NCBI RefSeq assembly: GCF_007483685.1
Contig: NZ_VMKN01000001.1
Location: forward strand, 2,719,549 to 2,783,548
Length of the DNA stretch: 64,000 nt
Reading direction: 5' to 3'
Origin: Litoribacter populi
GTDB taxonomy: Bacteria; Bacteroidota; Bacteroidia; Cytophagales; Cyclobacteriaceae
Under the pieces are notes generated by a model. That model saw only the letters and a list, made by a program, of their open reading frames with translations. It made no database searches and was not told the DNA's origin. Positions 1 through 64,000 of this stretch are shown here, in pieces (the stretch's first letter is position 1; every line of letters starts with the position of its first letter). The translations under genes and the position numbers were made by a program.

Positions 1-957
1 ATAGGCTTCATTATCTTTCCAGCCTTAGCCGCCTTTTTTGCATGGAAGCGAAATTTATCGAAGGGAAAGGCAGCTTTAGTAATTATAGCTACATTTTCAG
101 CTGTACTATTTATCAATTTCCTTCCTGATGTTCCCGAATCCGACACCTTAATTTTGTCATGCCTCCATTTAATCATCCTACTTTGGGCCATGGTAGGGTT
201 TGCCTTTGTCGGTGATTGGCGGGTTAATGTGGAAAAGCGCTTAGATTATTTAAAGTTTAATGGTGACCTAATAGTCATTTCAGCGCTGATCTGTATAGCT
301 GGGGTAGTGATGACGGGAGTCACCATAGGGCTATTTTCACTTATAGGCCTCAATATTGAAAAATTTTACTTCCAAAACATCGTCATTTTCGGACTCCCCG
401 CTGTCCCAATAGTAGGCACCTACCTTATTCAGGCCAATCCCCAACTAGTGGGAAAGGTCTCCCCTGCCCTAGCCAGAATTTTCAGCCCCTTGGTGTTAGT
501 TATGTTGGTGATTTATTTGATTGCAATGGCCTATTTAGGAAAAGATCCATACAACGACCGTGAGTTTTTGCTGATCTTTAATGTCCTTTTGATTGGAGTT
601 ATGGCTATCATTTTCTTTTCTCTTTCCGAAAGTTCAAAAGTGGGCAAAAGCCGTCCCGAAATTTTGATTCTGCTGGTGCTATCCATTGTAACTATAGTGG
701 TCAATGGAATCGCCTTGTCGGCCATATTGTTTCGAATTGCAGAATGGGGTTTTACCCCTAACCGGGTGGCTGTCCTAGGTGCCAATGTGCTAATTCTAAT
801 CAACTTACTGCTGGTGACCTCACAGCTCTATAAGGCTACCTTTAAAAAAGAAAAACTATATGGAGTAGGAAAGGCTACCGCAAACTACTTACCTTTTTAC
901 ATTATCTGGGCATTCATCGTCACTTTCTTATTCCCCTTGATATTTGGAGTTCAATAA
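1..957 (+). CDS. DUF4153-like integral membrane protein (5' end outside window)
   Basis: The reading frame is open from the first base, so the N-terminus lies outside the window; a TTG at 154 is only an internal codon. About 318 residues are visible, with roughly eight hydrophobic segments separated by short polar loops. A loop containing GKDPYNDREF between membrane segments resembles the DUF4153 family of Bacteroidota and Firmicutes as I remember it. The family has no assigned reaction. The stop at 957 is followed by about 110 bases and then a dispersed hairpin repeat. The membrane character is certain from the sequence; the family name is moderately sure. Confidence 0.7.
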   Translation: MGFIIFPALAAFFAWKRNLSKGKAALVIIATFSAVLFINFLPDVPESDTLILSCLHLIILLWAMVGFAFVGDWRVNVEKRLDYLKFNGDLIVISALICIAGVVMTGVTIGLFSLIGLNIEKFYFQNIVIFGLPAVPIVGTYLIQANPQLVGKVSPALARIFSPLVLVMLVIYLIAMAYLGKDPYNDREFLLIFNVLLIGVMAIIFFSLSESSKVGKSRPEILILLVLSIVTIVVNGIALSAILFRIAEWGFTPNRVAVLGANVLILINLLLVTSQLYKATFKKEKLYGVGKATANYLPFYIIWAFIVTFLFPLIFGVQ

Positions 958-1070
958 AGTCTTCATTCATATAAAACGTATCAAATTTGATTTGAAGAAG
1001 TGAGGATCACATTGTTTGCCACGAAGGTACGAAAGAATGAGGAGAAATTGAGCCGTTGTCCGCACGTCTT

Positions 1071-1098
1071 CGTTGTGCGAATGTCTCCGACTTCGCAC
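1071..1098 (+). repeat. Dispersed hairpin repeat, copy 1
   Basis: About 28 bases: CGTTGTGCGAA, a variable T or C, GTCTCC, then GACTTCGCAC. GTGCGAA-GTC can pair with GACTTCGCAC around a three-base loop with one bulged base. It ends two bases before the stop of the GH13 gene on the minus strand, so it may end that transcript. Confidence 0.8.
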
Positions 1099-1100
1099 AG

Positions 1101-2795
1101 TTAATTCTCTAATTGATACCACTCATATCCATATCCTTTGATTGAAAATTCCTGTAGCTCCCTAATACCTGTTTTCTCTTTGCTATTTTCTAAGGAATTA
1201 CTGATTCGGTACCCTTGGAAATTATCTTGCAAAACTATATCCTGACTAGCAGCACTTAGGTTATGTAAGACCAACAGAGATCGGCTCCCAAATTCGTATT
1301 TGATTCCTAATACGTGGGGAGAGCCTGTGGATATTAACTCCCAATCACCCATGCCTATTTCAGGACAGGACTTTCTCAATTTTATCAATCGAGAGGTCCA
1401 ATTAAGTAATGAATTGGGGTCTTGCTGCTGTTGGAGAACATTTACCTGCCGGTAACTGTATTGGCCCTTATCAATTACGGGATTTTCAAGGTGGTCTGCG
1501 GTGGAAAACCCTGCGTTTTTCACCGCAGACCACTGCATGGGAGTTCGGACAGCTTCCCTTTCTGGCAAACTCAGGTCATCCCCCATTCCGATTTCATCAC
1601 CATATCTGATTACCGGTGTACCCGGCAAGGAAAACATAAGGCTGTAGGCCATTTTTATTCGCCTGGTATCATCCAGCATTGGCGCTAACCGTCTCCTTAT
1701 CCCTCTTTCATAAATCTGCATATCTTCATCTGGGCCAAAATTGTCAAATACTACGGCCCGCTGTTCATCCGATAGCCTTCCCAGATCAAGTTCGTCGTGG
1801 TTTCTTAAAAAATGGGCCCATTGGGAATTTTCAGGGATATCTTTGGTAGCTTCCAACGAAGCCGTTAGCCTCGATACTTCTTCTGTAGCGAAGGAATAAA
1901 AAAGGTGCTGATTCACAAAGAAATTAAACAGCATCTGCATGCCATCCCCATCGTCCCCAAAATAATTTTTGTTTTCATCAGGCATCACATTCGCTTCGCC
2001 TAATAATAAGGCATCCGATCTTCGCCATTGAATAAACTGCCTTATTTGCTTTACCATATCATAATGCAGTTCTGGGTCTTCTACTCCGGTATAGGGGTCT
2101 TCTATTATGAAGGGAACAGCATCTAATCTAAAGCCGGCTACTCCCATCCACAGCCAATACCCCATCACCTTTCTCATTTCCTCCTGAACTGCCGGATTCA
2201 GATTATTCAAATCGGGTTGAAATTCGTAAAATCGATGATAATAATATTCCCCTGCCTCCGGATGAAACGTCCATGTTTGCTCTTGAACTCCCGGAAAAAC
2301 CATACCCTCATTATAATCATCTGGCCGCTCCTTTGACCATACATAATAATCCCTATAGATGGAATTCTCATCCTTTACTGCCTCCTGAAACCAAATGTGC
2401 TGATCTGAAGTATGATTTATCACTAAATCTGTAATGATTCTAATTCCTAACTTATTAGCCTCATACATAAACTCGACTAGATCCCCTCCAGTACCATAAT
2501 CAGGATGGATCATATAATAGTCTTCTATATCATATCCATTATCCTTAAGGGGGGATTTTTGAAAAGGAGCAAGCCACAAAGCATCTATTCCAAGTGATTT
2601 CAAATAAGGCAGCTTTTCTGTCAATCCTTTAAAATCGCCAATTCCGTCACCATCAGAATCATAAAAGGAATCCACATCCAGATTATAAATTACACTGTTC
2701 TTATACCAGTATTCATTTGAATTATCCTGGGCAGATAAAAAGTATGGAAATAATAAAAGAAAAAAGATGGAAATAAAATAATTTCTGTTGATCAT
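1101..2795 (-). CDS. Secreted GH13 alpha-amylase-family enzyme, trehalose synthase-like
   Basis: This 564-residue glycoside hydrolase family 13 protein has a clear signal peptide (residues 1-22, ending in LSAQ), so it should act in the periplasm or outside the cell. The (beta/alpha)8 barrel motifs are present: INHTSDQH near 126, the nucleophile in GFRLDA (D225), the acid/base in LLGEANV (E267) and the stabiliser in LRNHDE (D334). The pattern WYKN..IYNLDVDSFYDS, the FLRNHDEL block and GIRRRLAPML are typical of the trehalose synthase/maltosyl-isomerase branch, which is normally cytoplasmic. Hydrolysis or transglycosylation of small alpha-glucosides is equally possible. It is followed by a SemiSWEET gene upstream on the same strand, which suggests a small sugar-handling unit. 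Family sure, exact reaction unsure. Confidence 0.85.
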   Translation of the reverse strand: MINRNYFISIFFLLLFPYFLSAQDNSNEYWYKNSVIYNLDVDSFYDSDGDGIGDFKGLTEKLPYLKSLGIDALWLAPFQKSPLKDNGYDIEDYYMIHPDYGTGGDLVEFMYEANKLGIRIITDLVINHTSDQHIWFQEAVKDENSIYRDYYVWSKERPDDYNEGMVFPGVQEQTWTFHPEAGEYYYHRFYEFQPDLNNLNPAVQEEMRKVMGYWLWMGVAGFRLDAVPFIIEDPYTGVEDPELHYDMVKQIRQFIQWRRSDALLLGEANVMPDENKNYFGDDGDGMQMLFNFFVNQHLFYSFATEEVSRLTASLEATKDIPENSQWAHFLRNHDELDLGRLSDEQRAVVFDNFGPDEDMQIYERGIRRRLAPMLDDTRRIKMAYSLMFSLPGTPVIRYGDEIGMGDDLSLPEREAVRTPMQWSAVKNAGFSTADHLENPVIDKGQYSYRQVNVLQQQQDPNSLLNWTSRLIKLRKSCPEIGMGDWELISTGSPHVLGIKYEFGSRSLLVLHNLSAASQDIVLQDNFQGYRISNSLENSKEKTGIRELQEFSIKGYGYEWYQLEN

Positions 2796-2853
2796 AGAGG
2801 TAATAGTTTACTCTAGTATTAAAATATGCTGCTGTCCTTTCAAGATACGTCAG

Positions 2854-3111
2854 TCACCTTTTATATTTAATTAAAAAATAAGCCATGATTCCATTCAATA
2901 TTAAAGAAAGCCCATTAGTAGCTATAATTGCGACATCTTCTTGTATAATTCCATAAATGAGCCACATAGAAAAACCAATAATCATCACCGTAAACATCCC
3001 CGGGGAAACATCCTCTACACTTTTACTCTTAAATGCCTTTATTAATTGGGGAAATACAGCAACAGATGTGCAAGCACCCGCAAAAAGCCCCAAAACCGTT
3101 ATCCACTCCAT
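2854..3111 (-). CDS. SemiSWEET sugar transporter
   Basis: The protein starts best at the ATG giving MEWITVLG (85 residues); the open frame extends 20 codons upstream with a non-conserved sequence. It has three membrane helices and the PQ-loop signature FPQLIKAFKSKSVEDVS near residues 20-36, typical of bacterial SemiSWEETs, which work as dimers and move mono- or disaccharides down their gradient across the inner membrane. It lies 58 bases upstream of the GH13 gene on the same strand, so co-transcription and transport of the sugar product are likely inferences. Confidence 0.85.
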   Translation of the reverse strand: MEWITVLGLFAGACTSVAVFPQLIKAFKSKSVEDVSPGMFTVMIIGFSMWLIYGIIQEDVAIIATNGLSLILNGIMAYFLIKYKR

Positions 3112-3258
3112 ACTTAAGGGTTTACTTTTAAAAACAAAAATTGAAATTAGTAAAAAAATATGATTAATCAATTAAAAATTAGAACAATTACCACCACTAC
3201 ATTAATCCTCCCATAACCCCTCGTACGAATGTCTCCCCTTGTGCGAACGTCCGTTGTC

Positions 3259-3363
3259 CGTTGTGCGAACGTCTCCGACTTCGCACCCTCCTTATTCTCC
3301 TGCTGCAGTTTAATACCGCCTACTCCAAAAGTATCTGTTGTGCGAACGTCTCCGACTTCGCAC
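3259..3363 (+). repeat. Dispersed hairpin repeat, two copies (3259-3286, 3336-3363)
   Basis: Two near-perfect copies of the repeat with core TGTGCGAACGTCTCCGAC then TTCGCAC, about 50 bases apart, preceded at 3221-3250 by degenerate partial copies. They sit in the gap between the SemiSWEET gene and the VOC gene. Confidence 0.8.
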
Positions 3364-3411
3364 CCTTCTTATTCTCTATCTACAATTTAATTCCTTCTCA
3401 TCCCAAAGCAT

Positions 3412-3828
3412 TCACATATCCGCATTGTATAGTAAATTAAACTTGTGACCATCTGGGTCAGCAAATACACAGACATAATATCCATTTTCGTCATAGTATT
3501 TTTTCCGATCGCTATTAGAGTCAAAGTAGATCTTTCCACCTGCTTCCTTTATCTCCCCTATCCATGTATCAAATTCTTCTTTACTAGTTGCGGATAAAGA
3601 AAACATAACTTCATTTCCCTGACTCAGATCAGATGTTGCACCCTCAAGACTTGATTCCAGTTTTTTCTTTTCAAAAAAATGAATTACAAAGGCATCATCC
3701 CCAAATAAAAAGCTTACCAATTCACCATTGGGGCTCCCATTGAGTTTGAATCCCAATTGTAAATAAAACTCTTGCGTCCTTTTGATATTTTCAACTCCCA
3801 AGTTTGCCCAGATTTGTTTTGGTTTCAT
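3412..3828 (-). CDS. VOC (glyoxalase/bleomycin-resistance fold) family protein
   Basis: The 138-residue protein has the paired beta-alpha-beta-beta-beta layout of the VOC superfamily: MKPKQIWANLGVENIKRTQEFY at the start and a C-terminal strand VFADPDGHKFNLLY. Members bind a metal and act on many small molecules or sequester antibiotics, so no substrate can be given. A polar insert of about 20 residues (FDSNSDRKKYYDENG) separates the last strands. The gene is flanked on both sides by clusters of the dispersed hairpin repeat and appears to be a single transcription unit. Confidence 0.8.
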   Translation of the reverse strand: MKPKQIWANLGVENIKRTQEFYLQLGFKLNGSPNGELVSFLFGDDAFVIHFFEKKKLESSLEGATSDLSQGNEVMFSLSATSKEEFDTWIGEIKEAGGKIYFDSNSDRKKYYDENGYYVCVFADPDGHKFNLLYNADM

Positions 3829-3849
3829 ATTACTGTTGTTATTAATTCC

Positions 3850-3997
3850 CGTTGTGCGAACGTCTCCGACTTCGCACCCTGCAATTTAATTCCTCCGACT
3901 TCGCACGGCTTTCCGTTGTGCGAACGTCTCCGACTTCGCACCCTGCAGTTTAATTCCTCCGACTTCCTCCGTTGTGCGAATGTCTCTGACTTCGCAC
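3850..3997 (+). repeat. Dispersed hairpin repeat cluster, three full copies plus one partial
   Basis: Full copies lie at 3850-3877, 3914-3941 and 3970-3997 with a half copy around 3892-3906. Spacer text such as GCAGTTTAATTCCTCCGAC is also shared between copies and with 3303-3315, so the duplicated unit is longer than the hairpin itself. Open frames crossing this region repeatedly spell RCANVSDFA and are not real genes. Confidence 0.8.
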
Positions 3998-4111
3998 GGC
4001 TACCTCCCTTTGTTACGGTTTGCTGACCAGGACTCTGTAAGAAGATGCCAGCTGAGATCCCCACCCAATCCTTCCAGTCAATAGAACCCTGATTACCCGG
4101 TTAAAGTCGAG

Positions 4112-4540
4112 TCAGAATTTCCTTTTCTGAAATGGAATCCCTTCGCCTTCTTCACAATACTGCTTTAGGCTGTATAAAAAGAAACCCCAATTATAGTTAC
4201 ACCACCTATAAAAATCAGTAGTCTTTCCCCAGTGCTTATGGCTGAGTTTTACGGTGGTTTTACCATCTTCACCACTAAGATTAAACTCTACAGTGGTATC
4301 GACCCACTGAGGATCTGAATCTACACAATGCCAAATTAATTTTTCATCAGGCTCAAATTCAATTACTTTCATTATTGTAGCATACCCGTCTTCAAAATCA
4401 AATTCATTAAGAAAGTTTAGTTGAGGTTTTACTTTAAGCTTTTGTGTCCAGACTTCCGAAAGACCTTTTTGGGTTGTCAATGCTTCAAAAACTATTTCTC
4501 GGGGTGCATTTATATATTGCAACAATTCAATATGTGGCAT
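4112..4540 (-). CDS. SRPBCC/AHSA1-family protein
   Basis: The 142-residue protein begins MPHIELLQYINAPREIVFEALTTQKGLSEVW, the usual opening of the AHSA1/START-like fold, and ends in an amphipathic helix (FFLYSLKQYCEEGEG) that closes the hydrophobic cavity. Such proteins bind lipophilic ligands or act as Hsp90 co-chaperone-like modules; the ligand is not predictable. Its start overlaps the end of the DinB gene by 14 bases, so the two are co-translated. Confidence 0.8.
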   Translation of the reverse strand: MPHIELLQYINAPREIVFEALTTQKGLSEVWTQKLKVKPQLNFLNEFDFEDGYATIMKVIEFEPDEKLIWHCVDSDPQWVDTTVEFNLSGEDGKTTVKLSHKHWGKTTDFYRWCNYNWGFFLYSLKQYCEEGEGIPFQKRKF

Positions 4541-5045
4541 AAGGGTGATTTTTGATGATATTTTTCAGTTGATGAATATGACGCTGGGTATGCACAATAT
4601 TGAAATGTGTCCACTCAAGCCTCGTGAATTCTCCATACTCAGGGATGATGACATCAAGGCAGGTTTCCGTTAGATCTTTATGCATGATCACTGCTTTGAG
4701 CTGATCAATCCTTTCCTTCAGGGAGTCAAGCAGCCATTCTTTTTCAATGTAATCCTCGCGGGGGAGTATAGCTTCCGGCGATTTCATTTTGATGTCAAAG
4801 TCCAAAAAAAGAGTTTCTATTTTCTCTACTTTTTCTGCTGGAGGTCTTTCGGTTTTCTTTACCGAACCATTCAGAGTTTCCACCACTGCATAAGAATTGT
4901 ATAGATGCTCTCCTATCTGCCCAGCGGACCAACCCTTTGTAATAGGAGTTGCATTCAAATCTTCGCTGCTTAGAGATGATAACAGCCTTAGCAACTCATC
5001 ACTAACCCTTTTAAATTGAGAAATTAATTTTTGTTTAGTTTCCAT
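4527..5045 (-). CDS. DinB-like four-helix metal-binding protein
   Basis: This 172-residue protein matches the DinB/YfiT-like four-helix bundle: GQIGEHLYN (His near residue 47) and C-terminal HFNIVHTQRHIHQLKNI with His near 152 and 156, giving the usual three-histidine metal site. Family members include bacillithiol or mycothiol transferases and enzymes of unknown substrate. It is the first gene of a two-gene unit with the SRPBCC gene (14-base overlap). The IS110 element starts about 80 bases upstream of its start codon, so its native promoter may have been displaced. Confidence 0.8.
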   Translation of the reverse strand: METKQKLISQFKRVSDELLRLLSSLSSEDLNATPITKGWSAGQIGEHLYNSYAVVETLNGSVKKTERPPAEKVEKIETLFLDFDIKMKSPEAILPREDYIEKEWLLDSLKERIDQLKAVIMHKDLTETCLDVIIPEYGEFTRLEWTHFNIVHTQRHIHQLKNIIKNHPYATY

Positions 5046-5192
5046 ACATTCAAGGTCATTATTGCTTTACAGTAAGTAACTAGACTTTTAACCAGCCCAT
5101 TACAAAGGTATTATGTTTGAAAAGTAAAGCATAAGCTAAAATTCTTAAATTAAAGGTATAATCCTACTTATCACTTTAAAAGAACATAGCTT

Positions 5193-6278
5193 ATGCCACG
5201 CACTAAAGTTAACCAGAAATCCTTTGAAGGACAATGCTTCTATATCGGAATCGATGACCACTTAAGAAACTGGCTGGTCTCCATCTTCGGGGAGCTTTAT
5301 GAACACAAGACCATGAGCAGGGACAGAAATCCCGACCAGTTGGCCGATTACATGAATGCGAGCTTTCCGGGAGGGACATACAAAGCTGTTTATGAAGCGG
5401 GTTTCAGCGGATTCGGCACCTGTAGGAGGCTCAACGAACTTGGTATTGAATGTATGGTCCTCAATGCGGCCGATGTGCCGACGAGCCAAAAAGAAAGGCT
5501 TCAGAAAAACGATTCGGTCGATGCCAGGAAGCTGGCCAGAATGCTCCGTGGCGGTGAGCTTGAGGGCATCCATGTCCCAGATACCATTCTAGAGGCTGAC
5601 CGTACGCTGTGTCGGGTCCGGGATACTCTTGTCAAGGATATGACCCGGAACAAAAGCAGGGTAAAATCTATCCTCATGCAGTTTGGGGTAGAGATCCCTG
5701 CCCGCTTTTCGGCAGTGCAGACTAGGTCATGGTCAAAGGTTTATATGGAATGGGTTCTGGGGCTTGAAGAACTACATCCGAGTATTAGGCAGACTATAGC
5801 CGCCTTGGTGGAGAGCGGCATGGCGCTGAAAAAAAATATTCTGAATATAACCCGTCAGATACGCGAACTTGCCGAAAGTGACAGGTATCGGGATAATTGC
5901 GATAGATTAATAACCATACCCGGTGTGGGGCTGGTTACGGCTATGAACCTGCTGACCCAGCTGGGCGATATAGAGCGGTTCAAAACACTGGATGAGCTTT
6001 GCCATTATATCGGTATTGTGCCGAACACCAGGAGTTCCGGTGAAAAAACTGCCACCGGCAAGATAACCAGAAGAGGCAGGAAGAAAATTAAGATCTTGCT
6101 CATTGAGGCCTCTTGGGTAGCCGTAAGAAAGGATCCTGCCCTGATGGCAAAGTTTAACGAACTGAGCAAAAGGATGAATAAAAACAAGGCAATCATCAGG
6201 ATCGCCAAAAGCCTGCTCAACAGAATCCGCCACATGCTCCGCCATAAGACAGAGTATGTGACCGGTGTAACGGGTTAA
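5193..6278 (+). CDS. IS110-family transposase
   Basis: The 361-residue protein has both IS110 domains. The N-terminal RuvC-like DEDD domain shows YIGIDDH (D21), VYEAGFSG (E68) and KNDSVDARKLAR (D107, D110). The C-terminal Tnp_20 domain shows ITIPGVGLVTAMNLL, a helix-hairpin-helix-like segment, and the serine-containing stretch YIGIVPNTRSSGEK that carries the recombination nucleophile in this family. Length is normal and the frame is intact, so the copy may be active. IS110 enzymes insert site-specifically guided by a bridge RNA encoded in the element's non-coding end; the candidate here is downstream. Confidence 0.95.
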   Translation: MPRTKVNQKSFEGQCFYIGIDDHLRNWLVSIFGELYEHKTMSRDRNPDQLADYMNASFPGGTYKAVYEAGFSGFGTCRRLNELGIECMVLNAADVPTSQKERLQKNDSVDARKLARMLRGGELEGIHVPDTILEADRTLCRVRDTLVKDMTRNKSRVKSILMQFGVEIPARFSAVQTRSWSKVYMEWVLGLEELHPSIRQTIAALVESGMALKKNILNITRQIRELAESDRYRDNCDRLITIPGVGLVTAMNLLTQLGDIERFKTLDELCHYIGIVPNTRSSGEKTATGKITRRGRKKIKILLIEASWVAVRKDPALMAKFNELSKRMNKNKAIIRIAKSLLNRIRHMLRHKTEYVTGVTG

Positions 6279-6339
6279 GGAATTTTAAAAAACCAATAAT
6301 GACCGAGTAATCTTGGAAAATTGGACGGGGAATAAACGG

Positions 6340-6640
6340 TAGTGTGTGCCTGCGGCACCCGTAAGGGAGGACCGTTACACAAAGGTTACGTCCCCTTCCT
6401 CTTTAAAATGAAAAATACATTGCGGCCGAAACGGACTGCTGATAGGAGATTAATTGAAGAGGTTACAAAAGGTCAAATTATATGTATATGAGGAATACGG
6501 GATTTATCTTTTCCCCCTAAATACAAAGATAGTTCTTCCCGAATTCCTGTAAAGGCTGAAATGAACGGCGCTGGGGCGCCGGCCTTGACAGGAACCCGTC
6601 CAGAACTGAGAACCGCATTTAAGAGGAAAAAGATAAATAC
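6340..6640 (+). ncRNA. Structured non-coding end of the IS110 element, bridge-RNA candidate
   Basis: No gene lies between 6279 and 6852. Visible pairings: GTGCC/GGCAC (6346-6350 with 6354-6358); AAGG and GGAC (6363-6372) with GTCCCCTT (6390-6397); and a nested structure in which ATTTATCTTTTCC (6502-6514) pairs with GGAAAAAGATAAAT (6625-6638). Inside that, TTCCTGT (544-550 of the 6-kb block) pairs with ACAGGAA (6588-6594), AAGGC (6552-6556) with GCCTT (6582-6586), and CGGCG (6566-6570) with CGCCG (6577-6581), leaving a nine-base one-sided internal loop. Such internal loops carry target and donor guides in known bridge RNAs. The RNA strand and ends are inferred. Confidence 0.45.
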
Positions 6641-6764
6641 AGGAAAAGTATGCAAAAAAATAGCTTATTCCTTGATTTTCAACATAGGAGGTACTCAGTC
6701 TAATGATGGAATGAATAGGGCATATACGCCTATTTAGTAGGGTGATTCCGACAAAATCAAAGGG

Positions 6765-6790
6765 CTTGTGCGAATGTCTCCGACTTCGCC
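6765..6790 (+). repeat. Dispersed hairpin repeat copy
   Basis: One copy (CTTGTGCGAATGTCTCCGAC then TTCGCC) in front of the DUF2243 gene; the last pairing base is changed. Confidence 0.75.
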
Positions 6791-6852
6791 CCCCTATCGT
6801 CTGTTTGCGCGTTTTTTGATAGTAATAACTGAAAAACGTAAATGACTTCGCC

Positions 6853-7470
6853 ATGACCCACTCAGTTTTTCTTTGCATTGCCTGCAACCAAGAGGTGCAG
6901 GACGGCATATTCACAGGGGATTTCATCCCTACTTTAATAAAGGTAATCTTACCGATTATTATACTGGTTCCACTTTTAATCATATACTTCAAGACTTTGA
7001 AGTCAGGAGACCGTAGCACGACACAGAGAATCCCAGTAATTATGGCTACCCTCACTCTCGGAATCGGGATGGGGGGATTTGTAGATGCCATTACATTACA
7101 CCAGATCCTACAGTGGCACCAAATGCTTTCCAACCAGATCTCATTCACCAATTTTGAAGGCAAAAGCATTAACATGTTTTGGGACGGCATGTTTGAAGCA
7201 GTTACCTGGATTATTACCATGGTAGGCATTACCTTGCTTTGGCACTCCAGATCCCAGCCTAACCTCCAATTCACCAACAATTTATTCATTGGCGGCCTTC
7301 TGGCGGGATGGGGGATTTTCAATTCAATGGACAGCATTTTTAACCATTACCTGTTCTCACTCCACAACGTAAAGGAAATAGACCCAAACCCCGAACTCTG
7401 GAACCTCGGTTTTCTGATATTTTCATTCATCCTGATAATTGTCGGATGGTTGATTATCAGAAAAAAGTAG
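6853..7470 (+). CDS. DUF2243 membrane protein
   Basis: The 205-residue protein has four to five hydrophobic segments. The blocks GIGMGGFVDAITLHQILQWHQML, FWDGMFEAVTWIITMVGITLLW, and LLAGWGIFNSMDSIFNHYLF with conserved His and Asp are the DUF2243 signature. Members are often found with cytochrome oxidase or copper genes, but no function is established and no such neighbours are visible here. The start ATG at 6853 is preceded by no obvious ribosome site, as is common in Bacteroidota. Confidence 0.85.
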   Translation: MTHSVFLCIACNQEVQDGIFTGDFIPTLIKVILPIIILVPLLIIYFKTLKSGDRSTTQRIPVIMATLTLGIGMGGFVDAITLHQILQWHQMLSNQISFTNFEGKSINMFWDGMFEAVTWIITMVGITLLWHSRSQPNLQFTNNLFIGGLLAGWGIFNSMDSIFNHYLFSLHNVKEIDPNPELWNLGFLIFSFILIIVGWLIIRKK

Positions 7471-7511
7471 CATTAAACCCCTTGTATATATGTCTAATGT
7501 TTTCGTTGTCC

Positions 7512-7537
7512 CGTTGTGCGAACGTCTCAGACTTCGC
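7512..7537 (+). repeat. Dispersed hairpin repeat copy
   Basis: Diverged copy (CGTTGTGCGAACGTCTCAGA then CTTCGC) about 40 bases after the DUF2243 stop; overlapping open frames are artefacts. Confidence 0.7.
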
Positions 7538-7744
7538 TCCCTACTTATTCTTAGCCTTGATTTTCCCCAGTCGGTTTAGTGCTCGGGACTCAAAAGAAAA
7601 TGCATTATTATTCAGTGATTTATCCGTATATTAAATATAAACCGGAAACTTTTAAAAGCTTTCAAAGGGGGTGAAACCATGGGATGACAACCCCGCCATC
7701 CCGCACATGTGGTATTTACCTCCTGTGTCCTGTGAAATTTAAAC

Positions 7745-8560
7745 CTACACCCCCGAATAAGCCATAAACCCGCCGTCCACCGCCACCACCGTGCCGGTCA
7801 CAAATCGGGAAGCATCGCTGCAGAGCCAATGAATAGCCCCATGTAGATCCTCCGGTTGGCCAAAGCGGGCCAAGGGTGTATGAGAGATAATCTGTTTTCC
7901 CCTTTCAGAAAGCTGTTGCTCATTTTCCATCAACAGATTCCTGTTCTGCTCAGTAAGGAAGAATCCGGGCGCTATGGCATTTACCCGCATAAACTCTCCA
8001 TATTTCTGGGCAAACTCCACAGCCAGCCATTTGGTAAGATTTTCGATACCGGCTTTTGCCGCCGCATAGCCCAATACCCTTGTCAGGGGTCTGTTTGCCG
8101 CTACTGAGGAGGTATTGATGATGCTGACGGGGTGGCCCTGAGTGAGCAGAGGCAAAAATGCCTTGATGGGTAAGAGGGAACCCTGATAGTTCAGCTTCAT
8201 CACCTGGTCTAAGGCTTCGGGGGACAGATCTTCCAACGTCTGCTCTGGCGTGATTACCGCTCCGGCCACATTGCCTCCCGCCATGTTGATCATCACATCC
8301 ACCTGTCCGACCATTCCTTCCAGCTTGTCAGCCGCTTGAGCAAGTTCCTGCTCCTTGGTCACATCTGCAAGAATGACCTCCACCCTTCCGCTTCCGGAGG
8401 TCAATTCCTGTTTCGCCTTTTCAAGTTTCTGCTCATTTCTCCCCAGCAGAAAAATACTGGCTCCCTGGCCCAACAAGTAATGTGCTATTGATTTCCCAAG
8501 TACGCCGGTGGCACCGGTGATGAGGATGTTTTTTCTTTTGATATCAAACAGGTTATCCAT
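7745..8560 (-). CDS. SDR oxidoreductase, probable D-fructuronate reductase (D-mannonate oxidoreductase)
   Basis: The 271-residue short-chain dehydrogenase has the NAD(P) motif TGATGVLG (residues 15-22), NMAGG near 92-96, the catalytic Ser pair near 151 and YAAAK (Y165, K169). Family members found beside UxaC, UxuA and TRAP genes in Bacteroidota convert D-fructuronate to D-mannonate, replacing the UxuB-type enzyme. That step is otherwise missing from this locus, so the assignment rests on context. It is the last gene of the minus-strand unit that begins with the broken oxidoreductase, 20 bases after dctM. Confidence 0.85.
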   Translation of the reverse strand: MDNLFDIKRKNILITGATGVLGKSIAHYLLGQGASIFLLGRNEQKLEKAKQELTSGSGRVEVILADVTKEQELAQAADKLEGMVGQVDVMINMAGGNVAGAVITPEQTLEDLSPEALDQVMKLNYQGSLLPIKAFLPLLTQGHPVSIINTSSVAANRPLTRVLGYAAAKAGIENLTKWLAVEFAQKYGEFMRVNAIAPGFFLTEQNRNLLMENEQQLSERGKQIISHTPLARFGQPEDLHGAIHWLCSDASRFVTGTVVAVDGGFMAYSGV

Positions 8561-8580
8561 AGGTTAAGTAGTTTAGGTGG

Positions 8581-9876
8581 TTAAAGGCCGAAAAGAGACG
8601 GCAGCCAAAGGGTAATACCGGGAAAGAGCGTAATGACCAGTAGGCCAACTATCATGGCCAGAAAGAATGGTAAGAGTGGCAACACCACTTTCTGTATACT
8701 TGTTTGGGCCACCCCCACGCCGACAAACAGCACTGACCCAACTGGCGGGGTGCAGAGCCCAATACAGAGATTCAAAATCATAATTATCCCGAAATGCACC
8801 GGGTCAATGCCCATTTCCACCACTATAGGCAAAAATATCGGTGTAAAAATCAGCACCGCAGGCGTAATGTCCATAAACACCCCCACAAACAGCAATATCA
8901 AATTGATCAATATCAAGATCACGAACATGTTGTCACTGAGCGAAAGGAGCGAATTGCTAATGGACTGGGGAATCTCCTCCACCGACATCACCCAGGACAT
9001 ACTCATGGAGGTGGAGATCAGCAGCATGACTATGGCTGTGGTCTCAGAGGATTTCAACAATATGGAGGGAATCGCCCTTATCTTTAGCTCAATGTAGAAA
9101 AAGGAAAGCAAAAGCGTGTAAATCACCGCAATAGCTGAGGCCTCCGTTGCCGTAAATATGCCGGCAACTATTCCCCCGATGACGATGATCAAAAGCATCA
9201 GGCTGGGGAAGGCATTGAGGAAACTTTTTCCCAGGACCTTCAACGGCACCTTTTCCCCTTCCTTGATATTCTTCTTCCTAACAAAAACCGCAGCTGTCAG
9301 CATCAGAAGCAGGCCGATAAACAACCCGGGCAAATAGCCGGCAATAAACAAGGCCGCAATTGAAACCCCACCGGAAGCCAGGGAATACACTATAAGAATA
9401 TTGGAAGGAGGAATGATCAAGCCGGTAGTTGAAGACGTTATATTGACCGAGGCACCAAGCTCCTTGGGATAGCCCTCCTTCTCCATTCTTTTGCCCAATA
9501 TTCCTCCTATGGCAGAAGCGGCAGCTACTGCAGACCCGGCAATGGCCCCAAATAGCATCGCGGCAATCACATTGACGTAAAGCAATCCGCCCGGCAGCCT
9601 GCCCATCATCGCCTTTGCCAGGTCAATCAAACGGTTGGCTATTCCTCCACGGTTCATAATCTCACCTGCCAGGATAAAAAACGGTATGGCCAACAAGGTA
9701 AAACTGTCCAATCCTGTCCCCATCCGCTGGGCAATGGTAGTAACTGATGTTCCTGCGGCAACTGATACCAGCAAGGTCAGCAGACTTGATATACCCAAAC
9801 TCCAGGCAACGGGTACACCTATTCCCAGAAAAATCAAAAAGCTCAATATTAGAATTAAAATGCTCAATTGGTCCAT
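8581..9876 (-). CDS. dctM: TRAP transporter large permease subunit DctM
   Basis: The 431-residue protein is a DctM-type permease: about 12 membrane segments, with SLGISSLLTLLVS near the start, FTLLAIPFFILAGEIMNRGGIA near 57-78 and FGAIAGSAVAAASAIG near 114-129. It forms the Na+-driven transport core with DctQ and receives substrate from the DctP lipoprotein. Its start codon touches the stop of dctQ (shared base 9876), indicating translational coupling. Context indicates a hexuronate such as glucuronate as cargo. Confidence 0.93.
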   Translation of the reverse strand: MDQLSILILILSFLIFLGIGVPVAWSLGISSLLTLLVSVAAGTSVTTIAQRMGTGLDSFTLLAIPFFILAGEIMNRGGIANRLIDLAKAMMGRLPGGLLYVNVIAAMLFGAIAGSAVAAASAIGGILGKRMEKEGYPKELGASVNITSSTTGLIIPPSNILIVYSLASGGVSIAALFIAGYLPGLFIGLLLMLTAAVFVRKKNIKEGEKVPLKVLGKSFLNAFPSLMLLIIVIGGIVAGIFTATEASAIAVIYTLLLSFFYIELKIRAIPSILLKSSETTAIVMLLISTSMSMSWVMSVEEIPQSISNSLLSLSDNMFVILILINLILLFVGVFMDITPAVLIFTPIFLPIVVEMGIDPVHFGIIMILNLCIGLCTPPVGSVLFVGVGVAQTSIQKVVLPLLPFFLAMIVGLLVITLFPGITLWLPSLFGL

Positions 9877-10370
9877 TATAAAGGATTGGAAGAGGTTTTA
9901 TAAGAATGAATAATCTGTACCAGCTGGTAGTAGACTACCAGCAAGCCGCTGAAAGGAATGACGGCATATACGAAGGCAAGGGGAACCTGCAGGGCCGCTG
10001 ACTTTTGCTCCAGTAAAAAGGTGATATATACCAGATTGGATCCTCCACCAATCATCACCGTCGCGGCAAAAATCAGGATCAAAGCCTTAATGATAACTTC
10101 CAAATAATGTCTATTTCTACCGCTCAAATATTGGTGCAGCACATCAATGGCCAGATGCTTGTTCTGGCCGGCCACATAGGCTGCCCCCAGCATCCCAAGC
10201 CAGATCAGCATATACCTCGAAAGTTCATCGGTAAAGGGACTAGGCTGCTGAAAAATGTATCTTGATACCACCTGCCAGGTCACGTTCAGGACCATCAGCC
10301 CCATTAGGAGCATCAAGGCTCCTGACACCAGCCTGTCGAGTTTTGTTACAAAATGAGAAGAAAAGATCAT
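9876..10370 (-). CDS. dctQ: TRAP transporter small permease subunit DctQ
   Basis: The 164-residue protein has four membrane helices with the DctQ signature RYIFQQPSPFTDELSRYMLIWLGMLGAAY and a KHLAIDVL motif. It bridges DctP and DctM in the inner membrane. The gene lies between dctP (20 bases upstream) and dctM (1-base contact). Confidence 0.92.
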   Translation of the reverse strand: MIFSSHFVTKLDRLVSGALMLLMGLMVLNVTWQVVSRYIFQQPSPFTDELSRYMLIWLGMLGAAYVAGQNKHLAIDVLHQYLSGRNRHYLEVIIKALILIFAATVMIGGGSNLVYITFLLEQKSAALQVPLAFVYAVIPFSGLLVVYYQLVQIIHSYKTSSNPL

Positions 10371-10390
10371 ATTTTGGCTCTACGTAAAAC

Positions 10391-11365
10391 TTAAGGATGA
10401 TTTCTGATTTCTTGGATTAGATCAAAGAGTTGCGGTTGGAAATTCTCTAAAGAGTGGTAAATAGGTTCCACAGCAGAACGGAAAGGTTCCTGGTCCGGGT
10501 AGGTGATGGTCACCCCTGACTTTTCCATTTCCTTCAGGGCATGGGAGGTGGCTTCAGCCCATATTTTCCGCTGGTAGACGGCAGACTCCTCGGCGGCCTC
10601 CTGCAGCCAGTTTTGCTCTTCAGGAGAAAGTCTGTTCCAAATCTTGGTACTCACCAGCACAATGTCCGGTGTGGCCACATGTTCATTGATTGAATAGTAC
10701 TTGCAGACTTCGTAATGCCTTGAGGTAAAAAGACTCGGGGGGTTGTTTTCCGCTCCGTCCACTACTCCCTGCTGCAGGGCTGTATAAAGCTCCCCGTAAG
10801 ATACAGGAGTGGGAGAACCTCCAAAGTTTTTAACCATGGAGGAGGCCAGGTTGCTTTCCATTACCCTGATCTTTTTCCCACGGAGATTATCAGGGCTTTC
10901 CACGGGTCCATTTTTGGTGTAAAAACTCCTGTTGCCTGCATCATAGAAAGTCAGGCCTCTCAACCAGTAATCCTCCCCTTCCAGCAAAAGCCTTTTTCCA
11001 ATTTCCCCGAACAGGATATTATGCCTGTGTTCATCGTCTCTAAAAAGATAAGGAAGGCTTAACATCTCCAATTTGGGCGCAAAACTTTCCATGACCGCAA
11101 TACTGACCTTGGTCATGCCCAGGCTCCCGATCTGAAGGAGTTCCATCAGTTCACGTTCTGTGCCCAATTGCTGGTTTGGGTAAATTTTCACCTGCATTTG
11201 TCCTGCAGACTTTTTCTCCACTCTTTCGGCCAAAAACACCATCGCTTCATGTACAGGGTGTGATGTTCCCAATCCGTGTCCCATCTTGATCACCCTGACA
11301 GCATCTTTCTGCCGGCAGCCGCAGATCAAAATCAGAAGGAAGAATAGAAGGAAGCGTTGGTTCAT
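10391..11365 (-). CDS. dctP: TRAP transporter substrate-binding lipoprotein DctP
   Basis: The start MNQRFLLF at 11365 is preferred over the longer frame because it gives a lipoprotein signal (LLILICGC, Cys near 16) and an ATGA overlap with the kdgA stop. The 324-residue product belongs to the DctP/TRAP solute receptor family: GHGLGTSHPVHEAM, the RTP-like region FYDAGNRSFYTKNGPVESPDNLRGKKIRVMES, and GELYTALQQGVVDGAENN. It captures the acid in the periplasm. Lipid anchoring of a TRAP receptor is common in Bacteroidota. Confidence 0.92.
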   Translation of the reverse strand: MNQRFLLFFLLILICGCRQKDAVRVIKMGHGLGTSHPVHEAMVFLAERVEKKSAGQMQVKIYPNQQLGTERELMELLQIGSLGMTKVSIAVMESFAPKLEMLSLPYLFRDDEHRHNILFGEIGKRLLLEGEDYWLRGLTFYDAGNRSFYTKNGPVESPDNLRGKKIRVMESNLASSMVKNFGGSPTPVSYGELYTALQQGVVDGAENNPPSLFTSRHYEVCKYYSINEHVATPDIVLVSTKIWNRLSPEEQNWLQEAAEESAVYQRKIWAEATSHALKEMEKSGVTITYPDQEPFRSAVEPIYHSLENFQPQLFDLIQEIRNHP

Positions 11366-12042
11366 GTTAAACATTCTCCTTCCCTCCTGATCTGCCGGAT
11401 CATATCCAGGCAACCTGATATGGCTTCCTGCAATGCCCCGTATTTTTCGTCTTTAATATACTCCTTTTTTAAAAGCTGTGAGCCCATCCCCACGCAATGC
11501 ACTCCGGAGTGGAACCATTCCTCCAAAAGGGGGAAAGCAGGTGCCACTCCACCTGTGGGCATAATCCTGACATCGGGCATTACAGAAAGTACGGACTTGA
11601 CAAATGTCGGCCCGAGCAAGTCGCTTGGGAAAGCTTTTACCATATTTACCCCTAATTCCGTAGCATGAAATACCTCTGTGACAGTCGCACAGCCGGGGAT
11701 AGACAGAACTTCGGCCTCTTTGCATGCAATGATCACTTGGGGAACCAAAGCGGGTGATACCACGAAATCCGCTCCAGCATTTATAAATTCTTTTGCTTGC
11801 ACCGAGGTGAAAATCGTACCTATCCCTAGGAAGAGACCTCCGTACTGGGATGCATGAATCTTCAGCTGCCTGAATACTTCCAGAGCGTTTTCCTCCCTAT
11901 TGGTGAATTCAAAAACCCTTACCCCCGCACTATAAGCCGAATCTAAAACCTTTTTGGCCACCTCAAAATCCGGATGGTTAAACACCGGCACCATCCCCGT
12001 CTCCTTCATTGCCTTTAATATCTCCTGATTCTTTTCCTCCAT
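11362..12042 (-). CDS. kdgA: KDPG/KHG aldolase
   Basis: The 226-residue class I aldolase has the Schiff-base lysine in NMVKAFPSD (K136) and the catalytic glutamate in VFEFTNRE (E45). It cleaves 2-keto-3-deoxy-6-phosphogluconate to pyruvate and glyceraldehyde-3-phosphate, the last step of hexuronate breakdown. It follows kdgK by 116 bases and overlaps dctP by four bases (ATGA). Confidence 0.93.
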   Translation of the reverse strand: MEEKNQEILKAMKETGMVPVFNHPDFEVAKKVLDSAYSAGVRVFEFTNREENALEVFRQLKIHASQYGGLFLGIGTIFTSVQAKEFINAGADFVVSPALVPQVIIACKEAEVLSIPGCATVTEVFHATELGVNMVKAFPSDLLGPTFVKSVLSVMPDVRIMPTGGVAPAFPLLEEWFHSGVHCVGMGSQLLKKEYIKDEKYGALQEAISGCLDMIRQIRREGECLT

Positions 12043-12158
12043 GGGTACTTATTCTTTTGCTTAGCTCTTTTATCGCTCCTGTTTTTTATCCGCGAAGGAG
12101 ACTCTGTGAAACTCCGTACTCAACTCTGTGAAACTCTGTGTCCCATTTCCTACACTCT

Positions 12159-13154
12159 TTATCTCAACAGCCTCCCCACATTCTCTCCCTTTACAAGATC
12201 CTGTACCTCTTCCAGGCTTGCCAGGTTTTTGTCTCCAGGAATAGAATGTTTGAGTACCGCAGCAGCAGTGGCAAATTCCACAGCTTCATCTGACCGCATA
12301 TGGAGCAGTCCATAGATCAGACCGGCCACATAAGCGTCCCCACCTCCGACCCGGTCCACAATCTGTGGCATGTCATATGTTTTGGAAACCATCATATTTT
12401 CCCGGTCCCATAACTGCCCCCTGAGCTTGTTATGTGTGGCAGAAATATGGTTTCTTTCGGTATTTGTTATAAATTTTATAGCAGCATGTTTGCTCATTGC
12501 CATCCTGCAGGCCACTTCATAATCTTCTTCATCTATGCCCAGACAATTATACAAATCCGTGGCTCCTGCTACTATCAGATTGCTGTAGCTGATCAACTCC
12601 GGCATGACCTCAAGAGGATCCACTCCAAAGTTCCAGAGGTTTCTTCTATAATTAATGTCTCCGCTTATCAGCAGTCCTTTTGCCGAGGCTGCTTTTATAG
12701 CCTTTAGGGTAAGATCAGCTGCCTTTCGGGAAAGTGCCGGCGTGATTCCCGTCCAATGAAAGCAATCTGCGCCTTCAAATACCCGGTCCCAGTCCACTTC
12801 CTCTCCTCCAAAATTGGAGAAGGCAGAGTTAAAGCGGTCATAAATAATTTGGGAAGAGCGTTGCATACTGCCCGTTTCCATGAAATACAGTCCCATTCTT
12901 CCCGGGATATAAAATACCTGTTCGACGGAAACACCAAACTGCTGCAGATCACGCCCTGCAGCTTCCCCGATGGCGTTGTCGGGCAGTGCAGTTACGTGAA
13001 CTGCCTCCAAGCCCCACCGGGCCAAGGAAACCGCCACATTGGCTTCTGCGCCTCCGTAAAAAACACTTAATTGTCGGGCTTGGGAAAACCTGTCATTTCC
13101 AGACGTATTAAGCCGCATCATGATTTCCCCCAAAGTAACCACTTTCTTTGCCAT
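12159..13154 (-). CDS. kdgK: 2-keto-3-deoxygluconate kinase (PfkB family)
   Basis: The start at MAKKVVTLGEIMMRL is chosen because the 26 codons before it are not kinase-like. The 331-residue product has the PfkB signatures: GGAEANVAVSLARWG near the N-terminus and the ATP-site motif DRVGGGDAYVAGLIYGLL whose Asp is the catalytic base. It phosphorylates KDG to KDPG. The gene sits between the broken oxidoreductase and kdgA in the same minus-strand run. Confidence 0.9.
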   Translation of the reverse strand: MAKKVVTLGEIMMRLNTSGNDRFSQARQLSVFYGGAEANVAVSLARWGLEAVHVTALPDNAIGEAAGRDLQQFGVSVEQVFYIPGRMGLYFMETGSMQRSSQIIYDRFNSAFSNFGGEEVDWDRVFEGADCFHWTGITPALSRKAADLTLKAIKAASAKGLLISGDINYRRNLWNFGVDPLEVMPELISYSNLIVAGATDLYNCLGIDEEDYEVACRMAMSKHAAIKFITNTERNHISATHNKLRGQLWDRENMMVSKTYDMPQIVDRVGGGDAYVAGLIYGLLHMRSDEAVEFATAAAVLKHSIPGDKNLASLEEVQDLVKGENVGRLLR

Positions 13155-13211
13155 AGCTAAAAGTATCCGGTAAATAATTCTTTTAAAACAAACTCCTTCA
13201 AAATCCACGCA

Positions 13212-13223
13212 ATCGTTTTCGAT
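13212..13223. promoter_or_regulatory. Inverted repeat upstream of kdgK, weak operator candidate
   Basis: ATCG-TTTT-CGAT is a perfect four-base inverted repeat about 58 bases before the kdgK start, in an A+T-rich gap. A LacI-type operator is possible but the element is short. Confidence 0.2.
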
Positions 13224-13255
13224 ATAAATCAATTAGCCGCACGCACCTTGGAATT

Positions 13256-14461
13256 TTAGCTCAGGTCAAACTTCCCCTGCCACTTTTCCACCTTGCCATT
13301 GTAAAGGGACTGATTGGCCAGCGCTACCGCAATAGCCGTTTCCCCACCGTTGAAAACATTGGAATACGGCAACCTTTGCTCTTGAAGGCAACTGTAAAAA
13401 TCCTCCAGGGCATAATAAGTACCGTCCTTGAGTGTGCCTTCAGTGAGTTTTATCCCAGCTTTGTTATCGGTCCAGGTTAGTCTGGTCGCGCCTGAAACAC
13501 CATCCACATCCTGAAGTTCAGCCCTAATATCCTCTTCAGGATAAAATATGCCATCGTCCATCAGCAGGGAAACCATACCTTTGGTTCCTTTGATTTTAAA
13601 GCTGTAGCCTTCCTGCTGATTGGAACAAGTCGCACCGAAATTGCCGATCATTCCCTCCTCCTCGTATCGCAAACTGAGCTGTATGTTGTCAAATGTTTCC
13701 CTTCCATCTTTATAATGGTCAATCCCACCTACCCCATACACAGAAGTCGGCCGGCAATCAAATGCCCAGTGTACAAAATCCATTTGGTGAGAAAGCAGTT
13801 CGGCGGCCAGTCCACCGGAATAATCCTGGTACATACGCCAGTTAATCTGCCTTTCCAATTCAGGGGCTTGGACCGGTCTTCTCCAGTCATGGTTTCGGTC
13901 CCAGCGGGCATCTATAGCTGTGACTTTGCCCAGATAGCCGTCGTCTATCATTTGCTTTACTCTAAAATATAAAGGTGAATACCGGTATTGATGCCCCACC
14001 TGAACTACCTGTTTGGGCCTTTTCTTCGCCAGTCGACTGATTTCCAAAGCCTGGTCCGTGGTAAAGGTCATGGTTTTTTCCAAATACAGATGCTACCCGG
14101 CCTGCAGGGCAGCCTTTGCATGGTTGTAGTGAAAGGACAGAGGAGTGGAAACCACCACAATATCCAAATCCTTTTGCTCCACTAGCTCCCGGTAATCTTT
14201 ATAATACTTAATGGACTTTCCTGAATGAGCCTTTTTGGCGTCCTCCAGCCTGAAATCCAGGTTGTCACAGATGCCCACTACTTGGAATTTTTCAGGCATC
14301 TCCCCCAGGATCCGGTGAAGTCCGGAGCCCCGGTCCCCATATCCTATTATGCCAACTTTATATACCTTCCCGTCAATAGTTAAACCTGACGCCCAAGGAA
14401 CAGCAATTACTGATGCAGCGGATAACATTGCCCCTGCTTTTATAAACTCTCTTCTTTTCAA
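13256..14461 (-). pseudogene. Gfo/Idh/MocA oxidoreductase interrupted by an in-frame amber codon
   Basis: Residues 1-122 (14093-14461) carry a Tat-type signal (MKRREFIKAGAML), the Rossmann motif VGIIGYGDRGSG, and end ALQAG; then a TAG at 14093-14095 and, in the same frame, HLYLEKTMTFTTDQALEISRLAKKRPKQ and the full C-terminal domain. The family normally reads AGKHVYLEKT here, so a single AAG to TAG change has split the gene. Unless the stop is suppressed or is a sequencing error, the enzyme is dead: the C-terminal part has no NAD-binding domain. Full length would be 401 residues. It is the first gene of the kdgK-kdgA-dctPQM-SDR unit and may have modified a sugar acid or its glycoside. Confidence 0.85.
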
Positions 14462-14765
14462 ACTGAGTAAGTTTTTTATGCTAATGTGGACATAAAGTAA
14501 TCAACTTTCCTGTGGAAAGGAAATTATTGAACCAGGATTTTCCCTTCAAATAGAAGTATAGGCAAGTGAAAACACCCCTTTTGAAAAAAACCAAATAAGC
14601 GTAAAAATCTATAAAAACCCTCTATTCCTTTTTGAACCATTCTTTTTAAAAAGGATAAATGCCCCGCAAACGTTTCCGTAAATAAACCCTCCAGGTTCTT
14701 GAGTTTTTCCTCTCAAATGGCTTAAATTATAAAATCGTTTTAAGGATAACCCAAGATTTACCTAT
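14462..14765. promoter_or_regulatory. Divergent promoter region between oxidoreductase and DUF1080 operons
   Basis: This 304-base A+T-rich gap separates two divergent transcription units. AAACGTTT at 14668-14675 is a perfect palindrome with the central CG typical of LacI-family operators, and TAAAATCGTTTTA near 14732 is a second symmetric element. Either could bind the LacI regulator encoded at 17537-18550. No other gene-like sequence is visible. Confidence 0.35.
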
Positions 14766-16151
14766 ATGAAAACATTCAAAAACCTGGCACTTATTTGTAC
14801 CTGTTCCCTCACGTATTTAGCTTGTGCTCCTTCCCCACCACAGGATAAAGCAAACTGGAGAACCCTTTTCGACGGGCAATCCCTTGAGGGCTGGCATTCC
14901 GTGATGGGAGAGGCTGATTTCGAAGTAGTCGATGAGGTTATTATCGGTTATGCCAAAGCCAACACTCCCAACACTTTTCTAATAACAGAAGAGGAATATG
15001 GTGATTTCATCCTAGAACTGGATCTTAAAATCGAAGACCTTTCCAGCAATTCCGGTATAATGGTCAGAGGGCAATTTGACCCCGAAGGGAGAAACGGAGG
15101 TGGACTTGTCTACGGTTACCAGATTGAGGCCGACCCTACTGACCGGGCATGGTCGGGCGGTCTTTATGATGAAGCCCGTCGTGGCTGGCTCTATCCCTTG
15201 GACCTCAACCCAGAGGCCAAGTCCGCATTCAAGATGGGTGAATGGAACAGTTACCGGATCGAAGCCATTGGCAATGAGATCAAATCCTGGATCAATGGGC
15301 AGGAAGTGGCTTACGTCGTGGACGACAAAGACGCCAGGGGTCATATCGGGCTTCAGGTACACAGCATCAATGATCCAAAAGATGAAGGCAACAAGACCTA
15401 TTTTCGGAATGTCAGAATCCAAACGAAAAATCTAAACCCAAAACCATTTGACAAAGAAGTGTTTGTAGTCAGCACCCTTCGCAATGAATTGACAGATTAT
15501 GAAGAAGACTGGGGCTGGAAATTGCTTTTTGACGGTGAAAGCCCCGATGGCTGGATCGGTGCCTATAAAGAGTCCTTTCCCGAAGAGGGCTGGCACATTG
15601 AAGACGGGGTGCTTTGGGTGGAAGCTGCAGACGGCGGAGAATCCACCAACTTCGGGGATATCGTCACTGAGGAAAAGTACAGCGCTTTTGACCTGGCATT
15701 TGATTTCAAGATGACCGAAGGCGCTAACAGCGGAGTAAAGTATTTCGTGACCCTGACAGAAGGAAATGTAGGTTCTGCCATTGGTCTTGAATATCAGATC
15801 CTCGACGATAAAAGGCACCCTGACGCCAAAATGGGAAGGGACGGAAACAGGACCCTTGCCTCCTTGTACGACCTGATCACAGCCGAAAAGCAGCCCCGCT
15901 TCATCAATTCCATAGGTGAATGGAACAGGGGCCGGGTCGTGGTCCATCCCGACAACAGGGTGGAGCACTACCTGAACGGCATCAAAGTACTTGAATACAA
16001 CCGGGGATCGGAGGAGTTTCGCGACTTAGTAGCCAAGAGCAAATATAAAGACTGGGAAAATTTCGGTGAGGCTGAAGAAGGACATATATTGCTTCAGGAC
16101 CATGGCGATGAAGTGCACTTCAAAAATATTAAGATCAAACCTTTTAATTAA
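14766..16151 (+). CDS. Lipoprotein with two DUF1080 (3-keto-glycoside hydrolase-like) domains
   Basis: The 461-residue protein begins with a lipoprotein signal (SLTYLACAP, Cys near 20). It contains two DUF1080 domains of the concanavalin-like fold: the first opens WRTLFDGQSLEGWHS near residue 31, the second WKLLFDGESPDGWIG near 252. Each has the G..SNSGI..RG or G.NSGVKYF strand. DUF1080 proteins include 3-keto-disaccharide hydrolases that act after a Gfo/Idh/MocA dehydrogenase has made a 3-keto sugar, and the next gene, three bases on, is such a dehydrogenase. The domain duplication in one chain is worth noting. Confidence 0.85.
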   Translation: MKTFKNLALICTCSLTYLACAPSPPQDKANWRTLFDGQSLEGWHSVMGEADFEVVDEVIIGYAKANTPNTFLITEEEYGDFILELDLKIEDLSSNSGIMVRGQFDPEGRNGGGLVYGYQIEADPTDRAWSGGLYDEARRGWLYPLDLNPEAKSAFKMGEWNSYRIEAIGNEIKSWINGQEVAYVVDDKDARGHIGLQVHSINDPKDEGNKTYFRNVRIQTKNLNPKPFDKEVFVVSTLRNELTDYEEDWGWKLLFDGESPDGWIGAYKESFPEEGWHIEDGVLWVEAADGGESTNFGDIVTEEKYSAFDLAFDFKMTEGANSGVKYFVTLTEGNVGSAIGLEYQILDDKRHPDAKMGRDGNRTLASLYDLITAEKQPRFINSIGEWNRGRVVVHPDNRVEHYLNGIKVLEYNRGSEEFRDLVAKSKYKDWENFGEAEEGHILLQDHGDEVHFKNIKIKPFN

Positions 16152-16154
16152 CTC

Positions 16155-17525
16155 ATGAAAAAACCAGATAAATCAAGACGGGATTTCATCAAAAAATCCT
16201 CACTAGCCACCGTAGGCCTTTCCACCTTGGGGGCAGTGGGCTTTTCGGCCAAAAGTTATGCAAACATCCTGGGTGCAAACGACCGGCTAAACATAGCCAT
16301 CATCGGTCTTGGCAGAAGATTGGGGGCTTTTTACCAGCCCATCGCCATGGATGGCAGCAATGTCAGGCTCCTTTACCTCTGTGATGTAATGAAATCCCAA
16401 AGAGAAAAAGCGGCCGTCAATTTTGCCGAACATATAGATTACACTCCGAAGCAGGAAAACAGCTTTTTCAAAGTCATCGAAGACAAGGAGGTAGATGCCA
16501 TCATCAATGCCACTCCGGACCACTGGCATGGCCCGGGTTCTTGGCTGGCCATGGAGGCGGGCAAGCATGTTTATGTCGAAAAGCCCTGCAGCCACAACCC
16601 CCGTGAAGGGGAATTGCTGGTGGAATACCAAAAAAAGCACGGGAAAGTAGTCCAGATGGGCAATCAACAACGAAGTTCGGACCATACCATTGAAATCATC
16701 CAACAGATCCACGACGGAGTGATAGGAAACCCGTATCTGGCCACTGCCTTTTACACCAATGCCCGTGGGGAGGTACCTGTGGCCACGGAGGCTCCTGTAC
16801 CTGAAGGTCTGGACTGGGAGCTTTTCCAGGGCCCTGCTCCAAGAAAGCCTTACATGCACGACACCTGGGATTACAACTGGCACTGGTACGGTTGGGATTA
16901 CGGCACTGCCGAAACCGGCAACAATGCCACCCACGAGCTGGATGTGGCAAGATGGGCCCTTCAGACCGATTTCCCCAACAAGGTCATGGTGGACTCCGGC
17001 AAATACCATTTTGTCGACGACGGCTGGACCATGTACGACACCATGAAAGCAACTTTCAAGTTTGAGGATGACAAGACCATTGAATGGGACGGCAAGAGCC
17101 GGAACAACTATAAAACTTACGGAGCTGACCGGGGTACCGTCATTTACGGCACTGAAGGTTCTGTCTTTGTGGACCGTGGCAAATACCAACTCTTCGACAG
17201 GAGCGGAAAAATGGTCAGGGAAGTGGAATCCGGAAGTGTGGAAGGCAGCACCAACCTCGGAGGCGGCGGAGACACCAGCACCGACCATGTGGTCAACTTC
17301 TTCGAGGCCATCAGGGGCAAAGCCAGGCCCAACTCACCAATAGACGAGGGTGCCAAAAGCTCCCTGCTCTGCCATCTGGCAAACATAAGTTCAAGAGTCA
17401 ATGAAAACTTCGAATGTGACCCCTCAAACGGGCACATATTGAACAATCCCAAGGCCGAGGCTTTATGGTCGAGGGAATATGAAAAAGGTTGGGAGCCTGG
17501 CTTGCAGGTTGGGAGGAGAACCTAG
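16155..17525 (+). CDS. Secreted Gfo/Idh/MocA family oxidoreductase
   Basis: The 456-residue protein starts MKKPDKSRRDFIKKSS, a Tat signal, so it is exported folded with its NAD(P). It has IAIIGLGRRLG (Rossmann fold, near 48) and VEKPCSHNP with the EKP motif near 145, plus HDTWDYNWHWYGWDYGTAETGNNATHELD in the C-terminal domain with the conserved His used in catalysis. With the preceding DUF1080 lipoprotein (3-base gap) it probably forms a two-step 3-keto-glycoside pathway in the periplasm, freeing sugar acids from glycosides for the glucuronate pathway; this last step is inference. Confidence 0.88.
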   Translation: MKKPDKSRRDFIKKSSLATVGLSTLGAVGFSAKSYANILGANDRLNIAIIGLGRRLGAFYQPIAMDGSNVRLLYLCDVMKSQREKAAVNFAEHIDYTPKQENSFFKVIEDKEVDAIINATPDHWHGPGSWLAMEAGKHVYVEKPCSHNPREGELLVEYQKKHGKVVQMGNQQRSSDHTIEIIQQIHDGVIGNPYLATAFYTNARGEVPVATEAPVPEGLDWELFQGPAPRKPYMHDTWDYNWHWYGWDYGTAETGNNATHELDVARWALQTDFPNKVMVDSGKYHFVDDGWTMYDTMKATFKFEDDKTIEWDGKSRNNYKTYGADRGTVIYGTEGSVFVDRGKYQLFDRSGKMVREVESGSVEGSTNLGGGGDTSTDHVVNFFEAIRGKARPNSPIDEGAKSSLLCHLANISSRVNENFECDPSNGHILNNPKAEALWSREYEKGWEPGLQVGRRT

Positions 17526-17536
17526 CAATCTGCCCT

Positions 17537-18550
17537 TTAACCTCCTGAAGATTCCCTTATCGTGAGCTGTGATGGCAAGGTAATAACCTTGTCTTCCAAG
17601 GCAGGTTTTTGGTTTTTAAGTTTGGCCATGAGCTGTTTGGCGCACTCCGAACCGATTTCATAAGCCGGCTGGGAGATGGTGGTCAAGGGAGGGGCCAACA
17701 GTTCGGCAATTTTCATGTTTGAAAAACTCACCAGCTTCACGTCGTGGGGAATATTCAGGCCTGTTTTCCCTACCGCATGGTAGGTGGCGATGGCCAACTT
17801 CTCCACGGCGGCCAGGATCCCATCAGGACGGTCAAGTTGGTACAAGATATCAGAAAGTAACTGGATATTTTCCTCATCGGAATGGCTGCAGGGAACTATC
17901 CAATCCTTTTCAAAAGGAATTCCATTGGCATTGAGTGCCTCCTGATATCCCCTTAGCCTCTCCTTTCCGATTGAGAGTTCCTGGGATAGCTGGAGGAAGA
18001 AAATCTTCCTGCAGCCTTTTGCAATCAAATGGCTGGTGGCATTGTACCCACTTTCATAATCATTGGTGATATACTTGGTGGTGGGGATTTCCGGGCAAAT
18101 ACGGTCAAAAAATATCAGGGGACGGCCCTTCTGGTGAATGGATTTCAAATGATCAATGTCTGAGGCCTGTCCAGATATCGACATCACAATGGCATCCACC
18201 CGGCCGTTGAGGAGGTAGGACACAATCCTTCGTTCGGTTTCCACTTCCTCACGGGTATTGTAGATCAGCAGGTGATAGCCGTGTTGCTGAGTAATGTCCT
18301 CAATACCGTCAATCACCTGACCGAAGAAGTTATTGATCCTTTCGGGGATGATCACTGCTATGGTCTTGCTCTTTTGCTCCCTGAGGCTCCGGGCATAGGG
18401 ATTTGGATGGTAATTAAGGGAATCGGCCAAAGCCCTTACCCTTTCCTTGGTGGCCTGGCTTATTTCATAGCTGTCGTTTAAAGCCCTGGAAACAGTTGAT
18501 GGGGCAAGCTTCAGCTTTTTTGCAAGGTATTTTATGTTTATATCAGGCAT
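17537..18550 (-). CDS. LacI-family transcriptional regulator
   Basis: The start MPDINIKYLAKKL at 18550 is preferred; the 19 codons upstream are not conserved. The 337-residue protein has an N-terminal LacI helix-turn-helix (LAKKLKLAPSTVSRALNDS), the hinge helix with NPYARSLR, and a periplasmic-binding-protein-like ligand domain (IAVIIPERINNFFGQVIDGIED, then RPLIFFDRI, GIPFEKDW). It lies convergent to the oxidoreductase gene (11-base gap) and divergent to uxaC, in the centre of the glucuronate locus, so a hexuronate or KDG-type effector is the natural inference. Confidence 0.9.
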   Translation of the reverse strand: MPDINIKYLAKKLKLAPSTVSRALNDSYEISQATKERVRALADSLNYHPNPYARSLREQKSKTIAVIIPERINNFFGQVIDGIEDITQQHGYHLLIYNTREEVETERRIVSYLLNGRVDAIVMSISGQASDIDHLKSIHQKGRPLIFFDRICPEIPTTKYITNDYESGYNATSHLIAKGCRKIFFLQLSQELSIGKERLRGYQEALNANGIPFEKDWIVPCSHSDEENIQLLSDILYQLDRPDGILAAVEKLAIATYHAVGKTGLNIPHDVKLVSFSNMKIAELLAPPLTTISQPAYEIGSECAKQLMAKLKNQKPALEDKVITLPSQLTIRESSGG

Positions 18551-18648
18551 GTATAGTTTTATTAAGAAAGACCGAAGACGGGAGACGGAAGATTTCTCCT
18601 CACACATAGGTTCTTCTGTTCCAAGTTAAATATAAATCACCATGTAGG

Positions 18649-18658
18649 GAATCGATTC
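18649..18658. promoter_or_regulatory. Palindromic operator candidate GAATCGATTC
   Basis: A perfect 10-base palindrome with central CG, typical of LacI-family sites, lies in the divergent gap between the LacI gene (start 18550) and uxaC (start 18731). It could mediate autoregulation and control of uxaC-uxuA together. Confidence 0.4.
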
Positions 18659-18730
18659 TATGAAAAAGCCTCTTTTCCTTACTAACTGAAGGTTGAATTC
18701 AGTAAACTTACTTAAACGACAACTACTACT

Positions 18731-20158
18731 ATGGATGTTATGAATTTTAGCAACAGAAAAGGGTTTATGGATGAGGATTTCCTCCTTGAGGGGGAATTTG
18801 CCAAAAAACTTTATCATGACTTTGCCAAACACCAGCCCATAATCGACTACCACAACCACCTGCCCCCTGATGACATTCTTCAAGATAGGTTATTTGAAAA
18901 CATCTCCCAGATCTGGCTTTCAGGTGACCATTATAAATGGAGGGCAATGAGGACTTTGGGCATACAGGAAAAATACATTACAGGTGATGCCACTGATGCC
19001 GAGAAATTCGAAAAATGGGCATTTACAGTCCCCTATACGCTAAGAAACCCGCTTTATCACTGGACCCACCTGGAACTGAGGAGGTACTATGGCATCAAGG
19101 ATTTGCTCAACCCAGAAAATGCCCAGAATATCTATCGCACCACATCGGAAATGACCAACAGCCCGGAATTCAGCACTCAAAGCCTGCTTCGAAAAATGAA
19201 TGTAGAGGTGATCTGCACCACTGATGACCCTGCCGATGATCTATCCGCCCATAGGCAATTCCAAAACACCACCTCAACTCTGAGAATGTTCCCAGCTTTC
19301 AGACCCGACAAGGCATTTAGCATTGAACAGACTGCCTATACCAACTACATTACAAAACTTTCTCAAGCGGCAGGATTTGAAATCAAAAACTACGACGACC
19401 TGCTGCAGGCCTTGCAAAAGCGGGTGGATTTCTTCCATCTGAACAATTGCCGCTTGGCCGACCATGGTCTGGAAAGCCTTTTACATTTCTCTAGGCAGGT
19501 GGCTGATCCGAATGTGATCTTTCAAAAAGCGCTCAGTGGAAAAAGCGCTACCCTGGAAGAAACAGCATACTTTAAATTTAGAACACTTCTGGAGCTTTGC
19601 CGGATGTACCATACCAAAGGATGGACACAGCAGTTCCATCTGGGTGCCCTTAGGAACAACAACAGCCGCCTGTTCAAAAAATTGGGACCCGATACCGGAT
19701 TTGACTCCATTGGAGATTTCGGGCAAGCCGATGCACTTTCGGGTTTCCTCAATGAGCTGGATTCCACCGATCAGTTGGGCAAAACTATCCTGTACAACCT
19801 CAACCCCGGGGACAATGAAGTATTTGCCACCATGACCGGCAACTTCAATGACGGATCTGTCAAAGGAAAAATCCAGTTTGGCTCCGGCTGGTGGTTTCTC
19901 GACCAGAAAGACGGCATGGAGCGGCAGCTCAACACCCTTTCCAACATGGGGCTGATTTCCTGTTTCGTTGGAATGCTGACCGATTCGAGAAGCTTTCTTT
20001 CTTTTCCCAGACATGAATATTTCAGAAGGATCTTGTGCAACCTGTTTGGCAGAGACATGGAAAAGGGACAGCTTCCGACTGATGAAAAGTGGGTGGGCAA
20101 GATCATCGGCGACATCTGCTACCACAATGCCAAAAACTATTTTAACTTTCCTTCCTAA
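18731..20158 (+). CDS. uxaC: Glucuronate (uronate) isomerase
   Basis: The 475-residue protein is a full-length UxaC of the amidohydrolase-like superfamily. [14 protein letters not shown] near residue 35 supplies the metal-binding His pair, WRAMRTLGI and the [10 protein letters not shown] block near 160 are family signatures, and the C-terminal [25 protein letters not shown] is diagnostic. It converts D-glucuronate to D-fructuronate (or galacturonate to tagaturonate) in the cytoplasm. uxuA follows after 13 bases. Confidence 0.96.
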
Positions 20159-20171
20159 AAACAAGCTATCT

Positions 20172-21353
20172 ATGAGCATGGAAAAAACCTGGCGCTGGTA
20201 CGGCCCTAATGACCCGGTAAGCCTCTGGGACATCAAGCAGGCCGGTGCAACCGGAGTGGTCACCGCCCTCCACCATATTCCCAACGGGGAGGTATGGGAA
20301 ATAGAAGAGATCCAAAAACGAAAAAGCGAACTGGAAAGGGTGGGCCTCACCTGGTCAGTGGTGGAAAGCATACCAGTCCACGAGCATATCAAAACCCGGT
20401 CGGGTAAATTTCAAACCTACATCGACCACTACAAGCAAAGCATTCAAAACTTGGGCAAATGCGGAATAGACACAGTATGCTACAATTTCATGCCCGTGCA
20501 GGACTGGACAAGGACGGATCTTGAATTTGAGCTGGAAGACGGATCCAAAGCCTTGCGTTTTGATGCTGTGGCATTTGCAGCCTTTGAGCTTTTCATATTG
20601 AAAAGGCCCGGTGCGGAGGCAACTTATTCCGAAGAACTACAACAAAAGGCCAAAGCACATTTTCAAAGTCTCTCGGGGGAGCAGAGGCAATTGTTGGTCA
20701 CCAATATCATTGCCGGACTTCCAGGAGCTGAGGAAGGCTATACCCTAGAGGACTTCCTTCAAACCCTGGATACCTATAACCACATCAGTGCTTCAGACCT
20801 GAAGGCCAATTTGGCTTACTTTCTCACCCAGATCATCCCTGTTGCCCAAGAGTCGGGAATATTCATGGCTATCCATCCGGATGACCCGCCCTACCCAATA
20901 CTGGGCCTTCCAAGGGTGGTTTCCACCGAGCAGGATGCCCTGGATCTGCTTGCTGTAGTTGACAGTCCCCATAATGGACTGTGTTTTTGCACGGGCTCTT
21001 ACGGAGTCAGACCCGACAACGATCTGCCCGGTATGGTGCGGCGCCTTGGCCACCGGATCAATTTCATACACCTTCGCAGCACTATCCGGGATACCAATGG
21101 AAGCTTTTATGAAGCCGACCACCTAGACGGTGACGTGGACATGTACAATGTGGTAAAGGCAATACTGGAAGAGCAAAAGAAAAGAATCCTCCAAAACCGC
21201 CCCGACAGACGACTGCCCATGCGCCCCGACCATGGCCACCAGATGCTGGATGACCTCAACAAAACCACCAATCCCGGCTATTCAGCCATTGGCCGCCTGA
21301 GGGGTCTGGCGGAGCTCAGAGGCCTGGAATTGGGCATTATAAAAGGCTCTTAG
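20172..21353 (+). CDS. uxuA: Mannonate dehydratase
   Basis: The start [18 protein letters not shown] at 20172 is chosen because the frame further upstream overlaps uxaC and reads nonsense. The 393-residue protein has the UxuA motifs: [35 protein letters not shown] at the N-terminus, [40 protein letters not shown], and [11 protein letters not shown] near the C-terminus. It removes water from D-mannonate to give 2-keto-3-deoxygluconate, using Mn2+ or Fe2+. It forms a pair with uxaC. Confidence 0.96.
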
Positions 21354-21449
21354 CCAATGGAAGTTTCCCTTTGTTAATACTAAATTATAACGAGATCGAA
21401 ACACAATAGAAAGAAAGGGAACAGCGGAACCACAGGTGCCCTGCAAAAT

Positions 21450-22022
21450 TCATTTTTCTATCTGCTCCGTCATCACAACTGTCCGTTGAGAGGCCGATGT
21501 GGTTTGGACTTTTTTCTCTAATTGCTGTAGGCGTTTGTACAGCAACCATTTAAACAGAAAAAATCTCTTTAGGAAACTGAATATTTTATATCTCAATCCA
21601 ATGGGATAGGTTCCCCTCATGTCCAATAGCAGCCAGCTGTCCAGTAAAGTGGGGTTGATGTTTTGGTTGTCCAACTCAAACTTTAGTCTATACCCTTTTT
21701 CCAAATTGGGCTGCCCCGGCTTACATACAACTTCATATTCAATAGGACTTGCCCCGGGATTGATCACGGAATGAGGTATCAATTTTTCGGCAAAAAATGT
21801 ATCCCCATCACTTAAAAAATTTCTTTCTCCATTTTTAAGTTTGATACAAACTGTTCCCTTGACCGGTATTACCTGTTGCGTAAATCTCTTATGGAAATGA
21901 AGCGGGTTGTTAGAAGTTGGGTACAATTTGACCCTCATTTTCGTCAATTCCCCCGAAGTCTCTGCGGAGGTTTCCTGAAAAGTAATGGTATGACCAGATT
22001 TATGACGAATTATTTTTTCCAT
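21450..22022 (-). CDS. Cupin-domain protein
   Basis: The 190-residue protein has one cupin fold at residues 25-100: NNPLHFHKRFTQQVIPVKGTV carries the metal-binding histidines and GDTFFAEKLIPHSVINPG the second motif. A C-terminal hydrophobic and basic region (LRYKIFSFLKRFFLFKWLLYKRLQQLEKK) could be a membrane-surface helix. Function unknown; it is transcribed toward uxuA and appears to be alone. Confidence 0.75.
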   Translation of the reverse strand: MEKIIRHKSGHTITFQETSAETSGELTKMRVKLYPTSNNPLHFHKRFTQQVIPVKGTVCIKLKNGERNFLSDGDTFFAEKLIPHSVINPGASPIEYEVVCKPGQPNLEKGYRLKFELDNQNINPTLLDSWLLLDMRGTYPIGLRYKIFSFLKRFFLFKWLLYKRLQQLEKKVQTTSASQRTVVMTEQIEK

Positions 22023-22362
22023 ATGCCAAATAGTTTAGCATAATTGATACCAATTTCTGCATTTTCCACCCCCCCTAGCCCAAATAACTTTCTAAATTTC
22101 ACTCTAATTGGCACCATATAGCTGCCCGTACTAATGATAATGAAAACTAGGCTCTTCTTATTCTGATGTCTCTGAATTCGCACGAATAGTTCACATTACT
22201 GATATCCCCTTGTGCGAATGTCTCCGACTTCGCACCTTTAATTATACTTAGTTAGTAAGGTCCTAGGTATGAGCTTCGCTGCGGTCGAGAAGCGGAAACT
22301 TTTGCCCTTCGGCTTCCCTACGACTTCGCTCAGGGACCGGCAAGCTCGCAGATGTGCATGGA
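22023..22362. other. Gene-free gap with repeat fragments
   Basis: It contains a degenerate half-copy of the dispersed hairpin repeat near 22165-22182, one full copy at 22209-22235, and G+C-rich text around 22265-22350 resembling other intergenic spacers here. No gene is visible. Confidence 0.6.
22209..22235 (+). repeat. Dispersed hairpin repeat copy
   Basis: A near-perfect copy (CTTGTGCGAATGTCTCCGAC then TTCGCAC). Confidence 0.75.
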
Positions 22363-25050
22363 TTATAAATCATACTTCACCGTCACCAGCATATACCTTT
22401 TCTGCACAAAATATTCAAACGTACTGATCATGCTCTCGTTAAAGCTGTCCCGCTGAATGCTGCGGGTATTGAGGGCATTGAACAGGGAAGTTTTAAATTC
22501 CCAAGGGCTTCCGCTTTTCTGGTAGGCCAGATAAACATTCAGAAAATCAAAAGTACTATCGGTCATGGTGGCTTTGTTGCGGTAGCGGTTGTACTCATAA
22601 TCAGCACTGAGCATCAGGCTTTTTAGAATTGAATAATGGATCTTGACAAATGGCCGCTCATTGACAAAACTGTTCTGCACCTGATCACTTCGATAGGAAT
22701 TATAAGTCAAAGCATACCCGGCTTCCAGATCAAACTTCGTTAAAAGGGTGGTCAAAAATGTCGCAGTATAGTTATGGGTAAAGGACCTGTTTTGGTTGGC
22801 TACTTCATTGACAAAGTTGTGCGTGGAAAGGGCGGTCATGTTTGCCGAACCCCTTATTCTGAATTTATCAAACCTTTTGTCTCCCTGCAGCATACCTGTG
22901 AAGGATTCGTTGATGGGCTCCACGTTCACCACACTGTTGATCCTGTCGAGACCGATAAAGTCCACCGTGGGGGCAATGTCGTTGAGCCTACGCTGATAAT
23001 TGAGGTTCCCGAAAACAGTGTAGGCGCTGAACATATTGTGATGGGTATAATTCAGCTGGTACTGTTGATACAATCCATTTTCAAGTCCACGGTTTCCAGC
23101 AAAGAGCGCATTGTAATCCCGGATGACAATGCCTTCAGCCACCTGTTGCACATCCATGAAGTTGGCTTCAGTCTTGAAGTTGAAGGTTAGACTTTGGGTA
23201 TTGCGAAACTGGTATTTAGCATAAAGGTTAGGCAAAAGCATTACACGCTCCATCAGGTTGTCAGAACCCAACTGCTGCTCTGACAACCGAAAATAATGGA
23301 GGTTGGCTCCTGGACTAAATATGAGTTTTTTGAACCTGCTCTTCCATGAAATACCAGCAAAATAATCCTGAAAATCGAATCCTACCGCATTCAGTAATGC
23401 ATCCTGATCAAATTTCACCACCTCATTGGGTGCCAAGACCTGTTCTATCCGAGAATCCATACTTTGACCCGTCCATTGATTTCCCAGAGAAAAATTAAGG
23501 TGGTTTTTTGGATTAAGGATATGGTAATAATTGAATAAAGTTTCTTGTCGTCGAGTAAAAATTTCCTTGAATTGAAAAAGCTGGAAAAGCTCATGATCAA
23601 TCACCGGAATGATCCCATTAAACGGGCTTTGGGTGGTCAGCAAATCCACCAAAGGGTCTTGCATCTTTACCTGAAATCCTGACTCGAAGCTGAAAACATG
23701 CTTTTCTTGCGGGGTATAGAAGGCCTGCAACTGCTGCTCCAAAGAATATGGCAGTTGTCGAAGTCCGTTTTGGATGCTGTTTTCAAAATCCGCAAACCTT
23801 GATTGCTGCAGGTTTTGGTTGTTGATTTGGGCCAACTTCCCAAAAGCACTGTATTTGACATGTGTTTCAGCTCTTGGGGTATAAGTGGCAGAATACTTAA
23901 AAAGCCCCGATTGTTGGCCCACATTATTGCTAGAAGTCAATATTTCCTGGTTGTTTTCCTCTGTCCTTAGGTAAGTCCGTTGAGAAATGCTTGCCAACCG
24001 GTTATTGGTATGGGAACCAATGACAAAACCGGAATGCATCCACTTCTGGTCCGGACGGTAGTTGAAATTCAAGGCCCCAAGTTTGGTCTGCAGATCCACA
24101 GCATTGTTTCTTTGCGCCATTGGGATGCCAATATCATCAGAAGTCAGGGAAACGGTGCCGCCGGACCTGGAAGCCAAACCCGACAGTCCACCGCTAAACC
24201 TAAAATAATCCTGCATGGTAAAGGCCAGTTCGCCTACGTTATTGGCATCGGCTATCAGGTTCAAACTCAGTTTGGGGGAGTAGTAAAATGCATTCACATG
24301 CCCCAGATAGCGATGTTCGGGTCCACCACCTGCTGTCAGGTCCCCAAACACCATATTTTTCTTACCCTCTTTCAACTCTATGTTTAGGGCAAGGTTATCA
24401 TCATTGTCCAACCCCCTCATCGGTGCCACCTCGTTGAAGTTTTTTAGCACCTGTACCCTATCTACGGCGTTGGCGGGGATATTTTTGGTACCCATTTTAG
24501 TATCACCATCAAAGAAATCCTTGCCGTCCACCATTAGCTTGTTCACTTTCTGACCCTGCACTTTCACCTCCCCATTTTCATCCACTTCGAATCCGGGTAG
24601 CTTTTCCAGCACATCCTTTAGCTTTCTTTCCCGGCCATTTACGAATGCATCTGCCTTATAGATCAAAGTGTCTCCCCGCATGGTGACCGGCATCTCATAC
24701 ACCACTTCTGCAGCATCCAGCTCCAGGGCTGTTGCTTCCAAATGAACAATCAAAGGATCCTTGGCATTTTCCAAAGCCTGGATTTCTCTTTCATAGGGAG
24801 CAAATCCCAAATAGGAAACCCGTAGCAAATAACTTTCTCCCTGCTTGAGGTTCAGCTTAAACTTCCCCTCCCCACTGCTGACACCAAAGGAAGCAATGGT
24901 CTGATTCTCCGGATTCAGCGCCACCACATTAGCAAAAGCCACCGGACTCTCCACGCTGTCCCGCACCTCACCGTAAAAAGATACCTGCTGGGCTGAGGCT
25001 TTTAAAGAAATGGCGAAAAGTAGCCAGATAATTAGGTAAAATTTCTTCAT
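22363..25050 (-). CDS. Outer-membrane beta-barrel protein with carboxypeptidase-like and plug domains
   Basis: The 895-residue protein has a signal peptide (LLFAISLKASAQ), an N-terminal carboxypeptidase-regulatory-like domain (VSFYGEVRDSVESPVAFANVV, to about residue 105), a plug-like region (LKDVLEKLPGFEVDENGEVKVQGQKVNKLMVDGKDFFDG near 140-185) and a long beta-barrel ending in a strand with aromatic and charged residues (KRYMLVTVKYDL). This is the Bacteroidota OMP_b-brl_3/TonB-dependent-receptor-like family. It follows the GLPGLI gene by 58 bases, a recurrent pair of unknown role, probably peptide or cofactor handling at the outer membrane. Confidence 0.85.
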   Translation of the reverse strand: MKKFYLIIWLLFAISLKASAQQVSFYGEVRDSVESPVAFANVVALNPENQTIASFGVSSGEGKFKLNLKQGESYLLRVSYLGFAPYEREIQALENAKDPLIVHLEATALELDAAEVVYEMPVTMRGDTLIYKADAFVNGRERKLKDVLEKLPGFEVDENGEVKVQGQKVNKLMVDGKDFFDGDTKMGTKNIPANAVDRVQVLKNFNEVAPMRGLDNDDNLALNIELKEGKKNMVFGDLTAGGGPEHRYLGHVNAFYYSPKLSLNLIADANNVGELAFTMQDYFRFSGGLSGLASRSGGTVSLTSDDIGIPMAQRNNAVDLQTKLGALNFNYRPDQKWMHSGFVIGSHTNNRLASISQRTYLRTEENNQEILTSSNNVGQQSGLFKYSATYTPRAETHVKYSAFGKLAQINNQNLQQSRFADFENSIQNGLRQLPYSLEQQLQAFYTPQEKHVFSFESGFQVKMQDPLVDLLTTQSPFNGIIPVIDHELFQLFQFKEIFTRRQETLFNYYHILNPKNHLNFSLGNQWTGQSMDSRIEQVLAPNEVVKFDQDALLNAVGFDFQDYFAGISWKSRFKKLIFSPGANLHYFRLSEQQLGSDNLMERVMLLPNLYAKYQFRNTQSLTFNFKTEANFMDVQQVAEGIVIRDYNALFAGNRGLENGLYQQYQLNYTHHNMFSAYTVFGNLNYQRRLNDIAPTVDFIGLDRINSVVNVEPINESFTGMLQGDKRFDKFRIRGSANMTALSTHNFVNEVANQNRSFTHNYTATFLTTLLTKFDLEAGYALTYNSYRSDQVQNSFVNERPFVKIHYSILKSLMLSADYEYNRYRNKATMTDSTFDFLNVYLAYQKSGSPWEFKTSLFNALNTRSIQRDSFNESMISTFEYFVQKRYMLVTVKYDL

Positions 25051-25108
25051 ATCAACTTTAAGTGAATTAGTGGTTTTTCCTTTCGTACTTCGTACTTCGT
25101 CCTTCCCT

Positions 25109-25942
25109 CTACCCCCCTATCCTAATCTGCATCCTCTCCCCGTCCTGACCGCCACGGTACTTGTTCATCATCTCTTGCATCCTCTCTTGCTGAAGGGCCT
25201 GAAAGTCCTCTCTGTTGATTACTTTGCCCTTTTTAGGTCTTTCTATCTTGACGTCATCTTTGGGATTGAGCACGATCTTGCTACAGATCATGGTGCGGTT
25301 GCCAGTGCTCAATTCCATGATCAACCCTGGCAAACCCCAATAATTTTCAGGACCATGGCTTACGGGGATTTCTGGGGTATACCAGGCTTCCACTTTAATG
25401 GTATCTTGACTTACTTCCATCTCCTTCATGCCGGGGGAAAACTGTCGGGAATCTGCTACCCGCTGATAAACCGCCTTTTGACAGTTATAGTGACCGATCT
25501 GTTTGGTTTCATCGGTAAGTTGCCACTCATATTGCGGCAGCTCGTCCTTGACAAGAAAAAGTTTACCCATAAGCTCAGTGCCCTGCTCCACCTTGCCCTC
25601 CTGGGTGTTTTTATAAAGCAGCGCATTGCCGCTGCCATCCATGATCATAATCTTTGCTCCTCCCGCCTCAGCTGTTGCCGGACCACCACCTAGAGATTCC
25701 ACTTCTTTCCAGGAAGAGCTGACATTGTCAAAAGTGAGGGTAAATTCCTTCTGCATCTGTTTTTGCAGCTGGGCCTGCATCTGAGCTATGGTTTCTGGGT
25801 TCATCCGGCTGCTGTCCATTTGAAGTTTGACAGTTGAAGAGGTCTTATAAGTGGCCACCCCTTTGATCTGCTGTCCAAAAGCCGGGGCGATTACCAAACC
25901 CATTAAAAATAGTGCGCTGAGAAATGTATAGATTGTTTTCAT
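25109..25942 (-). CDS. GLPGLI-family secreted protein
   Basis: The start MKTIYTFLSALFLMG at 25942 gives a signal peptide ending APAFGQQ. The diagnostic sequence YWGLPGLIMELSTGNRT is near residue 200 of the 277-residue product, and the cleavable N-terminus and beta-rich middle fit the GLPGLI family (TIGR01200) of Bacteroidota. Function is unknown; genes of this family often precede a carboxypeptidase-regulatory-like outer-membrane barrel, as here. The promoter region upstream holds three phased GTTAA-type repeats shared with the two-component operon. Confidence 0.88.
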   Translation of the reverse strand: MKTIYTFLSALFLMGLVIAPAFGQQIKGVATYKTSSTVKLQMDSSRMNPETIAQMQAQLQKQMQKEFTLTFDNVSSSWKEVESLGGGPATAEAGGAKIMIMDGSGNALLYKNTQEGKVEQGTELMGKLFLVKDELPQYEWQLTDETKQIGHYNCQKAVYQRVADSRQFSPGMKEMEVSQDTIKVEAWYTPEIPVSHGPENYWGLPGLIMELSTGNRTMICSKIVLNPKDDVKIERPKKGKVINREDFQALQQERMQEMMNKYRGGQDGERMQIRIGG

Positions 25943-25992
25943 CTGGATTGAATTTATTGTTTCACAAATCAAATCCATTCCCAGAAAATAAA

Positions 25993-26019
25993 GCGTTAAG
26001 CAGTGTTAACGAGTGTTAA
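25993..26019. promoter_or_regulatory. Phased direct-repeat operator candidate, GLPGLI side
   Basis: Three GTTAA blocks at exact 10-base steps (GCGTTAAGCA, GTGTTAACGA, GTGTTAA). The 17-base part GTGTTAACGAGTGTTAA (26003-26019) recurs exactly at 27404-27420. Ten-base direct repeats are the classic site form of OmpR-family regulators. TGGATTTG, a weak Bacteroidota -7 element, lies about 25 bases closer to the gene on the minus strand. Confidence 0.5.
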
Positions 26020-26139
26020 GGGAGTAGTAGGTACTAAGTACGAAATACGAAGGCCCACACTCATCCCTACCCCCCTAACCCTCCCGCAGCGCGCCAGCGC
26101 CGGGACATTAACCTCTAAACAACCTTCCTACAACTCTTA

Positions 26140-27385
26140 GCGCCCTTCTTTTCCTTGGTGCCCATTGTGCCCAATTTCCCATCTCATTTAAACTTTGTGC
26201 GACTTCATTAAAAACTTCCTCGACTTAGTGACCCTTTTAATTCTTAACTCCCACCCCTTGTTGCCCTCCTTTTCCTTGGTGCCCATTGTGCCCATATTCG
26301 ATCTCCTTTAAACTTTGTGCGACTACATTTGAAACTTCCTCGACTTAGTGACCCTTTTAATTCTTAACTCCCACCCCTTGGTGCCCTTCTTTTCCTTGGT
26401 GCCCATTGTGCCCATTTTCCTTCTCCCTTAAACTTTGTGCGACTTCATTAAAAACTTCCTCGACTTAGTGACCCTTTTAATTCTTAATTCTCACCCCTTG
26501 GTGCCCTCTTTTTCCTTGGTGCCCATTGTGCCCATATTCGATCTCATTTAAACTTTGCGCGACTTCATTTAAAACTTCCTCGACTTAGTGACCTTTTAAT
26601 TCTTAATCCTCACCCCTTGGTGCCCTCCTTTTCCTTGGTGCCCATCTGTTCCCATATTCGATCTCCTTTTAACTTAGTGCGACTTCATTTAAAACTTCCT
26701 CGAATTAGTGACCTTTTCAATTCTAATTCTCACCCCTTGGTGCCCTTCTTTTCCTTGGTGCCCATTGTGCCCATTTCCCATCTCCTTTTAACTTAGTGCG
26801 ACTTCATTTGAAACTTCCTCGAATTAGTGACCTTTTCAATTCTAATTCTCACCCCTTGGTGCCCTTCTTTTCCTTGGTGCCCATTGTGCCCATTTCCCAT
26901 CTCATTTAAATTTAGTGCGACTTCATTTAAAACTTCCTCGACTTAGTGACCTATTTAATTCTTAATTCTCACCCCTTGGTGCCCTTCTTTTCCTTGGTGC
27001 CCATCATGCCCATATTCGACCTCCTTAAAACTTTGCCCGACTTCATTTGAAACTTCTTCGACTTAGTGACCCTTTTAATTCTTAATCCTCACCCCTTGGT
27101 GCCCTCCTTTTCCTTGGTGCCCATTGTGCCCATATTCGATCTCCTTTAAACTTTACGCGACTTCATTTGAAACTTCCTCGACTTAGTGACCTTTTCAATT
27201 CTTAATTCTCACCCCTTGGTGCCCTTCTTTTCCTTGGTGCCCATTGTGCCCATTTCCCATCTCCTTTAAACTTAGTGCGACTTCATTTAAAACTTCCTCG
27301 ACTTAGTGACCTTTTCAATTCTAATTCTCACCCCTTGGTGCCCATTGTGCCCATATTCGACCTCCTTTAAACTTTGCCCGACTTT
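26140..27385. repeat. Non-coding tandem array of about 120-bp units, about 10.5 copies
   Basis: Units begin at TTCCTTGGTGCCCATTGTGC at 26151, 26272, 26392, 26512, 26631, 26751, 26870, 26990, 27110 and 27230, i.e. periods of 119-121 bases; a last unit near 27341 lacks its first part. Each unit contains TTTGTGCGACTTCATTT, CTTCCTCGACTTAGTGACC and AATTCTTAATTCTCACCCC. Copies differ by scattered substitutions and one-base indels, so expansion is not very recent. No reading frame runs through it. It separates two divergent units with matching operators. Confidence 0.95.
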
Positions 27386-27403
27386 GTGGCCAATCAGTGC
27401 CCT

Positions 27404-27420
27404 GTGTTAACGAGTGTTAA
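27404..27420. promoter_or_regulatory. Phased direct-repeat operator candidate, histidine-kinase side
   Basis: GTGTTAACGAGTGTTAA: two GTGTTAA blocks spaced by 10 bases, identical to 26003-26019. It ends three bases before the TTG of a candidate -33 element. Confidence 0.5.
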
Positions 27421-27423
27421 CCA

Positions 27424-27455
27424 TTGATTTTAAAAAATTTAAGATGGTATATTTG
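27424..27455 (+). promoter_or_regulatory. Bacteroidota-type promoter of the two-component operon
   Basis: TTG at 27424-27426 and TATATTTG at 27448-27455 match the -33 (TTG) and -7 (TAnnTTTG) consensus with a 21-base spacer. The predicted transcript start falls at or very near the ATG at 27460, so the message may be almost leaderless. Confidence 0.45.
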
Positions 27456-27459
27456 GATC

Positions 27460-28950
27460 ATGAATAGGCAAAGTTTCAGCCAAACGGGCTTTTGGATCGT
27501 ACTTACCCTGATGCTGACCATCGGCATTCAGGTGTACCGCAATTACCAAAATTACCAACTCAACCAAAAGCAGTTACAAAGCGACATACAACTATGTCTG
27601 GACAATAGCGTGGAAGCCTATTATGCAGAGCTGGCCAAATCTGACATCGTCACTTTTACCCAGACCGAACTCGATACTGGCAAAATATTTTTCAGTTCCA
27701 TTAGGACCAGACCGGACAGCGGAAAAATGATTATAAAAAGCACAGAGACAGCCCAGGTGACCAGGTTTACCAACTCCAATGGCCTGCCTCCTTTTGACTA
27801 TTTAGGCGACAGCATTTTCGGAATCAAGGCCCTTTTTCTTGATAGTCTCGATCTTCCGGCACATCACATCAATACCATAAAAGTCACAAAAGGCCCCGGG
27901 GATATGCAGAGTCAGGAAATCAAGGAACTGACTAACCGCATCATCATCTCCCTGAGCCGGGACACTCTCGATTTTGGCAAGCTCAACGGCTACCTGCAGG
28001 AGGAACTAGACAGACAGAAAATCAGCATTGACTATGCTCTTTTGCACTACAACAGGGAAAAGATATCCGGTGGGTTCAACCGGGAGCAACTGGAAACCCT
28101 ACCTAAGCATACCCTTTCCAAATCCACCTTACTCCCCAAGTTCCAGCGACTGGAAATGCATTTTGAAAACTCGGCCCTTCAGGTGCTACAGAGAGGAATG
28201 GCCGACCTGTTGATCTCCCTACTTTTCCTTGGAGTAGTCGCAGGCTCTTTTGGCTATCTGTACCGTACTATTCGCTCTCAAAAGGAACTGGCTGCCATTA
28301 AAAATGACCTGATCAACAACATAACCCATGAGTTTAAAACCCCAATCGCCACAGTCACTTCCGCACTGGAGGGAATAGAACACTTCAACCGGGAAAACAA
28401 CCCCGAAAAGACCAAGCGTTACCTGGACATCTCCAACCAGCAGTTGCTCAAGCTCAACATTATGGTGGAGAAACTCCTTGAAACGGCCACTATGGACAGC
28501 GAACATCTGATGCTTCAAAAGGAAACCCTTGACCTGAAACAGCTGCTTAGCAACCTGGTAGAAAAATACAAATCCTCAACCGACAAGGCTTTCATCCTGG
28601 ACCTGCCCGAAGGACAAAAAGAAATGTACGCTGATCCTTTCCATTTGGAAAATGCCATTTCAAACCTGATCGATAATGCCATCAAATACGGAGGGGACAA
28701 AATTCTGGTCAGCGCTTTTGTCAACGGGTCCACCCAAATAAGTATCAGTGACAATGGTGGCAACATCCCAGTTGACCAAAAAGATAAGGTTTTCGAGCAG
28801 TTTTATCGCATCCCCAAAGGCAACCTGCACGATGTCAAGGGGTTTGGTATTGGCCTATATTATACCAAGAAAATCGTTGAAAAGCATGGAGGAAACATTC
28901 ATCTTGACCTTTCGGGCGACAGTACCACCTTCAAAATCCACCTTCCATGA
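27460..28950 (+). CDS. Sensor histidine kinase (RprX-like)
   Basis: The ATG at 27460 (MNRQSFSQTGFW) is preferred to the in-frame TTG at 27424, which overlaps the promoter. The 496-residue protein has an N-terminal membrane helix, a periplasmic sensor region of about 200 residues, a second helix (LLISLLFLGVVAGSFGYLY), a HisKA domain with the phospho-acceptor in NNITHEFKTPIA (H290), and an HATPase domain (NLIDNAIKYGG, FYRIPKG, GFGIGLYYTKKIV). It overlaps the response regulator by four bases. It resembles RprX of Bacteroides. Confidence 0.93.
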   Translation: MNRQSFSQTGFWIVLTLMLTIGIQVYRNYQNYQLNQKQLQSDIQLCLDNSVEAYYAELAKSDIVTFTQTELDTGKIFFSSIRTRPDSGKMIIKSTETAQVTRFTNSNGLPPFDYLGDSIFGIKALFLDSLDLPAHHINTIKVTKGPGDMQSQEIKELTNRIIISLSRDTLDFGKLNGYLQEELDRQKISIDYALLHYNREKISGGFNREQLETLPKHTLSKSTLLPKFQRLEMHFENSALQVLQRGMADLLISLLFLGVVAGSFGYLYRTIRSQKELAAIKNDLINNITHEFKTPIATVTSALEGIEHFNRENNPEKTKRYLDISNQQLLKLNIMVEKLLETATMDSEHLMLQKETLDLKQLLSNLVEKYKSSTDKAFILDLPEGQKEMYADPFHLENAISNLIDNAIKYGGDKILVSAFVNGSTQISISDNGGNIPVDQKDKVFEQFYRIPKGNLHDVKGFGIGLYYTKKIVEKHGGNIHLDLSGDSTTFKIHLP

Positions 28951-29630
28951 ACGAGCCTATCAAAGTATTATTGGCGGAGGACGAAACCGCCCTGGGTATC
29001 ATTATCAAGGAAAGCCTGGAAAGTCGGAATTTCGCAGTTGACCTCTATCACGATGGTGAAGAGGTGATGAAAGCCTATCGGGCGGAAGTCCCCGATGTGC
29101 TAGTTCTGGATGTTATGATGCCCAAAAAGGATGGTTTTACCTTGGCACGGGACATCAGAAAGGAAAACCCTAACGTCCCGATCATCTTCCTGACCGCAAA
29201 GTCCCGGACAGAGGATGTAGTAGAAGGCTTTGGCCATGGGGCAAACGATTACCTCAAAAAGCCCTTTAGCATGGAAGAGCTAATCGTCCGCATCAAAGCT
29301 TTGGTCAAGCGCCCACAACAAAAACCCCCAATCGAAGAATGGCTGGAGATCGGCACTTTTAAATTTCACCTAACTAAGCAACTCCTAAAACACGGCACCG
29401 AGGAACATCCCCTCACCTACCGGGAAGCCCAGTTGCTTCATGCCCTCTTCCTCAACAAAAACGAGCTCACCGACCGATCCCTAATCCTAAACAAGCTCTG
29501 GGGCAGCGACGACTTCTTCAACGCCCGCAGCATGGACGTATTCATTACCAAGCTCCGCAAAAAACTCCAAAAGGATTCCAATATCCAGATTCTAAATATC
29601 AGGGGGTATGGGTATAAGTTGGTGTGTTAA
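28947..29630 (+). CDS. OmpR-family response regulator (RprY-like)
   Basis: The 227-residue protein has a receiver domain (acidic pocket AEDE near 10-13, phospho-acceptor D55 in VLVLDVMMP, Thr in FLTAKS, Lys in YLKKPF near 105) and a winged-helix OmpR/PhoB DNA-binding domain (LTYREAQLLHALFLNKNELTDRSLILNKLWG, then RSMDVFITKLRKKL). Start ATGA overlaps the kinase stop. OmpR-type proteins bind 10-base direct repeats, which fits the sites at 26003 and 27404; regulation of its own operon and the GLPGLI/barrel pair is the inference. Confidence 0.94.
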   Translation: MNEPIKVLLAEDETALGIIIKESLESRNFAVDLYHDGEEVMKAYRAEVPDVLVLDVMMPKKDGFTLARDIRKENPNVPIIFLTAKSRTEDVVEGFGHGANDYLKKPFSMEELIVRIKALVKRPQQKPPIEEWLEIGTFKFHLTKQLLKHGTEEHPLTYREAQLLHALFLNKNELTDRSLILNKLWGSDDFFNARSMDVFITKLRKKLQKDSNIQILNIRGYGYKLVC

Positions 29631-29705
29631 ACCCTCCCAATTCTAACAGAAACATTAAAATCCTTACATAATACTACCAATTATTTTTTCCGGCTCCCGG
29701 CTCTT

Positions 29706-29865
29706 CGGAATTTGCAATTCCGATATTTGGCAGACCACCATTTTCGGTGGTCCCGATAAGCCCAGCGGTCGGGATAAAGGGGATTTGCAATCCCCAGAGT
29801 ATAATTAACTCAAACCAGGATTACAAATCCCCCTATCAGAGATCTAAATTGCAAATCTCAACCAG
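29706..29865. repeat. Array of REP-like perfect hairpins
   Basis: Consecutive stems: CGGAATT/AATTCCG with loop TGC (29706-29722), GACCACC/GGTGGTC (29733-29752), TCCCGA/TCGGGA (29751-29774), GGGGATT/AATCCCC with loop TGC (29779-29795), then GGATT/AATCC and AGAT/ATCT forms to 29865. The shared ATTTGCAAT core and regular spacing resemble REP clusters mobilised by RAYT transposases, none of which is in this window. Confidence 0.6.
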
Positions 29866-29944
29866 CCTAAGTCTCTCAGCGGGCCATTGTACCAATTTTT
29901 GCCTTTCGGATTTTTGATTTTTAAATGCCCAGTGCCCAGCGCAC

Positions 29945-29972
29945 CGTTGTGCGAATGTCTCCGACTTCGCAC
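29945..29972 (+). repeat. Dispersed hairpin repeat copy
   Basis: A perfect copy with T at the variable bulge position. Confidence 0.8.
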
Positions 29973-30425
29973 CCTTCTTTTTCTCAGTTAGTAAGCCTTA
30001 AGTTAGAAATCCCTAGAACAATGACAACCCTGACAACAGCTCGTTTTTGCCGAACTTGCCCGCCGAGCCGGGGCAAAAACGGCGTGACAACCATGACAAC
30101 CACGCCCCCCCAAATCACTTTCTTATATGATCGAACTCTTTGCCACCAAGGAAGGAAACCCTCCCTGGCATGTGCATCAAAGGGAGGACAAGGGTATATT
30201 ATTGAAAAGGAATTTACTGTTATTGTAGGCCCATTCAGAGCATAATCAATCCACCTGCTCCTTCAAGCCAGACAGGCCAGCATTAGACAGTAAGGAGAAT
30301 AACTCAAAACTGAGTTTATCAATGTTTTCCTTTTTTGGACTGAGTCCAGAAACATTGGAAAGGATTATCACTGATATTTCTTTTTCGGGATTGAATACCA
30401 TGAAGGATGAGTATCCACCCGTAAT

Positions 30426-31331
30426 TCATTTATAAAGGTCATTTAGGTAATTTTTCTTACCATCGACCCTCTGAAACATAAACCTAAATGGAATTTCCTC
30501 ATTTAAAGTACCTTCTAAGGAATTTGTACTTATTAATCCTTTGGCTGTTTGAATTCCCGAACCAGCAGGATCTTTGTAACTGAATTTTAAAGTATCCCTA
30601 TCCACATAATAATAACCGAAATACAGCTCTTCATTCACAGATAATACTACTTGATTATTGTGCTCAAAAAACATCATAGGCTGACTTCCTAGTTTTCCTT
30701 TTGATAAGGGAATATCATCCTCATTAAGATGCAGGCTCCTGATTTCATAGGTTCCAACAATATCTTTATAAACAGTAGACTTAAGAGTATAGGCAAAAAT
30801 GGAATAAGAAACTGAAAGGACTAAAATGAAAAGAAAAGGCAGGTAAACTTTATAGCTACTCAATTTTTCAATTGGTTTTGAACGGTGAAACTTCCCTCCC
30901 AGCTCTATAAAGAAGTGGTACAGATCCTTGGAATAAGCGGATAGCAAGATGAGTGTAATGGCGAAATCCAGCAGGACATGCTGAATAGCAAAAACAATAT
31001 CAAATTCAATATTGAGTATAATTATATTGGAACAAACCCCCGCGGAAATCAATAAAGCTATAAGCCTAGTCCTCTTAAAAACAACAAGTGCCCCAATCAT
31101 GAATTCTGCTAGCCCAATAAAAATATTATAATTATATGACCTCCCAAAAAACGACCACATATGAAGGGACTTTGAAATCTCCACCAAAGGAAGATATGAT
31201 TCCCAATGTAGTATTCTAAACTGCATAAAAAAGAACTTTGGGATTGCAAAGCAAATCATTTTCGCAGATAAGTAGTAGATCATCAAGTATTTGACCACCA
31301 ATACAACTTTTCTAAAATTTATATTTTTCAT
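30426..31331 (-). CDS. DoxX-like membrane protein with C-terminal soluble domain
   Basis: The 301-residue protein has four to five membrane helices in residues 10-180 in a DoxX/MauE-like arrangement (FKRTRLIALLISAGVCSNIIILN, then DFAITLILLSAYSKDLYHF), followed by a soluble beta-rich tail of about 120 residues starting GTYEIRSLHLNEDD that looks like a small lipocalin-type barrel. I do not know a function; related four-helix proteins take part in thiol or quinone redox. It is convergent to the two-component operon and apparently monocistronic. Confidence 0.6.
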   Translation of the reverse strand: MKNINFRKVVLVVKYLMIYYLSAKMICFAIPKFFFMQFRILHWESYLPLVEISKSLHMWSFFGRSYNYNIFIGLAEFMIGALVVFKRTRLIALLISAGVCSNIIILNIEFDIVFAIQHVLLDFAITLILLSAYSKDLYHFFIELGGKFHRSKPIEKLSSYKVYLPFLFILVLSVSYSIFAYTLKSTVYKDIVGTYEIRSLHLNEDDIPLSKGKLGSQPMMFFEHNNQVVLSVNEELYFGYYYVDRDTLKFSYKDPAGSGIQTAKGLISTNSLEGTLNEEIPFRFMFQRVDGKKNYLNDLYK

Positions 31332-32239
31332 TTGGACATAGGGATATCGGGAATGATAATCTAATAAAAAATTACACCTAAGATCATTATTTGTAAAAAT
31401 TATGTTTACAATTATATTCTTAATCTTTAATATATTATTCTGATACTGTAATAATAGAGATTAATTATTATTTATCAAACCCGACTTAATCACCAAAAAG
31501 TTAATTCTTCTAAATTATGGAAGCTTACAATAGCAACTGTTGTCGTATGTCGTTGTGCGAATGTCTTCAGACTTCGCACCCTGGGTAAGGAGTCTCCTGA
31601 CTCGGGTATCGGATAATATACCACCGCAAAGAGTTGAAGAAGCGCCAAGGAGATTGATGAGAAGTAGTAAGTGATAAGTAAAAGGTCGGTTGTTCCTAAG
31701 AAGAAGTTTTTCTCGCCGCTTCGCGATTTTTAAACCCCTAAACCAGGCCGCAGGCCGTATAACCTCCTAAACCACGCAGTTTAGAAGTTTATTTCCCGAT
31801 ATCCGCTTCGCTGATCGGGAGGTTTAGGAGGTTAGAGCAAACTACGCCATCCCCACCCTGCGGCTTCACTCAGGAATTTATATGGTGCGCCCCTCTGGGA
31901 CTTATGATGTGGTAGGTGCTTGCTACCCGCCGGTTGTCACCGGCGGTTATTATATCGGTCGCTCCTAACAGAGCTGTAGGGAACGCCCCGCCCTTTGCGC
32001 TTTCCCTTTGCGCCCTTCGCCTGCCCTTCGGGAGGTGGGCGTGAAACTGCCGCGTGAACCCCACGCCTCATCCTCCTCGCCGCTTCGCGGTTTCTAACCC
32101 CCTAAACCAGCCCGCAGGGCGAATAAACCATAACCCCCCACTCCATTCACCCCCCAAAACCCGTAGTTCACAGATTCCAACGGTTGCCCAATTGATACAT
32201 TAGGTTTTATACATTACAATTGCTCCCAACTTAACCTAC
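31332..32239. other. Gene-free region with palindromes upstream of the LanB gene
   Basis: Contents: a dispersed hairpin repeat (31551-31579); two related stretches with CGCCGCTTCGCG-type text (31717 and 32089); CCGCCGGT/ACCGGCGG with loop TGTC (31927-31946); and TTCACCCCCCAAAACCCGTA (32146-32165) that recurs upstream of the MauE gene. An open frame on the minus strand (31870-32064) is probably a by-product of the G+C-rich repeats. Confidence 0.6.
31551..31579 (+). repeat. Dispersed hairpin repeat copy
   Basis: A diverged copy with one extra loop base (GTCTTCAGACTTC). Confidence 0.75.
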
Positions 32240-34897
32240 ATGACTATGAACTTTATTTACAGAACACCAATGCTCAACTTTGATATTTTTGATACCAAGG
32301 AAGTGGGGTACAATTATCAGTACATTTTGGAAGCCATTAAAATATCCTCTCCCCACCTGTATGAGCAGATTAAGGATACACCCTACTCGCACCTCGATTA
32401 CAATCAACAAATCGCCGTGTTGAAATACCTCATTAGGGGTAAATACCGCGCCACTCCCTTCGGACTTTGGGCAGGGGTCGGCCTGGGGTTTTTCAGTGAT
32501 TTGCCTAGTCCTACCAAATACAAGCTTACCTTTCAAACCTTTGACCTCAAAGCCCAACATGTAAAGGGGAAATACCACTTGCCGGCCCAGACCTATCGGC
32601 AAACCGATCAGTTCACTTTTTGGAAAATGGATGAAGATAAGAACTGGAACCAAGTCACACTCGAGTCCAATGCCATTTTGGAAAAAATCTATAATCACTT
32701 TCACAGTAAGCCCGACCTCTCCTTTCCGAAGTTCAAAAGCTGGTTTTTGAATGTGGAAGATGGAGAGATCCGACAAATATGGGGAGAGATCATCAATTGC
32801 GGATTTCTAACAAACCAGTATCCGCCCAAACTTTCAAAAATCAACTCCGTCGTGTTAAATGACCCAAGGAGCGAATTCCCCAACGACTCACAGGACTACC
32901 CCATCCACATAACCAGCAGTAAGGAACCCTTTCAGCTGGAAAAAACGCATTACCGCAAACTTGAAAAGTTGAACAAGGAAATCGGAAACCTACTGCATAC
33001 CCAGGCTTCTGATTTTATTCGGGAACTGAAAAGCATTTTCATTGAAGAGCATGACGATAGGTTTGTACCCCTCCACCAGCTATTAAATCCCGGCAGCGCC
33101 ACAGCCCGCTTTTTCAAAAATCAGGTTTGGCTGTTTTCCAGGGAAAACACACCTCCCAACCCTATCAATTCCGCTATCCTGGCACACTCAGGGAGAAAAA
33201 CCATGAACCTCAAGACACTGGTGAAATCCCGAAAGGTATTGGAACAGCCCGCCACTTCCTACTTGTGTCGGATCACCGAAAGGGGCCTATTGATAGACCA
33301 TGTGGTGACCAACCGACCGGCTGCCACTTGGGCAAAAATATCTTTGGCTGTACCAAAGGCCTCTTTTCATGAAGATATCCAGCACTTCCTGGATTCCTCT
33401 ACCAATGTGCTCCATGCGGATTTTGAAATATGGGAAAGCGATCAGTCAAACCACATTGCCTGCCATAAAAATCTCTTACAACATACGATCAGGATCTTTA
33501 CCCCATCAAAATCCTCTTATGATATCGATTACAAATCCCTTTACCTTGGCTTAGTTAATGACAGATTTGTAATCTACTCGTCACATACCCAACAGGTGAT
33601 CCTGCCTTCGATCCAACATGCGTTAAACCCACAATACATTACTCACCCCATAAGCAGGCTGCTATATGAAGTTGCCTCTCAAGGCTCCCTATATCCCGTA
33701 TACGAAGATCTTATGCCTATTTCAGGAGCACCGGCTATCCCTCGGTTAACCTGGGGTGAGGTGATACTCAAGCCTGCCGCATGGTATGTAAGGACTGATG
33801 AGGGGGAATCCTGGACCTCCAAACGCTTTTTGGCAAAAACAAAAGAGCTCGAAATTCCCAGATACTGCTTGTACGGGGAGGATGATGAAAAAATGGTAAT
33901 AGACACCCACAACAGTGAGAGTGTAGAAGTCTTAATGGAACTTATAAATAACAAACCTTCAATTGTGCTGTCGGAATGCTTATGGATCGAAGACAGTCAG
34001 TATCCATCTTACCCACAACTATCCCTTTCAATTCAAAACATCGCTTACCAATCTCCTTATAAGCATGTTTTCTTCAATCCCAAAAAGCATGTGGACCGCA
34101 GCTGGATCTGCTATCACATTTATGTAGATCCACTGGAAGCGGAATTGTGGCTAACCGAAAAGATTGGCCCCTGGCTGGATCAAAATTTAAAATCCGACGC
34201 CATACATCAATGGTATTACCTGATTCATTTTGACAGCGCATTTCACATCCGGCTTCGCATTGGGCCTAACAGTATAGGGAATGATAGGGTCTCTTTTGAA
34301 AAGGAACTGTTGCACTTCCTGTCACAAGCTGACTATATCACTAGCTTTAAGAAAGCCACTTATTATCCTGAACTTGCCAAGTATGGCAATCGGGGCATAT
34401 TTTCATCCGAGGACTTGTTCAAGCTTGAATCCGTCATGGCTGTATATGGCAACGTGAACAGCCAGCTACCATACCTTCCCACACTGCTTCAGCCAGAACT
34501 CGAAAAGATCTCATTGATTGCCAATTTAGGTTTGGCCCTCCTGAAGCGGAGCGGGCACTTTAGAGCATGGCAGCAAGAAACTGAAAATGGCCTGATGAAG
34601 GACTTGAAAAACTCCCAGAAATCTAAATTCAAAAAAGTATATGAGGAGAGCTTGCGAAGTAAGAAAGTGTGTCACTCAGTCCACGACCAGGGCTTTGTGC
34701 AAAAATACATATCCTTCTTCCTGGAGCATCCCCTTCTATATGACAAAAACAACTTTGTACCGCTTTTCAACCACCATTTCCACATGATGATAAATAGATT
34801 TTTCCTGTCCCACCACAGCCACATCGAGCCCCTGGTATGGTACACCCTCTATAGAAAAGTGCTGGATTACCGCCACAGCCCCATCCCCACCCTGTGA
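32240..34897 (+). CDS. Full-length LanB-type lantibiotic dehydratase (orphan)
   Basis: The 885-residue protein matches class I lanthipeptide dehydratases. Its N-terminal glutamylation domain contains YLIRGKYRATPFGLWAGVGLG near residue 70 (LanB consensus R.TPFGL.AG) and continues to about 580. The C-terminal SpaB_C-like elimination domain begins near 615 with DRSWICYHIYVDPLEAELWL and has WYYLIHFDSAFHIRLRIG. Known LanBs use glutamyl-tRNA to dehydrate Ser/Thr in a precursor peptide. No LanC cyclase, protease, exporter or obvious precursor adjoins it, so substrate and product are unknown. The stop is followed at once by a terminator-like hairpin, so it is transcribed alone. Confidence 0.9.
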   Translation: MTMNFIYRTPMLNFDIFDTKEVGYNYQYILEAIKISSPHLYEQIKDTPYSHLDYNQQIAVLKYLIRGKYRATPFGLWAGVGLGFFSDLPSPTKYKLTFQTFDLKAQHVKGKYHLPAQTYRQTDQFTFWKMDEDKNWNQVTLESNAILEKIYNHFHSKPDLSFPKFKSWFLNVEDGEIRQIWGEIINCGFLTNQYPPKLSKINSVVLNDPRSEFPNDSQDYPIHITSSKEPFQLEKTHYRKLEKLNKEIGNLLHTQASDFIRELKSIFIEEHDDRFVPLHQLLNPGSATARFFKNQVWLFSRENTPPNPINSAILAHSGRKTMNLKTLVKSRKVLEQPATSYLCRITERGLLIDHVVTNRPAATWAKISLAVPKASFHEDIQHFLDSSTNVLHADFEIWESDQSNHIACHKNLLQHTIRIFTPSKSSYDIDYKSLYLGLVNDRFVIYSSHTQQVILPSIQHALNPQYITHPISRLLYEVASQGSLYPVYEDLMPISGAPAIPRLTWGEVILKPAAWYVRTDEGESWTSKRFLAKTKELEIPRYCLYGEDDEKMVIDTHNSESVEVLMELINNKPSIVLSECLWIEDSQYPSYPQLSLSIQNIAYQSPYKHVFFNPKKHVDRSWICYHIYVDPLEAELWLTEKIGPWLDQNLKSDAIHQWYYLIHFDSAFHIRLRIGPNSIGNDRVSFEKELLHFLSQADYITSFKKATYYPELAKYGNRGIFSSEDLFKLESVMAVYGNVNSQLPYLPTLLQPELEKISLIANLGLALLKRSGHFRAWQQETENGLMKDLKNSQKSKFKKVYEESLRSKKVCHSVHDQGFVQKYISFFLEHPLLYDKNNFVPLFNHHFHMMINRFFLSHHSHIEPLVWYTLYRKVLDYRHSPIPTL

Positions 34898-34925
34898 GGT
34901 CAAATAAAAAAACATTTTTTTGACC
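34898..34925 (+). terminator. Terminator-like hairpin after the LanB gene
   Basis: GGTCAAA (34898-34904) pairs with TTTGACC (34919-34925), extended by A-run against T-run, starting on the base after the LanB stop. Confidence 0.5.
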
Positions 34926-34991
34926 GCAGAACTTGTCCCGAGGAGCCCAAATAAATATTGGGCGAATCGGAGTCATATCATTAATCTATAT

Positions 34992-35354
34992 CCTGGGTTC
35001 CACACTTTTGGTAGGGCCCAGGATTACTGTTATTCAACCCTTACAGGGGTTGAGAAAACAATAATAACCTAAAAAAATGCATACATCTCAGAGCCTAGGA
35101 GACTCGCAATTTATCTTGCCTTGTACGTCGCAGTTCGACCCCTTCAGGGTCGGAAAGAATATCTTCTATTGCCCCTCCCCTGGGCTCCACCCAGGGTTAC
35201 TGTTGTTCAACCCTTACAGGGGTTGATTTATAATGGACCATAGGTCCTCAATGAATCCTGAAGGGATTCAATAATAATAACCCAGGGTGGAGCCTGCAAG
35301 GCTAGCCCTGGGCAATAATCCGAAACAAATTCCCCAACCCTGAAAGGGTTGAAT
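34992..35354. repeat. Composite palindrome cluster A
   Basis: In order: CCTGGGTTCC..GGCCCAGG; CAACCC/GGGTTG; CGACCC/GGGTCG; CCTGGGCTCCACCCAGG; CAACCC/GGGTTG; GAATCC/GGATTC; CCCAGGG..CCCTGGG; CAACCC/GGGTTG. The last six occur in the same order in cluster B (40144-40385). Each is a perfect 6-8 base stem with a short loop such as TTACA or TGAA, like REP elements of Bacteroidota. Confidence 0.8.
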
Positions 35355-35474
35355 AGGTACACGTTATAGAGTTTCTTTAGCGGCCTTGCAGCGAACGCCA
35401 GACCAGAGTACCCGAGATGTAAAATTAGAATTTTACTAATTATCAGTGCTATCTGTGAAATCTGTGGTTAAATT

Positions 35475-36224
35475 TTAAAACACGTATCTCTCCCGGAAGT
35501 ACTCCAAAAAACCCTCCTTATACGTTCTCCCTATAGGTATCTTATCATAATAGCTCTGCTGGAAATAAACATGCTCCTGATCCACAGACTGGATTTTTCT
35601 CAGATTAACCAAATAAGACTTGTGAACCCTTATAAAATGATAATTCCTAAGCTCCTCCTCCAGTTGGTTTAAGCTTTTGTCACTGTAATATTTTTCGTTC
35701 TCGACCATAACCTCAGGCCGGTCACCCCCTCCCATTATGAAATCGATTTGGCTCACATTCAGCTTGGTAAATCCCTTGTATTTAAAGTGCCTCACCATAA
35801 GAAACTCATCCTGATTGAGCTTGCCACGAGTAGCAATAGTCTCTTTCAGCTGGCGAAGCTCCACCCATTCCTTTGCTTTGTGCAAGGCCTTGGTAAGCCT
35901 ACCAATTTTGACAGGTTTGGCAACAAAATCGACCACCTCCAGATCAAAAGGATCTTGGGCTTCGAGCTTTTTGCCACTTACCAAGATCACCGGAATATGC
36001 ATGGCCTGCAATTCGGCGGCAAACGCAAGACCGTCAAGTCCAGCCATCTGCACATCCAATACCATGATATCAGGCGTTGCCTTTTGTATTTGCGACAAGC
36101 TTGCTACAGGGTCTGTGCTGGTGAGGCACACCGAAAAATAGGGCAACCTGCCCACCAATGTCTCCAATAATTCCAGGGAGCCGATTTCATCATCAACTAT
36201 CCCTACCTTCATCTTCTTTTCCAT
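35475..36224 (-). CDS. LytTR-family response regulator
   Basis: The 249-residue protein (start MEKKMKVGIVDDE) has a receiver domain with phospho-acceptor Asp in DIMVLDVQMAGLDG (near 57) and Lys in DFVAKPVKIGR, then a LytTR DNA-binding domain (DFIMGGGDRPEVMVENEKYYSDKSLNQLEEEL, FIRVHKSYLVNLRKI, IPIGRTYKEGF). An in-frame ATG five bases upstream of other candidates leaves the exact start open. It overlaps the end of the sensor gene by about 30 bases, so the pair is one transcript. The target is unknown; the neighbouring LanB gene is one possibility. Confidence 0.92.
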   Translation of the reverse strand: MEKKMKVGIVDDEIGSLELLETLVGRLPYFSVCLTSTDPVASLSQIQKATPDIMVLDVQMAGLDGLAFAAELQAMHIPVILVSGKKLEAQDPFDLEVVDFVAKPVKIGRLTKALHKAKEWVELRQLKETIATRGKLNQDEFLMVRHFKYKGFTKLNVSQIDFIMGGGDRPEVMVENEKYYSDKSLNQLEEELRNYHFIRVHKSYLVNLRKIQSVDQEHVYFQQSYYDKIPIGRTYKEGFLEYFRERYVF

Positions 36225-37296
36225 AATATACACTTAAATCCAACACATATAAATCATTTTCTACCCTTTCATCAAGCCTGAAATCCCCCTTAAAATGATA
36301 CTCCAGAATCTCTTTACACGCCTTCAGCCCAAGGTTAAAGGACCTAAGCTTTTCACCTTGTTTCAACTTATTGGCTATCCGAATTTGCAATACACAGTCA
36401 CACTCCTCCTCAATATTACAAGCTATGGAGATATTGGCAGGAGCTGAAGAATCACTTAATAAGCCATGCTTAAACACATTTTCAATTAAGGTAGGCAGCA
36501 CCCTTTTGGGAAAAAACAACTGCTTGCTCAAGTCTTTGTCTACGGTATTTATCAAGTTTATATACAATGTACCCCGCTGGGCATATCTGGCAGTCTTGAT
36601 GAGTTTCTTGACCTGCTTGATCTCCTGCCACAGATAGGACTGCTGACCCTGTGCCTCCACAGTATACCTAAATATTCCGGCCAGATTGGTCATCTTCTTA
36701 TACAGTTTTTCCGAAAAAGGAAGCAACTCAGCACCAAATGATTGCAGGGAATTGAAGATGAAGTGCGGGTCCAGCCTGCTGCACAGCAGGTCTATTTCTA
36801 TCCGCTTCCTTTCCTCTATCATCTCGGCCATGTGATAATCGGCCACAAAGATGATCACCGCCAGGGTGATGCCTCCTGCCCACCCCACCAACTGCTGAAA
36901 CCTCCAGTATTCGTGGACACAAAGCGCCCAAAAGCCTTCGTCCAAACCCAGGCAAATTTGATCCACCCACACTTTGCTCATGATAAAAAAGGTGTAGAAA
37001 ATTATAGTACCATACAGTTTCTTTAATGGTGAGCTCCTTACACAGAGCCAAATAAATACGATAAAGCTGATCCCATAGAAAAACACAAACAGGAAGGCAA
37101 GATTGAGCAACACATAATCGAAGGGCAGATACTCCTCCCCAAAATATGGGGTACTGAGGTAACTGCTTACGATATAAAACATCCATCCCAAAATATGTAG
37201 ATACCAAAACTTAACATATAGCAGATACAGCATGTCGTTTACCCGGTGAAACCTGTAGTTGACAGATCTCGAAGAAATTCCATTGATTAAATCCAT
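36193..37296 (-). CDS. LytS-type sensor histidine kinase (His_kinase/PF06580)
   Basis: The 367-residue protein has four hydrophobic helices (residues 25-170), then the LytS-type phosphorylation motif LLCSRLDPHFIFNSLQSFG (His near 182) and an HATPase domain (VLPTLIENVFKHGLL, then FNLGLKACKEILEYHF). No extracellular sensor domain is visible, so the membrane region itself probably senses. It is followed by and overlaps the LytTR regulator. Confidence 0.9.
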   Translation of the reverse strand: MDLINGISSRSVNYRFHRVNDMLYLLYVKFWYLHILGWMFYIVSSYLSTPYFGEEYLPFDYVLLNLAFLFVFFYGISFIVFIWLCVRSSPLKKLYGTIIFYTFFIMSKVWVDQICLGLDEGFWALCVHEYWRFQQLVGWAGGITLAVIIFVADYHMAEMIEERKRIEIDLLCSRLDPHFIFNSLQSFGAELLPFSEKLYKKMTNLAGIFRYTVEAQGQQSYLWQEIKQVKKLIKTARYAQRGTLYINLINTVDKDLSKQLFFPKRVLPTLIENVFKHGLLSDSSAPANISIACNIEEECDCVLQIRIANKLKQGEKLRSFNLGLKACKEILEYHFKGDFRLDERVENDLYVLDLSVYYGKEDEGRDS

Positions 37297-37326
37297 ATAC
37301 TTGAGGACAATTAAAATTTAAAAATT

Positions 37327-37479
37327 ATGATAACTAATTCACAAGCAAAGCAATTCTCCATTACGAGAAAAGAAGCCAGAAGCTCCACATTGATCAACAT
37401 GATTGCTGAAATCCCCAACCAAAGGCAAAAAGTAGCCTATAGTCTTTTTACTCCATGCAAACCCAGTATAATCAGGTAA
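37327..37479 (+). CDS. Possible 50-residue small protein
   Basis: An ATG-started frame encodes a basic peptide (MITNSQAKQFSITRKEARSS and so on, ending PCKPSIIR), divergent from the LytS gene and 31 bases from its start. Its composition (Lys, Arg, Ser) is protein-like but no family is recognised, and chance is a fair explanation. Confidence 0.2.
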   Translation: MITNSQAKQFSITRKEARSSTLINMIAEIPNQRQKVAYSLFTPCKPSIIR

Positions 37480-37577
37480 CGGATCTAAAACAGTAACCCA
37501 TGGTTCATCTTAGGATGGTCGTGGACCTTTCCAAACACCGGATATTCCTCCGGTTGGGTTTAGAAACCCAATAGCAA

Positions 37578-37621
37578 AAAAGTGCAGCCTTGGAGGAAAG
37601 CTCTCCACCAGCTGCACTTTT
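37578..37621. terminator. Bidirectional terminator
   Basis: AAAAGTGCAGC (37578-37588) pairs with GCTGCACTTTT (37611-37621), with an inner TGGAG/CTCCA stem. T-runs follow on both strands. It lies five bases beyond the stop of the 66-residue gene. Confidence 0.75.
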
Positions 37622-37625
37622 CTTT

Positions 37626-37826
37626 TTATTTACTCATGTAACCCTGTAGTGAAGCCAGAGACACTCCATGGTATTCGGCATAATCTTCAAAAGTAACCAC
37701 CTGATGGGGCAACTTCTTGAAAAATTCCTTTATTTTTCTTAACAGGTCATAGGCGTAAGTTCGGCCCTTTCCTGTTATCTCCATGATGTCCTGGGCGTGG
37801 ATTACTCTACGTCCCATACCCTCCAA
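37626..37826 (-). CDS. Small helical DNA-binding-like protein
   Basis: The 66-residue protein (RVIHAQDIMEITGKGRTYAYDLLRKIKEFF, then VVTFEDYAEYHGVSLASLQGYM) has two helix-turn-helix-like segments, a pattern I recall from small Bacteroidota proteins that sit in mobile or phage-derived cassettes. Function unknown, possibly a regulator. It is the last gene of the minus-strand cassette running from 39908, followed by a strong terminator. Confidence 0.55.
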   Translation of the reverse strand: MEGMGRRVIHAQDIMEITGKGRTYAYDLLRKIKEFFKKLPHQVVTFEDYAEYHGVSLASLQGYMSK

Positions 37827-37970
37827 TCCAATCGATCTTAAAATCCAGATGTTGTGCCGATGATTTTTCCCCGGCGTTTGAATTCATCAATGCAATTAAA
37901 TCTTTCTTCATATAATAAAGTTAAGGTTAGTACTTACAAATTAAAATTTACGTCTTATATTTCCAAACAT

Positions 37971-38219
37971 TTAGTCAATAATTTTGTTACCGGACAAATT
38001 ACCGGAATTATCGCCATCCTGCTTGGCAAATTGGGCCAATGCTGATAACACCGTACCTCCTGTAAGGATATACCCACCCACCAGCGAAACAGTGGCTGGC
38101 AAACTCACGGGGGCTGCCAATATCGCAGTACCCACTCCCATTAATACCATCCCTATCTTCTGCACCTTTTTAAAAAAGGGAGGTGTAGGGGCATTCCATC
38201 TTTGTTGTATTTCGTTCAT
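37971..38219 (-). CDS. Small two-helix membrane protein (holin-like)
   Basis: The 82-residue protein has a short basic start (MNEIQQRWNAPTPPFFKKVQKIG) and two hydrophobic helices (MVLMGVGTAILAAPVSLPAT and SLVGGYILTGGTVLSALAQF) with a polar tail. Size and layout fit a phage-type holin, and related proteins of Bacteroidota occur near DUF5675 genes. The function is inferred from layout only. Confidence 0.55.
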   Translation of the reverse strand: MNEIQQRWNAPTPPFFKKVQKIGMVLMGVGTAILAAPVSLPATVSLVGGYILTGGTVLSALAQFAKQDGDNSGNLSGNKIID

Positions 38220-38420
38220 ATCTAGTTTGTTTAAAGTTTCTGATTACGTGGTTGTCATTGTTGTCCGCTGTTCCGATGCTGCGCATCGAAAGGCGCTGTT
38301 GTCATGGTTGTCAGATCGAGCATCTTGGCGGGCCATTGTAGCCAATTTTGCCCATTCGGTTTTTTAACCTTCAGTACTAGTGCACAGCGCACAATACTCA
38401 GTGCTCAGTGCCCAGCGCAC

Positions 38421-38448
38421 CGTTGTAGGAACGTCTCCGACTTCGCAC
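38421..38448 (+). repeat. Dispersed hairpin repeat, last copy in the window
   Basis: A diverged copy (TGTAGGAACGTCTCCGAC then TTCGCAC). No further copy was found to the right. Confidence 0.65.
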
Positions 38449-38515
38449 CCGTTTTATGGACTCTCCGACTTCCCTGCTCCGTACTCATGATTCAGATGGT
38501 GTCAGTCGCCCCTCT

Positions 38516-38725
38516 TTAGTCTTGACGGCGCACCCGCTCAGGGCGGAGCCATTCTTTGATAATGCGCTGTTCCGCTTTCAGGTAGACACACAGGTCCCTG
38601 AGCTCCCTTTGCTCCTCCCGCATCTTCCTGAAATCCAAAATCAGCAGATGGAGAAAATAGGCAAGGACAGAAAGGAGGAGGGATATAATCCCCCCTACCA
38701 TAATGGACAGATTTAATCCATCCAT
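38516..38725 (-). CDS. Small membrane protein with coiled coil
   Basis: The 69-residue protein has one membrane helix (IMVGGIISLLLSVLAYFLHLLIL) followed by a charged coiled-coil tail (FRKMREEQRELRDLCVYLKAEQRIIKEWL). A spanin- or holin-like role is suggested by its place after the DUF5675 gene, overlapping it by 13 bases. Unproven. Confidence 0.55.
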   Translation of the reverse strand: MDGLNLSIMVGGIISLLLSVLAYFLHLLILDFRKMREEQRELRDLCVYLKAEQRIIKEWLRPERVRRQD

Positions 38726-39165
38726 GACAGCTCATACTGCGACAGATTGAGAGCAGCGTCTGGATAGCTCCTTATCTCCAGAATCACCTCCTCTCCCCCG
38801 TCTATTGCTGCATAAACCATCTCCTTGAACTTCTCAAAAGCAACCCGGCTTTGGCTCCCCTTTCCCTCCCCGGTGATTTTACTCACCGGCGCCAAGCATC
38901 CCCTCAGGTGCTGCAGCGCATCATTGGCAGGATGGATGAGGATCAGCGAGCGGTTGGGCACATCCTTCACCTCGACATGCCAACCCCACTTTTCGCTGTA
39001 CCGCTTTGTCAATTTATACACCCCTTCAGGAATACAGCTCACATTGGGCCGGTTGCGCCGCCAGGGCAACTCAATAAACTTTCCCAGTTTATAGTCGTCC
39101 AACGTCAGCGTACCATTGGTACCGGCCGGCCAATACTCCCTTTCCAGATGAAGTTGCAGCGCCAT
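38713..39165 (-). CDS. DUF5675 family protein
   Basis: The 150-residue protein shows the DUF5675 layout: LEREYWPAGTNGTLTLDDYKLGKFIELPWRRN, VSCIPEGVYKLTKR, and HPANDALQHLRGCLAPVS. The His/Cys/Gly pattern recalls a YkuD-like peptidoglycan enzyme, and such genes are common in prophages and mobile cassettes of Bacteroidota. It lies between the 247-residue gene (stop and start share one base at 39165) and the small membrane gene. Confidence 0.8.
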   Translation of the reverse strand: MALQLHLEREYWPAGTNGTLTLDDYKLGKFIELPWRRNRPNVSCIPEGVYKLTKRYSEKWGWHVEVKDVPNRSLILIHPANDALQHLRGCLAPVSKITGEGKGSQSRVAFEKFKEMVYAAIDGGEEVILEIRSYPDAALNLSQYELSWMD

Positions 39166-39908
39166 TAGATTACCTGGATTATTTTGGCGGCATTGTGGGC
39201 GCCGTTGTTCAGCGTATAGGTTTTGCCGTTGACCTCCTGGAGAAATTCCACTCCAAGGGCAAAGAACTGGAAGTCCCCGCCTCCCTCACTTTTGGCTACG
39301 GTGAGCTCCAAGCCCTCCAGGGCATCAATACTCAGTTTATGTACCGGGCTGATCATGATTTGGGAAGAATTTTCACCATTTTGGAAGTTTACTCCCGTAC
39401 CCACCAAAAACATCCGGAAATCAGTGGCCCCATTGGGTCTTGACAGATACTTCCTCGGCGAAAACGCGTCGAAGGCTACTTTCAGGTCAGCCCCTTCATC
39501 CTCCACATTGAATTTGGCGTAGATGGTAGCCTCAAACATACAGTTGTTGCTAAACTGAAAACCTGTGAAGAGTCCCATCTCCCCGTTTTCAATTCTTCTT
39601 TCCCCTCTATCCGATAGCGTGTCGGTTTTCAGTACCTTCAGCGCCTGGCTATATAGCCTATTGTGCGTCCTTAGGTCACGCGCCCTGACGGTAATCTCTC
39701 TAAAAGCATCTTTGAGAAGTTTGGCTCCAGAGGCGGCTCTGGCAAATTCTGCCAAATTTTCCCGGGTCCTTTCAAAAGCATCATCGTTCATGATTCGCTC
39801 CTTGCTGATACCACCTTTCTGACGGGCGTGGTATCCGTTTTTCCCCTTAAAAAAAGTAACATCCCCGATGGTACCTTCCAGCTTTATAAAACTCGATTGT
39901 CTTGCCAT
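39165..39908 (-). CDS. Conserved Bacteroidota protein of unknown function
   Basis: The 247-residue protein begins MARQSSFIKLEGTIGDVTFFKGKNGYHARQKGGISKERI, a pattern I recognise from a widespread Bacteroidota family of unknown role: a short structural motif near the start, basic middle, then a beta-rich C-terminal half. There is no signal peptide. It opens the minus-strand cassette with DUF5675, two small membrane proteins and a small DNA-binding-like protein. Confidence 0.7.
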   Translation of the reverse strand: MARQSSFIKLEGTIGDVTFFKGKNGYHARQKGGISKERIMNDDAFERTRENLAEFARAASGAKLLKDAFREITVRARDLRTHNRLYSQALKVLKTDTLSDRGERRIENGEMGLFTGFQFSNNCMFEATIYAKFNVEDEGADLKVAFDAFSPRKYLSRPNGATDFRMFLVGTGVNFQNGENSSQIMISPVHKLSIDALEGLELTVAKSEGGGDFQFFALGVEFLQEVNGKTYTLNNGAHNAAKIIQVI

Positions 39909-40769
39909 TTATTTATGGTTTTATTTGTTTAACATGCCCAAATATTACCCTAAATAATTGACTGTCAAAATGTTGGCGGACTATACGGACTATACGGATT
40001 CTTAGGTACAATTAGGACAGAGATAAGTATTAATCGCCAATTATAAGTTTTATTTTTGATGTAAATATGATCGAAAAGTTGGGGGAAGACAGAGGGGTTG
40101 GTGGCGATATTTAACTTAAACGGCAGCGACTTAAAGGACGATATTCGACCCCTCCAGGGTCGGAAAAAACCATTATCATAACCTCCCTGGGTCCACCTTT
40201 CTGCTGTCGCAGCAAGGCGGACCCTGGGTTACTGTTATTCAACCCTTACAGGGTTGGTAAATTAACGGGATATAGGTGGACTATACGGCTCAAAGCATCC
40301 TGAAGGGATTCAACTATAGTAACCCAGGGTGTAGCCCTGGGATCAGGGACCGAAAGTAGGTCTCCAACCCTGAAAGGGTTGAACAGCAGCCGTTCTCAAA
40401 AATTAAATAACCATAAAGGAAAGAGATGGTGAGTGCAGAAGAAAGTTTAACCAAAGTATCCCCAGCTTTACCCCAGCTTTACCCCAACTTTAGCCAAGGG
40501 TTGGTACAGGTTTGCCAATTCTTTTTGGAAGGGGAAGCGGAGAGATCTGGATACGCAATAAACCGTGAACATTGAAAAGTGAACCGGCGAAGCCGTTAAG
40601 CGGCGCAGCCAAGTAAACCATAAGCGGCGAAGCCAAATAAACAGCGAAGCTCCCTTCACCCCCCAAAACCCGTCGTTTGGCGGTTTGGGAAGCATGGAAA
40701 TTTAATAATCCCTAACTTTCACACAAATTCAATAGCACTCATTATCAGCTATATATATATGCAAAAATT
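39909..40769. other. Gene-free gap with palindrome cluster B
   Basis: Contents: composite cluster B (40144-40385), text of the GGCGAAGCC family (40575-40650), and the motif TTCACCCCCCAAAACCCGTC (40655-40674), which is almost identical to 32146-32165. No credible gene. Confidence 0.7.
40144..40385. repeat. Composite palindrome cluster B
   Basis: Same order of stems as cluster A: CGACCC/GGGTCG, CCCTGGGTCC..GGACCCTGGG, CAACCC/GGGTTG, ATCC/GGAT (tgaa loop), CCCAGGG..CCCTGGG, CAACCC/GGGTTG. Clusters A and B flank the segment with the LytS/LytTR pair and the DUF5675 cassette. Confidence 0.8.
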
Positions 40770-41273
40770 ATGAACAGGATTCAAAACTTTCTTCCCTTGG
40801 CCGCCTCTCTCCTACTTATCATACTTTTGGGATATACAGGAGTAGCCAAGCTAACTGACTTTGCCAGTTTCCGCTCAGCGATGCAAAACCAGGAGATTCC
40901 GTTGGATTGGGCGAGGCAATTGGCTTGGGCAATACCGCTGGTAGAGATGCTTCTTGTGGGATTATTACTTTGGGAGAAAACAAGAATCTGGGGCTTTATA
41001 GGATCCTTAGCATTACTCTCAGTATTCAGCACCTATGTAGGTCTGATCTGGATTGGCAGCTTTCCTAGGGTTCCCTGCGGTTGCGCCGGAATCTTCGACT
41101 CCATGAGCTGGGGAGCACATTTGGTAGTAAACTTGGCATTCGTAGCCATCAGCGCTGTAGGAATCTACCTCTCCACCACAATGCCTGGTGAAGGTCATCA
41201 GGAAAGTGGGGACAGGTTTAAAGGTTTAATTTCCGCTAAAGCGGAGGATGAATGGATTAACGTAAAGCAATGA
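40770..41273 (+). CDS. MauE/DoxX-type redox-associated membrane protein
   Basis: The 167-residue protein has four membrane helices and the block RVPCGCAGIFDSMSWGAHLVVNLAF, the MauE-family signature with a CxC motif. These proteins handle disulfide electrons across the inner membrane and often accompany TlpA-type thioredoxins in Bacteroidota. Here a TlpA protein, SusC/SusD and a DUF6520-like peptide follow on the map, so a thiol-redox role for a secreted substrate is likely. Confidence 0.8.
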   Translation: MNRIQNFLPLAASLLLIILLGYTGVAKLTDFASFRSAMQNQEIPLDWARQLAWAIPLVEMLLVGLLLWEKTRIWGFIGSLALLSVFSTYVGLIWIGSFPRVPCGCAGIFDSMSWGAHLVVNLAFVAISAVGIYLSTTMPGEGHQESGDRFKGLISAKAEDEWINVKQ

Positions 41274-41851
41274 GTGGGTTTAAGGGTTATTGTCCGCCAA
41301 AGCGGACGTTTAAAGTTTAACAACGGAAAGTTATAAACCTTAAACCATAATCGTCCGCACAGCGGACAATAAACATTCCGCTTCTTCTGAAAGTGAGGGT
41401 CAGAAGCTCACTATACCAGGCGGGGGTTGAAAGTTCAGGTGTTCAAGGTTCAATTGTTCAGGTGCACGTGATCCTGAACGTTGACCAGCGAAGCCAAGGA
41501 TTGTTCAGTTGTTCAAGGTTCAGTTGTTCAATGTTCAGCTGTTCAATGGTTCAAATGTTAAATGTCCAGTTGATCAGGTGCACACGATCCTGAACATTGA
41601 ACGGCGTGGCCATGAACAGCGCAGTTGAACGGTGGAGCCCTGTACAGCGAAGCGGTATCTCCCCGTCACTTCGACCGGAGCGGAGAAGTCTAGACATGTA
41701 ATTAGTTTTCTCCAATACAGTCGAATTTGGGAGGTATTACCCAAAAAAGCCTCTACTGCTCAGTAGAACAAATCCCACACGATGGGAGCATGCTCACGGA
41801 AACTGGGCTGTAGAGGCTGTCATTTATGTATAATTTCTAAACGCATGAATT
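41274..41851. other. Gene-free gap with degenerate GTTCA repeats and a structured leader
   Basis: Between 41420 and 41640 the sequence GTTCAnnTGTTCA and variants is repeated (GTTCAAGGTTCAGTTGTTCA type), giving a spurious frame rich in FSCS. Text of the GGCGAAGCC family is mixed in. A structured element is at 41748-41818. Confidence 0.7.
41748..41818 (+). ncRNA. Structured 5' leader candidate of the DUF6520-like gene
   Basis: AGCCTCTAC (41748-41756) pairs with GTAGAGGCT (41810-41818). Inside are CTACTG/CAGTAG (41754-41767, competing with the outer stem), TCCCA/TGGGA (41773-41787) and GAGCA/TGCTC (41786-41795). The mutually exclusive pairings are typical of leader RNA switches. No known riboswitch class was recognised. 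It ends 33 bases before the start codon. Confidence 0.35.
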
Positions 41852-42094
41852 ATGAAAAAGTTAATCAAATCGCTCCCAGCCCTAGGATTGGCGCTGGCAG
41901 CAACCATGGCATTTGCTTTTAATATGCCTAGTAATCAGGAAGAATATGCCATCCACCCTGAAAACGGAAACTGGATTCCCCTATCCGGACTTGTGGAAGG
42001 CAGGGACTATCAGTGTGATGATGAAGGTGATTGTACCTACGATGCTCCAAACGGCAACGTGATCAAAACCGGCACATTTCTACTGATGGAGTAA
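41852..42094 (+). CDS. Small secreted DUF6520-like protein
   Basis: The 80-residue protein has a signal peptide (LIKSLPALGLALAATMAFAFN) and the continuation MPSNQEEYAIHPENGNWIPLSG followed by QCDDEGDCTYDAPNGNV with two cysteines seven residues apart. Small secreted proteins of this type (DUF6520-like) are found in Bacteroidota next to MauE and TlpA genes, as here. A disulfide between the two Cys would be the obvious substrate of those proteins; this is inference. Confidence 0.7.
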   Translation: MKKLIKSLPALGLALAATMAFAFNMPSNQEEYAIHPENGNWIPLSGLVEGRDYQCDDEGDCTYDAPNGNVIKTGTFLLME

Positions 42095-42101
42095 CCAAAA
42101 G

Positions 42102-42121
42102 GGAGGGGCAAACGCCCCTCC
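42102..42121. terminator. Bidirectional hairpin between DUF6520-like and SusD genes
   Basis: GGAGGGGC (42102-42109) and GCCCCTCC (42114-42121) form a perfect 8-base stem with an AAAC loop between two convergent stops (42094 and 42124). Confidence 0.8.
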
Positions 42122-42123
42122 TA

Positions 42124-43488
42124 TTAATCTCTAATATTTTGCTCCATTGGATTCAAGTTCAGCTCATTCTGAGGAATGGGAAAAACATACCTATTGCTAT
42201 TGGGTTCTAAAATATACCCTTTTTCATTTACCGTTCTGCTAAGCCTACGTGCTGTGGAAGGATCCAGATTTAACCTCCTTAGATCCATCCAGTTAGTCCC
42301 TCTAAAAATCAAAGACTTACGCTTTTCTTTCAGGATCCATGCCAATCCATCTTCCATATCACCCGAGACCGACTCATGAGCTCCTACTTCAAACCTGTTT
42401 ACCATTATCTCATCCATAAGGTCCATCGCTTCTTCGGTTTTCGCGTTTCTATATTTAGCCTCGGCTCCAATAAAATAAACCTCGTCAAGACCTATCCCTC
42501 CAAAAAACCAAAATGTACCGGTATAACTCCCCCTAAAATTAAATCCGTCCGCCCTTTGGGTACTATACAGGCTTTTTCTTAAATCCCTATCATCATAAGC
42601 TTCGAAAATTTCCGGATGGATAAAGGTATTGGGGTTGGCTACATTAAAATCAATATTGACCTGTCTCGAATGCCAAATAACCTCTGAGTTATAAGGAGGA
42701 AAGGGATGGTTAACCGTAGGATTTAGCTGAGCATAATCCATCAGCTGATAAGCTGAAGAGCCGAGTACTAGGTCGGCATAGGCTTCCGCTTGCACGTAAT
42801 TCTGCATTGTCAAGTATATCCTTGCCAACAAAGCCTCAACAGCCTTACGGGACGGCCTTGTTTTCACAGCCTGCCATTCAGGCAGAAGCCCTTGGGCTTC
42901 TATCAAATCAGCCACTACATGCTCATATACCTTCTCCAAGGAGGCTCGTTGCTCAAAGGCAGAAATGTTGGTGTTTACTCTTAAGGGTACACCCAATGTT
43001 GATGAAGCCGTACTAGGGTCATATGCCTTGGCAAATATTTGCGCCAATTGAAAATGATTTTGCGCTCTGAAAAACAAGGCCATTCCTTTCAATGGTGCCA
43101 ATTCCTCCTGCGAATACCTTTCATGCTCCTCAAATTCAGTTACCTTCTCCAAGACAACATTGGCTATAAAAATAGCCCTGTATGGAATATTCCAATCCAC
43201 CGAAGGGGTACCTTCAAAAATGTCAGCATTCCAAATGTATCCATTAAGGGTAGTAGGGTTTCTAAAATTATTATACCCAATATCATTCATTACCATATCA
43301 TCGGAACTCAATATTCCAATGGCAGGAACCCTGTTCATTTCCTCTTCATTATCCAGCAAGGCCTGAAGGTCAGCTATAGAGTCTGGGATAAGCCTGGTTT
43401 TATCAGGCCTCTCATCCAAAAAACCCTCACATCCCATCAGCACTCCGACAGACAGGACGGTCATTATAAAGTTTATATGTTTTTTCAT
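42124..43488 (-). CDS. SusD/RagB-family outer-membrane lipoprotein
   Basis: The 454-residue protein has a lipoprotein signal (SVGVLMGCEGF, Cys near 20) followed by a SusD-type helical bundle: DERPDKTRLIPDSIADLQALLDN, LKGMALFFRAQNHFQLAQIFA, VEALLARIYLTMQNYVQAEAYADLVL, and the C-terminal RRLNLDPSTARRL, YVFPIPQNELNLNP. SusD proteins form the lid of the SusC barrel and capture the nutrient at the cell surface. It follows SusC on the same strand. Confidence 0.92.
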   Translation of the reverse strand: MKKHINFIMTVLSVGVLMGCEGFLDERPDKTRLIPDSIADLQALLDNEEEMNRVPAIGILSSDDMVMNDIGYNNFRNPTTLNGYIWNADIFEGTPSVDWNIPYRAIFIANVVLEKVTEFEEHERYSQEELAPLKGMALFFRAQNHFQLAQIFAKAYDPSTASSTLGVPLRVNTNISAFEQRASLEKVYEHVVADLIEAQGLLPEWQAVKTRPSRKAVEALLARIYLTMQNYVQAEAYADLVLGSSAYQLMDYAQLNPTVNHPFPPYNSEVIWHSRQVNIDFNVANPNTFIHPEIFEAYDDRDLRKSLYSTQRADGFNFRGSYTGTFWFFGGIGLDEVYFIGAEAKYRNAKTEEAMDLMDEIMVNRFEVGAHESVSGDMEDGLAWILKEKRKSLIFRGTNWMDLRRLNLDPSTARRLSRTVNEKGYILEPNSNRYVFPIPQNELNLNPMEQNIRD

Positions 43489-43574
43489 TATAGTAAATGT
43501 TACTTGTTAAGGGTTAACGGTTAACGGTTAACAGTTGAATATTTTGTTGAACTGTGAACTGTGAACTTCCAAAA

Positions 43575-43634
43575 TGCCCCGCCCACCTTTTACCGTGCTA
43601 CTAAACCTTATGAAGAAAGCGGTGGGTCGGGGCA
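43575..43634 (-). promoter_or_regulatory. Long hairpin in the susC-susD gap
   Basis: TGCCCCG-CCCACC (43575-43587) pairs with GGTGGG-TCGGGGCA (43621-43634) with one mismatch and a 33-base loop. It lies nine bases downstream of the SusC stop. A processing or attenuating element that sets the SusC:SusD ratio is possible. Confidence 0.4.
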
Positions 43635-43643
43635 AAGGCAATT

Positions 43644-46600
43644 TTAGAAGTCCAGTCTTACACCAGCAGATACACTCCTCAATGGGCGCATGGTCCTAAA
43701 GTCCGGATCCAGGGGATCATCACTTGCCTTCCATAAAATCCCAAGATTATTGGCATAAATATATGCCTGAAGCCTGCTGAATTGTAAATTCATCCTCCCT
43801 ACCGGAAAATCGTAGGTGAGGTTAATATCCTGTAGGCGAATATGATCTCCTCGCTCAACCAGCATTTCTGAAAACCTGTATAAATTATCGCGATTGACAT
43901 TGGCGCCTGCAGGCAAAGACGGTACGTTGGTAATCAACTCATCCCCCGGTTGCTGCCAACGCTGAGCAAAATCCCCATGACCTCTTGCCCCAGTCAATAT
44001 TGGATTGAACAACACAGATTCTCTTCTATAAAAATATCCCAAACGATAACTGATGTTGACAGAAAGGGTGAATCCGCCGTAACTCAAATCGTTTCTCAAT
44101 GCGCCAAATACCGTCGGTCTCGCAGAACCATGATAAATCAGATCTTCCACTCTGCTATTATTGACTATCCCCACGAAGTTGTCACTAACCTCCCCATTGA
44201 GGTAACCTCTAGGATTCCCATTGTCGGGATCCAAGCCGGCCCATCGGTAACTGAATATGGAAAACAGCGGTCTCCCCTCCACCGGTGCTACTAATCCGGA
44301 AACTCCCTCCCCATTAGCCAATATATTGTTGACCGGAGGGTCCAAAAGGTATTCGTCTACAATTTCCCGATTGGTGCTCAGAAGCAAAGTGGAATTCCAT
44401 TTAATTCTCCCTTGCAGATTGCGCGAATTGAGTACCAAGTCCAATCCTTCAGTTTTGGTTTGGGCGGTATTGCCCCTAAACTGCGTGACACCAGAGGAGG
44501 GAGGCATCATGGCATCACCTATGAGATCCAAACCATCCTTCCAGTAATATTCCAGGTTTCCGCTTAATCTGCCTGTTCTGGACTCAAAGTCAATCCCCAT
44601 ATTCACAATCCTTATTCGCTCCCACCTCAATTCTGGGTTTGGTGGATTCATTATACGTCCATAGGGCATACCTGGATTGATGGAAGCACCACCACCGGCC
44701 AAATACAAAGCCGTAGTCTCCGCCGCCAGGGATTTGTCGACATTACCATTAAAACCAAAGGAAGAACGCAGTTTTAGATAAGGCATCCCTTCCCAGTTGT
44801 AAAAACCCTCATTACTGATCAGCCAGCCTGCACCAGCAGAGTATAAAGGTACCGCACGTTGGTTGGCATCCACTCCAAAGAGGTTGGACTGATCCCTTCG
44901 GGCACTCACCGTTAAGTCAAACCGTTTGTCGTAATTATAGGCAGCATTCGCATAGTAAGAATAAAACCTATCGACCAAATCGGACAACCCTCCCCTGAAT
45001 GGCACCGCCATCAACGACCCATTATTATAATACATGGGCAACCGGGTCAGAAAATCCATCGGAACAGAGGCTGCAAGATTGGGATTATAGCCATACAGTC
45101 TATTGGTATTGCCCTGAAGCTGATAATCCTTCAATTCTATACCCGCCAAAGCGTTAAATTCATGCCTCGAGCCAATTATCTTGTGGTACCGCAAGTTGCC
45201 TCTCACATTGTGTGTCTGCGCAATCTGATTTCCAACATCCAGTATACCCGTTCTCGGTATGGGAAATGATAGGTTTCCCTGTGGGTCCACCTGGGTATAT
45301 TGGTTGATCAGGTTTCTGGTAAAATAACTTTCATATTCAAAATGCTGCTCGGCCGAACTCCTGTTTGTCCAATATTGATACTGAACTTCTGCCGTCAGAT
45401 CAGGTAACACCTTATAGGACAATCCGGTATTTATCCGCAGATCATCCCCCCTGTTTTGCTGTGGATTCCGGTGTATTTCCTCCAAAGGAAAATATTCCCA
45501 ATTGAGTAAGCCATCCCGCTCCGCCTGGGTCACAAAACTCCTCCTGTAATCCCGCACCAAAGGCAGGGGATTGCCAGCGGCATCACTCATCATAGCATAG
45601 GCATAGGTGGGGTTGGCACTATTGAAATACACCTGCCCAATCCCATCATTACTCCTGTTGGAGGTTGTTTGGGTATAATAAACCGTAGACTGGATGTTCA
45701 AACGCCCATTCCACAGCCTCCAGTCATTCCTGGCCTGAAGGGAAACTCTGCTGTTCTCATTACCCACCAGATTTTCCCGATTCTGGTCATAGCCCACAGA
45801 AAATAAGTAGGAATGGTTTTCACTTCCCCCACGCACATTGGCGGAATACTGCTGCAAATGGCTTGGCCTATGGAAGTAACGGTCAAAATCCGACCGCACA
45901 TCATGTGCTGCCAGCTGGCCAAGTCTAGACTCCAGCTCTTGATCATTAAGCAGCCCGTCTCGGTTTTCAAAAAGAGCCTCCACACCCGGTGTCAGCGGCG
46001 GCCGATTGATGTTGTTAAGCTGATTGTTGTAATAGTTCCGTCCAAAAAGCTCTCTTTCCATTCCAATGACATCGGCAGAACTCATCACCGGTATATAAAA
46101 GGCCTCCGGACGTTCACCGAAAGTACTGTTTGCATTGATACTGACACGGGGCTGCTGCCCCTTCTTGCCGCTCTTGGTAGTGATGACTATCACTCCGTTA
46201 CCAGCCTGAGCTCCCCAGATGGACGCTGCCGCCGCATCCCTGAGCACCGTAATGCTTTCCACATCGTTGGGGTTGATATTCTGGATATCCCCATCATAGG
46301 GAAAATTGTCCACGATGATCAGGGGTTGGCTATTGGCAAACAAGGTACTTCTCCCCCTTATGTTTATCTGGTCATTAGGCCCTCCCCTTTGGTTGAAAAT
46401 CAGACCACTGGTCACATCTTCCAGCCTTTCCAAAATACCGGTACTCACCCTACGGTCCACTAGCTCCTGATCCACATGAACAAAAGAACCCGTGGCCCGC
46501 TCCTTCGGAAGCTGTTGGTACCCCGTACTCAATACCTCCACGGTCTCCAGACCGTAACTCTCCTGCTCCAGCACAAACAAGGGGATTCCCTCAAAGGGGA

Positions 46601-46865
46601 TACGGATATCTACTTCCTGGGCAACATAGCCCAGCATACTGAACTGTAGCCGATAGCTTCCCGGATCCAAGTTGATCCTAAACTTTCCCTCCCCGTCACT
46701 GACGGTTATCTGGGAAGTACCTTTGACCTTCACTACCGCTCCGGGCAGGGGAAGGCTGTCTTCTACCGCAATGATCCTGGCGGTCATGCGTTCTTGGGCA
46801 ATGGCCGGGGCTGGTGCCAGGTACATAGCAGCACAGCAAAACCCCATCAGTATAGATTTTTTCAT
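43644..46865 (-). CDS. SusC/RagA-family TonB-dependent outer-membrane transporter
   Basis: The start MKKSILMGFCCAAMY at 46865 is chosen because it gives a signal peptide ending APAIAQ. The 1073-residue product has a carboxypeptidase-regulatory-like domain (TARIIAVEDSLPLPGAVVKVKGT), a TonB-plug with NDQINIRGRSTLFANSQPLIIVDNFPYDGDIQNINPNDVESITVLRDAAAASIWGAQAGNGVIVITTKSG, and a 22-strand barrel. It imports a ligand bound by SusD using TonB energy. It overlaps or adjoins the TlpA gene (end 46895) with a 29-base gap. Confidence 0.95.
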   Translation of the reverse strand: MKKSILMGFCCAAMYLAPAPAIAQERMTARIIAVEDSLPLPGAVVKVKGTSQITVSDGEGKFRINLDPGSYRLQFSMLGYVAQEVDIRIPFEGIPLFVLEQESYGLETVEVLSTGYQQLPKERATGSFVHVDQELVDRRVSTGILERLEDVTSGLIFNQRGGPNDQINIRGRSTLFANSQPLIIVDNFPYDGDIQNINPNDVESITVLRDAAAASIWGAQAGNGVIVITTKSGKKGQQPRVSINANSTFGERPEAFYIPVMSSADVIGMERELFGRNYYNNQLNNINRPPLTPGVEALFENRDGLLNDQELESRLGQLAAHDVRSDFDRYFHRPSHLQQYSANVRGGSENHSYLFSVGYDQNRENLVGNENSRVSLQARNDWRLWNGRLNIQSTVYYTQTTSNRSNDGIGQVYFNSANPTYAYAMMSDAAGNPLPLVRDYRRSFVTQAERDGLLNWEYFPLEEIHRNPQQNRGDDLRINTGLSYKVLPDLTAEVQYQYWTNRSSAEQHFEYESYFTRNLINQYTQVDPQGNLSFPIPRTGILDVGNQIAQTHNVRGNLRYHKIIGSRHEFNALAGIELKDYQLQGNTNRLYGYNPNLAASVPMDFLTRLPMYYNNGSLMAVPFRGGLSDLVDRFYSYYANAAYNYDKRFDLTVSARRDQSNLFGVDANQRAVPLYSAGAGWLISNEGFYNWEGMPYLKLRSSFGFNGNVDKSLAAETTALYLAGGGASINPGMPYGRIMNPPNPELRWERIRIVNMGIDFESRTGRLSGNLEYYWKDGLDLIGDAMMPPSSGVTQFRGNTAQTKTEGLDLVLNSRNLQGRIKWNSTLLLSTNREIVDEYLLDPPVNNILANGEGVSGLVAPVEGRPLFSIFSYRWAGLDPDNGNPRGYLNGEVSDNFVGIVNNSRVEDLIYHGSARPTVFGALRNDLSYGGFTLSVNISYRLGYFYRRESVLFNPILTGARGHGDFAQRWQQPGDELITNVPSLPAGANVNRDNLYRFSEMLVERGDHIRLQDINLTYDFPVGRMNLQFSRLQAYIYANNLGILWKASDDPLDPDFRTMRPLRSVSAGVRLDF

Positions 46866-46894
46866 AAATTTGGTTGGATTGGTTGTAAATTTTA

Positions 46895-48532
46895 TCACTG
46901 GCCGGCACTGGGAGTGCCGTTTTTATTCAAGGCGCTTTCGATCACCTTACTGATCTCCGGGTAGCTGTACGGAATTCCAGAGAATTGATAGATCCTCCCC
47001 TCCCTGTCGAGTATCATCTTCCTTGGAAAACCAGAAATATTGTAATGCACAAAGAATGGATGCCCCTTTGCCTTCCCTTCAGAATGGAGGTTGATCATAT
47101 CTGGGGTACTGTAGCGCTCCAAGGCTACACTCTCCCGCCACATAGCTTCCGACTTGTCTGCCGAAATAGCCAAAATCTGAAAGTCATCCCTATCACCGTA
47201 AGCCTCCTGAAGGGGCTTGATGGTCTTTTCGAAAAACCCCAAACAGGCCCTGCAACCGGTAATGTAAAAATCCAAAAGGGTCACCTTGCCCTTGAGCCGG
47301 TCCAGATCAAATTTTTCTCCATGCTCATCCACAAAATCAAAATGCTGCAGGCTTCCACCTTCCTGTTTTAAGCTAAGCAGATTAAAAAGGTATCTCCTAA
47401 GATAGGGATCTTGAACCTCCCCCAAATATGCCTCCAGCTGATCCCCTGCTTCGACTACATATTCATATCGAGTGGAAAAATAGGCCACCATGGCTTTTTC
47501 CCGGAACCACGGAGGGTGGATTCGCCTTAGGGCTTCAAATTGGCTGATTCCCTCCGCACGTCGTAGGAATATGCTCCATTTGCCGAAGAGGTCAACCGGT
47601 CCAAAAGCTTCTGGATGCCACTCCTCTCCCAACATGGCCTCCATCTTTCCCTTTAAGTCTGATTCCATGATATCCTGGAGCCGATTGGTTTGGGCCGTAT
47701 CCTTCCTCAGCTCGGCCAATTTGTAGGCGCCATTGAATCGGTGAATGAAATCAGCATAATAATTTGATCTTACATTGTCCGAAAGGAGCCGCTTCAGGTT
47801 TGCGTCCAAACCGGACTGAGAGATGAAATCGAGTTTCTTGAGCAAAGCAGGATCATCAGCATGGGGCAGATCCTGCATGAGGTAGGCAGTTTCCTCTTCA
47901 CCAGGACGAAGAAACAGCATCCTAGGGGCATTCCTGGTGACCAGATCCCTATACCTTTCCACATACATTGGATCTTCGGTTATCTTACTGTGGTCATCAA
48001 TCACCAAGGTGGCTTGGCGGAAAGCCTTTTCCGTCCGATCCATCCATGCCAGCTGCTGCTGCAGCTCCATCCGTTCCACTGCATTCCCCTCGAAATAGAC
48101 CCCTCCAAATCGTAAATCCAGGTAAAGGATTAGGGTATCCCCCGGCAGTACAATAAACCTGTCGATAATTGGAAGGTCATTACCCAAGCCCACACTCAGG
48201 TATCCCAGGCTATCCATGTCGGGCAGGACATATTCGAATATGCGCTCTCTCCTTCCCCTGCCCTCCAAAATGGATCCCTCCATCACAGGCAATTCCACCG
48301 TCTGTACTCCTGGCGCATACCGGCTTTTATATGTATAAGTCTTAAAGAAGCTCAAAACAGGATTGTCGGGTTCATGGTCTGATCTTATCACGCCATGGAC
48401 CACCACCGGCGCCCCGCCGACCTTTTCGGCGGAGCTGTCAGGGTGAGCGGCAACTTCCTGCCCTACTACTATTTCCACTCTCCCCATTAGACATACCAGT
48501 CCCAGGAAGAAAAAGATCATTCTTTTTTTCAT
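46895..48532 (-). CDS. Secreted TlpA-type thioredoxin-fold protein
   Basis: The 545-residue protein has a signal peptide (residues 1-24, ending VVVGQ), a large N-terminal helical region of unknown role (about 30-390) and a C-terminal thioredoxin domain: VTLLDFYITGCRACLGF with CxxC at C427/C430, the cis-proline motif ISGFPRKMILD, and a WESVAL-like segment. It acts in the periplasm on disulfides. It is the first gene of the thioredoxin-SusC-SusD unit on the minus strand. Confidence 0.85.
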   Translation of the reverse strand: MKKRMIFFFLGLVCLMGRVEIVVGQEVAAHPDSSAEKVGGAPVVVHGVIRSDHEPDNPVLSFFKTYTYKSRYAPGVQTVELPVMEGSILEGRGRRERIFEYVLPDMDSLGYLSVGLGNDLPIIDRFIVLPGDTLILYLDLRFGGVYFEGNAVERMELQQQLAWMDRTEKAFRQATLVIDDHSKITEDPMYVERYRDLVTRNAPRMLFLRPGEEETAYLMQDLPHADDPALLKKLDFISQSGLDANLKRLLSDNVRSNYYADFIHRFNGAYKLAELRKDTAQTNRLQDIMESDLKGKMEAMLGEEWHPEAFGPVDLFGKWSIFLRRAEGISQFEALRRIHPPWFREKAMVAYFSTRYEYVVEAGDQLEAYLGEVQDPYLRRYLFNLLSLKQEGGSLQHFDFVDEHGEKFDLDRLKGKVTLLDFYITGCRACLGFFEKTIKPLQEAYGDRDDFQILAISADKSEAMWRESVALERYSTPDMINLHSEGKAKGHPFFVHYNISGFPRKMILDREGRIYQFSGIPYSYPEISKVIESALNKNGTPSAGQ

Positions 48533-48719
48533 CGTATTAATCGTTAATATTTACCGTGAATAATTCCCCCTTTGAAGCGCTAGTCCCGGTAAGGGAAGCG
48601 TTCGGGAGGGGTTAGGGGGATGTAGCTACGTAAAACATTACCCCCATTATTTCTCCTTAATCCTATAATCAGTCCCCGCTGGGCATCCAAGGCAATTATG
48701 CCAGCGGGACCTTAAACCA

Positions 48720-49490
48720 TTAAACCTTAAGCCTTAAGCGGCGAAGCCAAATAAACCATAAACGGCGATGCCCCGTAACCGGCGAAGCCCATAAACCTAC
48801 TGCGTCTCCGGTGGATACCTATTCAAAGGCCTCACCTCTACCCGAACGTCCAGCTGATTCCTCATCCCCTCCTCCTTCAATATCACCCCTATCGCCTTGC
48901 ACAGCAATATTGCCTCCTGCTGTTCCCGGCTCATGGGCTTCGGCTTGGGGTCTGGTACATAGGTGCAGTTAGGTTTCCCCTTACTGAGCATCCCCACCTC
49001 CAGCCCCCTATCCCCCACCAGCAGCCACAGGATGCCATCGAATAGTTTCTTTATCTGTTTCATAGTTGAAGTGGTTTAAAGTTTACTTTTTCCCCTGCGG
49101 GGAAAGGTTAAAGTTTCTAGTTCAGGGTTCAGGGTTCAGGGTTCAGGCCTGGATCCAACCGTGAGCCGTTAACCCTTAACCGGCGAAGCCATATAAGCGG
49201 CGAAGCCCATAAACAGCGAAGCTCGTAAGCGGCGCAGCCCATAAACAGCGTAGCTACGTAAGCGGCGAAGCCAATAAACGGCGAAGCCAAAAAGGCATAC
49301 CTCTCCCCCGAAGAATTGATGCATTCTTTTTTTTCATAAGATCAAATGTTAAGAATTCACCACCGGAAGTTTAACCGTTAACCGGTAACGGTTAATTGTT
49401 CAGGGTTCAGAGTTCAGGTCTGGATCCAACCTTTAACCATTAACCCTTAACCGGCGAAGCCAAATAAACCGCGAAGCGTTCGCTTCGCTC
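48720..49490. repeat. GGCGAAGCC/GGCGCAGCC dispersed repeat text and GTTCAGG microsatellite
   Basis: Around 48725-48795, 49157-49290 and 49434-49490 short units such as AAGCGGCGAAGCCAAATAAA and CGGCGCAGCCCATAAACAG occur in loose tandem, interrupted by the small gene above. GTTCAGG is repeated at 49120-49150. The same units appear at 40575-40650. GGC-GAA-GCC can form a small hairpin. Confidence 0.7.
48797..49063 (-). CDS. Small hypothetical protein
   Basis: The 88-residue protein (MKQIKKLFDGILWLLVGDRG, then EQQEAILLCKAIGVILKEEGMRNQLDVRVEVRPLNR) is protein-like and starts with ATG, but no family is recognised. One weak hydrophobic segment near the N-terminus. It sits between repeat-rich gaps. 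Confidence 0.45.
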   Translation of the reverse strand: MKQIKKLFDGILWLLVGDRGLEVGMLSKGKPNCTYVPDPKPKPMSREQQEAILLCKAIGVILKEEGMRNQLDVRVEVRPLNRYPPETQ

Positions 49491-49707
49491 AGTCCGGTGA
49501 CTTAATCAGATTCTTTTGTAATTGCTTATTGGTTACTTTAGGATTTTGATAGAAGGAACTGGGGCAGCGACATTCGACTTGTTCCAAGAGGCCGAAGCGC
49601 AGGTGTAGAATTTTGTTTTTTTCAAGAAAAGCAATGCAGTGTCCCACACCATCCAAAACGGAAGTGTTTAATTTAATTCTGTGGGATTTTACGAAGCGCT
49701 CTTCCAT
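49489..49707 (-). CDS. Possible 72-residue protein, unrecognised
   Basis: An ATG-started frame (MEERFVKSHRIKLNTSVLDGV and so on, with ECRCPSSFYQNPKV) begins 18 bases from the edge of the structured element at 49725-49942. Composition is protein-like but nothing is recognised, and the 3' end runs into repeat text. Confidence 0.3.
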   Translation of the reverse strand: MEERFVKSHRIKLNTSVLDGVGHCIAFLEKNKILHLRFGLLEQVECRCPSSFYQNPKVTNKQLQKNLIKSPD

Positions 49708-49724
49708 AATCTAATTTTTCTGAA

Positions 49725-49942
49725 AGAGTCTTGTCAATGAAGGACCTCAAAAAATAATGAGGTGGGCTACTCCCGACACGTTGTAAGGTACGTAGGAGAA
49801 CCTGATTAAGACTATAACTAGCCTTAATCTGAAACGCAATGCCAAGAGTGAGCCCACCTCTATATTCACAAATATAGTGGATGGGCTTCTACTCTCAGTC
49901 CTGCGTTTCAAGAAATTTCCTACGTTTCTACAACAAGACTCT
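49725..49942 (+). ncRNA. Nested structured RNA candidate
   Basis: A 218-base element closed by AGAGTCTTGT (49725-49734) with ACAAGACTCT (49933-49942). Inside: hairpin ACCTCA/TGAGGT (49744-49763); ACGTAGGA (49790-49797) with TCCTACGT (49918-49925); hairpin GATTAAG/CTTAATC (49804-49829); GAAACGCA (49831-49838) with TGCGTTTC (49902-49909); AGAGT-AGCCCA (49845-49856) with TGGGCT-ACTCT (49882-49895); and CTATATT/AATATAG (49860-49877). All these stems nest without conflict. An alternative pairing GAGGTGGGCT (49759-49768) with AGCCCACCTC (49851-49860) competes. TAATTTTT at 49712-49719 is a near-consensus -7 element for the plus strand. A 6S-type RNA of Bacteroidota or a transposable-element RNA are possible. 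Strand uncertain. Confidence 0.5.
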
Positions 49943-49997
49943 GACTAGATGCCAATTAATTTTAATAACATCTGAAATACAATGCTAAAATAAATAC

Positions 49998-50040
49998 TTG
50001 TCCTCAAATAAACAACATAAATGTCGAAAAATGAGGACAA
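49998..50040. promoter_or_regulatory. Nine-base inverted repeat upstream of the XRE-like gene
   Basis: TTGTCCTCA (49998-50006) and TGAGGACAA (50032-50040) flank 25 A+T-rich bases, ending 21 bases before the start codon at 50062. It may be an operator for the encoded regulator, or with the following T-rich stretch a terminator of the upstream RNA. Confidence 0.4.
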
Positions 50041-50061
50041 ATTTTTCTTCCTCTTTGTTTT

Positions 50062-50601
50062 ATGAAAGATGGAAGAAATAAAATTGACACCTCGAGACTC
50101 GCCAGAAACCTCAAAAAATTGAGGCAAGAAGCCAATTTGACCATTTCAGGCGTTCATGCTGCTACTAGGATTTCCGAAGATCACCTTCGAAGGTTGGAAA
50201 AAATAGAAAACCAAATCTCTCCTAACTCTTCCACTATACAAGCTTTTTTGACTTTATACGATGTGAGCTATAACTCACTAACTATGAAGGAAAATGCTAA
50301 ATTAGGAGCGGCTCCCACTTTCCTGGATAAATTTAAAAAGAACAACATAACAACCAAAGCCTATTTCTTATCAAATAAATCAATCCCAAAGCTTTTAAGC
50401 GAAACCTTAAAAGAGCATCCCCAGATGAGAAAAGGCATGACGGTCTCAGAAATATTAACTTTATTCCCTAATGCTAGGCTTACAAGTAAACAAGTATCCA
50501 ATGCGCTAAAACAGCTAGTGAAAAAGAATTATTTATTAAGAGAAGATCCAGCCGGAACAAAATCTGTCTATATCTATAAAATCAATCCTTTCAAGGAATA
50601 G
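50062..50601 (+). CDS. XRE-like HTH protein with C-terminal winged-helix-like domain
   Basis: The 179-residue protein has an N-terminal helix-turn-helix of the XRE class (LARNLKKLRQEANLTISGVHAATRISEDHLRRLEKIEN, residues 12-50) and a C-terminal part with a winged-helix look (KGMTVSEILTLFPNARLTSKQVSNALKQLVKKNYLLREDP). It probably binds DNA, perhaps the inverted repeat just upstream. No partner gene or effector is evident, so its target is unknown. Confidence 0.7.
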   Translation: MKDGRNKIDTSRLARNLKKLRQEANLTISGVHAATRISEDHLRRLEKIENQISPNSSTIQAFLTLYDVSYNSLTMKENAKLGAAPTFLDKFKKNNITTKAYFLSNKSIPKLLSETLKEHPQMRKGMTVSEILTLFPNARLTSKQVSNALKQLVKKNYLLREDPAGTKSVYIYKINPFKE

Positions 50602-50865
50602 TAGTTCTTCTTAATTCTCAAGTCTGAATTATATGCAATTTTTAAATTGGCCGCAAACCTATGATTTCTACTCTTTTAGATTGGAGATTGTCACTCAAAT
50701 GATTCTTAGAACCGAATTTTAAAAAGTTGAACCTCTTTGGATAGTCTAATCTAAGATCGAAAGAGAAAAATGGAGCAGTTGGAGAATTTTTTATCATGAA
50801 ATTTGAAGGTCATTATATATGTTTATATTATAGATAAAAAAAGTCAATAATATAAACATCTGATT

Positions 50866-51081
50866 ATGAATACCCAGGAACAGCTAATTGAGCTAAAGTC
50901 ACGATGTGAAGCTAAATTGAAAAGCTTCTATTCCTGGCAGAAGCTACCCTACGACCGAATTGCAAAGGGAAGAGGAATAATTTCGACAATAGATATAACA
51001 CTCAACTATATCAATGTTGGCAATGATGACGGTATTGAGAGATGCCTTAAGAAACTTAGAAATATGGGATTTCAAATTTAA
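50866..51081 (+). CDS. Small hypothetical protein
   Basis: The 71-residue protein (MNTQEQLIELKSRCEAKLKS, then DRIAKGRGIISTIDITLNYIN and CLKKLRNMGF) is mostly helical and has no recognised family. It ends 118 bases before a clear terminator hairpin. Codon use fits its surroundings. Confidence 0.5.
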   Translation: MNTQEQLIELKSRCEAKLKSFYSWQKLPYDRIAKGRGIISTIDITLNYINVGNDDGIERCLKKLRNMGFQI

Positions 51082-51198
51082 AAAGCCAGAAAAATTTCCT
51101 TTTCCAATAATTGCGATTCAAGGCTTTTGTACCTATATTCATTTGGAAATAAGTAAATGCGAATAAGTTGTATACCACCCTCCAGTGAGTAATTTGAG

Positions 51199-51224
51199 GC
51201 CCTCGAGAGATCGGGGGCTTTTTT
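51199..51224 (+). terminator. Rho-independent-like terminator
   Basis: GCCCTCGA (51199-51206), loop GAGA, TCGGGGGC (51211-51218), then six T. A diverged copy of the surrounding sequence occurs at 60241-60296. Confidence 0.65.
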
Positions 51225-51450
51225 ATACCAAAGAAATTATAAACTTCCACACCTCTTCCCTCATTCACCTAGGTAGGTATGCTGCGCAAATGATCATCGA
51301 AAGTGGGTCAATGACCTTCGGAACCGGAAGGAGTTACTGGAACAAAACGGCCCAATGACCTCAGGATTTTTTTTTGCCCATTGATTTCTGGAATGCCTAG
51401 CCTAGTATCAGCGGAAGCCATGGCCCGATGACATCCGTTTTTTTAGACAA

Positions 51451-51561
51451 CACATCAGCAAACGAACTTTGCAACAGTACAGGGATGACAGATTGATACC
51501 TTATATCAAACATGAACGGAAAATCCTTTTCCATGAAAGGGATATTATAAAGGTTTTTTAA
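51451..51561 (+). pseudogene. Tail of an excisionase-type HTH protein
   Basis: The frame reads HISKRTLQQYRDDRLIPYIK, then HERKILFHERDIIKVF and a stop, matching the C-terminal half of HTH_17/MerR-like excisionase proteins (GISKRTLQNYRDKGLIPY) of Bacteroidota integrative elements. The upstream half is missing or has decayed, so this is a remnant of a mobile element at the edge of the restriction operon. Confidence 0.65.
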
Positions 51562-51575
51562 AGTATCTACCAACG

Positions 51576-52310
51576 TTAGGTACTTTTGGGAAGTAAATCA
51601 AAAAGCAAATGGTGTATTGTAAATTCGGTATTCAGACGTAAATGCAGGCTGTCAAAAGTAAATGGATTTTCTTCTATTGACTTATCCTTCGTACTAATTA
51701 AATCGCCCTCCGGAGAAATAGGAAATTTATCACTTAACTTTTTCAGAATTGCAGTTTTTATGTTATTACTGTCGCCATCTATAATAAAACCAATCATTCC
51801 GCCAAAGGTTAGATTTTGAGCATACTTTCCATTGAAATAGCGGAGAACTCCACCATCGAAGATGTTTTCATTGTTAGGTTTTTTTTTATAAGTATTGTAG
51901 CAAACATATTTATTTACCAAATCTTTACTGCCATCCAAATTTTTACATTCAAAATAGAAATCCTGATTTTTCCAATATGTATTATGAATGGTAATATCAT
52001 AATTACCCTCCACATTTTCATCATTTGTTTCTTCTCCCTTTACAGAAAAATTTAAACCAAAATCTCTGTTTGCTTTCAATTTGAGACGTACAAATTTTGC
52101 GATTTCTCTTTCGGTTCGTGGATATTGCTTTTTCTTTTCTTCTTCAATTTTAAACTTTAATTCAGCACTATCATAGTTTTTATAAAAGTAAAGCAAATAA
52201 TAAAACACCCAATTTTTCCAAAACTCATCATCTAACGTCTTTAGTTGGCGAGTATCAAATGATAATGGAGCTGGTTTCTTAATCCTAATGTATTCTCTCT
52301 CCATTCTCAT
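51576..52310 (-). CDS. Probable restriction endonuclease subunit
   Basis: The 244-residue protein has a PD-(D/E)XK-like core: NYDITIHNTYWKNQDFYFECKNLDG supplies D105 and E121-x-K123 on adjacent strands. The N-terminal third is helical. It starts inside the 3' end of the Eco57I-type methylase gene (26-base overlap), so the two make a restriction-modification pair with separate cleavage subunit. No recognition site can be inferred. A few restriction endonucleases have this size; name not assigned. Confidence 0.7.
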   Translation of the reverse strand: MRMEREYIRIKKPAPLSFDTRQLKTLDDEFWKNWVFYYLLYFYKNYDSAELKFKIEEEKKKQYPRTEREIAKFVRLKLKANRDFGLNFSVKGEETNDENVEGNYDITIHNTYWKNQDFYFECKNLDGSKDLVNKYVCYNTYKKKPNNENIFDGGVLRYFNGKYAQNLTFGGMIGFIIDGDSNNIKTAILKKLSDKFPISPEGDLISTKDKSIEENPFTFDSLHLRLNTEFTIHHLLFDLLPKST

Positions 52311-55300
52311 TAGGTATTAAGTGTTTTAAAATATCATGTCCATCTTCAAAGGCTTTTGTTTCTGTCCAGTTTTTATTTATATCCTCTTTAATAATATATA
52401 CACAGTCCTTTCCAAATATTTTTTCCTGACTCGCTAAAAAGTTTGCATTAGGATTTTGCTCAAAAATCTCATTAAGTAAATAATTCTTTGTGTTAGCAAC
52501 TTTTGGGCTGTTAGAACCGTTATCAAAAGAAATTTTTACCACAATTAAATTGAAACCCGCTGGAGCTTCATCTATGGTTATAGGGCTTTCAAAGTAAAAC
52601 CGCACTATTTCTTTTAAAGTATTTTTATAGCTATCCAAAGCCTTTTTCTTTCTTCCAATTCTTGATTTAGGAAGAAAATAATCTTTAATTCTTTGCTTTT
52701 CCCAAAATGACAACTCGTATAAATCGAAAATCAGCTCATTTAGTTGGGGTTCCTTTTCTGTATATTCATACTTACCCTCAGATAAATGCTTACTTAAATC
52801 TGAAACTTTTGTTACCAGCTCGTTATCTAAATCTATAGGAACGGGTATTTTTTTTATGTCATCCATTCCAATTTTAGGGAATGAACTATCTATCCTCTTT
52901 TTTAAATGGATGTTGCTAAAGTAATTGATCAAGTCACTGTTTAAAATAGCGACAATTAAATGATAATAACTTTCGTTTTCTAATTTTAAAACATATAAGT
53001 CAAAATCAAAATAGATATATTTATCTAAATAAACAGCCTTTAGTGATTTGCCTATTCTACTCCAAACAATTCGTTGGCCTAGATATAATTCTTTATTTCT
53101 TGGACGGTGAAACATTGATATATCACTTCCTAAATAGGAGCTATAGGATTTTGTTTTAAATTTCTCAATATTACTCGGTTTGATAAAAGGAATAGGGAAA
53201 TCATTGGTTTGTTCCTGGCTTGAATACAGGCTTTTAAACGCTACATAATAATCATCTCTTTGTTTTTGTGTTAATGACTTCCATCTCTCTTTTTTTATAC
53301 CAAATTCTTTCTCCATCTCCTCAAACCCGACAAGTTGAATACCTCGATGAAGAAAGAAATCATCATTCTTTAGTATATATTCCTGTAACGAGTTTGAGTT
53401 AGAGAGTTTCTTTATTAATAGGTTATCATATTCATTTCCTACAAGAAAATCCCTCAACCTTATTTCCCTGTGTACAAGGTCACTTTGAGCAATTTCAATT
53501 GCTTTGTCCTCCTGAATTATAAGTAATTCAAAGGGTTTTTCTGAAAACAGCCCCAAATCCACAGGATAATAATCAATTATACTATCTTCAAGATTATTTG
53601 TGAAAATAATAGCCACAACGCTCTCTTTCGCCTTTTCAAATAATATCTTCTTTACCCTTGACAGCTCATAAATTTTTTCAATTCCATAATGAGAATAAAA
53701 ATACTCTTGAAAAACCTCCGAATAATCATTGTAGAAATTAGAACTGTTTGAAACAAATCCAAATCTTGTATTCTCCTTACTCCAATCTTTGATTTTCAAA
53801 AAAAAGCATTGAGATATTTGGGATTTGCCTACGATGTTCTTTGCAACTTTTTTAGAATCAGCAGAAATAGCAACCTGATAAGAATTTAAAAAAGAAATTT
53901 CATTTTGAAACTCCTCTGTATTTGATATTTCAAAAAATGGCGGATTTCCAACTATATAAGAAAACACCTTGTCTTCAAAAGGTTTATCAGATGTATTAAG
54001 TGTATTGGCGTGTTTTATATTCTGAAAAAATGAATATTCCGAAAACAAGTTGATTTTTTTGTTCTCTTTTAGTTCATTTGCTATAAATTCTTTTACTTTT
54101 TTCGGATCAATCCCATTAAATATCTGAAGTGAAAGAGAAAATAACGTGAACCGTTGGGCTGTTAATTCTTTTTCAACACCAAATATATTTTCAGATAAAA
54201 GTTGTATTCTGTACTTTATCTTTTCAATACTATCTTGTGGTTCTAAATTTTGTCTTTGTGATATTTCTAAAAGCCTTTGATAACCTGTAATCAGGAACAT
54301 TCCAGAACCACTCGACGGATCTAAAATCGAACCTATTTTATCTTCATTTATTACATCATCTACAATTAACTGTGCTAATTTCTTTGGAGTATAGTATATG
54401 CCATTTTCTTTCTGCTTTTCAGACAAAAACACTTCGTAAATGTAACTTATAAACTCAACAGGTAAAACATCAAACCTAAAATCAAACAACCTTAATTGAC
54501 CTGAAATTACGTTGTGATTAAAAGAGCTTGCTATCAGTATACGTACCTCCTTTGTCAAATATTTATCATCTATGGTTGGCTGGTCAAATAGTGCATTATT
54601 AAATAATTCGTGAATGATTTTATATAGCTTGTTGATGTTCGTATTAGAATTGTTTTCTAATAATTTTTCGTAATTAAGTTCATCGTTATTAAAATAATGA
54701 CTAAAAAAATAAGAGTTAATAATGTGATTGTCTTCCAAATACTTAATGTAAAGCGTTCTATCAATTAATGCCTGAACAACCTCATTTCTCTTATTGTCAT
54801 CATAAATTGATTTAATTAATAATTTGCTTAATTGATCTTTTAACTCCTTTAAAGTATAAACTAACTCTTTATCAATACCTTTATATTTGGCTTTGTCAAT
54901 AAACGAATGATAGTTAAGCCAAAATACTCCACTATCAAACTGCCAGTGTCTAATTTTTTCAATAGTATCTAAATCTTTTTTGGTAGTTGAAAAGACCTGT
55001 AAAACACTGTCGTTATTTGAAACTTTAGGGGAATATTTGGCATACAACATTCTTACTTCATCAGCTTCATTAGGATAATAGAAAATTATATCTGCATCGT
55101 TTTTATTCCAAACATATTTTCTAAACTGTTCGAGTTCTGTTGTTTCTAACGAAGAAGTAACAAGATAAAAAGAGGTATTGGTGTTATTTGGACTTTTATA
55201 AAAAAAAATCGAATTTTTAAGTTTTCGAGATAGAGTAGCTTCTTTCTCAATATCAATAACTTTTGGCTTCAAATCAACATTGAAGTCAAAACCTAAATCA

Positions 55301-55323
55301 GAAAAGAAATCTACGTAAGTCAT
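52285..55323 (-). CDS. Eco57I-like N6-adenine DNA methylase (restriction-modification)
   Basis: The 1012-residue protein has the N6-methylase core with motif X/pre-I YYTPKKLAQLIV (near 310), motif I DPSSGSGMFL (335-344) and catalytic motif IV GNPPFFE (NPPF at 460-463). It continues into a target-recognition-like region (SNIHLKKRIDSSFPKIGMDDIKKIPVP) typical of Eco57I/TaqI-like enzymes. The first 280 residues are a helical domain without a PD-(D/E)XK motif that I can see, and the cleavage function seems to lie in the following gene. It is A+T-rich compared with the left half, indicating transfer. Confidence 0.88.
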   Translation of the reverse strand: MTYVDFFSDLGFDFNVDLKPKVIDIEKEATLSRKLKNSIFFYKSPNNTNTSFYLVTSSLETTELEQFRKYVWNKNDADIIFYYPNEADEVRMLYAKYSPKVSNNDSVLQVFSTTKKDLDTIEKIRHWQFDSGVFWLNYHSFIDKAKYKGIDKELVYTLKELKDQLSKLLIKSIYDDNKRNEVVQALIDRTLYIKYLEDNHIINSYFFSHYFNNDELNYEKLLENNSNTNINKLYKIIHELFNNALFDQPTIDDKYLTKEVRILIASSFNHNVISGQLRLFDFRFDVLPVEFISYIYEVFLSEKQKENGIYYTPKKLAQLIVDDVINEDKIGSILDPSSGSGMFLITGYQRLLEISQRQNLEPQDSIEKIKYRIQLLSENIFGVEKELTAQRFTLFSLSLQIFNGIDPKKVKEFIANELKENKKINLFSEYSFFQNIKHANTLNTSDKPFEDKVFSYIVGNPPFFEISNTEEFQNEISFLNSYQVAISADSKKVAKNIVGKSQISQCFFLKIKDWSKENTRFGFVSNSSNFYNDYSEVFQEYFYSHYGIEKIYELSRVKKILFEKAKESVVAIIFTNNLEDSIIDYYPVDLGLFSEKPFELLIIQEDKAIEIAQSDLVHREIRLRDFLVGNEYDNLLIKKLSNSNSLQEYILKNDDFFLHRGIQLVGFEEMEKEFGIKKERWKSLTQKQRDDYYVAFKSLYSSQEQTNDFPIPFIKPSNIEKFKTKSYSSYLGSDISMFHRPRNKELYLGQRIVWSRIGKSLKAVYLDKYIYFDFDLYVLKLENESYYHLIVAILNSDLINYFSNIHLKKRIDSSFPKIGMDDIKKIPVPIDLDNELVTKVSDLSKHLSEGKYEYTEKEPQLNELIFDLYELSFWEKQRIKDYFLPKSRIGRKKKALDSYKNTLKEIVRFYFESPITIDEAPAGFNLIVVKISFDNGSNSPKVANTKNYLLNEIFEQNPNANFLASQEKIFGKDCVYIIKEDINKNWTETKAFEDGHDILKHLIPNENGERIH

Positions 55324-56479
55324 TGATTACATGGGTATTAATACTGTAAAACCAAGGATATGAATAGTAAAGTTACAGAAAACTATTCAAATGGTCATTA
55401 TTTTTATCTGTATACCCCTATCTAATCATTCATTTCTATTAGATGAGGACTTCAACACTATAATGATTCCTTGTGGTTGAATTTAAAGACAATTTAATTA
55501 AATATGAAAGTCCGGTCATGAATTGTCTGATAATTTACCTAAATAAAATGCTTTTTCAATTTTGGATAATTCGAACCAAGCTGCCCCTCCCCAAAAGCTC
55601 GGATACCATTATCCCATATATTTACAGACTTTAAGTGCCTGCCTTTCCGCTCCCGATTTTTTTAATCGGGACTGAACCTCGAAAATAAATATGCAGAAAA
55701 AGATTCCGAAGTATAATGGGTTCTTCGTCAATTTTGGTGAATGTTTTAGCCAGATGACCTTATCTCCAGTCAGAACCGCTATCCCTATCAACTCTATTGG
55801 ACTTTTGACGGACCCATGGAGCTTAGCAGGATGTCAGGTACAGAAAGCATCTGGTCTGCCAGCCAAATGTCCAGCTAAACGATTTCTAAACCATGTCCTG
55901 AAAAACTCTAAATTCCTATCAACCGAACCTTAAGTCAGCGGTGACCAGATCCAGAAAATATGAACCCGACATCAACCGTTTGGATAATCCGACCCATACT
56001 AACCCTCCCAATACTGGGATAGTATTATCCGATGTCCGTTTACAGGCTTAAAACGCCTGCCATTCCGACGGATGCTGCCCCCCTAAAATTTAGAAGCAGT
56101 AAAAGAATTCGGAGCATGATCCCCCCTATGGGTGCTGTTCCAGAATATGCTGCAGAAATGGGAGACAAAGCAGTATTTAGATCTTGAGCCTGGCTTCGAT
56201 TCAATCATCGGGATTACCTAAATTATTTCCGGCATAAACGATTTAAAAAATTGTTACCTCCCTGTAAGTAGAAATTATGCCTCCGAGGATTTAGGGTTTA
56301 GGAGACCGTTATCCCATACTAAACACTCCTATGCAACTCCATCTCCGGCATCTCATCTTAGGTACGGCCATTTATCTCCCTTCCTGCTTACTTTTTATTC
56401 TTGCCACCCAATTGCTTGTGCATATGTTGCGTCTGAGGTAGGCATATTTCGATTAAGCCATCGTTAACTCCTTTATTCT
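55324..56479. other. Decayed region with diverged direct repeats
   Basis: Segments near 55567-55655 and 55978-56071 are about 85-base imperfect direct repeats (both contain GATAATnCGA, TATTATCC-like and GCCTGCC text). At 56270-56430 the text is homologous to 60240-60425. Frames are broken; a minus-strand open frame at 55609-55791 covers one repeat and is not credible as a gene. Confidence 0.6.
56319..56418 (-). pseudogene. Remnant of a DUF5131-type protein, copy 1
   Basis: On the minus strand the frame reads KQLGGKNKK, stop, AGREINGRT, stop, DEMPEMELHRSV, stop. This matches the C-terminus of DUF5131 (Gp37/Gp68-like) proteins, FFFKQWGG.NKKKAGRELDGRT.DEMP. Two internal stops show it is dead. 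A better-preserved copy lies at 60319-60510. Confidence 0.65.
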
Positions 56480-56878
56480 CTATCTAATTAAAAACATAAT
56501 AATTAATGTTGAAGAAATTGAAATCAAATAAAATGGAATTAAAGTCCAAGAAAAAACCCCACAAATCCAAGAATTCCCCTCCTCATGTTGAGTGGTATCC
56601 ATGCTAAAATCAATATTACTTTCCTGTTTTACAGCAACAGTTTTGTATAAATCTCTAAATTTTCGTTCAGTGGAAATAAAAAAACCATCAATTACCCAAA
56701 AAACAGGTATAACAATATATGCAACAAGGACATAATTAATATTCGCATCTTTTGCTGCTAATGCAAACAAAGCCGATATTAGAGTAATACTCCAACCCTT
56801 GATTAAAAAAGAGTTACTATTCATTCTAGAAATAACATTTTGAATAAACTCTAAATGCTTAATTTTATGATTATCCAT
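56480..56878 (-). CDS. Small membrane protein paired with TIR-like gene
   Basis: The 132-residue protein (MDNHKIKHLEFIQNVISRMNSNSFLIKGWS, then two helices LISALFALAAKDANI and YVLVAYIVIPVFWVIDGFF and a C-terminal helix LIPFYLISISSTLIIMFLI) belongs to a family I recognise from many bacteria as an unnamed three- to four-helix protein. Its start overlaps the TIR-like gene stop by eight bases, a tight pairing typical of effector-membrane defence modules. Function unknown. Confidence 0.7.
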   Translation of the reverse strand: MDNHKIKHLEFIQNVISRMNSNSFLIKGWSITLISALFALAAKDANINYVLVAYIVIPVFWVIDGFFISTERKFRDLYKTVAVKQESNIDFSMDTTQHEEGNSWICGVFSWTLIPFYLISISSTLIIMFLIR

Positions 56879-57668
56879 AGTTTGTCAGAATAAATTTATC
56901 ATCAATTGGTTTTAAACGGTATAAAATATCTAAAGCGTCATTAGCTGAGGAGCAAGATTTCCCTATCCATTTTTTTATATCTGATATGTTAAGATCTGAT
57001 AGATGAGACAGCTCTAAATCGTATTCTATAATTAAAAGATCTCTTTTGCTTTCATTAAGTTGACCTCCCTCAGAAAACATTTTTATCCTCGGTTTTAATC
57101 GGCTGGGTGTCTTTTTTCTAATCGTTTGTGTCGTTGCTATTTCTGAAAAAATCCAAGGTGATTTAGTTCTTGAAACCACATCTGATGATGAAAGGGAATT
57201 AGGGGAGTTTAGAAAGAATATACATTCACAGTTATCAATCATTCGATTAAGTGCAGTAGACAACATTAAATTAACATGACTTGTCGAATAATTTCGTTTC
57301 GAGTAGTTATATGACTCCCCACTATAATTTAAACAATAATTATCATCAATTTGTTTCAGCAAATTCGTCGAATAGCCCCATATACAAGAATCTATGAAAG
57401 TAATTACACCCAATTTTTCATATAAAATTCCAGCTAAAGTTATAGCCTTTTTTTCATCAGCATGTGAATGAGATAAGAATAAATGAGCATCAATCATTGG
57501 AAACCAATTATCCATAATCTTAGTTCCGCTTAAAGATTTATTTCCTAGTAAAAAATCATCAAGGACAAATTTTGTTTCTATTTTGTGTCCATCATAAATT
57601 TTTAGGCCAATTTGATAGTACTTATCATTTAAACCTTCTGGTATTTTTAAATTAAATCCTCTAAACAT
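56871..57668 (-). CDS. TIR-like domain protein, putative NAD-cleaving defence effector
   Basis: The start MFRGFNLKIPEG at 57668 is chosen; the longer frame adds a non-conserved 29 codons. In the 265-residue product, LFLSHSHADEKKAITLAGILYEKLGVITFIDS is a TIR-like beta-alpha-beta start (residues 63-94), and SPWIFSEIATTQT places a Glu (E176) where TIR NADases have their catalytic residue. The N-terminal 60 residues are a separate small beta domain. With the adjacent membrane protein and the neighbouring RM and PIN genes this suggests an anti-phage module, unproven. Confidence 0.7.
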   Translation of the reverse strand: MFRGFNLKIPEGLNDKYYQIGLKIYDGHKIETKFVLDDFLLGNKSLSGTKIMDNWFPMIDAHLFLSHSHADEKKAITLAGILYEKLGVITFIDSCIWGYSTNLLKQIDDNYCLNYSGESYNYSKRNYSTSHVNLMLSTALNRMIDNCECIFFLNSPNSLSSSDVVSRTKSPWIFSEIATTQTIRKKTPSRLKPRIKMFSEGGQLNESKRDLLIIEYDLELSHLSDLNISDIKKWIGKSCSSANDALDILYRLKPIDDKFILTNYG

Positions 57669-58336
57669 ATATATTAAGTATTTTGTAATAATTGTATGGA
57701 AGCAACCCGTTGGCAAACGGCCGTGGCGGTTCCGCGTGGACTTTGTCATATCCATTTTTTTCGACGGACTTCTTAGATCCTTTTCACCAGACCTATTGAA
57801 GGCATTCCTAATTCCCCAATTCGGTTGGAGCTAAAGCAGTCGTATAGCTCCTTCCTTACCTTCTTGGGACCACACAGGCTGTCTCTAGTAGCTCCTCCAA
57901 AATTAAAAATAAATTCCGCTTTAAAAACACCGAGCGGGGAATTATACAAGACAACCAGTATTAAAGCAAAATTTTAGTAGAAAATTTATAATTATAAAGC
58001 ATTATTGGTTTTGAAAGGGTTAATAATTCCCAAAAAATATCCTGACTTTCTCTGAACCACCAAAATCATATTCCCTTGACCTTTAATACCCAACCATTTC
58101 AACTTCAAAAGTTGCATTACTTATTTCTTTTGAACCATGCAGTTATTGAGACACTAGCCTCAAGTTCAAAGGTTATAGTAGAAATAAGCTTTTAATGTAA
58201 ACACTATATTTCTAGCTACCAATTAGGCAAAATTGTGCCAACTATTATTTTAACACAAAGGTGAATGTATGGACATAGCCTTGGCCCCTAGTTTTTACCT
58301 TGAGGGAAATAATTTCAAACATAATGTTAGGCATTC
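57669..58336. other. Gap with an unrecognised gene tail
   Basis: Besides the remnant at 57773-57973, this 668-base gap is A+T-rich with no coding potential visible. Text near 57705-57740 is G+C-richer. Confidence 0.5.
57773..57973 (-). pseudogene. Unrecognised gene tail without a start codon
   Basis: A 66-codon frame bounded by stops on the minus strand reads NFALILVVLYNSPLGVFKAE, then FIFNFGGATRDSLCGPKKVRKELYDCF and ends GLVKRI, stop. No ATG is present, and the last part is clearly protein-like (basic, GPKKVRKELYDCF). It looks like a decayed 3' end; I cannot name it. Confidence 0.4.
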
Positions 58337-59413
58337 TTATTCTATATAGATTGAATCAGGAATTCCAGAAGATATCTCTTTTAACTCCCAGTCGTCCCAT
58401 TCTACAGGTTTTCCAGGTAATTCTATATTACACTCTTTACTGACCTTTAGAATAGTTTCCCCATCTATTTTTGTCTCAATTTTTTCTACGTTATACCATA
58501 TGTCATCTTCCTTATCATACCATCCAGTAGATGTATCTTCATAAGAAACATCTGCTGAATAATTTATTGGAACCGTAAGTTCAATTGAAACCGTATTGTC
58601 GGAAAAATAAAGTACAAAATGTTCTGAAATATATCCTTCAACCTTATCAAGGATGTGAACATCGTATTCATAACCATTTCTATTATCAAACCCATCCATA
58701 GGAAACTCAAAAGTAAATTCCTCAATTATTTTATCTACTATTTCCTTTTCTTTTTCTTCAAGCAAATCATGAACCTTTGGAAGCATATTTGCATCACTGA
58801 AAGTGAAACTAACTTGTTCTAGCAATTTATCATATTTTGTTACAGGAATCAAATATTTAGATTCAAATGAAATTAAATCTTCGTCACCTGTAACTACATA
58901 TATTTTCTCCTTAATCCTCTTACACCAAGTATCCAATGAGTTCAAAACAAAAGCGTCAGGAAATTCATGTTTTTTCTTCAGGTCTTTAAATGGAGGTTTA
59001 GAATTAAAATAATCATTTATAACTTTAGAAGTTACTTCACTGTTAATTGGAATATTTGTAAAATGATCATCAACCTGTTTTACAAACTGCTCTTTTAAGA
59101 CATTAACTTCTTCATCATATTTGAACTCATCACTAAGGTTAAAAAGAGAAGACAAAGAAACTACGTTCTTTAAAATCTTGCATTTAGTATCAAGATCCTT
59201 AAAAATTTTCTTTAAACTAGAATTTGCATCAGATGAAGATTTTTCAATATTAGCAAGACACTCATTAAGCGTTATTGGTGTAATGATTAATTCAATATTA
59301 GAAATTTTGGCGTGTTTAAAGAAGGCCTTCAATTTTTCACCTGCAAAGAAATTCTCCTTGATAAATATCGAGGTATCTAAGAATATTTTATTGGTTTCTA
59401 TTTGCTCTATCAT
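58337..59413 (-). CDS. PIN-domain protein (DUF4935-like) with C-terminal extension
   Basis: The 358-residue protein has a PIN nuclease fold in residues 1-185: FLDTSIFIKE (D13), NECL (E51), FPDAFVLNSL (D153), and TGDEDL (D177/D179) give the acidic metal-binding cluster. A C-terminal beta-rich domain of about 150 residues follows (ISEHFVLYFSDNTVSIELTVP). DUF4935-type PIN proteins occur in defence islands and have RNase activity in some relatives. No antitoxin-like partner is visible, and it stands alone. Confidence 0.75.
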   Translation of the reverse strand: MIEQIETNKIFLDTSIFIKENFFAGEKLKAFFKHAKISNIELIITPITLNECLANIEKSSSDANSSLKKIFKDLDTKCKILKNVVSLSSLFNLSDEFKYDEEVNVLKEQFVKQVDDHFTNIPINSEVTSKVINDYFNSKPPFKDLKKKHEFPDAFVLNSLDTWCKRIKEKIYVVTGDEDLISFESKYLIPVTKYDKLLEQVSFTFSDANMLPKVHDLLEEKEKEIVDKIIEEFTFEFPMDGFDNRNGYEYDVHILDKVEGYISEHFVLYFSDNTVSIELTVPINYSADVSYEDTSTGWYDKEDDIWYNVEKIETKIDGETILKVSKECNIELPGKPVEWDDWELKEISSGIPDSIYIE

Positions 59414-59639
59414 TTTTCTAACAATGCTAAAATTTATAAATAAACCGTTAAAATTATCAATCCAAACGGAGGATGATTTACTATGTCAGTCCCCTTCTCT
59501 CCACGCTTTCGTTATTAGATGCCTAATTACCGGAGGTCGGTAATCAGATGCAGGAAGACCGATGACTGAGGGAGACTGTCCGTACTAAATCGGATTTAGA
59601 AAACAGGATTAGACTTTTGCTTTATGCTTATGCTCAGAG

Positions 59640-59830
59640 CAGTGCCCCCTCAGGCCTTATTTGCACCCAATTATTATTTCACCCTCAAAATCCCCTTCCC
59701 TGCAACCATCTCCATTTCATAGTTCGTGGGATGTACCGTAGCATTACTTGCATAATCCAGGGACCAGTCATTGAATTCTATTGCAAGAAACTCCACGTTT
59801 TCCAGGATTGGGTTATCTCCTGAGCCATCT
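59640..59830 (-). pseudogene. Repeated unrecognised gene remnant, copy 1
   Basis: The minus strand reads EFNDWSLDYASNATVHPTNY in one frame. The nucleotide text TGGATTATGCAnGnAATGC is shared with 63340-63400. It is a decayed gene of unknown family. Confidence 0.35.
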
Positions 59831-60265
59831 ACAGCCCACTCACCTTACCTCCTCCAAGATTAAGGAATTAATTACAGATAAAAAATACCTAGATCGGGGT
59901 ATTTTATAAGGGGATTGGTGAAAAAGGCAAGTATTTAAAGGAATATTTATAGTTTTCTTGGATTTTTTATTTTGTGGGATGGGGATGCATGGAAGCCGGA
60001 GGTCGGATGAGGGGATTAGAGTGACGGATGCCCGATGCTTGATTCTGGTTAGAAAAATTCCAGGGGGGTAAAAGCTGTCCCTCCTCCTCTAAGACCAATT
60101 CCGGCACAGTTTAAACCGAAACAGGTGGCACAGATTGAAACGGAAAACCCAGCAGTAATTGGGATTTTAAGTAGGATTCGCTTCGGTGATTGGAATTAAC
60201 TAATTATTCCTCGTAATTTAGAAGGGCATAAACACCTTTGATACCACCCTGTAAGTAGTAAATAG

Positions 60266-60285
60266 GCCACCGAGGGATCGGGGGC
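60266..60285. repeat. Terminator-like hairpin repeat, second copy
   Basis: GCCACCGA, loop GGGA, TCGGGGGC. The flanking text (TACCACCCT..AAGTAG..) matches 51171-51224 and 56261-56310, indicating a repeated element end. Confidence 0.5.
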
Positions 60286-60318
60286 TTATTTAGGTTTTGG
60301 GGACCAGAATCCAATATA

Positions 60319-60510
60319 CTAAACACTCCTCTGCAGCTCTATCTCCGGCATTTTATCACAGGTACGACTGTTGAGCTCCCTTCCTGCCTTCTTTTTGTTT
60401 TTGCCGACCCATTGCTTGAAGAAGAAGGCGAATCCGGACTCCTCGCATTGCTCCTGGATATCCAGTACCAATATATTTGTCGGAGGTTGATTCGTTATAG
60501 TTGTCAACAA
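60319..60510 (-). pseudogene. C-terminal fragment of a DUF5131-type protein, copy 2
   Basis: The 63-residue frame includes VLDIQEQCEESGFAFFFKQW, VGKNKKKAGRELNSRTCDKMPEIELQ, matching the C-terminus of DUF5131 (Gp37/Gp68-like, radical-SAM-like) proteins, which end in PFFFKQWGG..KKKAGR.LDGRT.DEMP. The rest of the roughly 240-residue protein is absent. The diverged copy at 56319 shares the flanks, so the fragments duplicated together. Confidence 0.7.
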
Positions 60511-60731
60511 CTTCTGCTTTTTTCCACATGTCTGTCAACAATATTCTGTAAGATTGTCTAAGTCTATCATTGTTTGGATTATTTTAAAACGTTATGCAAA
60601 CAGTCAAGTATAAGAGCAGTAGCGAATTTTCGGCAATTACCTGTCCGCCATCACAAAAATTTATTAAATACAAAAACTTTGATTATACGACTTAACCCGC
60701 TAATGATTTTATAAAATGTCAGGCAACGTAA

Positions 60732-60941
60732 TTATATACACTTACAATATTTTCTTCCATTAATATCAGTCCAGCAGTATAATATTTTACCAGGAGGACA
60801 AGATAAATGCTGAGGATTAGTATTTTTAAGCTTTAGGCTTGTGACTTCTGCATCATTAATACCATTTTCCTTTAAGAGTTTATTTATTTTTTCAAATAAC
60901 CCTTTGTCTACTTTATCGAGATTTTCTTTGAATTCTTTCAT
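60732..60941 (-). CDS. Small Cys-rich peptide, precursor candidate
   Basis: The 69-residue peptide has a charged helical N-terminal part (MKEFKENLDKVDKGLFEKIN, KLLKENGINDAEVTSLKLK) followed by a short C-terminal core with four cysteines: LSCPPGKILYCWTDINGRKYCKCI. The leader-then-Cys-rich-core layout resembles ribosomal peptide (RiPP) or bacteriocin precursors of Bacteroidota. No signal peptide is visible. It lies six bases after the lipoprotein gene and ends the three-gene unit. The only LanB in the window is 26 kb away, so no link is claimed. Confidence 0.5.
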   Translation of the reverse strand: MKEFKENLDKVDKGLFEKINKLLKENGINDAEVTSLKLKNTNPQHLSCPPGKILYCWTDINGRKYCKCI

Positions 60942-60947
60942 GGTTAT

Positions 60948-61667
60948 TTATTTTTGAGAATATAATTTTAAAGTGTCCTTTTTAAGATTATTGGTTTCAT
61001 CTAAGGATTCTGATATTGCATAAAGTTGACCTTCATAACTGTCATTCCCCATAGTAAATTGATTGGTAATTATTCCAAGCGAATCAGTCTTAAAGTTATA
61101 ATTCACCAAAATACCTCTATTAATACCATCTATATCCACAACTTTGGTATTTGCAACTGTCCCAGTGCTTACTTTACCACTTCCTCTTAATAACTTTGTC
61201 GTCAATGTAATTTCAGTAAATGAGGAATCAGGTGCTATTGTTAAGGATGATGATGATAATTTAATTGATTCACAAAGAGCTTGTTTGAAACTTGCGTTTA
61301 TTTCTTTGGAAATTTCTGATTGCAATACTGAAATTATAGCTTTAATATTTACCGTTTTAACTCTATTAGAGGCAATGTCTAAGTTTGCTATCTTTTTATT
61401 TACTTTATCAATTTCAACTAGCCGTATATTAGCTTCTTTCTCAATTCCATCAATAACAAATATTACCTTATTATTATCCTCTGTTGAAAAATTAGAAGGA
61501 AACTCGGCAATAGCTGTGATTTTGCTTAAGCCATCTGCTAACTGTTTATCATTAACTATCCTCAAAATCATAATATTAGAAAGTTTCGTTGGAGAATAAT
61601 CATCCTCATTATAACAAGAGTTTAATAATAATAGTAATAATAAAGAAAAAAGAAGTCTATTTTTCAT
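60948..61667 (-). CDS. Secreted lipoprotein with Ig-like beta-sandwich
   Basis: The 239-residue protein has a lipoprotein signal (LLLLLLLNSCYN, Cys near 18) and beta-rich segments (LADGLSKITAIAEFPSNFS, KVIFVIDGIEKEANIRLVEID) resembling bacterial Ig-like/invasin-type domains. It should be anchored in the outer or inner membrane. The ATG follows the upstream gene's stop by two bases; the next gene begins six bases after its own stop. Confidence 0.65.
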   Translation of the reverse strand: MKNRLLFSLLLLLLLNSCYNEDDYSPTKLSNIMILRIVNDKQLADGLSKITAIAEFPSNFSTEDNNKVIFVIDGIEKEANIRLVEIDKVNKKIANLDIASNRVKTVNIKAIISVLQSEISKEINASFKQALCESIKLSSSSLTIAPDSSFTEITLTTKLLRGSGKVSTGTVANTKVVDIDGINRGILVNYNFKTDSLGIITNQFTMGNDSYEGQLYAISESLDETNNLKKDTLKLYSQK

Positions 61668-61669
61668 AA

Positions 61670-63070
61670 TTACTGTGATTTTAAGTTTTTTGTAGAAGTT
61701 GGAATTATTCCTTCAAGCCATTTTCTTATTTCAATGTCGATTGATAGCCCAAAGTAAGGATGAATAGCTAAACTTGAATTTCCAGAAACTGCATCTATTT
61801 TCTTGAAAAATACGCCTCCAAAGTTCAATCTTGTTGATTGAGTTAAGATTTTATATCCCCCACCTAACATAAGTGAATAGTTGCTAAAAAAATCTTCTCT
61901 AAATCCAGTTTTTTCTAATGAATTTAGAGTAACACCAGTATGGATTGAAAATCTTTGACTAAATAATAATCTTGATAGTTTTAAGGGAATATCTTTATTA
62001 ACCGGAGTTAAAGATATATGGACACCTATATATGGAGAACCACCTTTAATACTCCCTTCGTATGGAACATATGTAATATAACCAAAATCAGGTACAAGTG
62101 TTCTTTTATAGCTTGTTTCGTATTGGTCAGGGTAGGAACTTAATTTATGATTTAGAGAATAAACCTCGGCTGCTTTAATGAATTTTAAATAATTAGGGAC
62201 AGGTTCTGTTCCAACAAAATTAGTCTTTATGTACTCCATTTCTATTTCTACAGATTTTTCGACTAATTTTTCAAAATTTGTATGGATTAAATATTTTGTG
62301 GGATTATTATCTAATTCAGTTTTTATATATCTTAAGAAAAAATCATATAATCTTTGATTGTCTGGGATTCTTCCAAAATACTCGATTATCTCTAAGCCTG
62401 TATTTGGTTGGAAATTATTAAAGGTTGAAAGCCATTTACAAAATTCAATAATTTTAACTTTAGAAATTTCTTCTTGCCTTACTTTCAAACCAGTAAGATT
62501 TTTATAAAGAATATTTGAAACAATAGTTGTGTCAATTGTAGAATTAAAATTTATATATTGTAATTCTTCTTTTAAAATAATCAGGTCCTTATTCATTGGA
62601 TGATAGAGATACCAAAAAGGTTCATTACTTCTAATTTTTTCATTGTTTAGAAAATCAATTGTTTTCATCCAATTTGTTTTCTTTTCATAATCAATGCCTT
62701 CTATGTGCATATCTCTGAAAGCCCCATATAGGTCTTCTCTTCCAACATATGTAATTTCAAGTTTGTAAAATCGGTTTGGTTTAAGTGGTGGAATTAGTAT
62801 AACATTCAAGTTATCACTTCTACTCTCGACTATAATATTCTTAACTCTTGAAGAGTCCAATGAATAATTAAATGTTGGGTCGTTGTAATATTTCTTTGAA
62901 TGTTTTTCCTTTATGGGATATAACTTTACAGAGTCAATATAATTATATTTAGATGGCAAACTTATTGTATCTAAAAACTGTTTTCCAAAATTTACTTTTT
63001 TCGGTTTATTCTGTCCGAATACAGAAATCGTGATGAAAAAAGTGAATATTATCCAAAGTGTGTTTTTCAT
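61670..63070 (-). CDS. Secreted protein with barrel-like C-terminus
   Basis: The 466-residue protein has a signal peptide (IIFTFFITISVFGQ) and no recognised domain in its N-terminal 330 residues. The C-terminal part has alternating strands (PYIGVHISLTP, RFSIHTGVTLNSL, YSLMLGGGYKIL, LAIHPYFGLSIDIEIRKWL) typical of a small outer-membrane beta-barrel or its surface. It is the first gene of the operon with the lipoprotein and Cys-rich peptide. Function unknown. Confidence 0.6.
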   Translation of the reverse strand: MKNTLWIIFTFFITISVFGQNKPKKVNFGKQFLDTISLPSKYNYIDSVKLYPIKEKHSKKYYNDPTFNYSLDSSRVKNIIVESRSDNLNVILIPPLKPNRFYKLEITYVGREDLYGAFRDMHIEGIDYEKKTNWMKTIDFLNNEKIRSNEPFWYLYHPMNKDLIILKEELQYINFNSTIDTTIVSNILYKNLTGLKVRQEEISKVKIIEFCKWLSTFNNFQPNTGLEIIEYFGRIPDNQRLYDFFLRYIKTELDNNPTKYLIHTNFEKLVEKSVEIEMEYIKTNFVGTEPVPNYLKFIKAAEVYSLNHKLSSYPDQYETSYKRTLVPDFGYITYVPYEGSIKGGSPYIGVHISLTPVNKDIPLKLSRLLFSQRFSIHTGVTLNSLEKTGFREDFFSNYSLMLGGGYKILTQSTRLNFGGVFFKKIDAVSGNSSLAIHPYFGLSIDIEIRKWLEGIIPTSTKNLKSQ

Positions 63071-63638
63071 TATTGTTGTTTATATGTTGCCTAACTCGTA
63101 TTTCTCCATAAGTTCTATGAGGCTTATCCGCCCTATTAGGAGGGGCAAACTTGACTAAGAGCCAACGTTTATCAGGGAAAAATATCTCAAGACCAATTAA
63201 ACCTGCCTAAAAAATTAAGGCAAGAGGGCCTCCTCTATAACTGCTAATCATATTATCCCCCATGAGGAATTTCCTGTTCTGCATCCACTTCAGAGGATAG
63301 GGTTCGTTTCAGTTTGAATCTCTTGACACTGGACTTTTGCATCCAATCGGGTGGAAATACCATGCATTTCCTGCATAATCCAAGAGCAGTTATTGATTCC
63401 TACGCTTGTATCTTAACAGGATCCAAGCCAGTAGCCGATTTCTGCTTTGAAATCTCACGAAGGGCTTCCAGCTGAATGATGGACCACGCCCCTCCTCCGC
63501 CGAGGGAACGGATTTTGTACATGAAAAATAGGTTTAGTGAATCAAAAATCGAATCTTCACCAAATTTCAATAAAAAATTATCCCGAAAAAATACCTCCAA
63601 AGTAGTATTTTAGGTGATATATGAAAATTTAACCAAAT

Positions 63639-63661
63639 TATTATTATTATTATTATTATTA
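63639..63661. repeat. ATT microsatellite
   Basis: About seven uninterrupted ATT units in the promoter-distal gap. Confidence 0.9.
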
Positions 63662-63812
63662 TGACTTACGAGCCATATCCAAATTATTCTGTATATTATT
63701 AACTCATCTTCTTCGGTTGATTCATCTATTAAGTTTATGACTAGCGAATCGAACACAGCTATGGTGAAAGTGGGATAATATAATTACGAAAATGTTGGAA
63801 TGTCTGGTGGGT

Positions 63813-63882
63813 GATGTCGGATGCCCGATGTCCGTTGACCGATGTCTGGATGTCCGATGTGGGGCAGTCAGATGTCAGATGC
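63813..63882. repeat. Degenerate GATGTCCGATG-type short repeats
   Basis: Units such as GATGCCCGATGTCCGTTG, CCGATGTCTGGATGTCCGAT and CAGATGTCAGATG recur in loose tandem; related text is at 59515-59560 and 60015-60045. Confidence 0.7.
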
Positions 63883-64000
63883 ACTGCCTGAATTCAACAA
63901 CTGATTTCATGGATACCATACGTGAAAATAGTTGTTGGGAGTGGGTTAGTATAGCTCAAACCATTGAGCTTGATTTGATCAAGGATGCCTTATTTATCTA

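Follow-up and report, generated by a model that had tools for sequence, protein, structure and literature searches.

The minus strand of a 64,000-nucleotide stretch of the Litoribacter populi genome (the window) appears to encode a structured leader RNA, probably a transcription attenuator that acts in cis and is built like a riboswitch, beside the divergent gene of a probable HTH repressor. As read from sequence comparison, the RNA spans about 49978 to 49749 and reads away from the XRE gene at 50062; it belongs to a predicted RNA family that is widespread in Bacteroidota and has no match in Rfam searches. RNA polymerase would start near 49978, at a promoter probably repressed by the divergent HTH protein. 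A helix, P1, whose internal loop (AAA/CC) and AAUUUC junction are conserved, encloses a long hairpin, P2. The 3' tail of the RNA can invade P2 by pairing with its 3' arm over about 20 pairs, and the resulting helix ends at a U-run. With P1 and P2 formed, polymerase would read through into the downstream operon (in the window thioredoxin-like, SusC and SusD); with P2 opened, transcription would stop. The balance would be set by a putative input, be it a ligand, a protein or an RNA, which would likely bind at the conserved loops.

Attention had been drawn to 218 nt at 49725-49942 by an inspection of the letters without database searches (the sequence-only reading), which proposed a structured RNA with paired ends, a competing stem and folding far above chance. 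The last of these is borne out on both strands, with z-scores of -9.25 (plus) and -8.17 (minus), fold energies for the two strands of -86.3 and -93.0 kcal/mol, and not one of 200 dinucleotide shuffles per strand folding as well. The ends do pair, AGAGTCTTGT (49725-49734) being complementary to ACAAGACTCT (49933-49942), and the AGAGTC outer stem is a feature of the window's own group, while the family core consists of P1, P2 and the tail. The features of the RNA and its upstream side are as follows.

49725 to 49942, minus strand: region flagged by the sequence-only reading; contains the core, the tail, the U-run and the group-specific outer stem P0
49933-49942 with 49725-49734, minus strand: outer stem P0, specific to its own group
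49928 to 49934, minus strand: P1a 5' strand GTTGTAG; partner TTACAAC at 49780-49786
49925 to 49927, minus strand: AAA of the P1 internal loop, conserved and unpaired; faces TACC at 49787-49790
49918 to 49924, minus strand: P1b 5' strand CGTAGGA; partner TCCTACG at 49791-49797
49912 to 49917, minus strand: conserved junction AATTTC; first A in 47/48, UUU in 48/48, 47/47 and 44/47
49830 to 49910, minus strand: P2, long hairpin; 88.3% of cells paired in its apical part (48 sequences)
49840 to 49861, minus strand: P2 3' arm, common to P2 and the alternative helix
49804 to 49829, minus strand: P3, small variable hairpin, missing from many relatives by eye
49758 to 49779, minus strand: 3' tail GTGTCGGGAGTAGCCCACCTCA, complementary to the P2 3' arm
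49749 to 49757, minus strand: U-rich stretch following the alternative helix, possibly the end of a terminator
49985 to 49992, minus strand: -7-like element TATTTTAG in the flank conserved in relatives; one-position departure from TAnnTTTG
49998 to 50040, no strand assigned: inverted repeat, TTGTCCTCA (49998-50006) and TGAGGACAA (50032-50040), from sequence
50062 to 50601, plus strand: XRE/Cro-CI-type HTH regulator gene, 179 aa (Pfam HTH_31, E 5.4e-6), divergent from the RNA

Relatives were sought in several ways. BLAST with the DNA of the element found four other genomes among 295 of the host family, plus two matches (L012 and L013) dismissed as chance, located within coding frames. The neighbouring HTH protein occurs in seven other genomes among 390, and the RNA adjoins it divergently in all seven. 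A first model, R1, has members in 5/390 genomes of the host's order, with diverged copies in three of the five. A covariance model, R2, was then built from 17 diverse members: R1 finds, IMG/VR contigs, seven Bacteroidales plasmid records and one phage-collection contig. Among 392 sampled Bacteroidota genomes R2 detected 43 places, spread over 28 genomes and 15 of 178 genera. Its scan of the host family gave 40 places (26/295 genomes, 15/84 genera), three of them in the host genome, which has one close copy plus two diverged ones. A genome may hold up to five copies, at separate loci. The whole-genome searches covered Bacteroidota, and the R1 and R2 genome counts are lower bounds because filters in large scans miss weak members.

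Viral and plasmid records added further members. Six IMG/VR viral contigs have an exact 17-mer; two (L040 and L044) match the model at E 8e-5, L041 gives a cut-off match at E 0.59 and the other three give none. A degenerate pattern listed 24 further viral contigs, of which L053 and L057 are supported by an exact partner strand. Queries taken from the window gave no DNA or protein match among plasmids and phages; the Bacteroidales relatives surfaced there only with L040 as query.

The comparisons below use 60 sequences: 40 R2 places, two further places, L040, L053, L057, L069-L076, L024-L029 and the window. Left out were one place at a contig end (G1033:C33), the Litoribacter ruber C1 copy, whose core is that of the window, and L044, which is the same as L040. 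Filtering by shared 8-mers gave a non-redundant set of 48. The label 'Bacteroidales-type', given by sequence resemblance, applies to 13 of the 60 and 10 of the 48; L138, from the same family as four of these members, is counted outside the subgroup. A held-out set comprises 33 host-family places absent from all models and earlier tests, of which 22 remain once near-copies within this set alone are removed; some of the 22 belong to genera already represented among the first 48.

The Rfam search suggested by the sequence-only reading, 6S models included, gave no credible match: none for the window at the gathering score, none for twenty R2 loci at E 0.1, and, with the threshold for 49400-50100 relaxed to E 5, a single snoRNA match (E 3) attributable to chance. 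That reading had offered a Bacteroidota 6S-type RNA as one identity, and length and strong folding are indeed what the two have in common. 6S RNA is a rod with a central bubble and, to our knowledge, should be near-universal; the present family is patchily distributed, occurs in several copies per genome and has a branched P1/P2/P3 fold with a strand-exchange tail. We give a 6S identity almost no credence.

The secondary structure is well supported by the pattern of substitutions. In the model-fitted alignment of the 48 members, which leans toward the model, standard pairs fill 92.5% of 1094 cells (slid controls at most 43.3%) and double-change cells number 275, against 86 in shuffles. A MAFFT alignment of 17 members gives 90.3% of 390 cells paired (slid controls at most 44.9%) and 61 double-change cells against 22.5. 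Two of five covariation measures are weak: the number of pairs with a double change among the 48 (18 against 15.4, reached by 17/500 shuffles) and the number of pair types among the 17 (35 against 32.7, reached by 100/500). Pair types among the 48 (58 against 51.5) were reached by 2/500 shuffles, and pairs with a double change among the 17 (13 against 9.7) by 11/500. P1 and the P2 tip covary, as the sequence-only reading had asked of homologues; in the 48 sequences double changes fall at 7/7 pairs of P1a (94.6% of cells paired) and 6/7 of P1b (95.8%).

Between these helices lie conserved unpaired residues: AAA on the 5' side of P1b and A and UUU on its 3' side, GG on the 5' side of P1b' and CC on its 3' side. 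The three A residues of the P1 internal loop are kept in 42/46, 48/48 and 47/47 sequences, and the facing CC in 37/48 and 48/48. The family therefore has what is looked for in a riboswitch domain, namely conservation, covariation and unpaired positions that are invariant. Fold, conservation in relatives and covariation together lend strong support to a structured RNA. A conserved leader peptide was considered and rejected, the ATG of the Bacteroidales-type 5' hairpin not being retained elsewhere, by eye.

The RNA is placed on the minus strand because of its conserved flank, the balance of G-U and A-C cells and the order of the genes downstream, which together rule out an RNA from the plus strand. 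The HTH gene, the spacer and the adjoining RNA are conserved, and conservation fades beyond the far side of the RNA. Read as minus-strand pairs, G-U cells outnumber A-C cells by 27 to 2 in eight sequences and by 102 to 19 in the 48. The same trend is seen with L. ruber, a close relative of the host placed in Cyclobacteriaceae: the spacer (126/126) and RNA core (156/156) are identical and the tail nearly so (54/55), at 95.0% identity for the HTH gene and 94.1% for a 72-aa frame at 49489-49707. The latter, considered as a possible small protein encoded after the RNA, has five synonymous and eight non-synonymous codon differences between the two species and, small as these numbers are, gives no sign of coding.

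The sequence-only reading had the RNA begin at a plus-side -7 element; it is the opposite flank, toward the divergent XRE gene, that is better conserved in relatives, and it is from the -7-like element there that a start near 49978 is predicted. TAnnTTTG occurs upstream of 33/48 members, against a shuffle mean of 4.6 and maximum of 11, and of only 10/22 held-out members, a count made without shuffle control. The inverted repeat noted ahead of the XRE-like gene is present; its left half is conserved in relatives, its right half less so, and it is likely the operator of the HTH protein, which would repress the RNA promoter. A divergent ORF lies within 300 nt upstream at 34/60 places, and the 34 proteins include matches to Pfam HTH_3 (17) and HTH_19 (16), with Fur, Crp-type, ATPase and transposase proteins among the others. 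In the held-out set such an ORF is present at 31/33 places, and HTH_3 is found in 23/31 proteins (E 0.01). Beside the HTH gene in the window is a restriction-modification-like pair (51576-55323, minus strand), consisting of a 1012-aa protein with TaqI_C and N6_Mtase and a 244-aa partner that matched no significant Pfam family. Upstream of the RNA at one other locus (L109), frames repeat the words PYMCGDEP and FPTCVGMNR, resembling a translated CRISPR array.

The competing stem of the sequence-only reading is real and proves to be a key feature: it extends to about 20 pairs and is present across the family. In 48/48 members the P2 3' arm has a second possible partner in the 3' tail, with 15-23 pairs (mean 18.9), and this pairing excludes P2. 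Cognate tails and arms pair better than swapped ones, at a mean of -25.5 against -17.8 kcal/mol, with none of 5000 permutations as good; the swapped duplexes pair too because the members are related. With the 5' arm as control the comparison is flat (-12.4 against -12.9 kcal/mol). The window's own helix, at -35.6 kcal/mol, ranks first of 48 in both swap directions. The held-out 22 behave alike, with -26.9 against -19.9 kcal/mol for the 3' arm (0/5000 permutations as good) and -13.6 against -13.7 kcal/mol for the 5' arm. An expression platform with exclusive pairing, as in riboswitches, is thereby seen at the sequence level only.

The tail helix ends at a U-run and therefore resembles an intrinsic terminator; by eye, its G+C-rich end adjoins the U-run as in such terminators. 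At least five U within 8 nt after the helix are found in 35/38 members outside the Bacteroidales-type subgroup, the window included (background 12.7%), in 2/10 within it (background 10.9%) and in 17/22 held-out members (background 12.3%). Mean U content of these 8 nt is 5.84 against 2.67 for the 38 and 3.6 against 2.5 for the 10. A plain test for TTTT (35/48, shuffle mean 30.3, maximum 39) is not significant. A terminator-like helix, a U-run and a same-strand gene downstream are thus found together, except that the Bacteroidales-type subgroup lacks the U-run. The alternative helix is unusual for an intrinsic terminator in that it crosses P1 and spans a large loop, and a local tail hairpin seen by eye in some members also speaks against a simple terminator. 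In pseudoknot-free folds the P1/P2 state averages -55.9 kcal/mol and the terminator state -40.6, and in none of the 48 members does the latter come within 5 kcal of the former. P1/P2 is favoured by about 15 kcal/mol, and termination would therefore need a trigger, or kinetics, outside the folding model.

The stability of P1/P2 would also suit an antiterminator or protein-binding leader that carries polymerase across extended stretches of untranslated or foreign DNA, in which case pairing of the tail would belong to the fold and would not make a terminator; put-like and anti-Rho elements are classes of antiterminator. The long stretches without clear genes that follow in the host family, the varied mobile cargo elsewhere and the Bacteroidales-type subgroup without a U-run are all compatible with this. 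However, exclusivity with P2 and, outside that subgroup, the U-run are needed by an attenuator and not by an antiterminator, and we regard this alternative as quite improbable.

The attenuator reading also draws on the genes downstream, which in the window are the following.

46895 to 48532, minus strand: thioredoxin/TlpA-like gene, first clear gene downstream (Thioredoxin_8, E 1.9e-8)
43644 to 46898, minus strand: SusC-like TonB-dependent receptor gene (Plug, E 8.8e-14)
42124 to 43488, minus strand: SusD-like gene (NCBIfam SusD, E 2.7e-6, far under the curated cut-off; position as in relatives, by eye)

Taking ORFs as mechanical frames rather than gene calls, the first downstream ORF of at least 100 aa is co-oriented with the RNA at 55/59 places, and at 31/32 in the held-out set. 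Protein sets were drawn from 57 first downstream, 51 second downstream and 34 upstream divergent ORFs. Among the first 25 of the 54 families listed for the first downstream genes are Thioredoxin_8 (9), TonB Plug (8), response regulators (5) and sigma-70 region 2 (3), with DarT, beta-lactamase, the GmrSD N-domain, FecR and others found singly among the families listed; Plug (12) and SusD (8) appear among the second genes. Held-out downstream proteins, of which 54/60 were used (those left out being L168, the second protein each of L170, L169 and L171, and both of L174), gave 21 Plug and 18 Thioredoxin_8. The usual order in the host family is HTH, RNA, thioredoxin-like, SusC, SusD. In the window the link of the RNA to the SusC/SusD operon rests on synteny, because 1.25 kb without a clear gene separate it from the thioredoxin-like gene.

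Some sequences in and near such gaps deserve mention. At 49100-49480, between RNA and operon, lie low-complexity repeats resembling gttcagg and cggcgaagcc (by eye). Alike frames of 88-89 aa occur downstream of different RNA copies, at 48797-49063 of the window (minus strand, MKQIKKLFDGILWLLVGDRG) and at 2072-2341 of L035 (plus strand, MTSIKKLLDGIIWLLVGDRQ); the former had no Pfam match and the latter no NCBIfam match. Another stretch, in frame GITAVDRLYPLKPK, is common to the downstream sides of two different copies (L037 and L018) and may be coding or a DNA repeat. Some 15 kb from the RNA the window also encodes a LanB-like protein (32240-34897, plus strand) that matches the thiopeptide-type bacteriocin biosynthesis domain TIGR03891 at E 1.7e-17. 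Possibly the SusC/SusD/thioredoxin operon is part of a peptide system.

Distance to the next gene bears on whether the RNA might instead be an independent small RNA (about 230 nt), ending at the U-run and acting in trans or released from a leader, with the tail helix as its terminator or a tertiary contact. It would have its own promoter and U-run, its sequence is nearly invariant between two species, and in the host and its HTH-type relatives the next large gene is 0.5 to 1.25 kb away. Against this, a same-strand ORF comes next at nearly all places in both sets and is only 46-88 nt away in 9/13 Bacteroidales-type copies, and genomes hold several copies at separate loci. We consider a free-standing small RNA unlikely.

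Several Bacteroidales relatives lie in mobilizable elements. In L040 and L072 the RNA is directly behind a Mob_Pre relaxase gene, and in L073 two frames behind a MobA/VirD2-type relaxase; for L071 and L075 the upstream frames have no match in Pfam. The cargo after the RNA is hxsDBCA in L040, blaMUN-1 in L072 and a DUF4433 gene in L071. The L040 element (887-4287, the same in L044) is mobilizable, and its hxsDBCA cargo is an operon of the His-Xaa-Ser peptide type. The window itself contains an IS110-family transposase at 5193-6278 on the plus strand (Transposase_20, E 8.3e-23; DEDD_Tnp_IS110, E 1.5e-13).

Such contexts recall the suggestion of a transposable-element RNA in the sequence-only reading, which stands in so far as some relatives travel inside mobilizable elements and fails as a MITE: multiple near-identical, repeat-bounded copies are absent from the host genome. 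The inverted repeats, which might have been the ends of a known MITE, are RNA helices with covarying partners. More broadly, the sequence could be a DNA-level element, whether MITE, transposon end or recombination site for the exchange of cargo. Its ends are inverted repeats, two copies sit between relaxase gene and cargo, and in nine Bacteroidales-type sequences similarity fades right past the tail (by eye). But the single close copy in the host genome, the excess of G-U over A-C cells across the 48 sequences, the promoter motif and the gene order maintained through the family all speak against it, and make an element acting as DNA very improbable.

Known leaders offer the closest parallels to the attenuator that we favour. 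Riboswitch and attenuator leaders work by terminator-antiterminator exchange, and share with this RNA a position in the 5' leader, a closed domain whose loops contain conserved nucleotides, and one strand that enters two exclusive helices, with a U-run after the second. In this RNA, by contrast, the two helices share the 3' arm of P2, the inner hairpin, so that P1 is crossed by the terminator-like helix; the downstream genes are very varied, and the Rfam searches gave no match. T-box leaders likewise have exclusive terminator and antiterminator helices, and some members of the present family have a GGGUGG-like stretch; unlike in T-boxes, no specifier stem is seen and no amino-acid genes are among the downstream Pfam families listed, and Rfam searches of the window and family loci gave no T-box match. 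The Flavo-1 motif, in the available text of its description, is, like this RNA, a structured motif without clear function; it belongs to Flavobacteriaceae, and its matches fall equally in sense or antisense of transcribed regions (PMC9723704); neither the window stretch nor 20 family loci matched Flavo-1 in Rfam. DonS is described, in the portion of the source available, as antisense and divergent to susC homologues in Bacteroides PULs (PMC7366714). DonS-type RNAs would share with ours the control of susC-type operons proposed here, whereas the window RNA lies in sense, upstream of its operon. The accessible text of the literature, including PMC8040213, PMC9723704, PMC7366714 and PMC10994844, contains no description of this RNA; supplementary tables may number it.

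A bolder proposal, which we offer tentatively as a possibility, is that the family constitutes a new class of Bacteroidota riboswitch, in which the P1 loop and junction would sense a common cellular signal and strand exchange would gate accessory uptake operons of the outer membrane and mobile cargo, defence and resistance genes included. If true, it would be an orphan riboswitch candidate whose near-invariant nucleotides lend themselves to screening, and a possible ON/OFF part for the engineering of Bacteroides. Bacteroidota dominate the human gut and are common in soils and waters. An RNA without Rfam match would then control a visible share of their accessory genome, which would explain the off/on control of newly arrived cargo and of spare SusC/SusD systems.
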